Assembly: GCA_947561715.1 (NCBI GenBank)
Contig: OX387204.1
Span: 11,661,001 to 11,725,000, forward strand
Direction of reading: 5' to 3'
DNA from: Ascidia mentula
Taxonomy: Eukaryota; Chordata; Ascidiacea; Phlebobranchia; Ascidiidae
DNA length: 64,000 nucleotides
Part shown: in pieces, positions 1 to 64,000 of the stretch
How the letters are laid out: every line of letters begins with the position of its first letter
Numbering within the stretch: the first letter of the stretch is position 1
Translations under genes and position numbers: made by a program
Notes under the pieces: model-generated
The model's input: only the letters and a program-made list of their open reading frames with translations
Told to the model about the DNA's origin: nothing
The model's database searches: none

Positions 1-2715
1 TGTAAAGTGCAGGACGACTTGTCGTTCATTTCACATTTAATATTCAACGGAAGACTTTGCTTTGGTCAGTCGTATTTTTTTTTTTTTTAATTTTGATGTT
101 GTTTCAAAATATCAACGAAAACTATCAACCCTGAGAAACACTTTCGGACAAATGACTTGATTTTGTCGTTGCGAAGTCCCGGACGTGTTCTGCTACATTT
201 CAATGTAACGGTATACTTCGTGAATAACAATAATTGTCCGTCGCTTTGTTAAAGACAGACGGTACATCCGCCAGAGTGACTACTGGCGCTTTTGTGTCTC
301 ACAATAAATCAGACTAATTTGCACCTCCCTGAAGTCGCCGGAGTGACCGCAACTAATAGGAGTTCATTCCGTGCCCCAGGCCTCACCAAATCGCGCAACT
401 CGATAGCCTCATCGAAATACGTAATAACACGCAATTGGTTCAGCCATAGAGAATTAATGCCTACACAATTCGCTTGTTCGGCTCCAAGAGGGAAGCAAAC
501 CATTTGCATTGTAACAAAAATGATTCATCATTACGCAATTGATTTTGTACGAAGGCAATCATCCAAGTAATTTACTCAGTCTTTTTGCACTGGCTGTAGT
601 AGACCTTTTTTATTCTGTTTTGGGCAAAATTGGATTCCAATAAAGAATGAAATACCAGACAAACTCCACCGAAAAGCGGCATGCCTATTATTTACAAATC
701 ATTAATTGTGCAAATATCCTGATTCTGCTGCAATTTCATAAAGAGGTTCGACACTGTTTTGTTTGTGTTTTCTTAAAACGTGTGCAGTAAAAATTTCAAA
801 AAGATTTTGTTTTTCCCCGAAACAAAGAGATCGTATAACGCCACTTCTTCTTTCACGCTTCACTGGGTTTTCGGCCTTCCTCATGTTACGTCATAATAAG
901 CGGCTTTTCACGCAGTGCGAAGAAGTGTTTGCGAAAATAAGAGGATTTTTTAAATTCTTTCCGTTCAATTCCGTTAATTAGATTTATAACAAATTCCTCT
1001 TCGGAGTTGTGTTAAAATAATTGCAATCCAACGAACTGTAAAATATCGTCAACTGATTTTCTAGGACAATGGGCTTTTTCGATCCATCTTACATGTTGTT
1101 AATTATTAATGCACGTGGTACCAAACTAATCTTTACAAAAAACTAACATCTTACGTGGAAAGCACACACTTTCTCTGCATATGAAAGTTTTTAGTAGCAA
1201 AGTTAAGAGCAAACTTTCGAGAGGTGATATGATATCATTCATGTATGTGTGCATAGCGGTTATACCTTAAATACGAAACGGGCTATTTTATTGTTTGCTT
1301 TGTCGCGGGGCTGCTAAGTCAACATGGTCCTTTATTCTACCTCATTTTAGGGGTCAAGATAAAAAAAATCGTATATGGTTGAGTACAGTAAAACATTTAC
1401 AAATTCTTTGGTAGTTAAATCGTAATTATGCATCCTTACTTTATGGTATATTTTGATTCAGTTCAATCTTTACTAAAAATATCATTACTTCAGCATAGGC
1501 AAGAGGTACGGTTGCTATGTTTTTCGTTAGATATATGCGCTATCAAAAAATCTAGGACCATTGGATTGTTGTCAGTTAACTTCTGCAATACCGGTCATAT
1601 ATCGCCAATGGCAAAATGTGATGTTTACAATGTTAATTCTATTTCATTTCCACAATCTTGTCGTCACACAAAACGGAAAGTCTGTGATTCACCCGCTGTT
1701 GATGAATATCGGACTGCGTTGCATAAACTGTGGTTTTTCAAAATATACAGTCGATACATCGCACGTTAATCGTATTTGCGGAAAATCGAGCGATCGACCC
1801 GCTTGACTTTTGCCGGGTGGCCAAGCACGTTATACTGGTTTGTCGATTGCGTTAGTAATTCATCAGAATTGGATTAAGTTTGCTGTTTTCATGCAAACAA
1901 TTTGTGCAAGTTAATTCTCCAGACGCCACATTACTTTCATTACACTGGTGGTTAATAATTTTAAGGGAACTTGATAAAATGCTGAATTTTGTGACACTTT
2001 TATATGGAGTGTAGTTGAAACAATCCTATTGCGTCATTCACAACCGGCACAAACGACATTCCATCTAAAAGTTGGGCCCAATTCCTTTGATTTCAGCCAC
2101 CAACCGACGAGTGTTTGCCCAAACCATGATTTAAAGTGAAGGCGAGACGTGACATCTCTGAAGTTTTCTGTATTCGAACAATCTCTGTCTGACCGCCGAT
2201 TTATGTTGAACATTTGTAGTTACGGAGTCGTTTCTCCTCGCGAAATTTGGTTTATTGCGGCCTACGTTTTGTGTGACGTCACTCACCTACGTGATTGCCG
2301 GATTATGATGGAGTGATGTTTCTTGTAAAGTTTGTTTTGGTGTGTTGGGTTGAAACAGGAACTCGTGGTGGTAATTACTGACCCACAAAAACATATTAAT
2401 TAACCTCCTGGACAATTATTTTCATATGTTTCAACCTAATTGTCACAAAACTCACTCTTAACGGAAACAATTGTATATTGAGCAGATTTGAAACTATTTA
2501 CTTGAAAATATTTTTCCGTCGACAGGATTAAAAAGTAAGAAACAAAAAATACATAAAAATAAACCGAAAACGAAACAATTATCGAGCATTTTACTGGAAA
2601 GTAGGAATCGCGATTACTTACACAATGTTGCAAATTTGGAAGATACAGTTATAGTAGGAAGTATAGATGATTATTGGTTTAACCAGTTGCGATAAATGTT
2701 TTACTTTTTGTGCAG
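1..2715. other. Non-coding stretch upstream of first recognised SHANK exon
   Basis: I see no exon here with a recognisable protein family. SHANK proteins normally begin with an SPN (Ras-association-like) domain of about 90 residues, encoded before the exon at 2716. None of the open frames in this stretch resembles it, so those exons either lie left of the window or are too divergent to recognise. Short open frames such as 1428-1769 have no domain-like composition. The stretch may be first-intron sequence of SHANK. Confidence 0.5.
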
Positions 2716-5700
2716 TTGCGTTACAAGCGCCGCGTATTTCACCAAGTCATGAGATCGGCAAAGGAATCAAGGCAACTTCTCAAAATGCAAAGTTCCACTA
2801 AACGGAAAGACTTGATGACACACGTGAGACAGAGAAACTCGGAAAAAGTTCATGCCTTGATCAGAAAGGGGGTTGACCCAAATTTCCACGCATCTTCTTC
2901 TGAAGGTAATGAACAAAAACGAATCTTTATCAGGAAAACGTATTTTGAACAACCCTAGATCGAACTGCTGCTTGCGGTTATCACATTAAGTGGATTTATT
3001 TCCTAGTTCTTCCATACTGGCTCATATGAATGTAAAGATACGATTAATATGTAATCCCTCCATGTACATGTGTAAAGGGAGTGGTCAAACTTATTAACAC
3101 TGACCTCAATTTCATTCAATTGCTGTCGCCAGAGACACCACTTACATTGGCATCAACATACAACACAAACTCCGAAGGAGGTTTTGATCGATCTTGTTCC
3201 CCAATCATTCTCGCGTTAGTGGGAGGAGGAGCTCACCTTGACTTCCGCAACCGAAGTGGTCTCACACCGATTCACGTGGCGGCACGATCTGGAAATCTTG
3301 CCGCACTTAAGGTATGTTCATGTGAAGAAGACGGTAAACATATAGTTTGGTGTTTGAAGTATGAAAACGTTTCCAAATCAAACAATATTGTAACCTTTCT
3401 GGTTTAAACAAAGTTTGATGCAACAATGAGTTTATTTGTATTTACAAGCCGAAAAGTAACTTTTAGTAATCAAACGATCAATTTCACAGTTTTTACTACT
3501 TTGCACTCTCGAGCAAAATTACAAGTTTCTTTTGAACCAATTTTCAATTCTCTTATTTGTTCATTGTTTTACGCAGACACTTCTAGATTTAGGTGCTTCC
3601 CCTGACGTTATCGACAACCGTGAACTGACACCTGTGTATCACTGTAGTCTCGTTGGTTCTCGAGCGGAATGTTTAGTCGTTCTGCTTCAAAACGGAGCCG
3701 ACCTTTCCTGTGCTGACTCACAAGGTTGGACGATTCTTCACCAGGTTAGTTTCTTTCAAGGTTTAAGATTGTTGTTGGAAGGGTAAATACCATCAGCATA
3801 ACTGGGAAGTTGGCTTTGTTGGTGGAAAAATAAGCAGAAATCCCACAAGATTTACGTTCGTTGAAAAAAATCCAATTTTTTGATGCTTTACATTTACTTA
3901 TTTTGTGTCGTTATTGGTCTTTGTTGATACTTTTGTGTGCTTTGAGATGATGCTTGGTGCCTATTTGAAGCGAATAGTAAAATGATCTAGTTATTCACAG
4001 TCTGGTATGTACAATGAAAGTTGTCTGTAATTCCCACAGGGCATAACATATCGAGTTACATGAAACACGAATACTGTTGACCCGCGGTTATTGTGAACTA
4101 AACCCTTCCAATTTTCGCCCGTTTTGGCTGTGTGACAATACAAAGCGTAGGATGTATACGGAGGTGAAATGTTAGCAGTGTCGTCACAGAATAAAATCTG
4201 CCGCTTTTAAAACCGTTGAATTACTGGTTAAATATTTGTGGTTTGTATAACAATGTGGTTTGTATAACAACGTCGCAGAAATTTTAAATACCATTCTTAG
4301 TAAGTTGTAATTTTCATACCTTGATAAGCAATATCACAGCTCCAGGACAGGAATTCATTTAAAACAAATCGCAACAATGCTAAGCGAAACTGTATCAACC
4401 CGGGGTTTTCCTCCTCGTTCATAGCAGGTTATTTTCCCTCCCCCGTTGTGCAGTGAAGCAAATCAGCGATGGTCATCTGAATTAAAATATTTTGCAACAG
4501 TAACGTTTTCGTTTGATACTTGACAGTACTATAAATTAAAATTGTGTTTTGTAAAATGCCTTTATTCCTGTGATTTCTGCCCATTTCTATGTATGTAGGG
4601 CGTTTAACTCGTTTTAACTTTAACGCATGTTTCTTTTATACAGGTGTGTCGCTACGGTCGCCTCACCCATCTTGAGGCAATTCTTGATTCTGTCGCTCAA
4701 AACGCCCTTGACGGCACAAATGAGCTTGTCAATTCTCGCAACGCCACCGGTAACACGCCCATGCACATTTGCGCCTTGTACAACCAGGAAATGTGCCTTC
4801 GAACGTTATTCAAGCATGATGCCGACTCTTCTCTCCGCAACTATGCCAACCAAGACGCGTGTCAGGTATGACTGGGTAGTTAATGACCTCTTGCCACTTT
4901 GCCTTGTTCTGAAAGTTAAGAATTCGGAATGTCTGCGCAGATTTTGCTTGTCACCCCATTGCTTGCCTGGTTTGCCAACACACACAAACTTTTTTGTTGT
5001 AATTTCACGTCTGTGGTTAAATCGTTTATTAATCTTGTTTATTTGGTTGCACAACTGGTGCATCACATATCACCCGGTACGTGTCACAATGCGCTGTTGC
5101 TCATTACTACCTACAATACGTGAACCCAAAAAAGTGTATTGAAGCGATAGTGCTACTTTTGTAATTATTTCTTAGCTGATTGCCCAACTATGTCATTGCA
5201 GGCAACCACACAAAATATTGAGCACATTCGAAAATGCAAACATGTACTGATTTTAAGCACGTTACTCGCTTTAACAATAACCTGTCCCATATAGCAATGA
5301 CCTTAAAAGTAAAGTGCTTGTTTTACTGTTTATGTGCCATGAAACGCGACGGTAAAAGTGAGAGGGTGTGTTACTTGCAGGTGGCGGTGGTAGCAGGCAA
5401 CGTGGAACTGGCAAAACTCATTCATCAATTCGCCGAAGGAGGCGCCGCCAACGGTAATAAAACATCAGCCAGTAAGCACCGGTCAGATAATTGTTAAAGT
5501 ACTCGCTTGTAAATTATACAGACAATAACCATCAACTGTCGTGGTAAGTCTGTCTTCTATGACTTAATCAAAAAAAATCTGTGTAATCGCGTTTAACTTC
5601 TTGGCATATATATGCCTGAATATCTCCATTATTTCGCAATTTTTTTTTTTACTTTTAAATCGATTTAATACTTAAGTAGTTACCATGCCTTGTGTAGTTC

Positions 5701-8700
5701 TTGTAAAAGCTACTCTCTGTCGCAGACGGAAATGACAAGACGGCCGCAGGTACAATAAACAATGACTCCGTCTTTTCGTTGTTGGACAGTAGTGCTCTAG
5801 CGCCACCAACGGGTACTCCCGTGTCGACCGAAACAAAAATGGTAATGGGTTCATTACAAATTACATTGATAATGGAAATTGTCCTTTACCTAGACATTTT
5901 AGCCATAATAAAATTGACTCAATTGTAGATATATTATGAAAAAATTCCGCTGATTTATCATATTTATTCTGTGATATAAATGTGCAGGATGCAGCAGGCG
6001 ATTATGACACAAACATGGAGAGACCAAATTCACTCCAACTGTCATCGACCCACAGGTACATAGTCTTGTTTTTCTTTTTATAACGTCTTTGTTTTGTATT
6101 TGGGATCCAATTAGTTTTGATCTGACAAATTAAATCCTACGGTTTTGGTTGTTTCAAGAATATTATGTACAACTAATGTGAAAGAATGTGCAGTACCACG
6201 AAAATCATCTTGGCAACCTACTTCCAATCACTTTCATATTGCTTTACTCGTTGATTTAAAAATAGGTTGGCAATTTTAAGCTAGATATACAAAAAAAATT
6301 AAAAATTTCCACTTGTCTGTTAATGCAGTTACCGTTGCATGGTTGGGTGTTTCCCACGGGCTCAGATTTTGTGTCCTTGTTTACAATTGCACCATCTTGT
6401 ATTTCTTGTTTGGTTGTCGACAATAGGCTGCTTGAAAGCTCTCCCATTTGTCCCCAGTGCAACAAATAACCCCTGTGAGTGGTTACATCGAACAAGGGCC
6501 TTACAATATTCGCCTATTAACACCATACAGAATTCAAAACAATGGAGTGCTTGTGACTGTAGCGCATCAAATATCGATCGCGATGAGAACAGAAGCATTT
6601 GCTACTGGGTTCGCACTTACCGTTTGTTGCAATAAATTATTCACGATTTGCTCTGCGCTCTGATCTGCAGTCGCCATCATCAAGCTTTTCTCGCAATGTA
6701 GTAGATGGAAGTAATGCAGCATTGACGCTCACCTACGTGTTCTCATTTGAAAACCTGCAAATTTGGCGATGTCGTCATTAGGCAGAGAGTTAGTTTGCAA
6801 AAAAAGACGCGATGCATTGCAACTTCAAACGCAAAGACCAGAGCATGCGAGTAGTGACGTAGTGCTGATGTCACAGCGTCGAATGATGAAGTCACTGATG
6901 CGAGGAATGTCTTCGGAATATTCAGTATCATGTTGTAACTGTGAACGGATGGTTTTGCAGAGTTTCTGTCAAGATTTTTTGAGCTTACCCTTCACTGGAC
7001 ACCAGTTAGACGCAATTATTTATCTCTTTTTATACTGTTGGCCGACTTCAGTTAATTTACAAGAAGTGTATAGTTGAAATATTATTGATTGTTATGAACC
7101 GTAGTCCCAAGTTATTTACGGAAATCGGTATAGAACTCATTGGATTCAACTAAACTCTTGTTAAACAACTTTCCAAAGATATTTAAATAAAAGCATTAAA
7201 TTTCACATAATTATTAACTTCGATTTCTGAAGTTTCTGGAATTTTATCAAACACAGAAGTTTAGTATTGTGAAAAGCGTCTATAAATCTGTATTCAAAAT
7301 CTTGATTCGAAATTCTTTACTGACATTTTAACGTTGTATTTTTTTTTAGGGAAGGTGCGAATTTCACAGATAATCCAGCTTTAACCAATCGCACGCTCCG
7401 ATCACCGTCACGCGATGCAAATCGTTCCGTTGCACTAACGGTTGTGCGACCGATTAAAAATGAAACACAACTTCTTGGTAAGTTTAGTGAATGTTGCATT
7501 CCATCTATTAACAAACCGTTAAATGCTCATTTGTGATCGACTCTATTCTCATGACACTTGTTCTTGAAACAGAACATTTGCTGTCAAATGCATTTTATAA
7601 ATTCTTGGCAGTTATGAGGCGTCAGAAGGATTTTTCACTTTTCACGGTAGTCTGAGTTACCACAGAATCTGAATGTTGCCCAACCGGTTTCTTGTGGTCG
7701 TGGTTAACGCAAAGACCCGTACGGGGCGACTGCTTCCTTTTCAGCAAACCATTTTATGTAGAACAAAGACTATTTGACAAACATTTGTACCTTTACCAAA
7801 GCAAAAATATATCAATGCAATAGTGTTGTAAATGTTGCAGACGACGAAAGAGACGAACGAGTGGAAGTATTAAACAGCAATGATCAGTATGATCTCTTGT
7901 TTATTGCCTGCAAGGATTACGTCGCTCGGATTCCTGGTGAAGTCAGCTTGACTATTGGCGATTTAGTAACTGGTAAGTCAAACTTATAGTGTGGAACTTG
8001 TGCTCGAATCATTTCTGTTTTCTCTTTATATGTATGTGTTTGTTGCAAGGAAAAGGTTTTGTGCTGAATGTATTGGTAGTGGAATATTGCGTTGCGTAGC
8101 AGCTTTTCTCTATTTATACGTTATACTTGGCCGTAGCTTAACATTGCCGCCAAATCTGTGCAGCCTAATACTGACTACGTTGAAACTATATTGGTCGATA
8201 ATGAGGTCAGGTAGCATAGTTCAGAGACGTGGGCGTATCCCAACGCCACACCAACTTTATATCACAAAAAGGTCATTGCCTTATTTAGCTGAGAATGTAT
8301 TTTCCAGGAAAAATCATTGGTGGTGATTTTTTCTTGCGAGCGCGTCCAAAAATACTTCCATCAGTATCTTGATTAATGGCCTACCATCACGACTGTCGTA
8401 TGTTGGTGATTTGCAGAACGTCACTTCGAGACACCCGAATTTTCTGATAGATTTTTCACCAGATGTGTCTCGGATTGACAGGCTGCATTATTCCATGGTC
8501 ATTGGCATGACATGCATCGCTTAAAATAAACGCAGGTTATTAAATGTCGGTAGAATGTAGGGCTTCAGAAAGCTTTCTGTTTTAAGTATTTGCTTGTATT
8601 ATAAGTGCTTGTGTAAAATTTCCAACATTTTTGAGTAGTGTAAAAGAATGCTTGTACTGTAAAGTAATGCAATTGGATTAAAAGGCAATACGATTTTTTT

Positions 8701-11700
8701 TATGGTGACCGGTCGGAAGGTTGTGTGACGTCACATTTTCAGATGTTTATTTAAGAAAATACTTTCGCTTCGAATTCGGTCTTGTAACAGTCGGTAACAG
8801 GCAGATTACAAATGCGATTGGTTCGTACACGTTTTTCATGTTTTTATGCAATGTGCAGCGAGCGTGATTCATCGGTTGTTATCTGGCGTGAGATTCTTGA
8901 CATTAAACGTTTGCGTCGTGTTTGGTGTGATTAAACCACGAAGTATCACAAAACCTTTTGGCCACTTTGAATCATAGGTCGAACGGCCAGAAATTGTTTT
9001 GTTTGTGAGTAGCTATAAAGAATATCAAAATTGCGTTGGTGCATTTTGTTTTTTCGCACAGCTGCACAGTTGGTTGTTTAAGTAGGCCAATGCAAAGTAT
9101 AAGGTTCCAATGTTTCAAAGTTGCATTAAAGGTTTAAGAAGTGGTGATAAATTTAAGAGGATTTTTTAGTAAGAAAGATTATCTTGGCGTCAAGAGTTGA
9201 TGCGTTTCGACAATTTTCGGAAAAAGTTAACTTAGGTTTTGCGTTATTGTTGTTACATTTCACAATATTATCTGTGGGCATGATTTATACCTGAAGTTGT
9301 TTCATGATGCCTTTAATCTCATCTCACCTTTGTCACTAGTCTGTCAACTATCAAAGCAAAGGCTACATTTAATCGTTTGTGCTGACTTAGGCATCGGTGG
9401 GAAGTTGCGTAAAATGACGTTTTGATGCCCTTTAGTCTATTCCCGCAACTAGCGATTTCAAGCGAACTTCACGTCTTGGGCACAAGGCGCCTTTGCCTGA
9501 GGCCAGCATGTGTTTGTAGCATGATCAGAGGGCGGTTTTTATCTGACTTGCTCTCAGACGTGTTCAACGTGTTAACTGCAAACCCTGGCTGTTTGTAAAG
9601 GTTCCTGACAATATAGTCAGTCTGTTTACTGTGAAACTATCAAACCGAAGTCTAAAAATGTTTTTGTGCTGTTACGATAGAATAGCCTAGCATACATTTC
9701 AAAACGATGTTTCGGGTAAAGAAGTCGATAACATATCATATATCTGTGTTTACTGAGTTGGGAAATCACAGAGAGTCGTAAGGTTAGTCGGGAAGCAAAC
9801 AACGTGTAACTATTTAGTTTCGTGTCGTCGGTAAATCGTGGATAGACCCCTGTACAGTGTGGTTTGACATAAAACAGATGTGTGTGAGTGTGTGCGTGGA
9901 GCGCGCTTACGTGTTATAATGTTGTCACGGGAATATGAGGGCTAAAAAAGTAGCAAATGCTGGTAATTCGTATTTCTAGTCTGGTCGTGTTTGAACAAAT
10001 TCCTAAAAGAGAAGAACAATTTGAATGGAGTCGTTCGGATGTTTATTCGTGCTCTGTTGTGATTTGACGTTCAAGAAATCATTGGAGGCAATTTACGTTG
10101 TCATGTTTTGACGGCGCTTGTCGACGGTTCGAATTCAAGTGCTTATGCGGCGCATCAATTGCTCCGAGCAAGTGGCCCTTGGGACGAGCTTAGGTGCTGA
10201 CCTGCACATTTAGAGTTTTCCTAACCAACGCCTAGTACTGCTTTGATTCATGATTTAACGGTTAAAAGCGAGAAGGCTCTGGTGAATGTGTATCTATAGT
10301 TTCCCGCCCTTTATAGCCGTAGCTCGACATTTTTTCTCCATTGTTGCCAGACAAAACAGTCGACATCGGTTTGTGTCAATATTGGAAAAGCGCGCTCAGT
10401 GTGCCCTCCGGCAGGGTGTGAGATTTTTCACTTGTAGCTGGATAGAATATTAACGTAGTTAACAGGTGGAGATTCGTGTCAGGCTTTGGATAGCAGAGGG
10501 CTGGGACCGTAGTCATGCCGGTGTTAAAGGTTCCCTGGTGGTGGTTTTGTTCTGGTGCGAATGTAACGAATCTGTTTCTTTCCAGCACGAAATTCAATCG
10601 CACCATTTGTTAGCTTGCGCCATAATAGCGAAAGTTGTGCGCTGTGAAGGACTCCGGTGTTTACATGATTTGTATTTTTTGTGCTCTGTCTACGTAGGAA
10701 AAGCTTTACCCAACATTTGTTACAATCAGCTTATATTCTGTCCAACCAGTTTCATCTGATCGTGAAATCGAGTCAACAGAAGGATTCTGTCACGGAAAAG
10801 TCGGTTCCGATGTTGGAAGTTTTCCGCTGGATTGTGTCCAGGCAGTGAAATTGCGTCGGGCAAGGACAAGTTATGGTAAGCGGAAAGTTGGCGTTTGTAT
10901 AGTTTGACATTCAAGTTATGAACGGCCCGATCTGTGGGCTTGCCTCGGGCAAGTGGTGCTGCCTGAAAGTCTTAAGCTGTTGTGTATTTAAACTGTTTTG
11001 TTGTACTTAAATGGTTACGAGTCTTCTCACTAAGGCTCGGTCCCATCCGATTTGCAGCATTAACATTTTTGCAAAAAAAACACATATCACCAACATGTAA
11101 GTATTTTCACCATTTCTAAATATACTCCAAAAATCTATTAAAATGTGTTTGTTTGCAATTGTGGCGAACAGTATCCGAACAGAGTGCAAATCGTCAGGAA
11201 ATTTCCTAATTAACTTTGTCATCATTGGTAAATATCTCATTCACAGACATGTCTTTTACCAGGTGCAACCTTGACTTCACAACCGTCAAACGAGAGTTCT
11301 CCAAGCAAACACAGGTTGGTAAAAACACATACGCCCGCACTACTTGTACGAGGCTCGCGACCTGATTAATATTTTATCACGGCATTAGGGCATAATGTAA
11401 GCGAAACCAACGTTCCATAGTCTTGACACAAATCGTTTCAGTCAGTAAGGGGTCGTGTTGGCTGAGTATTAATTACCACGATTCATTGAACCCATAATAT
11501 TGAAGATTTCGAACATAACGAGGCTCACGTTCGTAGTTAGCCTTAGGGCGACGTGTGATAGGAAGTTTAACGCTTTTTGACACGACACGACTGAACAGCA
11601 GTATTAATCAATATCCCCGCCAAGTTTGGTTTATATGTACAAATCAATCTCATAGTAATAAATGTAAAGGTTATCTATCGTTACTAAATACGCTTATTCT

Positions 11701-14700
11701 CACTGCGTAATATATGGAAAAGTTAGGTTGCTGACCCCATTACCCTTCGTTTTACCTTCAGTAATAAACACCCATTTTGTGATCTAGCAATTCGACCGAA
11801 GAAAGTATCATGAAACAACCGCCATCATCATTGTCGAACAACAAAAGCACGATGATTCCAACTTCAAATCCCGACATCTCTCACCAAATCTTCGACGTAA
11901 CTTTAACCAAAGGAACGGATGGATATGGTTTTGTGCTACGCGGGGCTAAGTGTAAGCTGGTGGTTTATGAATATTGTTTGACCAAAAAATGTCCACACAG
12001 ATACATTTTAAAATCATCAAAATGTTGACGGTGTCTCAGCTTTATTGGTCTCAAACTTGCTGACTATTGTATCCTGAATCTCGACAAATATCGCGTCTCT
12101 ATCACGAAATATCGCGATTTTGCGCTAGGCCAAATTAATGAGTAACAGTCAAGCAATTTAGGCTTCAGGCGACTAATCTGATTTTATCTCCGCCGCGACT
12201 TGCGTGAAGCAATCCACAAATACGAAAGAGCTGAGCGTCCGCACCTCTAGGAATTTTTACGATATAACAAAAGCCTTGTTTGCTGAGATCTGCGCAAGCA
12301 CCCACTTTCAAAGTTGGAATTTCGAATGCTTGTTGTATATCAAGCCGATTGTGATTGATACTTGTTTGAAACCAGTTTTTAATCTTTTAGCGGAAGGCCC
12401 AATAGAAAAGTTCGCAGCCACTCCGAAGTACCCAGCACTACAATACCTAGAATCGGTAGAAAATGGAAGCAACGCTTTTAAAGTTGGTCTACGTGCTGGA
12501 CACTACATTCTAAAGGTATACATTATTGTTTGCAATATTCCATTATTTCAAGACGAAAATAGATTTTCACTAAAAACATAGTACAGTGAACTTTTTATGG
12601 TATTTAAGTTAATACAATAACTCTTAGGTCATAACCCGTTGTCCACTTTAACAAATATATTATATTCCTAAAATAAATCTTTGAATGCGTTTTAACCAAA
12701 GATTGGGAGACAAATGTCAGACATGAAATGTAACCTATCATGCCCGTTGTGGTTCAAGCCGAAAGCGACTAGTGTTGCTTGTTGAACGCTTATGACCAAA
12801 TAACTATTAATAGTGTTTTAGTCACCACTTGGTGGACCTTATTCCTAATGGGGCCATTTTATGTTGACTCGAAGCAAAATTTGCATTTGCAAATAGCAGT
12901 AACGTAAATTATGGCGAAATTTCTCGCGTTTTGACAGTATAAATCTTGATCCAAATAAGATTTCCATCCAGCAAAATGGGCCCATCCCCTGTTGTTAACC
13001 AGTTATATGTGCTATTTAACACAAACCAATGTTGTACTGTTGTGCAGTCAATACTTTTTTATTATAGATAAATGAGAAAGATGTTTCTTGCATCGGCCAT
13101 CGTCAAATTGTCGACACCATTCGTTTTGCTGGTGACCCACTGCGCATGCGCGTCGTTAACGTTATCGTTCGTTCGGAAAACAATGGTGAGCAGCATAAGA
13201 CAATATTATATGAAGATATGCTAATCAATTTTCATTAGATCGTAAACCTTTTCCCTGGCATTTTACAACACTTCTTTTGTCAGGATATGTCTTGCTACAC
13301 TGACTACTTTTTTTCTATTGTTTAGTCTGCAAATTTCTTTTATAAAAAAATAACTTTAGGATGCATTGTGTAATGGATGAACATTGTGTTGCCTCGGGAC
13401 ATTACATACATTTGCTTTTGTAAGGCAAAAGACGCTCAATCAAAATTTGTCTATCTATTATTAAACGGTACATCACGCAGTGCATGCCAATCTTAGCCCT
13501 GCACTTTTCCATATTTGTCCACTCATTTGTCGTCGGCCAATCCCGGTAACTAAGGATGTTATCCAAGAGGCTTGTTCGCAAATTGCCGAAAAACATAGTC
13601 CTATGTGATCCCATTGGAAAGTAATGACGTGCTGCGGTGAGTGCTATAGGCAAGTGGTAGATATTTGTGATCCCGGAGTCTCTAGCAAAGTCAAGTGGCT
13701 CTCTTTAGTGAAGTGGCGGCCCCGCAACTAGTTTGTTGCGCCAGTTGGAGCCTTTAAATACGTTTTGGGAGTGTAGCCAGACAGGACAAAGTTAAAGCGT
13801 TTGTTCCGGAGGAATTCAGTTTTGTTTACACAATATAGTCTACCAAGAATCTAGTGTAACCCCCAAACCATGTTGTTATAGCGGTTTGTTGTAGGATTGT
13901 TTGACTGCCAGGGTAATTTTTTTGCCAGTCGCATTTTGAGAACATCACCTCTTGAAATATTTTGGCGTTGTGTTTACCAATGTTTAACCGTTGCCAGAAT
14001 ACGCTACATTGTAAGTTTATGAGGTAGTTTCTGGAGAGGTGTCCAACAGGGCATGAACAAAGCACTGTCCACAAAAGGCACAGGGTCTTTTGTATGAGCG
14101 GTTTACCAAATACACAAAAGAACTTGCTAAACATATAATTCTTAATAGCAACGTTTGTTGAACTTTCCTCAGCACACAATTTTGTCTATGTCTATACCTC
14201 AGTAAACTAAAAATGTTTGTGAGTAATTGTATACTTGTTAGTGGCACATTAATTAATTTATTGAAAAGGTTAATTGTGAAGTTGTTGCAAGTTTTGAAAT
14301 AATTAAGTAATATTACTGGTTCGAACCACAAAGAGTTCTTAACCGCACCTTTCGCCAAACCTGTCTAATGTTGTTTCCAAAATGGATGGCTTGATCAATT
14401 ATTTACGCTAAGAATCGAACCATTGCGTCAAACCAGACATGAGCAAAAGAAGCAATTTGAAATTATCCAACCAGACAATTGTTGTTTTTGTAACCATGGT
14501 TTTCCATTAACTATGTTTTCAAATAAAACGCCTTCGACCATTTTCGTCGTCCACATACAATTTCACCTCATTTGAAGTTAAATTCTGGCCGCAGTGTGCT
14601 CTTTCGACTTGTTAGGGCCAAGTGTGATGTTTGCAAAGCATCATTAAAGTTTGAAAAGAGCTATGGGTTCGTCTGGCACTGTTCAGAAAATGTTGTGGAA

Positions 14701-17700
14701 AAGATGTTGGTAGATTTCTGGACACAAGTTTAATTTCACAAACTTTTTTCAACAAGAAAAACTTGGAAGGATTAAGTGATGATTGCAATATGCTTGTTAA
14801 TACTAGCAAACCTTGTGTGTGAGCAAAGGCGCTATTTGCACGAGAAAGTAAGATTCAAACTGGGTATTATTGCTCGGTTTCCCGCCTTACCGTTGCTGGT
14901 GATAGAGTGTATGTGGAGCTTTTCAGTTTGGCGAGGAAGCAACCTGATACTCGCTTCATGACGCGTTGTTGTGTTTTAATGCTTTTGTGACGCGAATTTC
15001 CCATTCACTGGTTTCAATCGTCGCTCTTCAATTTAGATTCATCTGCTTACATTTTCGTCTTGACACAAACCTGTGGATGAGAGTATAGCGTAGTATTTGC
15101 TTATATATATTTTGAAACCAGCATACAGCGACCAAGACCGTTCTTCGCAGTGCTTCTTGTAAGAATCTCAGATTTATGGGCGTCGCTATTTGATATAGCG
15201 CGTTGACGTCATTTCTGTGAATGTGAAAGTTTGTTTTCGACGTCTGAAAAGGTTGAGAATGAACGGAATGTACAAACATAGAAGTTATACGATTTCCCAA
15301 TGTGGATACCAGACCAAGAAGCGGTCTTACTTACGTCGTTTCTTTAACGTGGACGCAAAACGTGAAACTTTGTTTTGTTTTCTTCGCTTATATTCACTGC
15401 AGAGCTCTACTAATTAAAAAAAAATCAAAAAAAAGGGTTTTTCAAAACAAAGCGTTTTCCCTTCTTTGCAGATAGGGCACCAAACGATGACGCACGCAGC
15501 GTGACATCAGCTTCCACAAGTTCATCAGCTGATATACCGTTTACTGCTCCGTCACCGAAACACAAACATCACCCATCGACATCATCGATTGGAGATAAAT
15601 TATCCCGATCCGGTTCAATCGGTTCAGCAATAGGTTTGTCGTTTTTTTTTGCATGAATGTAGTAATTTTGCAACTGACGATTTGTGAGACAGTCTTTTGT
15701 TTCATTGGGGGAGGTAATTTAGAAGTCATGTCGTACAACAAGTCACAAAATTAGCACTTTCAAATTCAAATTATAAGTAAGTTTTATCAAGATTCTTATT
15801 GTCCGAATTGTGTTTAACTACTTTGGTTTCAAGTGTGTATATGTAGGCGGTGGGGTTTAAAGCAAATTCACGTTAATTTAATTTTGAAACATTTATGGCT
15901 TCCGGAATGTTTGTTGACTAACTTTTTAAAAGCACGAGTAAACAAACCAGCTAAAATAGGATAATATTTTTTAAGGAAAGCTTGATAGCGTTTTGGCGTT
16001 GGAGGATATTTCAGACGACCCGGAAGATAACAAACAAACCGCCACGCTTCGGAGAAGACCTGTCAGTCGTAGGATCAGAACGCAAGAGTTACAGGTGAAT
16101 AATAAGAACATTGTCAGTTGTACAAATATTTGTCCCAATTGAAACAAAAGGTGATTTCAATTTCCCCAAATGCAATTAATAAAGTTACTCGTTGTTAAGG
16201 TCGGTGTTTTAGGTTTTTTTTTCGGTTCAGGAAATATTTCGACGGCAAGAAATTGCATCTCAAGCTGCGAACAGAAATCATGCGCGAGAAACGCAATCCC
16301 TCTCTGCTGCCACCTCCCAGCGCCTTATTCGAGTTTTGACCCCGAAATTACCCAGCGACAAACACGTCAATGAAGGTAAGATCAAGATCGTTTGTTTGAC
16401 AGCGTCTGTTGCCTATTCAAATGCTTACCTACGCATTTATCCCACCTGGCTGTTTTTTTAGATTACACAAATCGATAATGTCGAAATCCCATGTTTCGTT
16501 TGTGCTGAGCACAGACTGTTAGCTGCAATCTTTGTTGTGAAGATGTATAGAAACGAAACCCTGTTAAATAGTTTAATATTGATTTGTGAGTCACAAGATT
16601 GAGTCATAAAAATACGCCTGCAATAACAAGGAAGTGAAAGGGTGCAAAACCTTTGCAAGTTATACAAGTTTGAATTCTGTAATGCTCGTCCCACACATGT
16701 GTTTTAATTGAGAGCTATAGGGACACTGAAATGACGACAAACTTTGCATGTTACGTCATACTGACCTCAAGTGTGACGCAATCGTTGTCGGCGGTCACGT
16801 GACTGTAACTTTGAGCGTGCGGTTTGTGGCAGGAAACTTATGCGTTGTGTCACGACCCAAAGGCTGCTTAAGACGTAGCCTAATCGTTTTTAACAAACCA
16901 GTTCTCAAGAGAAGGCCGTGGTCTGTCAACAAGCCGCAAGCTCAATGTTACATTACCAATACGAAAATGTCACTTTTCCGGCGCAAGAAGAAAGAGAAAC
17001 CGCTGTTCGTGTTCGACGGGCGTAAGTTTGTTGATTTCCTTCTTGCCCAATCTGGTTGGCTACTCAGTTTGTCTTGTATGAAAGCAGTTGCTTGGTAGTT
17101 TGCCAGACGTGTCAGCAATTAATTACTGATAACATGATTGATCGTCTGGTTGAGGGTGTAATACTGTGAACCGATTTTTTCTACAAAACCGCTGGAATTG
17201 TGCTGGAAACTGGGTCTTAGAGTTATGTTAAAATGTTTGGAAGGCGTGAGGCAAGTTTTGAGTTGTTCAGTCCATCTCAGCTAAGTGTTAGTTTTTGCTG
17301 CAGGAGTGCAGTTTACTATAATGTGTGAAAAAGGATTAGTTGAAAAAAGGAGCATGTCAGAGTTAATTTCATGGCAAAGAAGATTTGCATCGTATCATAG
17401 AAAAGGCAGTCGCCTGTTTTTGTCCGGAAAGTAAGGGGTCCTTTGTTTGTTCGTGATCTTAGTTTATAATCCTCACCAAGCATGTCACCAGTGACGTCAT
17501 ACGTTCACTTCCCGTCCTCGTGTAGCTGGAATCAGTAAATTTATTATTTTAGAAATTATTTGTCAACGAATAAACTACTAACTGGCTTGTTCCGACAACT
17601 TTCTTCGTCAGGAATTTATTAAATAAAAAACTGGGATTGTTAGGAATTGCAACGTTGATACTGAATCGATTGACTTGCGACTTGAGTGCGTGATGTTATC

Positions 17701-20700
17701 GCGAAAGGGTAATCGTTCTGTAATGTTTCCTGTACTACCCCGAGGTAAACTAAGTTCTCTACACCAGAAAGCCCTGTACATCTTAGCTTTGTAATTGCAA
17801 ACCACTTTATCTTCAATGGGTGTTACAATTTACATGCAATTTTTGTTCATTGAAAGGAGTTTCACCCCGCGTGGTTACTTTAGGCGGTTTCAGGGTTGAT
17901 ACTCAGGCCTATTTGATTTTGGAGACATTTGAGAGATATTTCCTATTCCATATAGCGGACATCAATGTGAAAATATTTTCAGTAATAAAACGAGGCTCCT
18001 TTTCCTGTTGCAGGGGTCGTCGTTGAGCAAACAAGCCAAGGGGGGGAAACGAGTCCAATCCGCCCAACAACGTTCTCTTCTCAACAGCAGAACACTAAAC
18101 CGCACGTTGGAAATACATTCGGCCACACCAACCATGTTGACTCCACTAACAACCAGCCGCATACCATCGGCCCAAGTTTCACCAGACAAACCTCCACCCC
18201 TGTTCTACCAGGTATGATTTTTTTTTGTCTTTTTACTTTAGGCTGCAAAGTGCGATGATATCATTTGTGTATTTCTCTTATATGTGTGTGCTGGGGTATA
18301 AAGTGTAGTTGTTTATTGGAGTTAAATTGAATATGTTTATTAGAAATGTCGTGCAACGGAAATTTCCATTTTCATTCTTTGTTATGAAATTTGGCCTGAA
18401 ATGCACCAAGCTTTAACGCATTAAGTAGTTTGCATCTGTTATACCCCCAAAATCTGTTATGGTCCTTTGGCATCCATTGTTATCAAGGCCTTTTCTACGT
18501 TTTATATCCAAATTGTCGACTGTAAGTGAAGCAATCATAATCTTTGAAACCCATTCCTTGTTTTCAAAGCACACCTCCAGCAGAATTATGTACATAAAAT
18601 CAGGTTTAATCAATATGTCAATGTGACTGAGCAAAGCTTACGCGTTTCTTATCAAGTTCCCCGAATTTCTTCGCAAAGCGAAACGCTTAATATTAATATC
18701 AATAATTTATGTTCATTATTCCCATTCCTTCACCACCAAACAGATTTCTCCCAAGACTAATTAAGTTTGTCTTCTCTCCGCAGCTACGTCACGCAAACCC
18801 CCTCCAGCACCCCCACAAAGAAGAAACAGTCGTTTATCTGGTCACGTTAGGGAGGATTCAAACCAGCGGAGTGGGACGAATACCCCTGTTGTTTCCGGAA
18901 CATCTTTTGCCCGAACTCCGTCCCCCTCCCCCACATCAACTCATCCACAATCGTTTGGAAGGTAAACAATCCGCTATTTTTCTACTGTTATGTGAGTTTG
19001 AGGAATTTCTTTAAATTCGGCTTGTTATTTTCTGTCACATATAGTGTCCGTTCAACACCTGCTATTAAGCAACCGATGCGACCTGAAATCGGCGGATTCG
19101 CCGCAGCTATCGCAGCCGCAGCTCAGAGAAGAAATTCTTCGAGTGATTCCTCACAAGATGGAACTACTTCTGTTGCCTCAACGCCTGCCAATACAAAAGC
19201 CCCCAGTGTTGCCCCAAAACCCAAACCCGAACGAAAACATGAAATTCCCTCAACTAAAGCAAAACCGGAGCCTGCCTCCAAAAAGGCATGTAACCAACTT
19301 AGATATTGTAAATTTGTATGGAATGCGTCAATTGCATGGAGTATTGCATGCCAACAGGCAACTTGAATAGTTTATAGCATTTCGTATTGCAATAAATTAC
19401 AGTGCTGTATAGTTTTATTACAATTCAAATTCTTGTGTATTCAGGCGGAATCAAAAGAGAAGCCTCTGTCAAACGGCCCTTCGCCAGCTCTCGCGCTCGC
19501 TCTAGCGGCCAAGAGAGCGACGGCAGAGCAACAAGCAACTACTGTCGCTAGTGGTGCAAGTGTGGCAAACACTCATCTTGTAAAACCGTCATTTTTCAAT
19601 AATGCCCTTCGACGGGCGTCCGTGGAAGATAAGCGGAATGACGTCCAGCAACGTTCAGGGTGGGTTATCGGCATTCTACACAGTTACATAATGTTTTTGG
19701 ATACCAGTTCAGTCATTACAATGATAACTTTTTGTTTGCTCACTGCCCTACATTGTTACCTAAATAAGATATATGTAGTAGGTGTTTTACAGAATTTGTC
19801 ATTATATTTATTTGTTTATCTCACACAGCAATTTATGTGAATTTTTTTGCATTTGACGTAGGACGCCAGTGAACCTTCCACCCCCACCACCCACACCACC
19901 CATTAACGCTGGAAGTAAATCACCCAACTACATACTGCCCCCTCCCCCCACTTATGACCCCAACCAGGTGACGAACACGGTCAGTTACGACCAGGTGCTT
20001 TCCCTACCCCCTCCACCGGAGGCAATGTTGAACCCCCAAACACCTCCTGATATTCCACCGCCATCTGCTTTCAAAGGTATTTATGTTAGTATATGTATAT
20101 ATTAGTGAACTATACCGTAATGTAAGCAATGTGAGTGGACTGCAACATTCCAATGTTATATTGTCGTAGACACGCTACAATTTTTTGGTGGTGTTTATTG
20201 GGATTTGAAAATATAAAGTTATTCGTGTTTTAATGGAAAACTTTAATTACGTTTAAAATTTTTGCAGGTACTCTGCCAACCCCTGATAAACAAGTTCCGC
20301 CAAAGTTTAAAGGTAAATGTCATTTGCTTTTATATATTTAGCAATTTTAATAAATACTCATATGTAACATCACAAAATAAGTCGGTATTTTAAGCGAACG
20401 TGATTTGAGTTTTGTTTCCACCGCTTCGGCATCGAAATGTGTCGATTTATCTCGTATCGTTGAACATTAATATGTTTCTGTACTTTCAAGCAGACAATCC
20501 AACCCCACCTACCGAAACATACACAAGCGCCACGAACGGGGTGGATAGTGTCAGTAACGCCGATTCCGGTGTCGACGACATTGGGCCACCACGCCACGTG
20601 ACCAACGATAACAAAGGAAATATTGAAACTATCTCTGTGGTGTCTAGTCATTCGACGATATCGTCAGAAGACGGATCGGACGTCGGTGTGTCCCTTTGTT

Positions 20701-21185
20701 ACGATCCAAAACCTATCAGCGAAACCAACGGGCATTCGGGTAACATGTACCTTGACGTGTTGCGCAAAAACAAACATTCGAACGATGTACCAAAGACCAC
20801 ACCTGTCCTTACTAAAGTGCAGTTTGGAGCGCTACCGAATCCTGTCACTCAACCCAAACCGTTGAAACCAGCACCGGAAAAATCATCACCACCTGCAAAA
20901 ACCGCCCCTGTTCCGTCCGGGCAGAGTAAGACTGTTTCTGTGGATGCAAAGGTTCATTCCGGATCTAGTTTTGAGGGAAAGCCCCTAAGCTCCTGGACAG
21001 TTGACGATGTCGGGGCATGGCTGCGATCGCTTCAGTTGGCTCAATATGTTGACGCATTCGCTGAAAACGAAATTGACGGAAGTCATTTGCCAGAACTAGG
21101 AAAAGAAGAACTGCAGGAACTTGGTATAACGCGCATGGGTCACCGCCTTAGCATTGAGCGCTCGTTGAAGAAACTTGCAAATTAG
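2716..21185 (+). CDS. SHANK: SHANK family postsynaptic scaffold (ankyrin, SH3, PDZ, Pro-rich, SAM), 5' incomplete
   Basis: Multidomain scaffold of excitatory synapses and cell cortex in animals. Exons inferred from frame and splice sites: 2716-2905, 3133-3311, 3577-3744, 4644-4865, 5381-5453, 5726-5841, 5988-6055, 7350-7477, 7841-7972, 10750-10875, 11263-11314, 11788-11951, 12391-12515, 13068-13185, 15472-15633, 15976-16094, 16231-16375, 18014-18211, 18784-18961, 19045-19285, 19445-19659, 19862-20076, 20268-20312, 20494-21185. Phases are consistent and give 1356 residues plus stop. The order is: end of the SPN region (LRYKRRV), ankyrin repeats (2830-5453; e.g. GASPDVIDNRELTPVYH, GNTPMHICALYNQE), a half-conserved SH3 (7841-10875), a PDZ (11880-13185) with DGYGFVLRG and the class I histidine in GHRQIV, a Ser/Pro-rich linker with KPPPAPPQRR (SH3 ligand-like) and PPSAF (fits the Homer-binding PPxxF), and a C-terminal SAM (about 20980-21182) ending LSIERSLKKLAN. 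The domain order and the PDZ stretch PALQYLESV fix the assignment. The true start is not visible; any SPN exons are missing. Confidence 0.95.
4237..4270. repeat. 17-bp tandem duplication in a SHANK intron
   Basis: The unit TGTGGTTTGTATAACAA occurs twice head to tail without mismatch (4237-4253 and 4254-4270). It lies inside the intron between the third and fourth recognised SHANK exons and looks like a simple local duplication. Confidence 0.8.
7973..10749 (+). other. Long SHANK intron splitting the SH3 domain
   Basis: An intron of about 2.8 kb starts with GTAAGT after the first half of the SH3 domain (GEVSLTIGDLVT) and ends at CCAG before the second half (TEGFCHGK). No further coding exon was recognised inside it; the open frame at 7991-8326 has no family resemblance. 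It is one of the two largest introns of the gene, so it is a reasonable place for regulatory elements, but I see no specific motif to support that. Confidence 0.6.
13186..15471 (+). other. Large SHANK intron after the PDZ domain
   Basis: About 2.3 kb between the last PDZ exon (donor GTGAGC) and a Ser/His-rich linker exon. Open frames on the minus strand (for example 13826-14179) show no domain and are taken as chance. Nothing else was recognised. Confidence 0.6.
16967..17021 (+). CDS. SHANK: Possible alternative first coding exon of SHANK
   Basis: Inside the 1.6-kb intron 16376-18013, an ATG at 16967 opens a short, very basic peptide (MSLFRRKKKEKPLFVFDG) that ends at a good donor, C|GTAAGT, in phase 1. 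That phase joins correctly to the next SHANK exon at 18014, which is also entered in phase 1. It could be the first exon of a short isoform lacking ankyrin, SH3 and PDZ but keeping the proline-rich region and SAM. A CACGTG E-box lies 166 nt upstream (16796-16801). No acceptor fits it as an internal exon of the long transcript. It may be chance. Confidence 0.4.
19286..19444 (+). other. SHANK: GC-AG intron in SHANK
   Basis: The exon ends AAAAAG and the next bases are GCATGT rather than GT. The acceptor TTCAG|GCG at 19444/19445 continues the frame in phase 0 (PASKK then AESKEK). The nearby GT (GTAACC) would change phase and break the frame, so a GC donor is the consistent reading. Confidence 0.7.
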
Positions 21186-21960
21186 CCTTTACTTCTATTT
21201 TGCTTCCGACCAAACGTTCCTGTACATTGTCATGCGCGCTTATAGGATACTTGAAGAACTTCTATATGTACTTTTGTTTATTTCCCATACGCAAAGCTTC
21301 CAATATTTGTCTTGTTTCTCTCTATAATTAGGTTTTCGTCGCTCAACGATTGGATTTGTCTTACACAGGGAGTGTAATATTTTCTATTTTAAATAAGCAG
21401 TCGCATCCAGTCGTTGTGGTCCAGTAAATGAAAGTGAAATATGCAAAGCAGAAAATATTTACTGTAGGTTGGTGAAACCTCCCACTTGAGCAAAAACCCA
21501 CAACGTTTCTTACGATTCACCAAACATACACATTAACACTTACACAACGACGCATTACAGAGTCAATTAGATTATATGTGCTGAAATACATATTGTGTTA
21601 CGATTTCTAATTTGATTCGTAAGTATTAGCAACAGCTTTGGTTGCTATCTTGTTGTTGGGTTTTGCTGCTTTCTTCCTGCTTTGTTCCAATGCAGTGTCA
21701 ATCAATCGCATGTTATACGGGTGGCTTGCGATCGTCAGCTGCTTCTGTCCTCATTGCCTCATGGTCGGTAATTTTGAAACAACAATGCTGGTTGGGTCTA
21801 ATGACATTCAAACCACCACGCACTGTCGACATTTCTGAAAATTATCTAATAACGTTTAATTTGGGATAAACCAAACCATGTATATTGTCATCGCATTTGT
21901 CTGTGAACTTTTCTTCCTTTCTTGAATTGTTGGTCGGTTTGACTTACCGAAACATTTGAA

Positions 21961-21966
21961 AATAAA
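21961..21966 (+). terminator. Candidate polyadenylation signal for SHANK
   Basis: AATAAA, 776 nt after the SHANK stop codon. It is the first canonical hexamer I noticed in the 3' flank, so it would imply a long 3' UTR. Confidence 0.4.
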
Positions 21967-22285
21967 CCATGAAATGTTTGACGCATCTCGAAAAAGTCGA
22001 GTAAAAATATTTGCGCTATTACTTGGCACAGATATGGCAGCTTGTATTACAAAATAATTAATCTTAGACTACAGTAGTGTGCATACCGGATGTTCCAGCA
22101 AATAGATTTAAATATGTTAATTAGCCAAAATTTAACTAGGCTGTGCTGTGCAAGGTTTCGATGGCAATATATGCTAAGACCGCAGACTTATTCATGCATT
22201 AATTTGTGAGTTACTTGGAAGTAATATTTTCAGGCTATAACCCATTTCGAATTCGCACACAATTTACGCTTTTAAATTACTTGAC

Positions 22286-22291
22286 TTTATT
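22286..22291 (-). terminator. Candidate polyadenylation signal for LDLa receptor gene
   Basis: TTTATT on the plus strand, which reads AATAAA on the gene strand, 68 nt past the stop of the LDLa-7TM gene. Confidence 0.5.
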
Positions 22292-22358
22292 GAAACGATC
22301 GAAGACCAGCTTCGTACAAAATAACACCGTTGTAGTTGCAGTACGGAATAAACATATA

Positions 22359-25300
22359 TCAAAAATCAACGTCCTGTGGTGAATCGGCTTTCCTGAGCGA
22401 TGTTGCTTCAGAAATTTCTGACTCCACCGTCAATCTCGGTGTTGCAAGTTTGTCAGCAAGTGGATTTCTTGTCTCAACTTCCTCAGCAGCACAAAGTCGA
22501 AAATGAACTCTACGTTTTCTCACATGAACGTAAACCGACACAACGCCACAATTAACCGCAAGTAGGCCAAGAGATGTTGCTTGAAACACAACATTATCGA
22601 TTATGGCGGGCCACGCGATTTTTGCAAAGTAGATACCGAGGATTGGAATCCAAGTTAGGCTTTCGCTTGCCCAGAACAAAGTAAATGAGATTAGCGACAT
22701 TGAAAACTGTCCATCATCCGATACTTTGCGCTTTGAGGCCATCCATGTGTGGATTACAAGTGCAGTGACGTACATAATAAGTGTGCAAATAATTATCATG
22801 AACGCAAACGAAAACACGCTAAATACACTTCCATAATTCAAAAATGGACGTGACAAAAACATTGGGAGGCAGAACTCGCTCAAAGAATAATATCCGAATA
22901 TTCCAAGAACTCGAAATCCCAATGTAGGTGCCCACTTGTTTATGACGTCACTAAATTTGTTCCAGGTGAACGAGGAAAGTTCAATGGGTTCGACGTTTCC
23001 TCCCATAGTGGCCACACGCTCGGAGAAGATGCGACCACTTTGTTGATCGATAATGTTGCCAAACAAGTCATCGGACAGGGCATCACTTTTCACCCACGCT
23101 TGTGAGTCACCGCGAGCGGTCACTGTAACCGCGATGAAAGTGATTGGTGCCCAGCACAAAATCCAAATGAGAAAAGTCAGCAAACAGCTAAACAGTTTTG
23201 TATAAGTTTTCACTGACGTCGACTTGATCGCCCCTTTGCTGGTGACCTCACGTCGACATGGGATCACCGACGCGAAACAAGCCAAAATAACCCATGGGAG
23301 AGTGACTGCGATGAGAATTATCATGCCGGTAATCTGACACTGGCTACTTGCTCGCCACCCAAGCTTATCCAGACACCCGTGAGTGTTCTGCTTACCGGCG
23401 CGCAGCAGTGTGTAAGCGAAGCACGCGCCAAGCGTCACTTTCGCTGTTGCTATTGATGTAAACATGACACTTTCGCGCAGGAATGTCGTTAACTTGTACC
23501 TCTCTCTTTTCAGCAAGTAAATCGAATTGACCAAGCCCAACAACAATCCGTACAAGTTCCCAACCACCCCACAGGCTGCCAGAATAAGCATTCCGTACTG
23601 AAAAACAAGGGAGTTTGTCAATACACTGAACAAGCACTGTAGTCTACCACTTCACGCACAAAAGCACATTTATTTTGTTAACAGCGTTTAATGTCGCCAT
23701 ATGCCAGGAAACCTGAGTGTAGTAGCAAACTTTAAGTTATCGCGTATTGCAAGCGTGTCTATAATATACAGTACCTGTAAAATCACGGCAGAGCTTGGCT
23801 CCCTTTCCACATGTAATTGCCACTTAAAGCCTTCATCGCTCGAGTTGTAAAAGTCAATGAAAACAGGGCAGTCGTTACTTTTCTTGCGACATTCCCCACC
23901 TTTGGTTACGTCACAAGGTGTGTCACGGGTGACCGAGCACTTACTCGGGTGTTCGTCAGCTTCATTGAGGCAGTCGGCGTGACCGTCGCACATTTCAAGG
24001 ATATCAAATGTGTGGGTATGAAAAGACGTAACAGTTTCTCCATCGTCTGCAACCATAAACATATGCATGAAAATGTTGAAGAAACCTTCTTGTTAGATAT
24101 TTGGATGGGTACAAGTTGATCAGAAAATCTTAACGAAGAAATTCCCGCAGAAGTCATTACACCAACGTGTGTGTACACAACTGAAAAGAGTGGCGTTGTT
24201 CAAACAAACTCAGATTCTACGCTTTTATTTCTCCCTGTCCAACAATCTTCGGTGCATCTTACCTACGAGGCATGGATGGCGGTTTGGGCAAAACATTTCA
24301 TCAGTTCCGTTGAAACATTGCGGTTCACCATCGCAAGGCTGAATTATCAAAAGATCTTCGCTCTGGTCAAAAACACACGTGTCGGTATTCTCTACTATAT
24401 GATAACACTAGCTATGTATAAACCAACAAGAAAGAGACTTGGTATTTTAATAACTTCTTGGTAATGTGAAAAAAACAGGTTTTCGGTATCTTGGGATACT
24501 ATTTGCATAAGCTATACATACTTGACATACCTGGTTTGAACAGCGGTAACCAAAGTCTGGCACCAAAAGTTGACAAAAGAGGTTTCTGGTTCTATTGCAA
24601 GCGGGCACACACTCATCCTCACCGAAAAAGCATTCGGGTCTTGCGTCACACATTCGTGCATTTATTGTACGAAAGGAGCCATCCACACTAAGGCACTTCA
24701 CGAACTCGTCACTCGTCTGCAAAACAAGTCTTTTGTTTCACGGAAATATACAGGATTACTTTTCGGTGGCATCCGATTGTGGGACATATTTAAGGATTGT
24801 TCATTGGTAAATCTACCCAACGCTCCAACAGTTCTAACACCGAACACTTGAGATGGGTTAAGTTAGATGAAATCATCCAGATTTGGTTGATCACCTGTTT
24901 TACTGGCATTTCCTTTCTATCACGGGTGTCACATAAGCTGCCCGCACAAAATCGCCCCGAAAAAATCAAGATGATATCAGTATCTATTTTAGGAATATGA
25001 CCTCAACGCTTTACATCAAAGATAAACCACAGGGCATTTAAATGGCGTCCTTGTGCTTACGTTTAGAAGTAAAGCCATCATGAACCACATAAATAATTAA
25101 CTACACCTTTTATCCAGCCTTCTGGCAGTGAATGTTGAAATTACGTCAAGCAAAAACTTGAAACATGTATATTGGGTGTAGTTTGCTGGTCTTACCTCTC
25201 TGTGTGGCTGACAAACATTTCGGTGGTCGTATGTCCCGCTCGTACATATTTCGGTTGATTTTGTACATGTCACATTTCTCGTCATTTGCTTGTCAGGAAA

Positions 25301-27202
25301 TGTACTTTGATAAATACGTTGCGGTGAGAGTGTTTCTCCAATGCCACAGGCCTCGCATGAAGCAGGCACCTCGCGCGAGCCTTCTGACCATATTCGGTTC
25401 CAGCAAACGCTCGCGCACGCTTTGTTTATCTCCGGGGATGCGGGATGACGACATAAACACTCGTCGGACATATCTGGACAGTCGATGACGCCATCGCACA
25501 CCTGCAATGTTTAAGTGAAAGCCGGATTTGCGTTGGAGTTCTGACATTCGTAAATCAATGCATTTAAAATAGTTAATAAAACAACCAAAACGTTTACAAA
25601 GAATGAATTTAGCTTCAGTTGTATCGTAATTATGGACTCCATTTTTCATAAAACCGCAAGATATGTTCCTAAAATTGCTAAAAATTTGAAAAAATGTCTG
25701 AAACACATGGTATTAAAATTTTAATTGTATGTCCATCTACAAAATGGTACTATTCGGGCATGTTTAAAATAAGTAAATCAATTATGAGAATAGGTGAAAG
25801 TTTGTATTTACCTGATGATGAAACACAGTCGCACCAGCGTTCAGGCAACGAAACATTGTTGGATGTTGGTCAGTTCGCGTCAGTGCAATAAAATGTGTTG
25901 ATGACGTCACATTGACAGTATTGGGACAAAAATCTGAGCGATCCTCGCAATCCACATAATCATCACAAACCATATGTTCTGGCAATAAACAAGTTCTAAA
26001 CTGGTCCTTGATGGAGCACTTGAAACCGACTCCGCTCTGGACTTCGTCAGCACCGTTGAGGCAATCTCTTTCACCATCGCAGAACTTGTGGCGTGGAATA
26101 CACATTGGATTTAATTGACTGAAGAAGTTTGGAATGGACGACTTGGTGTGATCTGCAAAGTTTAAAAAAAGTGGTTGTTCTTCTGTTGTGGTCGAAGCAA
26201 CAAGGAAATATATATATATTTGTTTACACTTTAACAGTTATACCATGAATTTGAATCGTTACAATCGGGGGACATTGTATTTCAAAAAGTATTATAGGAT
26301 CGGCCTAATCCTATTAAAGCCATCAATTTATAACTGGGGTAACGCAGTCATATGACCCGTACATCCTGGCGCCTCAAACGGATCGTGTTATTGATGAGAC
26401 TTATTTAAGTTACTATGAATAGTGAGTAATCCCATGCAGCCACACAGCTTCACAAGACTTCCGCTCATTTAAACCTTTTCCAAAGCAGTAGAAGAAATTT
26501 CTCGAGGTCGAGGTACAGTTCCACTCATCTGAGCAATCGAAGCAGTCGCGAAATCCATCGCAAACCTTGTCTTTTGTGAATGTGACGCGGTTGCTGTCGC
26601 ACGAGAACCACTCCTTGCCTTTTCCAACCCGCTTATCAATCTTTTTGTCAAGCTTATCTTGTTCGTAGCCTGCACAAAAATATTACTTCCAGATTTAACA
26701 AGAAATCAAATGAAGTGTGTTAAAATAACAAACCCTAATGCGACAAGAGGTTTACAACCTTGTCCCCAAAACAAGTGATGCGAAACCACGTTTTGTCCAA
26801 CAAGTGTACCCACTTGGATCGTAATCGACTGGTGTATACTCGATTGAGTATTCGTCATCTTCATCGTCTGTGTAGCTACCACTATAATCTCCGTTTTCGT
26901 ATTCGGACGATGTAACATTGCTATCTTGTTCATAGCTCGCATATTGATACGTTGCAGAGAGCGTTGCGTCTTTTGTGTGGTTGCCTGCAATAATACACGT
27001 GGAATAATACGAACGTGAACTAAGTGTAACATATTTATATTCATATTCATAAATTGAGCATAAATAAACAACCCTGTTATTCTCGTCCCAAATACAATTC
27101 ACCCTAAATCGCTAAATCAGACTTACCTGTTGACGTCTTTCCAGCTGCAAAACACGAAACTGTTAAAACACAGAAAACCAGTTGCCTTACAATGTTAACC
27201 AT
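22359..27202 (-). CDS. Seven-transmembrane receptor with seven LDL-receptor class A-like modules
   Basis: Predicted surface receptor of 976 residues. Exons on the minus strand: 27202-27127, 26984-26814, 26669-26475, 26152-25812, 25501-25196, 24716-24531, 24407-24263, 24046-23775, 23597-22359; phases close. Exon 1 is a signal peptide (MVNIVRQLVFCVLTVSCFAA). Exon 2 is acidic and Tyr/Ser-rich. Exons 3-8 hold seven LDLa-like cores, for example CDGFRDCFDCSDEWNC, CDGERDCLNGADE, CDDYVDCEDRSDFC, CDGVIDCPDMSDEC and CDGEPQCFNGTDE, whose Asp/Glu clusters suit calcium binding. The single last exon holds seven hydrophobic segments. The first contains the GN motif typical of rhodopsin-like TM1 (ACGVVGNLYG), but I see no DRY after TM3 and no NPxxY in TM7. 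The architecture recalls LDLa-bearing GPCRs such as snail GRL101 and the relaxin receptors, without leucine-rich repeats. Ligand and G-protein coupling are unknown. The second donor (GTGGGT) is the least certain junction. Confidence 0.85.
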
Positions 27203-27905
27203 GTTTGCTTTGTTCTCTAGCCTTGTGTGTGTTTATTGGCCTTTGACTCAATCTAAAAGCATGTGAACTTCCCGCTCGGAAATAATCAAACGTTCGCACT
27301 GACCGGCATTCATTTATGAGAGAACCAGAACTTTGCCTGCGGTGTGTGTTTACATGCCGTGGGTAAAGCGGCGGCGCACAGTTAGAAAAACCCGCTCGTT
27401 TTTCTTTTTTTGCGCAATTCCGTTTCTTCTTTACCCCAAGAGCGTTCAGAGTGCAGCCAGACAAACCTAACCTCTACTGGACAGAAGGTAAATATAATAG
27501 AAGACAAGTCCCTAAATAACAATGCTTCTTAAAGATGAAAAAATACAAGCAATATATTATGAGCATGAGAAAAGTAACACTTATTCTGCTAAGATCGTTT
27601 TACGTAATTATACAAAATCCCATTATAGGCTCTTACAATGTCAGTATAGCCTTACTCCTGCTCCTAGAGGAAGTTCGTTTTTTAAGCAAGTTTGCGTCAT
27701 GCCGAGGCCATTTCCTCTTACGTCAGTGTTATATCCAATCAAACATGTTACTCTTGATTTACGGTTAAATGCCAATGCTTATGTAGCCTACTGCTTGTAG
27801 CGTAACCTGATCAAAAACTTATTTTTGGTCGAACGATTGTTTGAATAAAAAAATAATTCATTTCGGTTATCAGAGCTTTACATCAAACATATCGATTAGT
27901 GGTGC

Positions 27906-28161
27906 TGTAACATACGTCACAGAACCCTGCGCTTGAATTGCGTATTATTTTGCGCGCAGCTTTGCACATGTACTGCATAATCCCATAATGTGACCCAAAT
28001 GATTTAGCCATCGAATATTCTCGAGTAAAGTGATTCATTCAACATCCTGTTTACCACATAAAATGTTCTCCTATGCTTATGTCACATCATACCTATGTTC
28101 TTGTATTATATTACTTCAAGCGCCTCATGATATCACGTGACATTATTGACCAATCAGCTCT
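27906..28161 (+). repeat. Dispersed repeat, copy 1 (inverted relative to 36206-36572)
   Basis: Read forward, this block matches the reverse complement of 36206-36572 along most of its length. Shared blocks include GTAACATACGTCACAGAA, CAGCTTTGCACATGTACTGC, TTCTTGTATTATATTACTTC and the final block with TATCACGTGACATTATT followed by ACCAATCAGCTC. By eye the identity is roughly three quarters or more, with the last 30 bp nearly identical. No transposase frame or clear terminal repeat was found. Confidence 0.85.
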
Positions 28162-28165
28162 CATA

Positions 28166-28436
28166 ATGGAGAGCGTTAAAAAGCCCAGGTTAGACCGGTA
28201 AATTCATTCTATTTGATCCTATTTGCTGGCATCCTACAAACGTTGTATTGAAAGCTGTAATGTACCGTCGTAATGAAGAAGATAACAGAAATGAATACAA
28301 TTATTCGGGAAGAGATCTTGGTTCTGGGTACTTTATAGAACGGGGCAGAAGCAGGTTTAACCATCAAAGAGACTCAATAACCGCTCAGGCCATCGAGACC
28401 CGATTTTTTTGGTGTACAATTATTTCATGTGTTTGA
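28166..28436 (+). CDS. Weak two-exon coding candidate next to repeat copy 1
   Basis: An ATG at 28166 opens MESVKKPRLD, a basic nuclear-signal-like start, to a donor at CCG|GTAAAT (exon 28166-28197, phase 2). An acceptor AACAG at 28288 would join a polar frame, 28289-28436, containing NEYNYSGRDLGSGYF and ending with a TGA. Frame and phase fit, but no family is recognised and the C-terminal residues look like read-through. It could be part of a mobile element or chance. Confidence 0.2.
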
Positions 28437-29315
28437 TTTCTTTACGTAGGGAATCGATAATCTTGTTATGCTGCGTTGCGCGATATTTTACGATATAATT
28501 TTCCACATTTCAACAACTTTAATGTGAAGTAAATTTTTGACTGTCCATCAAACTTCGTTACGTGAAGTGATTCACTGAAAGAGCAGATACATTGGTCAGT
28601 AATACTTAAAAATAAGCAGACCGTTTCAAAAGAATGAAAATAGCTCTTATTTCGTTTTGCCTTGTTTTATTCCGTGTACTAAAATTTTGCCATTCTTTAA
28701 ACCGACTCCACAATTAAAAAAAATACAAGTTTACCAAAATATCGATAAATGCAGTTTATTATCACACTTTTATGTATGTTTATTATCACTCTCTTCAATA
28801 GTTGGGATTAAACTATGAAATCATATATGAAAAAAATGTACGGTATGTTGTTCAGTCATGCGTATATTATTATTTCAAGAAATTTTATCAAAACAACGCT
28901 GTCGTTGTACAAAAATAATAGTCCACATTTAACATTTGGGTCGTTTTACTTTTAGGTTCGTGGATTGTGCCACAGCATAATCAAAATGGTTGCTTTGTTG
29001 CACTTTAAAATGGATGCATATGTGGATTATAGGGCTATCGACGATATTGATGTTTTTGGCAGCACTTTATTTCAATAGCAACATATTTCCCCTTACATAA
29101 AAATATATATCTATCCCCCCTTGCATTTACGTGCTTTCCGAATCTGATTTCTTTTAAGAATCCTATGGTAGATCACAAACTACCACAGACAAATAAGGAT
29201 AAATTTGTTAGACGGAGTTTTAGATTATCAAGTCGTACTTTAGCCCATGTGATTTGGGTTCCATGCAGAAAAGTTTGAATGAAAACTCATACCAATTACT
29301 AACCCTGTCTTTGTC

Positions 29316-29766
29316 CAGGGTTGCCAGATTTTTTTACCAAAAGCGCCTAATTTTTTGTTTCAACACGCCCAAAAGTGCCAATTTCTGCAAAAACAACACG
29401 CCCAAATGCGCCCAATGTTAATGAAGTTTACACATATCAGTTACGTACACCAATGGTCATTTTATGCTTATGGTTGAACACTTAAACCGTAAACTAAGAC
29501 CGTGAGCAGGACGCAACACCTATAACACTCAGTATTTTGATCACAGCCGTCTTTGGAATATGATTATGACGCCATATTTCGTTGTGTGGTCAGTTTGCAG
29601 TATTTTAAATACGGCTGAAACAGCGTTTTGTCACATAATTAATGAGCTAATTATCACATTTTTAAATTTCCAAAACACGCCCAAAGCGCAAGGTGCAACA
29701 AAAAAGTGCAAACACCCAAGACAACATGCCGAATTGGGCGTAAAAAGCGCCCAACTGGCAACACTG
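29316..29766. mobile_element. hAT-like non-autonomous element (MITE) with 8-bp target-site duplication
   Basis: The 451-bp element begins CAGGGTTGCCAG and ends CTGGCAACACTG; the ends are inverted repeats matching at 11 of 12 bases. It is flanked on both sides by the 8-bp direct repeat TCTTTGTC (29308-29315 and 29767-29774). CAG-ended terminal repeats with 8-bp duplications are characteristic of the hAT superfamily. The interior repeats CGCCCAA-type motifs in both subterminal regions and has no transposase frame, so it would have been moved in trans. Confidence 0.9.
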
Positions 29767-30328
29767 TCTTTGTCTACCATGTCATGCAGCACTGCTGCCA
29801 AAGCCAATGCTGGTAGTTAAACACTTGTTAGTTGAATTAGGAAGCCATTAAATGTACTTTAGTTATTAAATACCATATGATATCGCATAGCCTACAAGAT
29901 AATGTTATATGCTGGCTTATTTTGTTGAAGGCCTGAAACACTGGACTCAATGATGTTTTCATGCCTATCATATGTTGGTTTATTTTGTTTCTGCAGCAGA
30001 TTGTTGGTAAAATTGCAAATGTGTATATATTTTTCCATCCTGGATATTTACTCATCTGTCATGTTATTTTGACCTAGTTTCTCAGCACCTAGAAAGCATC
30101 ATTTTACTTGTGTGCACTCTCTACTAGACTCCCAACTAGAAAATCTTCTGTGCAAATTAAAAACTTTTCAACCTGGTGCCAGATCACCATAGGAAATACA
30201 AAATGTGTTTCACATGACAGTTGGAATTTTTTTTAGATTGTTGGATACAATAAATTGACACTTTGTTTTGGATATTGCTTGAGGTTCTTAGACAACAGTA
30301 TGTTATTGTTGCAGTTGTTTCTTGAGTG

Positions 30329-33300
30329 ATGAATTTAGATCATCTAAAACAATGTTCTGGTCTGGTTCCTCCATCATATATTCACCAAGCTCAACAATCA
30401 TACTCTTCAAAAAATAAAGTTATAAGCCAGTTATTGGAACATGTAAGAAAATTGTCAAGTGGAAATATTGTTTGTAAAGGTTTTTTGTTAAAAAATCAAC
30501 ACTGATGCAATGCATTGTTTTATTGCTTCTAAGTTTATATATAATCCAAGTTAAATCCAGTTTACTTGTTTGTATTCAAACTTTAGTTTCTTTTTACCAG
30601 AAAAAATTACCAGACGAACCCTGGCCTGATGAAATTATTGAGGCCTTTCTCTCCAGTTTGTCAGAAATGGACAGCAACAATCTTCTCTCATTATGTGGTG
30701 CAGGAGAACGGGAAGGAAGATTATTCTCGAATCTTGTGGCATGTCGCCATTACAGGTATGCTAAACTTTGAACCAGGCAGTTAATGCAACTCTAGGTTGT
30801 TTTTTTCACTAAAAAATTTCTGTCCAATGACCGAAATGCCAGCAAAAATTTAGGACATTAATTTTGGTCATTTACGACATAGAGAATTATAAAAACGACG
30901 TCCGGGGCAACACAAAGGGCATTTTCACCTACTGATGAGACTCGAATAATCTACCAGTAAATTTCTTTTGGGACATTGTGTCCGAAATGGTTTTATTTTT
31001 TGTGACATTTCTAAAAAAATTGGGTCAATGACAGACAAATGACACACATAAAAAACAGATGCAACTTGTATAACTTATAAACCTTGGTCAGGAAAAGACA
31101 ATTTCATAAACTTTCTGCATCAACAGTACAGCCCATATATCTGATGTAAAAATTCATCTCGGCAACGCTTCAGCTTGAAATAGGCTGTATTGTTTAAGTT
31201 AAAACTTTGGTAAGATGTTTTTTTCTGAAATCAAGAATACTTTGTAGGTTTGCTCATGGAGTTGGTCGGTCAGGGGATGTAACTGCAGTCCAACCAAAAG
31301 CAATTGGTTCAAGTATTTTGAATCAGCTTTGTACATACATTATGTTGGATATAGTTCGTCAAGTTGGTAAATAGTGAAAATGTACAAAATTGTCCTAATG
31401 TATAAACAAACAGCACATCTCTCCCTGTTATAGTACACCAAAGCTTCATATTTTTGATATATATGTTGAAAGTCCGATAACCATCAGTGGCAATAAACAT
31501 TTGGTTGTTACTGTTTAAAAGCATATTTTTTAGGTGCAAGAACGGCAACGTCATGCATAATTGTTCCCATGGCAACAGGAATGACTTTGCTGCTATGCTT
31601 TTTGTCATTACGAACATTACGACCCAAAGCTAAATACATCATTTGGCCAAGGATTGATCAAAAATCTTGCTTTAAGGTTGGCTACTTGCATTCTGTGATT
31701 AGTGTTGTGATACATTTCAGTGTGAAGCTCATAATAAAGAATTGGGAGTTTTACCTATTTAGTCGTTTACAACATATGCACATTAAGTCTTTGCATTTTG
31801 CGAAAGATGTTTGTAGTATGTAATTACTGTACAAATTAACCATGTTTTTTGTCATCTGCAGTCAATGATATCAGCAGGGTTTGTGCCAATAATTATTGAA
31901 AACAATTTGGAAGGTGATGAACTTCGCACAGATGTAGAATCAATTAAAGATAAAATAAAAGAACTTGGTGCGGAAAACATTTTGTGTGTTCATTCAACAA
32001 CTTCATGCTTTGCACCACGAGTACCTGACAGGTTTGTTCAAAGAATTGCCTGTTTAGTTTTTTGATGTTATGTTAATATGTTTCAATAATTTAACAACAT
32101 TTGGACCAGTGCAATTTCCATTTTAACCCCATAGACTGGAGGATATTGCGGTGATATGTATGGATAAAGACATCCCACACATTGTCAACAATGCATATGG
32201 CCTGCAATCATCCAAGTGCATGCACCTGCTTGTTCAGGTAAAACTTCCAAGTTCTCCATTTGTCAAGGCATGTCTACTTTTTTGGGGAACAACCAACCAA
32301 TAACCTTAGTTTACAAAAAAAACTAAAACTTAACTTATCACGCAAATAATGAAATATTCCATTGCATTACAATCCACTTACTTTTTTAGGCAGCAAGAGT
32401 GGGCCGTGTAGATGCATTTGTACAAAGCTGTGACAAAAACATGCTTGTACCGGTTGGTGGTGCTGTTGTTGCAAGTTTTAAAACGGATGGTTTTATTGAA
32501 AAAGTTGCTTCGACGTATGCTGGCCGAGCATCAGCTTCACCTGCTATTGATCTCCTTCTCACTTCTTTACAAATGGGATTAAGTGGATTAAAAAAGCTTC
32601 TTAAGGAAAGAAAGGTTAAAAGTGCCTATCTATTAGCATATCTAATCAAACATAAATTTATTCTGTGGACAAACCATTTCACTGTTATTTGAAGAGAAAT
32701 ATAGCCGACTTGCAAAGCTAATGTTTTTTTCAGGAAAACTACACTTTTCTGAAAGCTGAATTGACGAAAATAGCTGAAAAACATGGCGAAAAAGTACTTG
32801 ATACTCCACACAATCCTATTTCAATGGGTATGACAGCACCTTAAACACTTTGTTCATGTAGTTACACAATTTGTTTAGCCATGTCCTTAAACACTCTCAC
32901 TGGGACTGAGAAGGGAGTTACTGAGTTTGGTTCAATGCTGTTCACTAGACGTGTGTCTGGAGCAAGGTATTTGTTGTTGTTATTGTTTCAAAGTTTAAAA
33001 AAATTATGTAGGTAAATGAAAGTTTGTAACATATGAGTTTTGCAAAAAAGGTCTTATAAAGCTTGAAATATGGTGTTGCTGAATTTTCAGTGTTTAGCTC
33101 GTGCTGTTACTTACTTATTTATGTTTGCAACAGCATTGTGTCTTGTTTTGTTTTAGAGTTGTGCAAATGAATACCAAAAAAACCATCGAAGGTCATTCCT
33201 TCACTGGTTATGGATCCCATTGTGACGATTATCATTGTTCTTATTTGACTGTCGCCGCTGCGATTGGAATGAAAAGGGATGAGTGCAATTTGTTACTGAA

Positions 33301-33400
33301 ACGAATCGACAAAACATTAAATGAACTAAAACACAAAAAAACTAACTTGTCAGAGAAGGAAGACGATGTAAATTACACCTCTGATATAGCAAATACTTGA
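30329..33400 (+). CDS. SEPSECS: O-phosphoseryl-tRNA(Sec) selenium transferase (SepSecS)
   Basis: PLP-dependent enzyme that converts phosphoseryl-tRNA(Sec) to selenocysteinyl-tRNA(Sec) with selenophosphate, the last step of selenocysteine synthesis in animals and archaea. Exons: 30329-30442, 30601-30755, 31248-31366, 31534-31676, 31862-32031, 32135-32237, 32390-32614, 32734-32827, 32879-32966, 33157-33400; phases close to 484 residues (about 500 in vertebrates). Diagnostic stretches are [57 protein letters not shown], and [17 protein letters not shown], whose lysine matches the family's PLP-binding lysine. TPHNPIS and [15 protein letters not shown] follow near the C-terminus. The start gives [20 protein letters not shown], aligned with the family's N-terminus. 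The donor after exon 7 (AAG|GTTAAA) is weak but forced by the frame. A selenoprotein-synthesising cytosol is implied. Confidence 0.97.
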
Positions 33401-33436
33401 CGAAAGGGCTGTACCAAAGATGTTTGCTTTATTTCA

Positions 33437-33442
33437 AATAAA
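33437..33442 (+). terminator. Polyadenylation signal of SEPSECS
   Basis: AATAAA 37 nt after the SEPSECS stop; a second hexamer follows at 33463-33468. Both lie upstream of the next predicted start at 33543, leaving almost no intergenic space. Confidence 0.7.
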
Positions 33443-33542
33443 TTCAGAATAATGTTTAATGAAATAAATCAAGCTCGCATTCATTCGTTTATCTTTCATC
33501 CCAACACGAAAATAAAACAAAGTGGAGTTAAACAAAAATAGA

Positions 33543-33892
33543 ATGCGAAGGTGAGTTAAATGTCATTTTCAATTACATGTAAAGTCAGACGGGATGTAAA
33601 ACAGCTTTCAAAGTTACGAAAGCATTGAAGCGTGAATGACCTTACCTACGCGGAACCATTCGATGGTATTTTTTCTGATGTAAGTCTTTTGAAACTCGCG
33701 ACTGAAATCAGGAAACAACTTGAAATTGTTGATTCTGAAAAGGCGTATTTAAGTGGAACAGAAACCGATTTGTTGGAAGAGTTCAAAAAAATCAGTTATA
33801 GTTGTGCTAAAAAAGTTCTTTACAATTATAAAACTATACGAAAGATGTTCGAAAAACTATTTGACCATTTACTGGGCCTTAAATCTTCTTGA
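33543..33892 (+). CDS. Small two-exon gene directly behind SEPSECS, 89 residues, unknown family
   Basis: The main open frame (33631-33892) has no ATG of its own near its 5' end and is preceded by a stop. An 8-nt coding exon, ATG-CGA-AG at 33543-33550, ends at a perfect donor (GTGAGT) and joins an acceptor (TTGAAG|C) at 33630 in phase 2 across an 80-nt intron. The product starts MRSVNDLTYAEPFDGIF, continues with charged, helix-forming sequence (LATEIRKQLEIVDSEKAYL, LLEEFKKISYSCAKKVL) and ends LFDHLLGLKSS. It is soluble, with no signal peptide or membrane segment. The composition suggests a small helical subunit of a larger complex, but I recognise no family. It starts 142 nt after the SEPSECS stop on the same strand, and an AG one base before the ATG could be a trans-splice acceptor. 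Real coding is likely; function is unknown. Confidence 0.6.
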
Positions 33893-34365
33893 AAAACTGC
33901 TTGACATGAAACGTGTATAGGCCTAAGTAGGCTATACCTGCAAGTATTGGGGCCCACCTAACAACTTTGCTTATAGCTAAAAAGCGTTTGAGAATTTATA
34001 AAAAGCCGTAAAATGACGGGTTTACTCATTGTTTTGTCCTTTTTTATTTTTATTCTGCTGAAGGAATTGGTCCCAAACCTTTAAATCGACGAGATATTTT
34101 GAATGGGATAAAAAGAAAACTTTGTTTTCTTGTACATTTACAAATAAAGGCGGCGGACCTTATTACATTAAGGTACCATGTTACGTCTTTACACACAAAG
34201 CACTGGCTTATAACAACAGGATTAGCCTGGATGTTGTTATGAATATTCCTAAGGTACAGTAATCGCCAAGCCAACATCTGCAGTCCATGGTTATAAGATC
34301 CCAATTTTTTAATATTTGAAGTTATTACGTCTTTATAATATTATTCTGGACCAAAAAAACTTGCA

Positions 34366-34825
34366 ATGGGAGCTGTTGATACATACAAGGACCAAAGTAG
34401 CCTACCTCCGAATCCTCTCCACTTGGATTTCTGGTTAAAACAGTTGGAAGAATGTTCCACACCGTATCTATCACGGAACGACGTACCGATGAGTCTTGTT
34501 GGCCACTTGGTCTTGGATGTACGATAACCCATGGTAATGTATGCATATTTTCCACCATATATATACGGTGGTATATCGATATACATTATTTACAGAAAGA
34601 ATCATGCAGATAGAGCCAACTATGTTTTTCCAAGTGCTTTGTTCAGCAGGACCCACGTTAATCCTACTACTTGTGGCAGGCCTACTGGCCGTACTCTATG
34701 TGTATTGTACTGCTGGTGAGGTTGGAGTAATCGGTTTGATTCGATATAAAAGTACGGTTTGTGTTTGTTTAGGACAAAAGCAGGAAAGACGCTACGAAGT
34801 AGTAGTAAGAAACCCGAGGTTATAG
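34366..34825 (+). CDS. Predicted small single-pass membrane protein, 103 residues
   Basis: Three exons are inferred: 34366-34518, 34610-34715 and 34773-34825; phases close at 103 residues plus stop. Exon 1 gives a soluble segment (MGAVDTYKDQSSLPP, then FWLKQLEECSTPYLSRND) and ends at GAT|GTACGA. Exon 2 begins after ATGCAG and encodes a hydrophobic helix (AGPTLILLLVAGLLAVLYVY), ending G|GTGAGG. A 57-nt intron with a T-rich acceptor (TTTGTTTAG) leads to a basic tail, QERRYEVVVRNPRL. Because 57 is a multiple of three, the last intron also reads open if retained. An acceptor at 34595 is an alternative for exon 2 but changes the phase. The topology suggests an N-out/C-in type I-like or tail-anchored protein without a signal peptide. 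No family is recognised. Confidence 0.45.
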
Positions 34826-35861
34826 CACGTCGATAAAGAGAAAGTTTTATTGGATGTGTTACGGAATTATTTCGGCAGCTTTGCAATTCGGCGGTCAGAT
34901 GTTTTTGGGTGGCGATGTTATCCCCCAATTAACCCTTCTACCTAATTCGGTACTTTTCACAAAGCTGCCTCCCTAATTCTGATACTGCCCAGAACCCTGC
35001 AATAACGGCTCACCACAAAGCCAAAGTAACCCAGGCTGATTTAACTTATTGGACGTCGTGTTAAACTAAAACGATTAAAAACAATACAAAACGCCAGTAA
35101 TCAAGTTCCCAATAACTCACAACACTGTAACAGAGATGCTAACCACGCGACGCCCAGAAGAAGACTCCTTAGGTTTAGGGAAATCCTTCGCTACAACACA
35201 ATCACCAACCAATCAGGATGCGCCTTCTCGACACGCGGCACATCCGGGGCACACAAAAACAAACGGAGCGTAAAATAATAGGAAGAAGAGGGGAGACGGA
35301 GGTAACAAAATAGTGTGGTGAAAATAGGTGAAATGCGAGACTTAAAGCAATATACGTGCGTAAAACAATATAATAAATAAGGTGGTAACAACGAAAGAAA
35401 ACAGTGAAATTACAAGGTGCCAGCAAGAAAGGTGAAAACAATGAAATACATACAATACTTAACAAAAGTGAAAGGTGACGTGAAGGAAATAAAATTCGTT
35501 ACAGATGTCAAACATAATTCTGCAACTGGTCGAAAAAACTATACAAAACATGTGGAACAAAAAAAGAATTTGTGTATAAGCTGCAGACAGATGGCCACTG
35601 TTTCGACCTAAAAGGTCTCATCAGTGCAGCTTATCATAAAAAAAGAATTGTTTCAATTTTTAAATTTAAAACAGAAACCCAGATCTGCAGTAAAAGAAGC
35701 AAAATATATCAATCCTCAAAAACATTGGTTTCCAACCTTTTTGTGGTCAGGGACTCCTTTTATTAAATCAAGCCTACGGATCGCTGGAAAAATGTACCTC
35801 AAATTTTTATAATTAACTATAGTTGTACAATCTTAAAAAAAATTTTTTTTTGAAAGTTCAA

Positions 35862-36097
35862 GACAAAGAAAAAAATAATATCACATGCAATGGCATGATT
35901 GGCAGGATCGCCCCACTGCGCAGGTCCTTGCTTGGCGATCACAGCTAACGTATCGCGATTATGAGGTTTTCGGGTTTGGCAGCCCAGGCAATGCAGCCTA
36001 GCTGGATCAGCCACTTTTTCCTGACAAGTCGGAGCGAGATTTGTAAAAAATTGCCTGGGCTGCCAAGCCCGAAAACCTCATGACAAAGAAAAAATAT
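35862..36097. mobile_element. SINE-like or retroposed element with internal hairpin and 16-bp flanking duplication
   Basis: The direct repeat GACAAAGAAAAAAATA flanks the element at 35862-35877 and 36082-36097, enclosing 204 bp. Inside, 35961-35992 and 36050-36081 are inverted copies matching at 31 of 32 bases (ATGAGGTTTTCGGG...GGCAAT). The A-rich 16-bp duplication is the kind left by LINE-type target-primed insertion. No poly(A) tail or tRNA A/B boxes are evident. On the plus strand a few short blocks (GTATCG, then ATGAGGTTT, then TTTTT and TGACA) resemble U4 snRNA in the same order, which is only suggestive. Confidence 0.6.
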
Positions 36098-36205
36098 ACC
36101 ATTGTTTTAGTAAGAACGCCATAGTTATGCTCATTCACGTGTTTCTCTGCAGGAGTCCGCGCTTCCCAGGTTGGGAATTCCTACGCATGTAATTAAATCC
36201 CGCAA

Positions 36206-36572
36206 AATGAGCTGATTGGTTAATAATGTCACGTGATAACACGAACCGCTCGAAGTAATATAATACAAGAACACAAAATACAGGATATTGCCAGCCAGCA
36301 CACATCGAAGTTATGTGTGTGTAAACCGGGTATAGGTGATTCACGTGTGTCTCGTATTATCTGGGACGCATTGAAATGGTTAGTTTAATGCAAGAGTTTG
36401 TATCTTGTGATAACATTTTATATGGTAAACAGGATATAGAATGACTCGATTTACTCGAAAACATTCGATGAGTTTATCATATGGGTCGCAGTATGGGATA
36501 ATGCAGTACATGTGCAAAGCTGCACGCAAAACATTACGCAATACAAGCACTGGTTTCTGTGACGTATGTTAC
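36206..36572 (-). repeat. Dispersed repeat, copy 2 (inverted relative to 27906-28161)
   Basis: This is the reverse-complement partner of 27906-28161. It carries roughly 100 bp of extra sequence in the middle (about 36275-36410), flanked by matching segments. The best-conserved block is again an E-box (CACGTG) followed by an inverted-orientation CCAAT box. The two copies bracket the block 28166-36205, which contains SEPSECS. Confidence 0.85.
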
Positions 36573-37978
36573 AAGCGTATGATTGTAAAGTGAAGTAATT
36601 CAGAGAAACATGGTCACATAAACATCGTATGCTGAAGCAGTAAAAGGCTATGCGATTTTTATCCAAAATGTGTTCATATAATTTGCAACACATTCAAACA
36701 TAAATCCCTAAAATATTATGGTATTTTATCCAAACGTAATCACGGAGTGCTCCAGTTTACCATGCTCTGTTAAAGGTAAGACGGACTCCTAACCAGGTTT
36801 GAAAATAACCTCATATCTTTTTAACCCTCTAACAAGTAATATATCGAACCTTTGTCTCAACTATGATTGACGCTTGGGGTTTAAACACAGTTAAAATTTA
36901 AAAAATAAGGGTCTTTAGGAGGGCCATCTTCTCAGTTTCTTTTACCATACAACAGATCAATCGCACGATCAATCCATTCAGCACATCAGCTTTGGCGTAC
37001 ATGCTGCTGCTGTGTGTTCTTTCTATCATTTGTTTTTCCAACATTTCGTCATTTATTTATGTTTTTTAGCTTTTGTAGCAATGGCACTAGAATACAAAAC
37101 TGGGCAACAATCTGTTATTGCATTTGTTGTTTTTACAACCGTTTTACTTTCCCATTAATTTCCTCCCAAAAAATAGTAGGTCCATATAGAAAAGTTTTGC
37201 TTTCCAAACTTCCAACAAGGAAGTGCCCGCGACACGATTGAAAATGCATTGTTGTCTGGAAATCACCCGTCTTTGCCCATGGAAAGTTTTTCTGTCCCTC
37301 CTATGGAAATGTTTGACTTTGCAGTACATTATTTAAGTTAAGACACGTCGCATATTTATTGCAGATCCAAATTAGATATTCCCAACACAACCGTATGCTG
37401 TTACCTTTTTTCAGTTAAGTAACAATATGTTACGTTTTCTTCCTGAAATCAACCTTTTTCCAACGCCATTTGTTGCAGTGAGCGAGGAGAGCGAAGGATT
37501 AAAAAGGAAAATAGGGCAAGTATTAATTAAGTAAAGGGCGTTATTAAGTCAAACGCCCCATTAGTTAGACGAGGTTCACGTCATGATTGTCCCGCTATGT
37601 TCCCCCAATGAACTGTTGCTATTATTATTTTGGTATTTTTTGTTATGCTATAACACATACAAAAGTGTATGACTAACGTCTCGTGCCCGTAAGTGGTACT
37701 GGACTAGTTTCGTCTTGGGCCATTTTTCTTTGAAGCATCCAGACCGAAACCCAATTACTTGGACGTCATGAGCAAGGAAGTGTTGGTATGTGAAGGCATT
37801 TGCTGCAAGGTTTGTTTGGAAGTTGATGCTTATGCAGTACTGGCGTCTTCTTCATGTGCCCAATAAAGGGTAGCAAAAGGCTGCCAGTAAAGGAAGTGAT
37901 ATTTTCCAACTTCTGTGGCAGCAAGAATAATAAGATCGTGTTGTAGCGAAATGTGGTTGAATGGGATTCTTAGATTAG

Positions 37979-38176
37979 CAGTGTTTCCCAACTGGTGGTA
38001 CACGTACCACTAGTGGTACGCGACGGCATTGCAGGTGGTGCGCGAGCACCTTTCCTTATTTTGCGGATGCAGTTCGAATTTAAAAAGTGATCTCATAATG
38101 TTTGTAACTTCATCCCCTAAGTTGCTTTGTAACACTCAACTAAGTGGTACGCAACCACAAAAAGGTTGTGAATCAA
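37979..38176. mobile_element. hAT-like MITE with 8-bp duplication (short member)
   Basis: The 198-bp element starts CAGTGTTTCCCAACTGGTGG and is bracketed by the direct repeat TAGATTAG (37971-37978 and 38177-38184). The right terminus is eroded (AGGTTGTGAATCAA), so the inverted repeat is only partial. The subterminal TAGTGGTACGCG is shared with the element at 58959-59371, so the two belong to one family. It lies about 300 nt upstream of the Ras-like gene. Confidence 0.85.
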
Positions 38177-38483
38177 TAGATTAGAGACAGGACCGATAAA
38201 AAAGGCGTGAAATTGTGATCACATTTTACCAACACTTTGAAATATCACATAAAGTTGTGTGACGCAACAATGCACCCATTCTTAAAACGAGGCTTGCCCT
38301 GCGACCAAACGTGCAAGTACGTCATTTGTTTTTCCGGTGTGGCAATATTTGTGCTATGACTGTTTATGCAATGTAAAAGAATACACTGTCATCGTGGTAT
38401 TTGTGTAAAGTGTCGCTTTACAACTGCCATCTAGGATGCACAGCTGCTTTGTAACAGATTATAGTTGAATGAGATTATTTAGC

Positions 38484-41400
38484 ATGCCCCAATGTACTTC
38501 GTATGAATGTCTGAGACCACTAAAGATTGCTATTTTCGGTAACAAAGGTGTTGGAAAAACAAGCTTTGCTTTTCAGTATTTGACTGAACACAACATTGAC
38601 CCGTAAGTATAGCACATAAATTGCTCTTAGTCTCAACTAGAATTACTTTTTTAAGATATTACCATGAAAATGAATTGTTTGCGTTTGGAGTAAATTTGAA
38701 GCATTGTTGTGATCAACAATTATTTTCAATGTTTAGCAAATAAGATGAAACAATGGTACCATTGAGTTTAACTCCGTCACTCGTTTATCTGTTAATGACC
38801 GAAATTTATACATTACGAAACACCGAAATCAACGAGCAAGTTAACTAGTTGATGAAAATGTATTACTCTGTGTTATCATAGTATATATACTCTATGGTGT
38901 TGTGGAATACGTGCAACCAGTGAAGCATAACACGAAACATTTCCTGAAACGACAATTCACCAAAAATTCTGTACCAAAACAATACATGGTCCAGGTTTTG
39001 TCATATACCAGAAGCACATTCTGATACTTGTATGGGCGCGGGACGAAAATCAATTTGTATTATATTTTGATTTTAGCCTTGAAGCAATAATATAATTAAC
39101 AATGAAAAATTTGACAGATTAATTTTTAATGTAAACGCGCAGAAATTAAATGTCTGATTTGTTTGCTGTGATTTATATAATATAAGTGCTTTGAGGCCAC
39201 TGTAGCCATGTGATCGAAACATTAGCTGAAATCGTGTTTTTGGCATTGCTTGTTACATAGCGTAGTAAACAAAAGTGCCCTTTGACCTTATCTTTTCTGC
39301 TATGATTGTTTTGTGTAACACTGAATATCAACTAATAAAACTTATTCTTCGTATTTTTATGTTTTTTTTTTATACAGGGTACCGACTACTATTGAGGACA
39401 TATATCGCAAATCCGCAGAAATATCGATTTTAAGCCATGAAACAGCGAAAATATTTTTTAGCAAGTGGAGAAAAGACTCAAGCAAACCAGACGAAAAGGT
39501 TCCATTCAATTCTGTTATGTGTATGTAGTGCGCGTGTATATTCTTGCAGAATTTATGGGCTGCAATTTTGTACCTGCACAAAATACTCCCCCGAATCCGA
39601 ATATTTAATGACGTCATAAATTTTCGGTTTCGGTTTCACACTATTTTATTCTGATGTCGTTATATATGAGTTAAATTTGCCATTGTTTGCTTCGTATAAG
39701 CAATTTCGTGTATAAATCCCAACGACAAATGCGATTCTAAATATCGTTGCTTATATTTGAGTAAAACACAATCAACTTAGGATTCAAAGTCAATTATTGA
39801 AACTCGGTGTCGATATTCGGCTTCGGCCGAATACTGAAAAGCACCTACTATTCGGCCAAAAGCGAATATTCGGATTCGGTCCAGCTCATCCCTGATACCA
39901 GCTCATCTTATGAATGTTATCTTGACAATTTTTTTTACTGGTTAACTATCTGTGGGCTTCAGGTCACTTCTTACAGAACAAATTTGAACTCTAGTCTAGA
40001 AAAAGTTAGGCGAAAAACACCCATCTAAGACAAACTTTTGGTCTTATAGATCAATACATTGTTCGACTGTTTTAATTTGCTAAAGTATATTTGCAGAAAC
40101 GCAAAAAAAGTGAAACAGGATTTATCGACAGTTCAAGAAGTCCTGACAGTGCTAAACTGAAGTTCACCCTTGAAATTACTGATACTGCGGGGTACATTTA
40201 CATCATTATTTTCTTATTTTTATTTTTTTAAAAGGACCAATAAAATATATCGTACAAATATTCACTGTCACAGTGAATAGTGATATAAAAGTAAAATTTA
40301 TGAATGACAAATATGTTTCAGTTATTGTCCGGTGCCGGCGGAAAGGCCCTCAAGACCAAGTTTTATGGAAAGATTAATTTTGCCACCACGTACGAGATAT
40401 CGAATGGCGCGTGAAGTCACAAGGTAAAAATTTGCTCAAAATATGCATGTATGGGAGTTATCATCTTCCCAGTTTACCAAAACCGTTGAAGATGAATGCA
40501 AGAATGACATTAGCAAGCGACTTAATGCGAACTAGGATTTGATTTTGTGTTATTATTTATTTAACCATCTAAAATTGGGCATTTGAACAGCAATATTTAA
40601 GCTATCATCCAATTACAACGGCACTCAAATTTACAGAAAAACATTTTTAAACACAATTCTTAACAATGTTTATGTTTTGCAAGCGATCAAAGGAAGAGAT
40701 ATTCCAGTTCCGCGTCTGTGGGCAGTCTCAGTCTAATGGCCCGTCATGACACCTGTCTTCGTGATTGCGATGGTCTGATTCTTGTCTTTAACGTCCTTGA
40801 TTCCTGTTCGCTGGCCGCCATACAGGAAATCCGAAACCGTTTCGTAGCACTTCACGTGGGGGATTCTGGGGGTTCCCGGAGAGGATCACTTTTAGGAACT
40901 TGCTGTCGTCGATCGTCGAGGAATGTTGTTGCAACAAACGACACCATTCCGCCCATATTTGTTGTTGGCACCCACACGGTAACTTTCAGGGAGTTTCTAT
41001 GCTTAATGCAAAGCTTTCAAGCGAAAGGAAATTTTTAATTCTGCAAAACTTTGTCAAAGTTTACCATCAATGTTGAAAACAAAATGCGATGTAGCATAAG
41101 ACTTTCTTATGTTGTTGAGTAAGGCAAACATAAGTTTGTTTAAAATTTAATTATTTGATTATTTTAAATTTTTTTCTTTTGACATGTTATCGAGTTTCAG
41201 GTTCTTTACTTTGTTCAGAAAAAGGAATCGAAAAATTTAAATTGCCTTTACTATTTTCCAGGACCAACGAAATCTCCAGATGCCCCATGAGAAGCCCTCG
41301 CGACTGTACAAGGTAAATTTCTCGAGGGACAGAACAATGCTTAACGCCAGACGTAAAGAAAAGTTAGGACGTACCGGAAGCGGTTGCAATGAACCCCACA

Positions 41401-41582
41401 TTGTATTTCCACACGATGTTTACGAAATTATTGACAGCTGGGTGGAATGTGCCGGATTTGCTGAAGTTACCGCGCATGATCATACGATGGTTCGGCAAAT
41501 TTTCGAACAGCTTTCGCTTGCCATCGTCACCTCTTTGCCTCTTGACACGTGGGAGGAATTGCAGTTCCCTGGTCATTCTTGA
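38484..41582 (+). CDS. Divergent Ras-like small GTPase, 350 residues
   Basis: Exons: 38484-38602, 39378-39498, 40097-40191, 40322-40423, 40684-40978, 41262-41582; phases close. G1/P-loop: GNKGVGKTS, residues about 19-27. Effector-region-like: PTTIEDIYR. G3: LEITDTAG at about 104-111, but followed by YCPVPAERP instead of the usual Q/E-rich switch II. A Ras-type strand and helix follow (DGLILVFNVLDSCSLAAIQEI). G4 is VVGTHTDQRN, with THTD where NKxD or TKxD is expected, so the guanine-contacting lysine is replaced by histidine. G5 (SAK) is not clear. Insertions before G3, after G3, and in an Arg/Ser-rich loop (GGSRRGSLLGTCCRRSSR) make it much longer than the usual 180-220 residues. It ends QFPGHS with no CaaX prenylation box. 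The nearest impression is the RASL10/RASL11, NKIRAS or RGK fringe of the Ras family; I cannot place it more precisely. Confidence 0.8.
39780..39893. repeat. Repeat-derived block rich in TTCGGCCGAATA motifs, possible hAT end
   Basis: Inside the second intron of the Ras-like gene, 39810-39893 is dense in related motifs (GATATTCGGCTTCGGCCGAATA, GCGAATATTCGGATTCGG) and ends CATCCCTG, a CAG-type terminus when reversed. A related CCCCGAATCCGAATATTT occurs at about 39590-39608. The left end and target duplication could not be located, so this is probably a decayed fragment. Confidence 0.4.
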
Positions 41583-42800
41583 CAATTTGTGTTGACATTT
41601 TTGCTTTTTTGCTTATTAGTTTCAGTGGAAAACGTCATGTTTTGTGACAAATTGCTAGTAAGCATTCCTAAGCATTTTCTGATATGACTTTTTGCGTTTT
41701 GTGAACTATTTGTTTCCAGTTAAAAATGTTTTTTTTTAGTTTTTACACAAATGTTTGTGATGGTGTTTGTAATTTTAGACAGGATCAAATAACCCCATGT
41801 AATTTTAAATTGGTCAACACTTGTATTTGCATTAGCTGCCATCCTTAAAAGTTTTCAGTAACATTTCTTTGTCATGACAAAAAGTGTTATAAAATTTTTT
41901 TTTTACCTAAACTTTTTTGTACTAAGTTGTTTATTGTTACACACTTTAAGTTAGTTAGATAACACGCTGGTTTCTTTCACGTGTGAATCTCTCCTGCTGT
42001 GAAAAGTGCTTTCAATGGCGCAAGAGACAAAAGGGATGATTTTTTTTTCGACGTTTACTGCCATATCTCACAGAGTTCTGTCTCGCCTTTGCATGTGACA
42101 TAAATAAAATAAATTAGAAAAACAAAACTAAAATTCAGACCCTGTAAAGGTAGCAGTTTAGCCAAACTGTATGTATTAATATTTTTACTGCATCAATATT
42201 ATGGCCAAGAACATCGATATCTTCAGGCAAAACAGGTTAATTTTTTTAAATTTGTCACAAGGTGGCTACTAAGAGCAACTTGTTGACGAATGAGACTGCT
42301 TTGAGACTAGTTTTACGTCAGGTGATGATAATAACGAGGATCGTCGCAGTGGAAATGGAGTAAGTAAGAGAAAATTTACTGGAATTAAAGACGGAAGTTA
42401 TGTAGTTACTTAGTAGCGCTTTGTCGAAATAACCCTTAGACGTCACCTTGATTTACTGGAAGTAGTTTTAAATCATGTTTTCTCAGACTTAGGCGAGAGA
42501 AAATCTGCGTTAGGAAACAAAAATTATTATTTAAACAACGTCAAAAATATGTTTTGTTTTTTTTCCATTATGTTCTAGTAGTTAAGTGATGTAACATGTG
42601 GACTAAAACACCTTAACATTACTTAATCCGTCTTTGTTGTTTTGTATCAGATATAAGTACAGCCAAGAAACTATATTGTTTTAGTTTGTGAAAAGAAAAG
42701 TTTTAAGTTACATTTTGTGTTGTTATTGTCGCATTGCAAGAATTTACCCTTGGAGTTTTGGAATACTTTGTATTGCTGCTTACCACTCAACAACTTAACT
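41583..42800. other. Ras-like gene 3' UTR and syndecan 5' flank
   Basis: No coding exon is visible. AATAAA at 42103-42108 (in a TAAATAAAATAAA run) is the likely polyadenylation signal of the Ras-like gene, 521 nt past its stop. The rest is AT-rich and presumably includes the syndecan promoter and 5' UTR. Confidence 0.5.
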
Positions 42801-44422
42801 ATGCAAAGGAGTTTGGTGCTTCTTGCATGTGTTCTGGCACTTCTAACTTGGCAGGTATGTTTTTGTCCTACTTTAAATGTTTGTGACATGGGTCTTTACA
42901 ATGAAGTTGGATGATATTGAAAATTTTAGTTATAATGTGTTCACTAAATCTTAACAACTAAAATTTTAGTTGGGCAGCATCAGTAATGAATTGTTTGAAG
43001 AATACCCCATTTTCATGTAGGTTCGCTGTGAGGATAAATTTGGATATACCGAAGATGAAATTGATGTTGAAATAGAAGGATCTGCAGATATTCCAAGTGA
43101 TGATGAAGACATGGGGGATGGATCTGGCTCAGGTGAGCTACCTGCTTCTTACCATATACAATATAGATTATTTCTTGATGTGGATTGTTATAATCAAGAG
43201 TGTGCTTTGTATTAAAAAAGGTTCTTCAATTACAATTGATGACAAATATGATGATGAAATGAATCTTTTCACTAATCATTATAATTCTTCTGCCACTCAT
43301 ACTTCTGTTCCAACAACAGAAATAACTTTAACCAAAGGTTTATTGTGTGTCTTTTTGTTGAGTTATGTGATTTTGAAGCATGTGGTTCATCTCTTTGTTT
43401 TGTTTATGCTTTTCACTTGTTTAATGTTGGTATGTTTTGCCACAAAAAGTGTTTGAAGAGTTTCACATTTTATAAGTTTTTGTTGCTATCTTTCGACACA
43501 AATTGGTCTTTCAAGTAGCAAGGTTAAAGTGGAGTTATGATGTTATGGCATATATGATTTTATTTTCATCTGCATGTTATTATCTATTTGATGCATGTGG
43601 AATGAGAATTACGTCTGAGAACTAAGGGTTTTTGTACATCACAGGGATTTTTATGTTTTGTTTACATTAAAGTTTTTTTTTAATTTTGAAAGGTGAACCA
43701 GAGGAAACACCCAGGGAAAAAAACAGAAACAGAAACACGAAAGTAAAACCTCCTACTTTCTATGTAAGTGTCAGTTATTATTATCTATGAGCATCAAAGT
43801 AAACTTTCACAATATTCAGGATAATTATCCAGATTTTTATTTTTAAAACTTCGAATTTAGGACGAACCAGAGTTGGGTGAAACAAAAACTTCAACTATTG
43901 CCACAATCTCAAAGGTAAACATCTGTGAGAGAAAACATATGAGCTTTTTATTGTTAATAGTTTTTATTGTTTTATTGATTAGTGATTTGGACATGTCACT
44001 TGCTTGTTTGTCACACAGTGCTGAATAAAAATGTTTTTTTCAGAATGTTGTCACCACTGAAGAACCTAATGACAAAACTGAGGATGTCCTTGATGTAAAA
44101 TCACCAGAAGAACCTAATGTTGCCAGCATATTTAGCAGCGTCCATTTTATGACAGGCAAGCATTTTTGTGAAAACCTTTGTCTAAAATGTTTTGGTAAAT
44201 TTTATCCTTACTTGGTATAAGTAATGGTACCTAAATCTCATTTTTGTTACAGCCTTGATTGTTGGTGGATGTGTGGGATTACTATTTGCTATTTGTGTGA
44301 TAATGTTACTGGCATACCGAATGAGGAAGAAAGATGAAGGAAGTTATGCTCTTGATGAGCAGAAAAAGCCTTCGTCACCTTCAGCATATCAGTACACGCA
44401 AGGCCAGGAATATTATGCTTGA
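42801..44422 (+). CDS. SDC: Syndecan, transmembrane heparan sulfate proteoglycan
   Basis: Type I cell-surface proteoglycan that binds growth factors and matrix through glycosaminoglycan chains and links to PDZ proteins and cytoskeleton. Exons: 42801-42854, 43021-43132, 43221-43337, 43693-43763, 43861-43914, 44044-44155, 44253-44422; phases close at 229 residues. Exon 1 is the signal peptide ([18 protein letters not shown]). Exon 2 has an acidic run leading into DGSGSG, a good glycosaminoglycan attachment site. The Thr/Ser/Pro/Glu-rich ectodomain has no other clear SG cluster. The last exon carries the transmembrane helix with its GG motif ([19 protein letters not shown]), C1 ([14 protein letters not shown]), a short variable region, and C2 EYYA in place of the usual EFYA. 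The intron before the membrane exon has a GC donor. Invertebrates normally have one syndecan, and this fits that type. Confidence 0.95.
44156..44252 (+). other. SDC: GC-AG intron in syndecan
   Basis: The exon ends ATGACAG and the intron begins GCAAGC, close to the GC-donor consensus AG|GCAAGT. The acceptor TTACAG precedes the transmembrane exon in phase 1. A GTGAAA 14 nt downstream in the same phase is a weaker alternative that would add about five residues. Confidence 0.6.
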
Positions 44423-47345
44423 TCCAACACCACTCAATGCGTGCCAAGTGCTTTTGTGTACATAATTACAATCTTCATAGCCTGATAACCTACCTGTGGG
44501 ATTTTTTTCGCAATCTTGCGCTCAGTTTATGCCAGTTATTGATGACTTCTGCATCAAAAGCTGGAACTTGCTATGGGTATGGACTTATGTGGTTATTTGA
44601 CATGTATGTTACTTTTGTTTTTGGTTGGCACTTGGTACAAAATGACAAACTATATTTTAATAGTTTCATATGCGCATGTAGTGTGTATTAAACAAGCACT
44701 ATTCTGTAATACCCCTGATGCTATTGAACACATATTGAAATCCAAAGTATATTGATAAATGTCCTATTTTGGTATTTAAAGTCATTTGTTTGTGAAAGTT
44801 GGGCAACTTGTTGAATGTTAGGTGCTTGTAACATTACTTTGGTACATTGAACTTCTCTCCTGTTCTATGGTGCTATAAACCGGTATATACTGCAACAATT
44901 TTTTCTAAAGTATTTTTTTAATTAACAACTCCATGAATTCTTGATTTGTTTTTGGCAAAGATAGTCGCACAGTTTGCATACTTCTCTGTCACTAACTCAT
45001 CTACCCATAAACACTATAAGTGTGTTGCCACAATACTGTACAGCAAATTTCTTGACACGTTACTGTTTAGGATGTGGAGCATATTTTAGCTTTTGTAAGA
45101 TAGTTGAGTACATCTCCTCCCGTTTTTTAAAGATTACAGGTTTTGTCTGTCTTTTGTTTCTTTTCTATATTTGTCCTGTTGTAAGTATTTTATCGTGTGA
45201 AAAAGTCAAACAAGTCAAAATGACTTTATTGCTAAACAGACCCCCTGTTCACTGGCCCAAGATAAAAGTACCACACAAAAGGTTATGTTTTGCCTGTTGT
45301 CAAACTTGTTTATGAATATATCATTCCGCACACATAGTTATGCCACTTCTTTCTAAATTTGGGGGCAACTACAGTACACTGTACTGGTCTCCTAATAATG
45401 TATTGCCTAACCGACACCTCAAATAATATACCAAGTCAAAGTTATCAGAAAAAACAAACAGGTTTGTCTTGCTTTCAAGGTGTTTTGAGTTTGGTCTTAC
45501 CAACACTTTTTGGTGCAAGCAATGTCCTTTTCTGTTTTGCCCTTTATGATCTGGTCTGGTTTGCAAGTGTCCTAAATCGCTCTTGTACAAATACATTTTC
45601 TACACCACTGTAATTGTTAAAATATTATAGGAAAGCTGTGTTTTAGGCTAAAATTAAAAAACAAGTTGTCAGGACAGAAATAGGGAAACATTTAACACTA
45701 CGCAAAGTTACTGTTTGAAAGCACAGTTAATTGTGAAGCTGTGTCCAATCCCGCAATTGTGGGTAGCTTGGCTTGAAGGCAATGTAATCAAGATTGTTTG
45801 AGTGGGAGTGTGCACCACTGTGTCGTGTATTTCTCGAGATTACCTTCAAGGCCCTTCGCCGCAGCCAGTCTTTCTTCGTCATTATGCGTGCCAGCCAGTT
45901 TTCGTTGCGTTAGTGGGAACTTAATACCTTCTCTTCTAAACTCCCATCGTGATTCCGAGGAATTTATACGCTTGAGTTAGTTTGCCTTACCTTTGCTGTT
46001 TTGTTCCGCTCCACGAAGGAGCAACAGCGCCGCCTGTTTCTTTACTTAGCGCGTACGGCGACGCTGGATGTTGAAAACAAGTCGGTTCGCAAGCTAGTAT
46101 CAATTGTCGAGCCTTGGCGCGCCAGTAAACACGAGAACAAAGTTCATTAGTGTTCGACTGCTGGATATTCGCCTCTCCACAAAGTGTATCTTTTAGTTTT
46201 TCGCCATTGTTTTTTGTACATTCACCCGACCAAGGTGGGAGTGATGTGATGTTCAAGGCGCTCTAGCAGGAACCTAATACGCCTGGAGCGATGTCGCGCT
46301 GGTTCGGTGAACCTACAGCTTTAATTCGAACCACCATTCCCTCTAATCAACTCCAAAAATTGTAGTTTTTCGACTATTTAGGCAAAGTTTCCTTATCGCG
46401 GCCTGAGTCCCAACGCTGTTACGTCACAATTGAAAGAAGAAATGGGGATTGTTGCTTTACACAATCGCTCAATAAGACCATGATAAATATTTGCTGTAAC
46501 CAAATGACTGTTTGGTTAGGCGTAAGATGACGTGATTTCGTTCAGTAAACTCATCTATCAAAACTCATTTCTCAGTTACGGTTCAGGTAGTTTCCCAAAT
46601 GCTGCTATGTTGATGACGTCACAACTGAGCTTTATTGTGACGTATTATGTGTGCACAACGTCAGAGCTCCAAAGAATATGCGAGGGTTTCCGTTCGTCTG
46701 TGGGCGAAAGTCCGATTCTCCACATCGCGTCATTGACGTATTTCGAAATTAAAGCGAGCAATTTCCCCAATGAAAAGAGCAGTGTAACATACCCGGTTTT
46801 TCGTATAGGTGGAACCGTGCGTGACTGCTCTGCCCTCCGCAAGTCATGGATTAGTCACACCGTTACCTGGCTCTTACATAGTCAACTCCTTCAAAATGAA
46901 CAAGGCCACATGCTGCCCAGAAACCAATTCAATGACAACGTTCGAAATTAAACACGTTTTACTGCCAGTGAATGCAATCAAGTGAAAGTGAACTTACCAT
47001 TACGTAATTGTTATTGCGCAAAATGCCCTTAGGCTTGCTAATCGCGACAAGTCAATTATTTGCTGACTACTGCTTTACTAGACCATAACACAACCCGTTG
47101 GTGTTTAACATTGTTTATATTTCAGTGAAAAGAACAGTCACACTACACGCGTGGGATCGCTACACAGTGATATTAAATATCAATTTTTTAAGTGCTTGGC
47201 GGGTCAAAAACATATAAACTAACGAATACGCATACCAGAGGGAACCACAATTGCGTTCAATTGGTTACATAATATTACGTAGGCCGTGAAACGCTTGTTT
47301 GGCTGACAACCAATGGTTTATCGTCCGTCGTTCATCGATCCAGAA
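44423..47345. other. Syndecan 3' flank and intergenic DNA
   Basis: About 2.9 kb. The first part is AT-rich and probably contains the syndecan 3' UTR (ATTAAA near 44686). The part from about 45790 to 46950 is richer in CpG and holds an open frame at 46532-46951 (139 codons) with no recognisable domain or splice structure. I cannot support a gene here. Confidence 0.4.
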
Positions 47346-50300
47346 TCATGAAGTCAGTGGGAGAGGGTTTGAAACGATTTTTTTGTGCACGTCGACGAAC
47401 AATGGAACGTACGTTACGAATTCAAGAATATCAAGGCCACCCCCTCCCCTGCGGGACAGTTTGTTGATAATCTGCGCGGAGAAAAGTTTGTTTATTCACA
47501 AGTGTTCGTATTAGATGATACACGAATTCTCACCTGCTGACGCTGCGGTTCGGTGATTCCAGCCGCCGCGAGATCAGCGTTGACCACGTCAAAATTGGGG
47601 CCGAGCAAACTTGCATAGTGTTCCTGTGAGATGAGATTATTAATAGGGGTTCCGGAAAAAATAGTAACTTAACACGACTAAAATCTCACTTTACACCGCT
47701 TCATCTTTTGTTCGAGGGACTTTCGGTCGAACGAAGGCAAGTTGCGCTTTTCGTGCAGGGCGGATATCACGCAGAACACCCGAAACGTGATTCCGTTATC
47801 CATTGAAATCCCCTGAAACAATAAACGACATCTTGTTGCTATCGACCTGTCTATTTTCGGTCACCCAACAAATAAACGCAGGTTGCGTTTTAAAGGTAAT
47901 TCCGCAAATGAACCGGGCAAAACCCAACACATATTCCCTGCTGTGAACGTTCATTCCGTGTCGCAAGCTTCCACTTCAGGCACTAATAAAGGAAGTCATT
48001 CTCGCGTAATGCGTCCGGTTCTATGATAAGCGCAAGTAATCCGAAATGTCTCGTCAAACGCATTGGTTCGCGTAAATTTGTTCCAGCGCTTGGCGATTAA
48101 TTTCTATGAAGTTATGTTTAGGTCCCAAATGAAAGGGTGGATCGCGTTAATGTGAATGTCTTTACCTCGAGAAGTTGCGAATTGTCAACGAATTCCAGCT
48201 CAGGATCAAGTTCAGCCAGTGCTTGTCTCAGATCGCACTCGTCCACAGCCGGATCATCTGTAGGATGAAGTTCCTGAGGCAAGCGATTACATTAGATTGC
48301 CACCATCGCCTAATCCCCCAATCTTTCCAAGGTTTAATCAATCGCTATGCAGGAATGTTGCGGTAGGCTTTATCACCATGTCACGAATGCTAGTGGTTGC
48401 GAAGAACTAGATTTCCGGATATGTTTAATATTACTGAATGTATCGCTTACGGTATTGCGCAATATCTTTTGAACGGATTGTTAATTACCCGAAAGATTGC
48501 GCTCTGCTTCCGGATAAACGGTTCCAGTTCCTTCCTTTTCATGCATTGTTCAACTTCCTCATTTTCGATCTGTTTCACTAAGCGACCGCACAGTGCTGAG
48601 AAAAAAATCAAGGTGATCGAATCAAAAAGAATTTGTACAAATTTAGTAGTAACGTAAGACTCCAGATTTGTGCGTGGGGCGACGGGGGATTCATCGCGCG
48701 CTTACCTCGAAGGCTTCTTTGTCTCGATTGCAGTCGCTTTACTTTGTCTCTCAGATGCACTAGCGTCACCTTGCGGTCTCTTACTTCCATTTGTGATTCA
48801 CACTGGAGGCGCATGCGAGGTGTGAGAAGTGCAAGTACTTCTTTGTCGGTCAAGGCTAAAAAAATACATAAGTAGTGCATTTAATGTATCATATATCTTC
48901 TAAGTAATTTTTTATTTCTTATTTCACAGCGAATGTTGAAGTATACCGGATTGTTTTCACCACAAAATTTAAAGCCTTAAAACTACAAAGATACTCCATT
49001 AAATAAGCACCTTGCGAATTAACCGTGTTTTCGTTTGTGTTATCATCATTTTCCGAGTTTTGCGAAGTGGTCAATTTTGCCCCGAAAACAGATGAATTGG
49101 ATTTTATTTTCGCTTTTTCTCTCCTTGCTGCCGCGGCTTCAATAGAGTCTGCGAAAGTTCTTCTGGCCACAGTAGCGATTGTTTGCTTTACTTCACCTGC
49201 AGAAATTTAAGGTTTAATATTAATTTTACGAACATAAAAACGCTTCGTTTCATCCTTGCTATCCATAAATGATGCATTTGTTGTAGTAAATGTGAGAAAG
49301 TGCAACTTTATATTGTTGGGCCATTCCAAGTTGAGTTTCACGCCATTCGCTGCGTACGTCTTCTTTTATTACTAATTTTAATTTAAAATGTACTGCTCTT
49401 CTGGCATAAAATATACGTGCTGTATTTTTTCGACGTTTCGTCTGCCATGCGGGGAGACTTCATCGGGTATTGATACCGCAATTTCAAAGTAAACTCAACT
49501 AAAATATGCAGGGGCACAAAAACAAAAAAGGACACGTTGACACGGCTTGTCAGATCGTGCAAAAACAACAGTTATAACAAATTGTTATAAACTGCCGGAA
49601 AACACACTGTTCTTTGTCGTTGACGCATCCACTGTTTTTGTGAATGTGAAGCGACTCAAAAAAGAGCCGAATTTTAGTGTGAGAAAAACGTTTTGTCGCA
49701 CTTATGTCAAGGGCCGCGAAAAATATTACTGCTTGATGCAGTTTACAGCTCTGTCAATTTCAAAACAGCTTTGCCACATATGTCATTAAATTTTCAGTCG
49801 AAATTATCTGTTAAACTGATACCTTTTGTGGCAATAATTTGCATTTGCAAGTCCTCAATGTTTTCCTTAATTTTCTCCAACACAAAACGAGTTTTGCCCA
49901 ATTCAAATTTTGGGGTCCCGACCTTTGTAAACTCGTCCAGTGGCTCTGAAAAGTAATTTTTGAAAAACAAAATTTAGATATTATTGTATGAACTACAAAA
50001 AGGTTTGCAGAGTTGAGTCATTAAATGGTAACAAAATGTACCCTCGTATTCGTTGTTAAAATGAGGGATAACCTCGACTTTTAAGCTAAACTAACCGTTT
50101 GTTTTTTTTAAATCTTTTTCCTTTCTTTTCTTTGCCAGGTTTCTCTCTCGATCTCTTAAACTTTTCACCAGAACGTACTTCTCGAAAATTCGTTTGTACA
50201 GAGGTACACGGTCCTCTCTATTGAATTCACCAATAAATCAAAAATAAAGTCACAATTGTAGGATGTTTTACATACATTCTTGCTAACCCTACCTCACAAT

Positions 50301-53300
50301 GCAGTAATGCTTTAAAATATCAAGAACTTCGTCATCCTTTGTGTCCTCATCACTGGACGATTCATTCTTATCGTGATTTCTAAATTAGAGAAAAAGTTGC
50401 AACAAAGTGAATGTTAGATAAAAATTATAATATGTATTTTATACGTATATAAGTCCAAGGTATAGGTGGGAAGTTTCGTGTGTTTAACATGTACCTACCC
50501 TTTGTTGGTTGTTTGTCCAAATGCAACTTTTTTGCGCAACATTTTCTTGGATAGTTCCTCCCAGGTCGTATTATTGTAGGCTGTTGGAGGTTCCGAAGGT
50601 ATTGCACTTTCTGATTTTGAGGTTATCTTTTAAAAATAATGTTTTTTTTGGATTGTTGCTGACGACTGCGTGCATGATTGGTCAGTATAACTACATTATT
50701 TTTTAATACACGTTTAATATTTCACTGCTCTTTATATAGATGTGTAGGTGTATTGATTCTTATTGGCGACCGATTCGACTTTTAGTTTTATCAGTGCCCA
50801 TGTCATTTATTTGTTTATTATACATTCGTGTAGTAGTTTCTTTTTGCGTAAAATACAAATCATTAGATTTATTCCAGAAATTTACGAACTTTAAGGGTAT
50901 TTTAATTTGTCACATTTCAGCTCAAATAAAACCGACCAACCTTGGTTTTGGCGCCAACTGCTTCCACCATGGTCTCGGGCTGATCCATTAACCTTCTCAG
51001 CTCTCTCGCACTTGAAATGCTACTAGAACTAGCGCTCTGCAAAATCACCAACATTGATCATATAAGGCTACCAACAATCCCAGGATTATTGATCAATGGC
51101 GCGCTTGTTATCTCAACAATCGACCCTAAACCCCTGGTATACGAATGAAAGCAAGGAAACAAAAGCCAGTGGAGAGCAGAAAATCTACTTACTGCTATTT
51201 TGTGTCCAAATGCTGTGGCATAGCGAACTTGGGGCATTGTTTCCGGGGTCTCTTTTTGAGTTACCTTCAGTAAAAAATCATCAGCTAACTAACCAGCGAA
51301 ACAAATTGTGTCATGAGTATCGCACCTCGATTGTAGAAACCTTGGAAGGGAGATGTATTTCTACAGTAGATTTAGACGATTTTTCTTCCTCCAGTTCTTG
51401 TTTCGTATCTTTGACCCTGTTAATTCAAAAACATTGTTAGTTTCTGGTAGTTTAAGTGACATGCATCGGTCTCACTTTGATGAAGGATCAATATCTGTAT
51501 CTTGCGAAGTCACTGTGATATCTAAAATGAAATTGATTAAAAAATTATGTTTAGCTTTTCATCACAGCAACTTTTCGTCGACATGAAAAATCCAATATGA
51601 CAAACCTGGAATTAATGGCGGGTTGTTGACGTTTGGAACAGAAGGAAGTTGTAAGATGTTTGGGGACAAAGATCTTTCGCTGCTGGGTGAACTTTGTCTT
51701 GAATTTCTCCCACTTCGACTAGCTTCCTGTTTTATTGCCTTCAGCTTTTCGCGCTGCTGCTTTCGCCGAGATACCCTGTCTAGATCGCAAGTAACAGTTT
51801 ATCGATCCACATGTAAAACGGTGATCACATAATTTAATGAATAGTTTCTTTCGTATAAATATCTTCCTGTGATTTCGAATTCACAAAACTGTTTCAGCCC
51901 AATTGAACTGAAATAATCTTTCACAAGCTCTTAGAGGAAGGTTTTTATGTGCCCACGTTTTGCTGCCCTATAACACTGAATAATTGATGCCGTTTCATAA
52001 ACTGGCAAAATGTAACATTACAACAGACTACAATTCTATAGAAATACCTTTCTTTTGTGGCGTCGGCGTTTCAACAGGTATGTGATGTGTCGTAATTGGC
52101 AGATTTTCCGGGTTGATTGAATTAGCTGTTACAATTGAGCCACGTGGACTGGTTATAGCAAAATGCCAATTTTTTTGGAAGTCTTCAACACGCAAATTCT
52201 AAAACAACAAACAGTGAAAATAAGTTTTGAACATATTTACCAGGGTATCGACTCTCTATTTTTTAGGCGCGTGTAAAACAATGCACTTGCGTACGCGAGC
52301 ACTTGATCATGCAAAATGTTACAGGATTGTCACATATGCGGCCGTAAACGAAACAGTAGGATACCGAAATATATATTTGGTGATACTTAGATTACGTTAC
52401 TAAAGAACAAGTATTGTTTTGACAATATTCTTTATAAATATAGATTATATGAAGTTGCATAGTTAAAAATCCCATACAAACTAACCCTTTTCAAAAGGTC
52501 TAGCTCGTTTCTTTGGCGCTTCTGTGTCTCCAAAATATTGTCTTCCGTTAACGATGATATCCTCAACTGCCTGTTTTGTGTGAATGGGCTCCTTGGGCGC
52601 GTAGGCAGAATATGGCTACGTTGTATCTGCAATCGTGAAAGAAGTCTATAACATTATTTTTTTAATTATTAACTATTTTTTGGGGGTCTGTAATACATGT
52701 AAAATGTGCCTGTATCTTGATATAGGAAGACAAATACAAAAGAAACGTTTGAAACATGTTATGTTGTGTACTTTATGCGCCAGTTTGTGGGTGATATCTT
52801 CATTGTAAATCAGTTTAGCCTAAAATAAGATTATGATGCATTTTTTATTCAACATAAAAATAAATTTGCGTCAGTTTGGAGCCAACAAACCTCGAAAGGC
52901 CTCGGTGCATTCCACAATCTGTTTCGTTTCTTTCCAGTTATCGACGACACTGAACTTCCATCAGTGGAAAAGTTGGAATGTTTATATAGTGCAGTTACTA
53001 ATTTTCTTTCCGAAACGTCAACTTCTGAAATATGCCTGTCGTTTTCGAACGTTTTCTGCTTTAGAGTCTGTCGAATTGTAAGAATTTGTAATACAAAGGC
53101 ATTACATACGTAACTAATAAACAAAACATACTTTTAAAATATATTGTCCTTCGTTGTGCAACCACAACTGCTCCGCCTGAACTATTTCGTCAAACTCCAA
53201 ATCAGCTCTGGCTTTTTCCAATAACCGCGGTAAAACATGGAGGGAGAGAACTCCTGAGGAAGATGTTGGAACTGGACTGTTTCTGCACAGAAAAAAAAAC

Positions 53301-56223
53301 GCATTGCGCCATAAGCGGCTTTTTTTTTATTTCAAATACCTTGGTGTGGACAGTTTTCCTATCTTTGCTGTTTCACCCCCCATTGTATATTTGTTAAGGG
53401 TCTCGGTAGTTTTTAGTTTAACTTGCTGCTCAAAACAAGGTGCATCTGCGATAAAAAATTAACCATTTGTATGCAGAAGATTTCATCGTGTTATTATCTT
53501 GAATGTAATCGTACTTAGAGCTTCCGCCATTGCTTGTACCAATGCTGGGAAGTTCCCCCCTCCACGGATGTAAGCCTCGGTCACATAAGGTTCGTCAGGA
53601 AATTCCATTAAATCCTCTTGCAAATTGACATCTTTTGAAAACTCTTCTCCAATCGACTGCAGCGATAAAATGTATTCAGCGATAAAATTACGAATACATA
53701 CTTTAACCTACTTTTATGTTCAATCGACGATCATGATGCGTGAATTATATCGTGTGAAGAGTTTACATATAGTTTTTTTTAATTCTTATGAGTTATGAAA
53801 CCCACGTTATAACGTTTTGTTTTTTTGGCAACAAACGCAAATTATTTTTACCTGCAAAAGTTTGACGTCCTTTTCACTTTCGAATACGTTGTCGGATAGA
53901 ACATGTTCATTAAAACCAAACCTTGCAAAATATTTTAAGGCTCTTATGCTTCCACCATTCTGCAAAATAATAGTTCACATTCAAAGATTTTTCCAAAGAC
54001 AGGCATTTTGTTGTCTACCTCGATCAGTCGTTGCAAAAGTCTCGCAAAAATGTACAAATGCTCATCTCGTTTTGAAAATAACTCCAAGTTTTGTAAAAGA
54101 ATCACTTCGTTGGGAAATGATGAAATGCATTGTTCAATTCGCTTTCTTTCCAAGTCATTTTCTTCTAAATCTGTATTATTGTAGCATAAGTGGTCAAATA
54201 CTTTGCCATATAATCTCGTGCTATATAGCCATGAAGGTTATTTACCAGATAAAGACCTTTGCTCCACAAACTTTTTGAGCATTTTCAGATTGCCTCCAGA
54301 GTCGACGTATTCCATGAACGTTTCCGCACTACGATGTCTGTTGTCATTTTCTAAGATCCTTTCAAAGCTCTCCATAATTTTCTCATGACTGGCTGTCGCC
54401 CTTATTTCATCACAGTAGTATTCCAAGATCTCTGTGTTCCCGCCCATTTCCTCAAAGCGTCGTATTTCGTCGTCGTTCCTCCCTATGCATTGTATTGTTG
54501 CAAATATTTGCTGACAAAAACAAGTGAAAATGTGGTTTGAAGAATGTTTAGCTTGCCTTTTGTAAGCAGAACCATCAACATATTCATATCCGTTCCTGAA
54601 CTTTCGATTTCACTGAACAATGTTGCGAAATCAACGTCATCTCCCAATTTCTAAGCAAAAAAGGGTTTCGTTGCTATTTTTTGCATAAGGAGCCACATAC
54701 AGTCCGTATTAAAGATTTGTGTAATCGACTTTTTATAACCCGAGGGTTTTCTACAGCAGTTGTTTTTAGATCACCTTGGTTAGATCAGATTGTTTTTTCA
54801 AGCTTTCCCGCAATAGTTGTTTGATGTGTTCTCTGTAAATGTCAGAGTATTCTTGGATGAGATTTGTGTTCACTCCTGACTCTTCTAACTCCAGTAAAAC
54901 GTTCGGGTCAAAATTAGATTCCAAATACTCCTACAGAGTTTATACAGTTTTTATGAAAAAACGGCACATTTGAGAGTAGCCCACTATTGTGCTCCAATAC
55001 TCGTTTGATTCACTAACGAGTGAGCAATATTTACAAGCGATTATACTGTTCATAGGGTACAAACTTTCTTACTTCTAGAGCGGATCCATCACCGCCTTTT
55101 GAAAGAAAACGTTCATACAAGTGTGATGAATACTGGTAAACCGTTCCAGTCAACTGTTCTGGATCTCCTGGTGGCAATTGTGACATATTTTGATAACTGC
55201 TGCAATGAGTATGAGATATTTTACCTGTCATTTTGATACGATGGTCAGTCGAACTGGACAACCATTTAAGCGTGGACCATGAAAGATCCTCGTTTGCAAT
55301 TCGAGCGTTTTGGTGATAAATTGAATAACCACCCCCAATACGAACTGGTGCTTGGTAATGTTGACTACATATAAAGGAACAATGCTTTGGAATCAACGTA
55401 TCCGACAAAACTTATTACTAGACTAACTAAATTTATATTTGTTTTAATGACAAACAAACTTCCAAGGGCACACTCGTTATTTCATCTTACTGTGGCCCCT
55501 TTCTGTGGAAACAACCATTGCACAGTCCGATGCGATCAAATGCTGTTGAAATATCGATAGGTGTTCGATCCATTGTGTTCTCGTGAAGCTGAGCTGAATC
55601 GCTCAGAGCAATAAACCTGCAGATACACAATCACAAACCAAGTTCAGAAACAATAAGGTTTGCTTGTGTTTACTACAGCATTCAACAAATCCATACTCAT
55701 GAGGCAGCGAAGATTGGTGAAGTTTTGACTGCTTCGTTTTCATCGTTTCACTAGTGTTGGTTTGATCTTTATTACTTGTTGGAATTGCGTGAAAAGACGA
55801 CCTTTCCAGACTTCGGTTTGCCTTAAATAAACAAATCTCCTAACAACTTTGCAAACTCACCCATACTCATGCTTGTAATTTAAACAATAACATTCTTTAC
55901 CTTTCTGGGGTTGGGTATGACCCATGTTTCACCTGGGTCTGGAAAATACCCATTAACCCATCGTGAATAATCTGGTTTCGTCAGTGGCCCTGTCATTTCT
56001 TGGAGTACCTTATTAAATATGCAGTGTGTCATCATTGCACGGTCATAAAACATTCATCGACACAAATGGTAAATTTGTTTAGTTAAACCCGTACCTTGTA
56101 TTCATGTTCCGATATTTCACCGGTTTGTTTTCCAAGCAAACGACGGCGAGCATTCCAAATCGCTTTCTGGTAAGATGTATTTTGCCATGAAGCAGGAAAG
56201 CGGCCCAAATCTGAATGTTTCAT
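47346..56223 (-). CDS. Unrecognised 1402-residue protein with GG-N/S-x3-L helical repeats and helical C-terminal module
   Basis: There are 32 exons on the minus strand, from the ATG at 56223-56221 (MKHSDLGRFPASWQ) to the TGA at 47348-47346; all phases close. Exon starts, high to low: 56223, 56008, 55821, 55616, 55364, 54930, 54650, 54482, 54170, 53959, 53656, 53445, 53282, 53067, 52626, 52198, 51779, 51521, 51416, 51264, 51036, 50626, 50379, 50217, 49945, 49196, 48855, 48595, 48273, 47812, 47623, 47471. Residues about 220-560 contain seven variants of one motif: SKGGDGSALE, EESGVNTNLI, ESSGTDMNML, EMGGNTEILEYY, DSGGNLKMLKKF, NGGSIRALKYF and RGGGNFPALV, each followed by amphipathic helix, as in an alpha-solenoid. 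The middle is Ser/Lys/Glu-rich and probably disordered or coiled (KQQREKLKAIKQE, KSLRDRERNLAKKRKEK). The last 150 residues (from ELHPTDDPAVDECD) form a compact helical module resembling paired EF-hands without canonical calcium loops, ending LDILEFVTYVPLFVDVHKK. No signal peptide or membrane segment. A cilium- or sperm-associated role is a guess. Intron 7 is GC-AG. Confidence 0.75.
54483..54556 (-). other. 74-nt GC-AG intron in the solenoid gene
   Basis: On the gene strand the exon ends ACAAAAG and the intron starts GCAAGC. The only acceptor that keeps the frame in phase 1 is TGCATAG before GGAGGAAC, giving TK-GRNDDEIRRF. No GT donor in the interval preserves the frame. Confidence 0.65.
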
Positions 56224-58076
56224 CTTTTGCGCAACTCAGCCTATAACTGCCTCTGTGACTAACTTATACAACATGCGTGTTTTCGCCCAGCACTGAAATT
56301 ACACATATCGAATTTACTCGATCGATCTGCCATTACTTCGTACATGAAAACAAGAACACTCCACTGGTATATCTCCCACTTGACAAGTAATATAGGCCTC
56401 AAATCCCGGCAACTCTTTGACTGGCGCTTCGACAAAGTTCATCTAACTGGCGGTAGCACTTGACATCAAATTACGCGTGGACTTTGTGTACAAAAACACA
56501 TCCAACTAGCGTCGGTTGTCAGGTTATTGTCTTGTAATGAGAGTACAGACGTCAAACTATGGATTAAACATTAACCCAGTGCGATGAGCAGCTTGCCTTG
56601 TGCTGTTCCTTGAACAAACAAGAACACAATGCCGAATTTAATTCAAGGACCGAACAGAGATTCACCACCAAATATCTCTGAATACACTCGATCGTTCAAC
56701 GCTTGTTTACAAGCTTGGGTCGGCGGGTTTTATCCTTGCTACGCTACGGGTAATCTACTGTCATAATCTAAAGTTTGCAGTTCATTAACCTTTTATTTAC
56801 GGGTTTTACTTATCGCATGCATCGTTGCATTTGTTGGGTAATCAGTGAATCATATTGCCGTAATAATAGGTAACTTCAAAAGGCGATATAGGCTTATTGC
56901 ATAACTCTTCATATGGAGCTTGGAGCTTTTATTCACGTTGAGATCTCCATAAGTGGACAGAGCGACATGAAACGACCGACGATAAATAAAAAGTCTTTCA
57001 CGACGCCCAACTATTGTCTATTTCTTGTGAATATATGCTGTTTTCTTACATCTCTTCAACTTGGAACACAAGGTTACGTCTTTGTACCAATGTACAAATA
57101 TTTGTTTTCCGTATAAACGCGTTTCCCGCATTCCAAAATAATTTGTTTGCAATCGCCCATTAAAGTTTTTAATATGTGAATACTTTGGCCTTCGTGAACA
57201 AACTTAACGTTGAAAATACAATCCTTACAAGCCTATACGTTAGTAGTCAGAAGACTAATATGTTTGCGGGATTTAGTTGGGTTATATAGTTACTAACGCC
57301 CTATGCAGATAAGTGGTTCATATCCGCCCTATGCTAGATTGTCCTTTTAATTGCCAAATTTCGTAATTCTGTCCCTTTTTAAATTGTGTTTGGTCTTGTT
57401 TCGCCTTCTGTCGACAATTCTGCATAAATGTACTTGGGAAAAGTTGGCTAATTCTTTGTCAATTTCTTACGTTCTTATCATTTCCTGAACTGTCATTGTT
57501 TGCGAGTAATTTGTGTGGTATATGATGTAGTCGATACTCTTCATATAGAAATTATATTCGGAAAACTGGTACTGATAATCTTTTTTCAATTAAATTTGTT
57601 CTTGTACATTATTAACAAGGAGAGTTTTCAGTGAGGCAACTTTTATCCAAGTTTTTTAATTGGATTTACTTCTGAAATTCTGAAAGGATAATAAATAAAA
57701 TAGTTTATCCCTTTTATATTGTTGGGAATATATCGATATGCGGGGTTGTTCTTAAATAATACTTTTTAACCGCTTTTTTGCATTCTAATCAACAGTTTTA
57801 GGTGTCTTGCGCCACCGGTTTTGCGCCAACGTTTTTTATTCCGCTGGATGCAGAGTTTGCAGACGTGGGTATAGCGTTATACATTACTTGTACAGATAGC
57901 GTTCTTTGCCTGGGCCGGCGACCGAAATAACTGTCCCAAGAGACAACTATGCCGGCCCTTTTATAGACACCAACTCATTTGCAAGCTGTGCTGATTGTCA
58001 ACTACACAGAAGCCAGGAATTCAGAACCTACTTGTATTTAAAGGTTTTTGGACCAGGTATTTAAAAAATAATCATA
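56224..58076. other. Divergent intergenic region
   Basis: About 1.85 kb between the starts of the minus-strand solenoid gene and the plus-strand Ig/FN3 gene. No exon is seen; the open frame at 56913-57116 has no support. Promoters of both genes should lie here. A TATA-like TTTTATAG at 57959-57966 is 111 nt upstream of the Ig/FN3 start codon. Confidence 0.5.
57959..57966 (+). promoter_or_regulatory. TATA-like element upstream of the Ig/FN3 gene
   Basis: TTTTATAG sits in the context GGCCCTTTTATAGACACC, preceded by GC-richer sequence. With transcription about 30 nt downstream it would leave a 5' UTR of about 80 nt before the ATG at 58077. Muscle genes often have such a TATA box. Inferred from sequence only. 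Confidence 0.4.
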
Positions 58077-61000
58077 ATGTCTGAAATAGTGGTTGCCAAG
58101 GGTGGAAAAGCCACGTTTTCGTGCGAATTACCAGATTCATCTTATCAAGGACTTTGGACCAAGGTACAACATTACTTTCGTTACCTTGCATTGTTACATG
58201 ATAAGCATAAAGATTATTAAAAGGTAAACATAGGTGCAATAAGCACGCAGTGGTTATTTTTTGACCAAAACACATTTTGTGCCAGATCAGCTCATAATCA
58301 AATACTGTGTCAGAATACCCCTGTAGTCGGTAGGAAACTATGTTTTCACAAAATTTTACATGTAGCCTTGAAAATGTTTGGTGTTGGTTATGACATTTCT
58401 ATATTCGCCGATGTTTAGAATGGAGGAACTCTTCGACATGACGGCAAACGTGTACTTATCAGTCAAAGTGGCGCTGAACACACCCTCATTATCACCACCA
58501 CAGAATCAGCAGACGCTGGAAAAATTTCCTTCAAAACAAACTCTGGGGGAGTCGAAGTTCCATTCGAATTGGTGGTGACAGGTTATTCCTTTTATGATTT
58601 ACCAAATTTACTGGAAGATTTGATTTGTGGTTACCATAGGCAAAGTTCGCGATGTTCAAGTTGGTTTTTGCGGACAAGATTCTAGTTTTCCTGTGTGTGA
58701 AAACTACACGCAACGAGAATAATTTTCTATTTATGTTAACCGCAAGCATTTTCGCCATAATTGCTTAAAACAGTTGGGGCTTACGTACCGTAATATACAG
58801 GGACAAAATATTGTAATCACAGCACATCCAGTCAAGTCTACATGTGCAGTTTAAAACTAGACCATGGTACCATCATGATGATGTAATTCGTGTGTTTGAC
58901 AATCTTTGAAAGTTATATTTGTAAATTACCGCCAACGATTCAATTATTCAGCCTAAAGCAGTGTTTCTCAAACTTTTTCCAATCACGTACCGCTTATTTG
59001 TTTTTTAATACACTGCGTACCACCGTATTACTATACCATAACTGTTATGACATAACACCAATGAATAACAATGTAGCCAATATCACAAGTTGCTTGGATT
59101 TCTTTATTGTGCATTTGTGACGCAATAGTATCAACGTGAAATTGTTGCACAGTTGAATACACGATGTCAGAATTACTTCAACACTGCAACAATTTCACGT
59201 TGATACTATTGCGTCATAAATACACAATAAAGAAAACCGACATCATGTATTTTCAGCGCTTTTGGCTTCTGCAAAGTGCGGCAAATTGTATAGAGTAGAC
59301 TAAATCGCGTACCACTTGAAAAGCTCTCGCGTACCATTAGTGGTACGCGTACCACAGTTTGAGAACCACTGGCCTAAAGACATACTTTTGCCCCGACCTT
59401 AGAATAAAGTTTTGAAAACTGTTTACAAAAGCGTCTACAATGCTTAAAAATCGAATCGTGGTTGTTAAAATATTTTACCATTACAAGAAACCATTGTCAT
59501 GCAGAACCACCAGCAATTGATCCTGTTGAGTTTGAAAAGGCATCTCAGTCGATGGGAAACTTAAAAACCGGTAAAACATCGAACACGTTAAACGCAGTCA
59601 TCCATTGTATGCCAAACATCTGCATCGTTGCAGGATCGCCGATGGTTTTGCGAGTGCCATTCAGCGGTGCTGTTCCTATAACGGCATCCTGGACGTTCAA
59701 TGGCAACCCTGTTTCGACCAGAAAGTTTGACGTTAAAACAACCGCGACCGGCAGCACTTTGACCCTCGCCAACTTTCAGGAACAAGATTGTGGGGTGTAT
59801 GAGGTACGTGTTCAACTTATAAAATCTCATTTCCCAAAATAAGCCTATTTTGATTTAGGTTTGGACTTCATTGCTTATTTCCTTTTTCCAATTGGTTGAG
59901 TCTTTTTAAGGGATTTGGATGTTTGAAAACATTAAACTAAATCCCTATAAACAAGTGCATTTGTCATTTCACTAGCGTTTCGAAGTGTCCGTGTTTTTTA
60001 ACCTTATTACACGAAGGTTCTGCTGAAAAACAATTTCGGCGAGATGCGCGTCCCAGTCAATGTTTCGCTTTCTGAATTTTCCCAAGTCAGTTTCGAAACT
60101 GTATCAGTGCCCGGAGAAACTATCCAGAAAACCAGCACAATGGTTATCAGCCAAGGTCAGTAAAATTAAACTTTGTTGTCGTCGTCATTACGACACGTGA
60201 AGTGGAATCTTATAATAGGTAAAAAGAATTAATTGCATTGCGTGTAACAAACGCGTCGCGGTTCGCAATCCAAGTCGGACGACAACTGTACGACCAACAG
60301 TTACGTGGCCTTCTATATTGTAAAACCCATGGGAGGTAATGGGTCGGATCGTGATTTGCGTCACAACTTGACACTACTGCAATGGCGGTGCGCAGCTGCT
60401 TACCAATCACCAGATCTATCGCTCATCGAATAATGTCGCTGTTAACTGCGCCAATGCGATTTAAACTTAACCCACAGTTTGCATTCTTTTTCATTATGTA
60501 ACCAACGTGCCTTCAAACATTTTCCACGGATTCCATTTACAGCAATATCCATTTATCTCAAAAATTCTTTATAACAATACACTCCCCACTTTTTTCTTAA
60601 CCTAAACTTTGCGTTTTGTCATATTTGCAAACAAATTTAACTTTCTAAATTGACGGAAAACAACTCGAAAATTGGTGTTGTACTCCGCAGTTTTCGGAAT
60701 TATGTTTGTTTTTAATATAAATAGAGCAATAGTATTAAACAACTTTTTTTAACCTAGATGTGGAGATTCCATCAAAACCTGCCGGTAACATCAAGTTTGA
60801 CAACATGTCGGCCAACCATTTCACAATTAGCTTTATTACCACGAGCAAGGGTGACAATATTAGCGAGTACAGCATTGAAAAAAGTGAAGGCGGCAACGGA
60901 TGGCAAAAGGTAAATAAATTTATAATTATTGCTAAGTTTCACAGATATTAAGTATGCTTTGATTCGTGCAATAACCACAAATTGTTATCATTTAGCTGCG

Positions 61001-63987
61001 AACGTAAAGATGCAGCATAGATATTAAAGGTTTCTGTTCTGTTCAGAGCGCCACGTTCAAACCTGGTGAAAAATCAGTGACGATTCAAGGACTTCAGGAG
61101 GGGAAGCGGTACACGTTCCGCATCCGGGCAATTAATCCTGCGGGTGAGAGCGAGGCGTTAGAATCAAGGGCAGTTACAGTGCAAAAACCGTCACAGAGCC
61201 CGATCCTTGACACTGCCGTATTAGAAAAATTGAAAGGGGATCAATGCCTAAAATCTGGAAAGGACTTCCGTTTGAAGGTAAAGTTTTCACACGTCTCGGG
61301 TGTCTGGCAATTTTATGAAGGTATTGCCAACAACATAAATTTCGGTGAAAAAATGTTTTTTGATTGATTAAATATAACATGGAAGCAAAGAAGTGATTTC
61401 AACCTCATATTTTTGATTATCCAAAATGTCGTAGATTCCCTACGTTGGTTTTCCACTACCCATAGCACAGTGGTCAAAAGACGGTAAAAAGTTGACCACC
61501 AAAGGTCGCATTTCAAGCGAAACAACCGACAAGGACACATCTTTCGCCATCACCGGTCTTGGCGCAGAAGATACAGGAGAATATTCGTTGCAGCTGAAAA
61601 ACAAACAAGGCAGTACCAACACTTCTTTCAGGGTTGTTATCATTGGTGAGAAAACACCTTTTAGCCAGTTTGTTACTGTATGGCAATGACACATGGGATA
61701 TAGTTTTAGAAACCCCAGGAGTCAATAAGACTAGACCCTGGAATCGTCGGAGACAAGCTTAGCTCTTAACTCTCAGCGAAATTTTGATTAATTACGCTTG
61801 ATTAATTATTATTAAAATTTTGATTAATTATTAATTAACTTGTCTGAAAGCCAGTGCAAATTGCATTGTCATTTATCAGCACCATGTCTGCGCTTAAGAG
61901 TTTAAATCTCAAACACTTTGAGATAATGTGAACGTGTCTCCTTTGCAATTCCTTCTTATATATGCCTTCCTGATTTCAGACTGAAAAGTTAAAAGTATTT
62001 TGTTTACTACGCATCTCAGATGCACCTTCGCAACCTGTTGGGCCAATTGAAATGAGCAATGTGTCGAGCACTGAAATGACATTTGCGTGGAAACCACCAA
62101 AATCTGACGGAGGAAAACCTTTGCAAGGATATATTCTCGACAGGAAGGATTCCAAATCGCCCATGTGGACTGAGCTTCAAAAGGTTTGTTCTGCATTGCG
62201 GAACATCAATACACAACAAATTCAGTTGCGGTGACATAATAGCTGTGTCCGAAATGTATTACCTTATTCCATTTTTATACTGTTTAAAAATGACAGGAAA
62301 ATAAAAATTCCATTTTATTTACTAGTAAATTTTCGGTCAATAAGCACAGGGATTCAAAACGGTAAAAATTGATAATCTACTGACAAATGCGTTTTTTAAG
62401 GTCGGACCCGGAACGCTCAGTTACACGAGCACTGGATTGAAAAAGGGTTTGAAATATTCCTACCGAGTCCGCGCTTATAATGAGGAAGGGGAAAGCAAAC
62501 CTCTACTTTCCCAATTGGTTCTGGCAAGCGGTAATACCTAAGACGCACCTTAGTGGTTTACTGGTGAATAAATTAAACGTGACTTTCAGGTCCTCCGGGT
62601 CCACCTGGGAAGCCGACAGCTGGAAAAGTGACGTCAACAAGCATACAGGTCACGTGGTCAGAACCGGAGAACGATGGTGGGAGTGCGGTGACGGCTTACT
62701 ACGTGGAAATGAGGGAATCTGGACAAGATTGGAATATTGTAAGCATATGCTAAAATCGGAAATAAATAATGATTCACTATACAAGGTATCCCATATAAAC
62801 TATGTGCTTGATTTGCTGATAACTGTGTTAGGTGCCAAGCAACAAAGTGAAGGGCACGAGTGCACAAGTTGACAACTTGGTACCGGAAAGTGATTACGAA
62901 TTCCGCGTTTGTGGCAAAAACTCAACAGGAAAAGGCTCGTGGAGTCAAACCGAGAAACCGATAACAGCTATGGATTCGCCAGGTATTAGTCGCCGGTTAT
63001 TTTTGAAACACCTTTTTCAAAATAATAAAAACGGGCCGTTTGGGCAAATAACTTACATGCGCGGTTTGAACTTGTTTTTCTTCCGGTGTAGAATGTGAAC
63101 AAAAAAGTCTGTATTGTTATTTCCCCAAAAAAAATTCTTTGAAACTTTACGTTAATACTTGTTGCGTTACATTTTTCTTATTTTTGTAAGCCATTTATGG
63201 TCGTTTGCTATTTCCCCAAAAAACAACACGCTCCGTTTTATGTTGACAGAACCCCCTGTAATTAGCGAAGCAGTGAAAGAAAACCTCGCATCCCCCGTTA
63301 GTGCGATTGCAGGTGAAGATGTTTCGCTAAAAGTTCCAGTTTCTGGAATTCCGAAACCTAAAGCTGAGTGGAAGGTGAACGGAAAACCAATTGACTTGGA
63401 TGGTATGCATTCACAAAGATGCCATTTGTGTAATCACAAGGCCGTTTATTTTATATTACATTAAACAGGTGGTAGATACGTGTCGGTTTCATCAAGAGGA
63501 GTCTCTGAATTAAGATTCCCTGGTGCTAAGAGAGCTGATAGTGGAAAATACAGTGTCGTGCTTACTAACAGTGAAGGAGAAGCCACAGCTGACCTCAACC
63601 TTAAAGTAACTGGTAAGTATATTTCGTGGTGCAGACAAAAAATTATACATGGATCGAAGACAGGAATTAATCGTGTTATCATCACTACGCGTTATGTATT
63701 GGAACGAAACCCATACGGAAGATCTGCTGAAATTTGATTTCATCTTTATTTAAACTTCAGAAAATATTATTCAGTCCCAATAAAGAAACGTTCAAAACCA
63801 ACTATAAACCGAAATATTACTTTTAGATTCACCGCAGGCGCCGGGCGGTCCGGTAAAAGTAATCAAGGCTTCTTCCAAGGCAATAACCATCGGTTGGGCG
63901 CCACCTACCGACGATGGGGGTCTTAACATTACGCAATATTTGGTTGAGAGGAAAACATGTGGGGACGTTATGGAGGAATGGTCGAGG
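58077..63987 (+). CDS. Titin/twitchin/MyBP-C-type Ig-FN3 muscle protein, N-terminal part
   Basis: Intracellular sarcomere-type protein built of I-set Ig and fibronectin III domains. Exons: 58077-58163, 58419-58581, 59505-59803, 60017-60155, 60758-60909, 61047-61277, 61435-61645, 62020-62183, 62401-62530, 62590-62738, 62832-62982, 63250-63402, 63469-63612, 63827-63987; phases close through 778 residues, and the last donor is GTATGT. Domain order: Ig (from MSEIVVAKGGKATFSCEL), Ig (IVAGSPMVLRV to NFGEMRVPVNV), FN3 (IPSKPAGNIKF to NPAGESEALES), Ig (QWSKDGKKL to EDTGEYSLQLKN), FN3 (DAPSQPVGPIEM), FN3 (GPPGPPGKPTAGKV), Ig (AEWKVNGKP to ADSGKYSVVLTN), FN3 (DSPQAPGGPVKV, incomplete). Domain borders fall at phase-1 introns, as in titin-family genes. 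No signal peptide. The ATG is taken as the start because no acceptor lies directly before it and a TATA-like box is upstream. The Ig-FN-FN-Ig rhythm recalls twitchin and the titin A-band; the C-terminus, where a kinase would decide the name, is outside the window. Confidence 0.88.
58959..59371. mobile_element. hAT-like MITE with 8-bp duplication and internal hairpin
   Basis: The 413-bp element in the second intron of the Ig/FN3 gene starts CAGTGTTTCTCAAACT and ends AGTTTGAGAACCACTG; the ends are inverted repeats matching at 15 of 16 bases. The 8-bp direct repeat GCCTAAAG flanks it at 58951-58958 and 59372-59379. It has no coding capacity. The subterminal TAGTGGTACGCG is shared with the element at 37979-38176. 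Confidence 0.93.
59101..59233. repeat. 57-bp-arm inverted repeat inside the MITE
   Basis: The arms 59101-59157 and 59177-59233 are reverse complements at 53 of 57 positions, with a 19-nt loop. The core is CGCAATAGTATCAACGTGAA on the left. If the intron is transcribed this folds into a long hairpin. Confidence 0.9.
61786..61841. repeat. AT-rich cluster of TTGATTAATTA-type motifs
   Basis: Within an intron of the Ig/FN3 gene, TGATTAATTA or close variants occur three times in about 55 bp, separated by TTATTAAAATT. It may be simple-sequence expansion; the motif also matches generic homeodomain sites. Confidence 0.5.
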
Positions 63988-64000
63988 GTATGTAGACTTG

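Follow-up and report, generated by a model that had tools for sequence, protein, structure and literature searches.

The minus strand of positions 47346..56223 of the window (the whole analysed stretch of 64,000 nucleotides, to which all coordinates without a contig refer) carries a long spliced frame in which a glycine-turn motif keeps recurring. The question raised by this locus is whether the frame represents a real gene and, if so, what kinds of protein its parts resemble.

Gene model

47346..56223, minus strand: whole coding gene, 34 exons, 1408 codons plus stop (rebuilt gene model, splice/coding score controls)

When rebuilt from the genomic sequence, the gene forms a single open frame that starts with an ATG at 56223, contains no internal stop and closes with a TGA ending at 47346. 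These are exactly the bounds given by a first-pass annotation made from the letters alone, although its counts of 32 exons and 1402 codons differ slightly. The 33 introns have a median length of 86 bases (range 57-626). Phases close at every junction, as had been claimed, but this is partly by construction since the junctions were picked for phase fit.

The model is partly hand-made and includes three weak donors, at exon 3 (gtatgg), exon 8 (gttctg) and exon 16 (gtacac); by eye, a GC-AG donor further on looks better for exon 8 but breaks the frame and phase. A stringent automatic run gave just 8 exons and 346 codons. A looser run, in which the start was fixed and an end region prescribed, gave 40 exons and 1459 codons and spliced beyond the stop of the final model; it was edited by hand by taking out seven small exons, adding exon 8 and changing the bounds of exons 17, 18 and 34. 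On a simple splice/coding score, the best free model, which need not equal the final 34-exon model, reached 318 on this strand vs 143 on the opposite one. The controls gave a mean of 141 and a maximum of 169 for 20 dinucleotide shuffles, and 138-222 for ten other 9.4-kb stretch-strands within the window. A score well above the shuffled maximum bears out the earlier opinion that the gene is almost certainly real. Judged from its sequence, the locus looks like a real, many-exon, ordinary nuclear protein-coding gene, uncharacterised and made from known kinds of parts.

Other candidate genes are also visible in the window. On the plus strand, 3048-3407 and 20409-21185 contain ankyrin repeats (Ank_2, 5e-8) with a SAM domain at the frame end (1.4e-22), which we presume could belong to one SHANK-type scaffold gene. 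A 430-codon frame on the minus strand (22359-26237) has, by eye, the look of a seven-transmembrane receptor, with no Pfam match at 0.01, and an LDL-receptor class A exon (1.5e-9) lies nearby on the same strand; this is perhaps a relaxin-receptor-like gene. Immunoglobulin I-set (1.5e-7) and fibronectin type III (2.9e-6) exons lie on the plus strand at 59408-61367.

Layout of the protein

55901..56223, minus strand: exons 1-2, N-terminal segment, residues 1-79 (genome search matched just its own exons)
53435..55165, minus strand: helical repeat region, residues 211-545, seven GG-type turns (motif counts and column statistics)
50295..53434, minus strand: linker, residues 546-1030 (composition)
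48489..50294, minus strand: charged segment, residues 1031-1260 (composition and by eye)
47349..48706, minus strand: C-terminal four-EF-hand-like module, residues 1225-1408 (alignment to two relatives)

From about residue 761 onwards, Ser, Thr and Pro make up 30.7% of the linker, a composition that points to a probably disordered segment, and residues 1031-1260, judged from composition and by eye, are probably helical or a coiled coil. Searches of the 196-Mb genome of which the window is part (79 contigs) found neither the N-terminus nor the repeats convincingly a second time. No relative of the repeat region was found among the prokaryote genomes searched, and none of the C-terminal tail among the viral contigs searched.

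The C-terminal EF-hand-like module

48232..48267, minus strand: EF1-like loop HPTDDPAVDECD, no acidic residue at position 1 or 3 (by eye on the alignment)
47777..47812, minus strand: EF2-like loop GISMDNGITFRV, most ligands lost (by eye on the alignment)
47570..47608, minus strand: EF3-like region LLGPNFDVVNADL, shortened loop (by eye on the alignment)
47421..47456, minus strand: EF4-like loop SRRGGGGLDILE, of canonical length, no acidic residue at position 1, 3 or 5 (by eye on the alignment)

An EF-hand loop carries acidic or amide ligands at positions 1, 3 and 5 and an acid at position 12. By eye, none of the four loop regions of the window protein shows this pattern: loops 1, 2 and 4 can be fitted to the canonical 12 residues, with most calcium ligands replaced, and loop 3 is shortened. 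Searched alone, the module has no Pfam EF-hand match and its best PDB match is no better than E 0.37; its homology to EF-hands is established through two relatives in the same genome.

Contig C69, 7246250-7244948, minus strand: EF-tail gene (genome search)
Contig C1, 9877001-9877813, plus strand: EF-tail gene (genome search with the C69 tail)

A genome search with residues 1175-1408 returned, besides the query itself, a single weak hit on C69 (E 0.11), and the tail of the C69 gene in turn led to a third place on C1 (E 0.086). Local scores of the window tail are 97 against C69 and 111 against C1, neither reached by any of 2000 shuffles, and the two relatives score 189 against each other. The last exon alone scores 86 (C69) and 68 (C1), again with no shuffle of 2000 reaching either value. 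Leaving this exon out lowers the score to 47 for the C1 tail, a value that 5 of 2000 shuffles reach, and to 31 for the C69 tail, vs a shuffled mean of 28 and with 536 of 2000 shuffles reaching it; judged by these scores, the similarity between the window and C69 tails is carried by the last exon. By eye, the last intron is in phase 0 and at nearly the same place in the window and C69 genes. By eye, a phase-2 intron ahead of the third EF unit is common to the C69 and C1 tails and missing from the window gene. The final model was ended at the first in-frame stop in the last exon, a choice that predates sight of any relative; the C69 gene, found later, ends shortly past the same NPL motif, and the frame on C1 continues beyond it.

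The first loops of both relatives are EF-hand-like. That of C69, DRDKDGYLSCQE, is canonical by eye, and its exon alone matches Pfam EF-hand_1 at 0.005. A profile of the three modules matched CaBP1 (E 2.9e-7) and calmodulin in the PDB. The matches listed are confined to the first EF units (profile positions 8-87), a part of the profile whose calcium-loop signal is owed mostly to the relatives. Pfam EF-hand_6 matches one of the three members at 3e-5, and this member is not the window's. We know of no EF-hand protein with the shared PLF...H..I..NPL tail. Because the tails are homologous and most calcium ligands of the window protein are replaced, the first-pass view of C-terminal EF-hands without calcium-binding loops gains support from these two genes, most firmly for the last EF unit. 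The alignments thus support the reading of the window tail as an EF-hand module that has mostly lost its calcium ligands, with the evidence strongest in the last exon and weaker upstream.

Upstream of the EF tail on C1 (9867001-9880000, plus strand) lie long frames rich in Ser, Lys, Arg and Asp, one of several hundred codons, which make an odd partner for an EF module.

Since the tail is found in three genes of the same genome, it can be regarded as an established module. This also favours the idea, which we consider evenly poised, that the gene is the orthologue of a vertebrate protein known under an open-reading-frame name and lying outside Pfam and PDB, two resources that cover just part of animal proteins. 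Searches of both with the window protein gave nothing convincing and no family name, which counts against such an orthologue but does not test it.

The GG-turn repeat

55076..55096, minus strand: GG turn 1, GGDGSAL (gene model position)
54859..54879, minus strand: GG turn 2, SGVNTNL, variant (gene model position)
54579..54599, minus strand: GG turn 3, SGTDMNM, variant, in exon 8 with its weak donor (gene model position)
54246..54510, minus strand: exon 9, 88 complete codons, two GG turns, two three-helix units (AlphaFold2 models)
54424..54444, minus strand: GG turn 4, GGNTEIL (gene model position)
54277..54297, minus strand: GG turn 5, GGNLKML (gene model position)
53936..53956, minus strand: GG turn 6, GGSIRAL (gene model position)
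53540..53560, minus strand: GG turn 7, GGNFPAL, top rank of the seven on the armadillo weight matrix

Seven turns of the form xG(G/V/T)(N/D/S)xxxL occur between residues 233 and 533. Five are strict GG turns and two are G[VT] variants, which confirms the seven motif variants reported earlier. The strict pattern GG[NDS]xxx[LIVM] is found five times in residues 216-545 against 0.05 expected, a count that none of 5000 shuffles reached. The units were also compared with one another, as had been suggested, using only columns outside the motif (-2..+5 excluded): these scored -82 vs -298 +/- 51 for anchors placed at random within the region, so that the flanks are alike beyond all but 4 of 20000 random placements (0 of 20000 in a version that counts the motif Leu as flank). 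Hydrophobic residues recur at -8, -5, -4, +4, +5, +8 and +9 relative to the turn. These results support the relatedness of the seven units, each a repeated helix-GG-helix unit. Their anchor spacing is irregular (25, 52, 31, 49, 69 and 67 residues), unlike that of a regular solenoid unless degenerate units lie between.

Exon 9 was chosen for structure prediction because two turns sit in this one uninterrupted exon. AlphaFold2 was run on exon 9 alone and with four other exon translations as rows. Each run yielded six helices, grouped into two three-helix units whose GG turn lies after the second helix and before the third; the second run shows three isolated bridge residues in addition. Both models are of low confidence (mean pLDDT 52.9 and 58.6). 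The structure prediction that had been suggested, carried out for this exon, recovered helical units with a GG turn, but at pLDDT 53 and 59 it does not establish their packing into a solenoid. From these models it may be inferred that the units stack into an armadillo-like alpha-solenoid with three helices per complete unit. The first-pass annotation had proposed an undescribed alpha-solenoid: the helix-GG-helix repeat stands, but the attributes "undescribed" and new family are unproven, the turn being placed as in armadillo repeats and pLDDT being low. Because of this placement, the low pLDDT and a comparison limited to Pfam and PDB, a new kind of solenoid is no more likely than a very divergent armadillo-like one. 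We give little credence to a new alpha-solenoid class, built on a helix-GG-N-helix unit and joined to a calcium-blind EF-hand tail, that would mark a small undescribed animal family of partner-binding scaffolds.

Are the repeats true armadillo repeats?

Armadillo repeats have a glycine loop between helices 2 and 3 and a regular spacing of about 42 residues. It is conceivable, but on balance doubtful, that the turns mark true, strongly diverged armadillo repeats and that the gene encodes an unrecognised armadillo-repeat protein. Such an origin would agree with the exon 9 models, in which each three-helix unit has its GG between the second helix and the third. It would also agree with the hhalign comparison of the unit profile with 21 armadillo repeats, out of 22 that this genome yielded, which aligned in the expected register with a score of 10.1, above 60 random window sets (maximum 8.9), 60 column shuffles (maximum 8.2) and 60 sets drawn inside the repeat region (maximum 8.8); the corresponding HEAT comparison, at 5.6, fell inside the random range (maximum 6.1 of 40). 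On an armadillo weight matrix, five of the seven turns are in the top 10% of positions. Against this, the hhalign probability is 1.7%, when two halves of the armadillo set match at 98%, and shuffled sequences have a median maximum of -7.2 on the weight matrix, which the best score anywhere in the protein, -9.0, does not reach. The 33-residue unit windows overlap slightly in two neighbouring pairs. There was no significant match to the Arm profile (PF00514), with none in Pfam at E up to 10, and none of the spacings observed keeps to the regular 42 residues. The HMM-HMM comparison that had been advised gave no strong match to the armadillo family in the repeat region. Given a faint in-register score but a probability of 1.7% and no convincing weight-matrix position, the repeat may work like an armadillo-type solenoid, while membership of the family is unproven.

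Fusion of two neighbouring genes in the model, with the GG repeats in one and the EF tail in the other, is improbable. In its favour are the 626-base intron that separates exons 27 and 28, the longest in the model and well above the median of 86, and the C69 and C1 relatives, which showed no GG turn in the parts that were read (by a scan that also missed one of the window gene's own seven, because that turn spans a junction). Against it, phases fit at every junction, though the junctions were chosen to fit, and no internal stop or start is needed.

A possible role

The best overall explanation, in which we place about as much trust as doubt, is a soluble scaffold of ~1400 residues that combines an alpha-solenoid with a calcium-independent EF tail. 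In such a scaffold the groove of the helical array would hold one partner, and the long flexible linker and charged helical segment would connect the solenoid to the four-EF-hand-like tail, which, independently of calcium, might hold a partner helix constitutively. The cellular site, as a guess, would be the cytoplasm, perhaps the cilium or sperm.

The significance of the gene is modest, short of the repeat turning out to represent a new class of fold. If orthologues exist, Pfam misses a repeat and a C-terminal EF-like tail common to at least three genes of one animal. Naming both parts would annotate unnamed animal proteins and would provide an example, open to testing, of EF-hands whose fold is retained although calcium has been lost.

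Comparison with known systems

The window repeat resembles the armadillo repeat (PF00514) in the units of three helices that the low-confidence exon 9 models show, its glycine turn between helices 2 and 3, the hydrophobic pattern past the turn and a faint profile similarity in register, and differs from it in the GG-N turn, the irregular spacing and the lack of a significant sequence match. The C-terminal tail resembles EF-hand modules of the calmodulin/CaBP1 kind through the match of the three-member profile over the first EF units and through the canonical length of loops 1, 2 and 4; unlike in these proteins, its ligands are mostly replaced and its loop 3 is shortened. A third comparison is with the EF-tail genes on C69 and C1. 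Unlike the window gene, the C69 gene keeps, by eye, a canonical first calcium loop, and on C1 long charged frames rich in Ser, Lys and Arg come before the module; the C-terminal module of the window gene is homologous to those of both.
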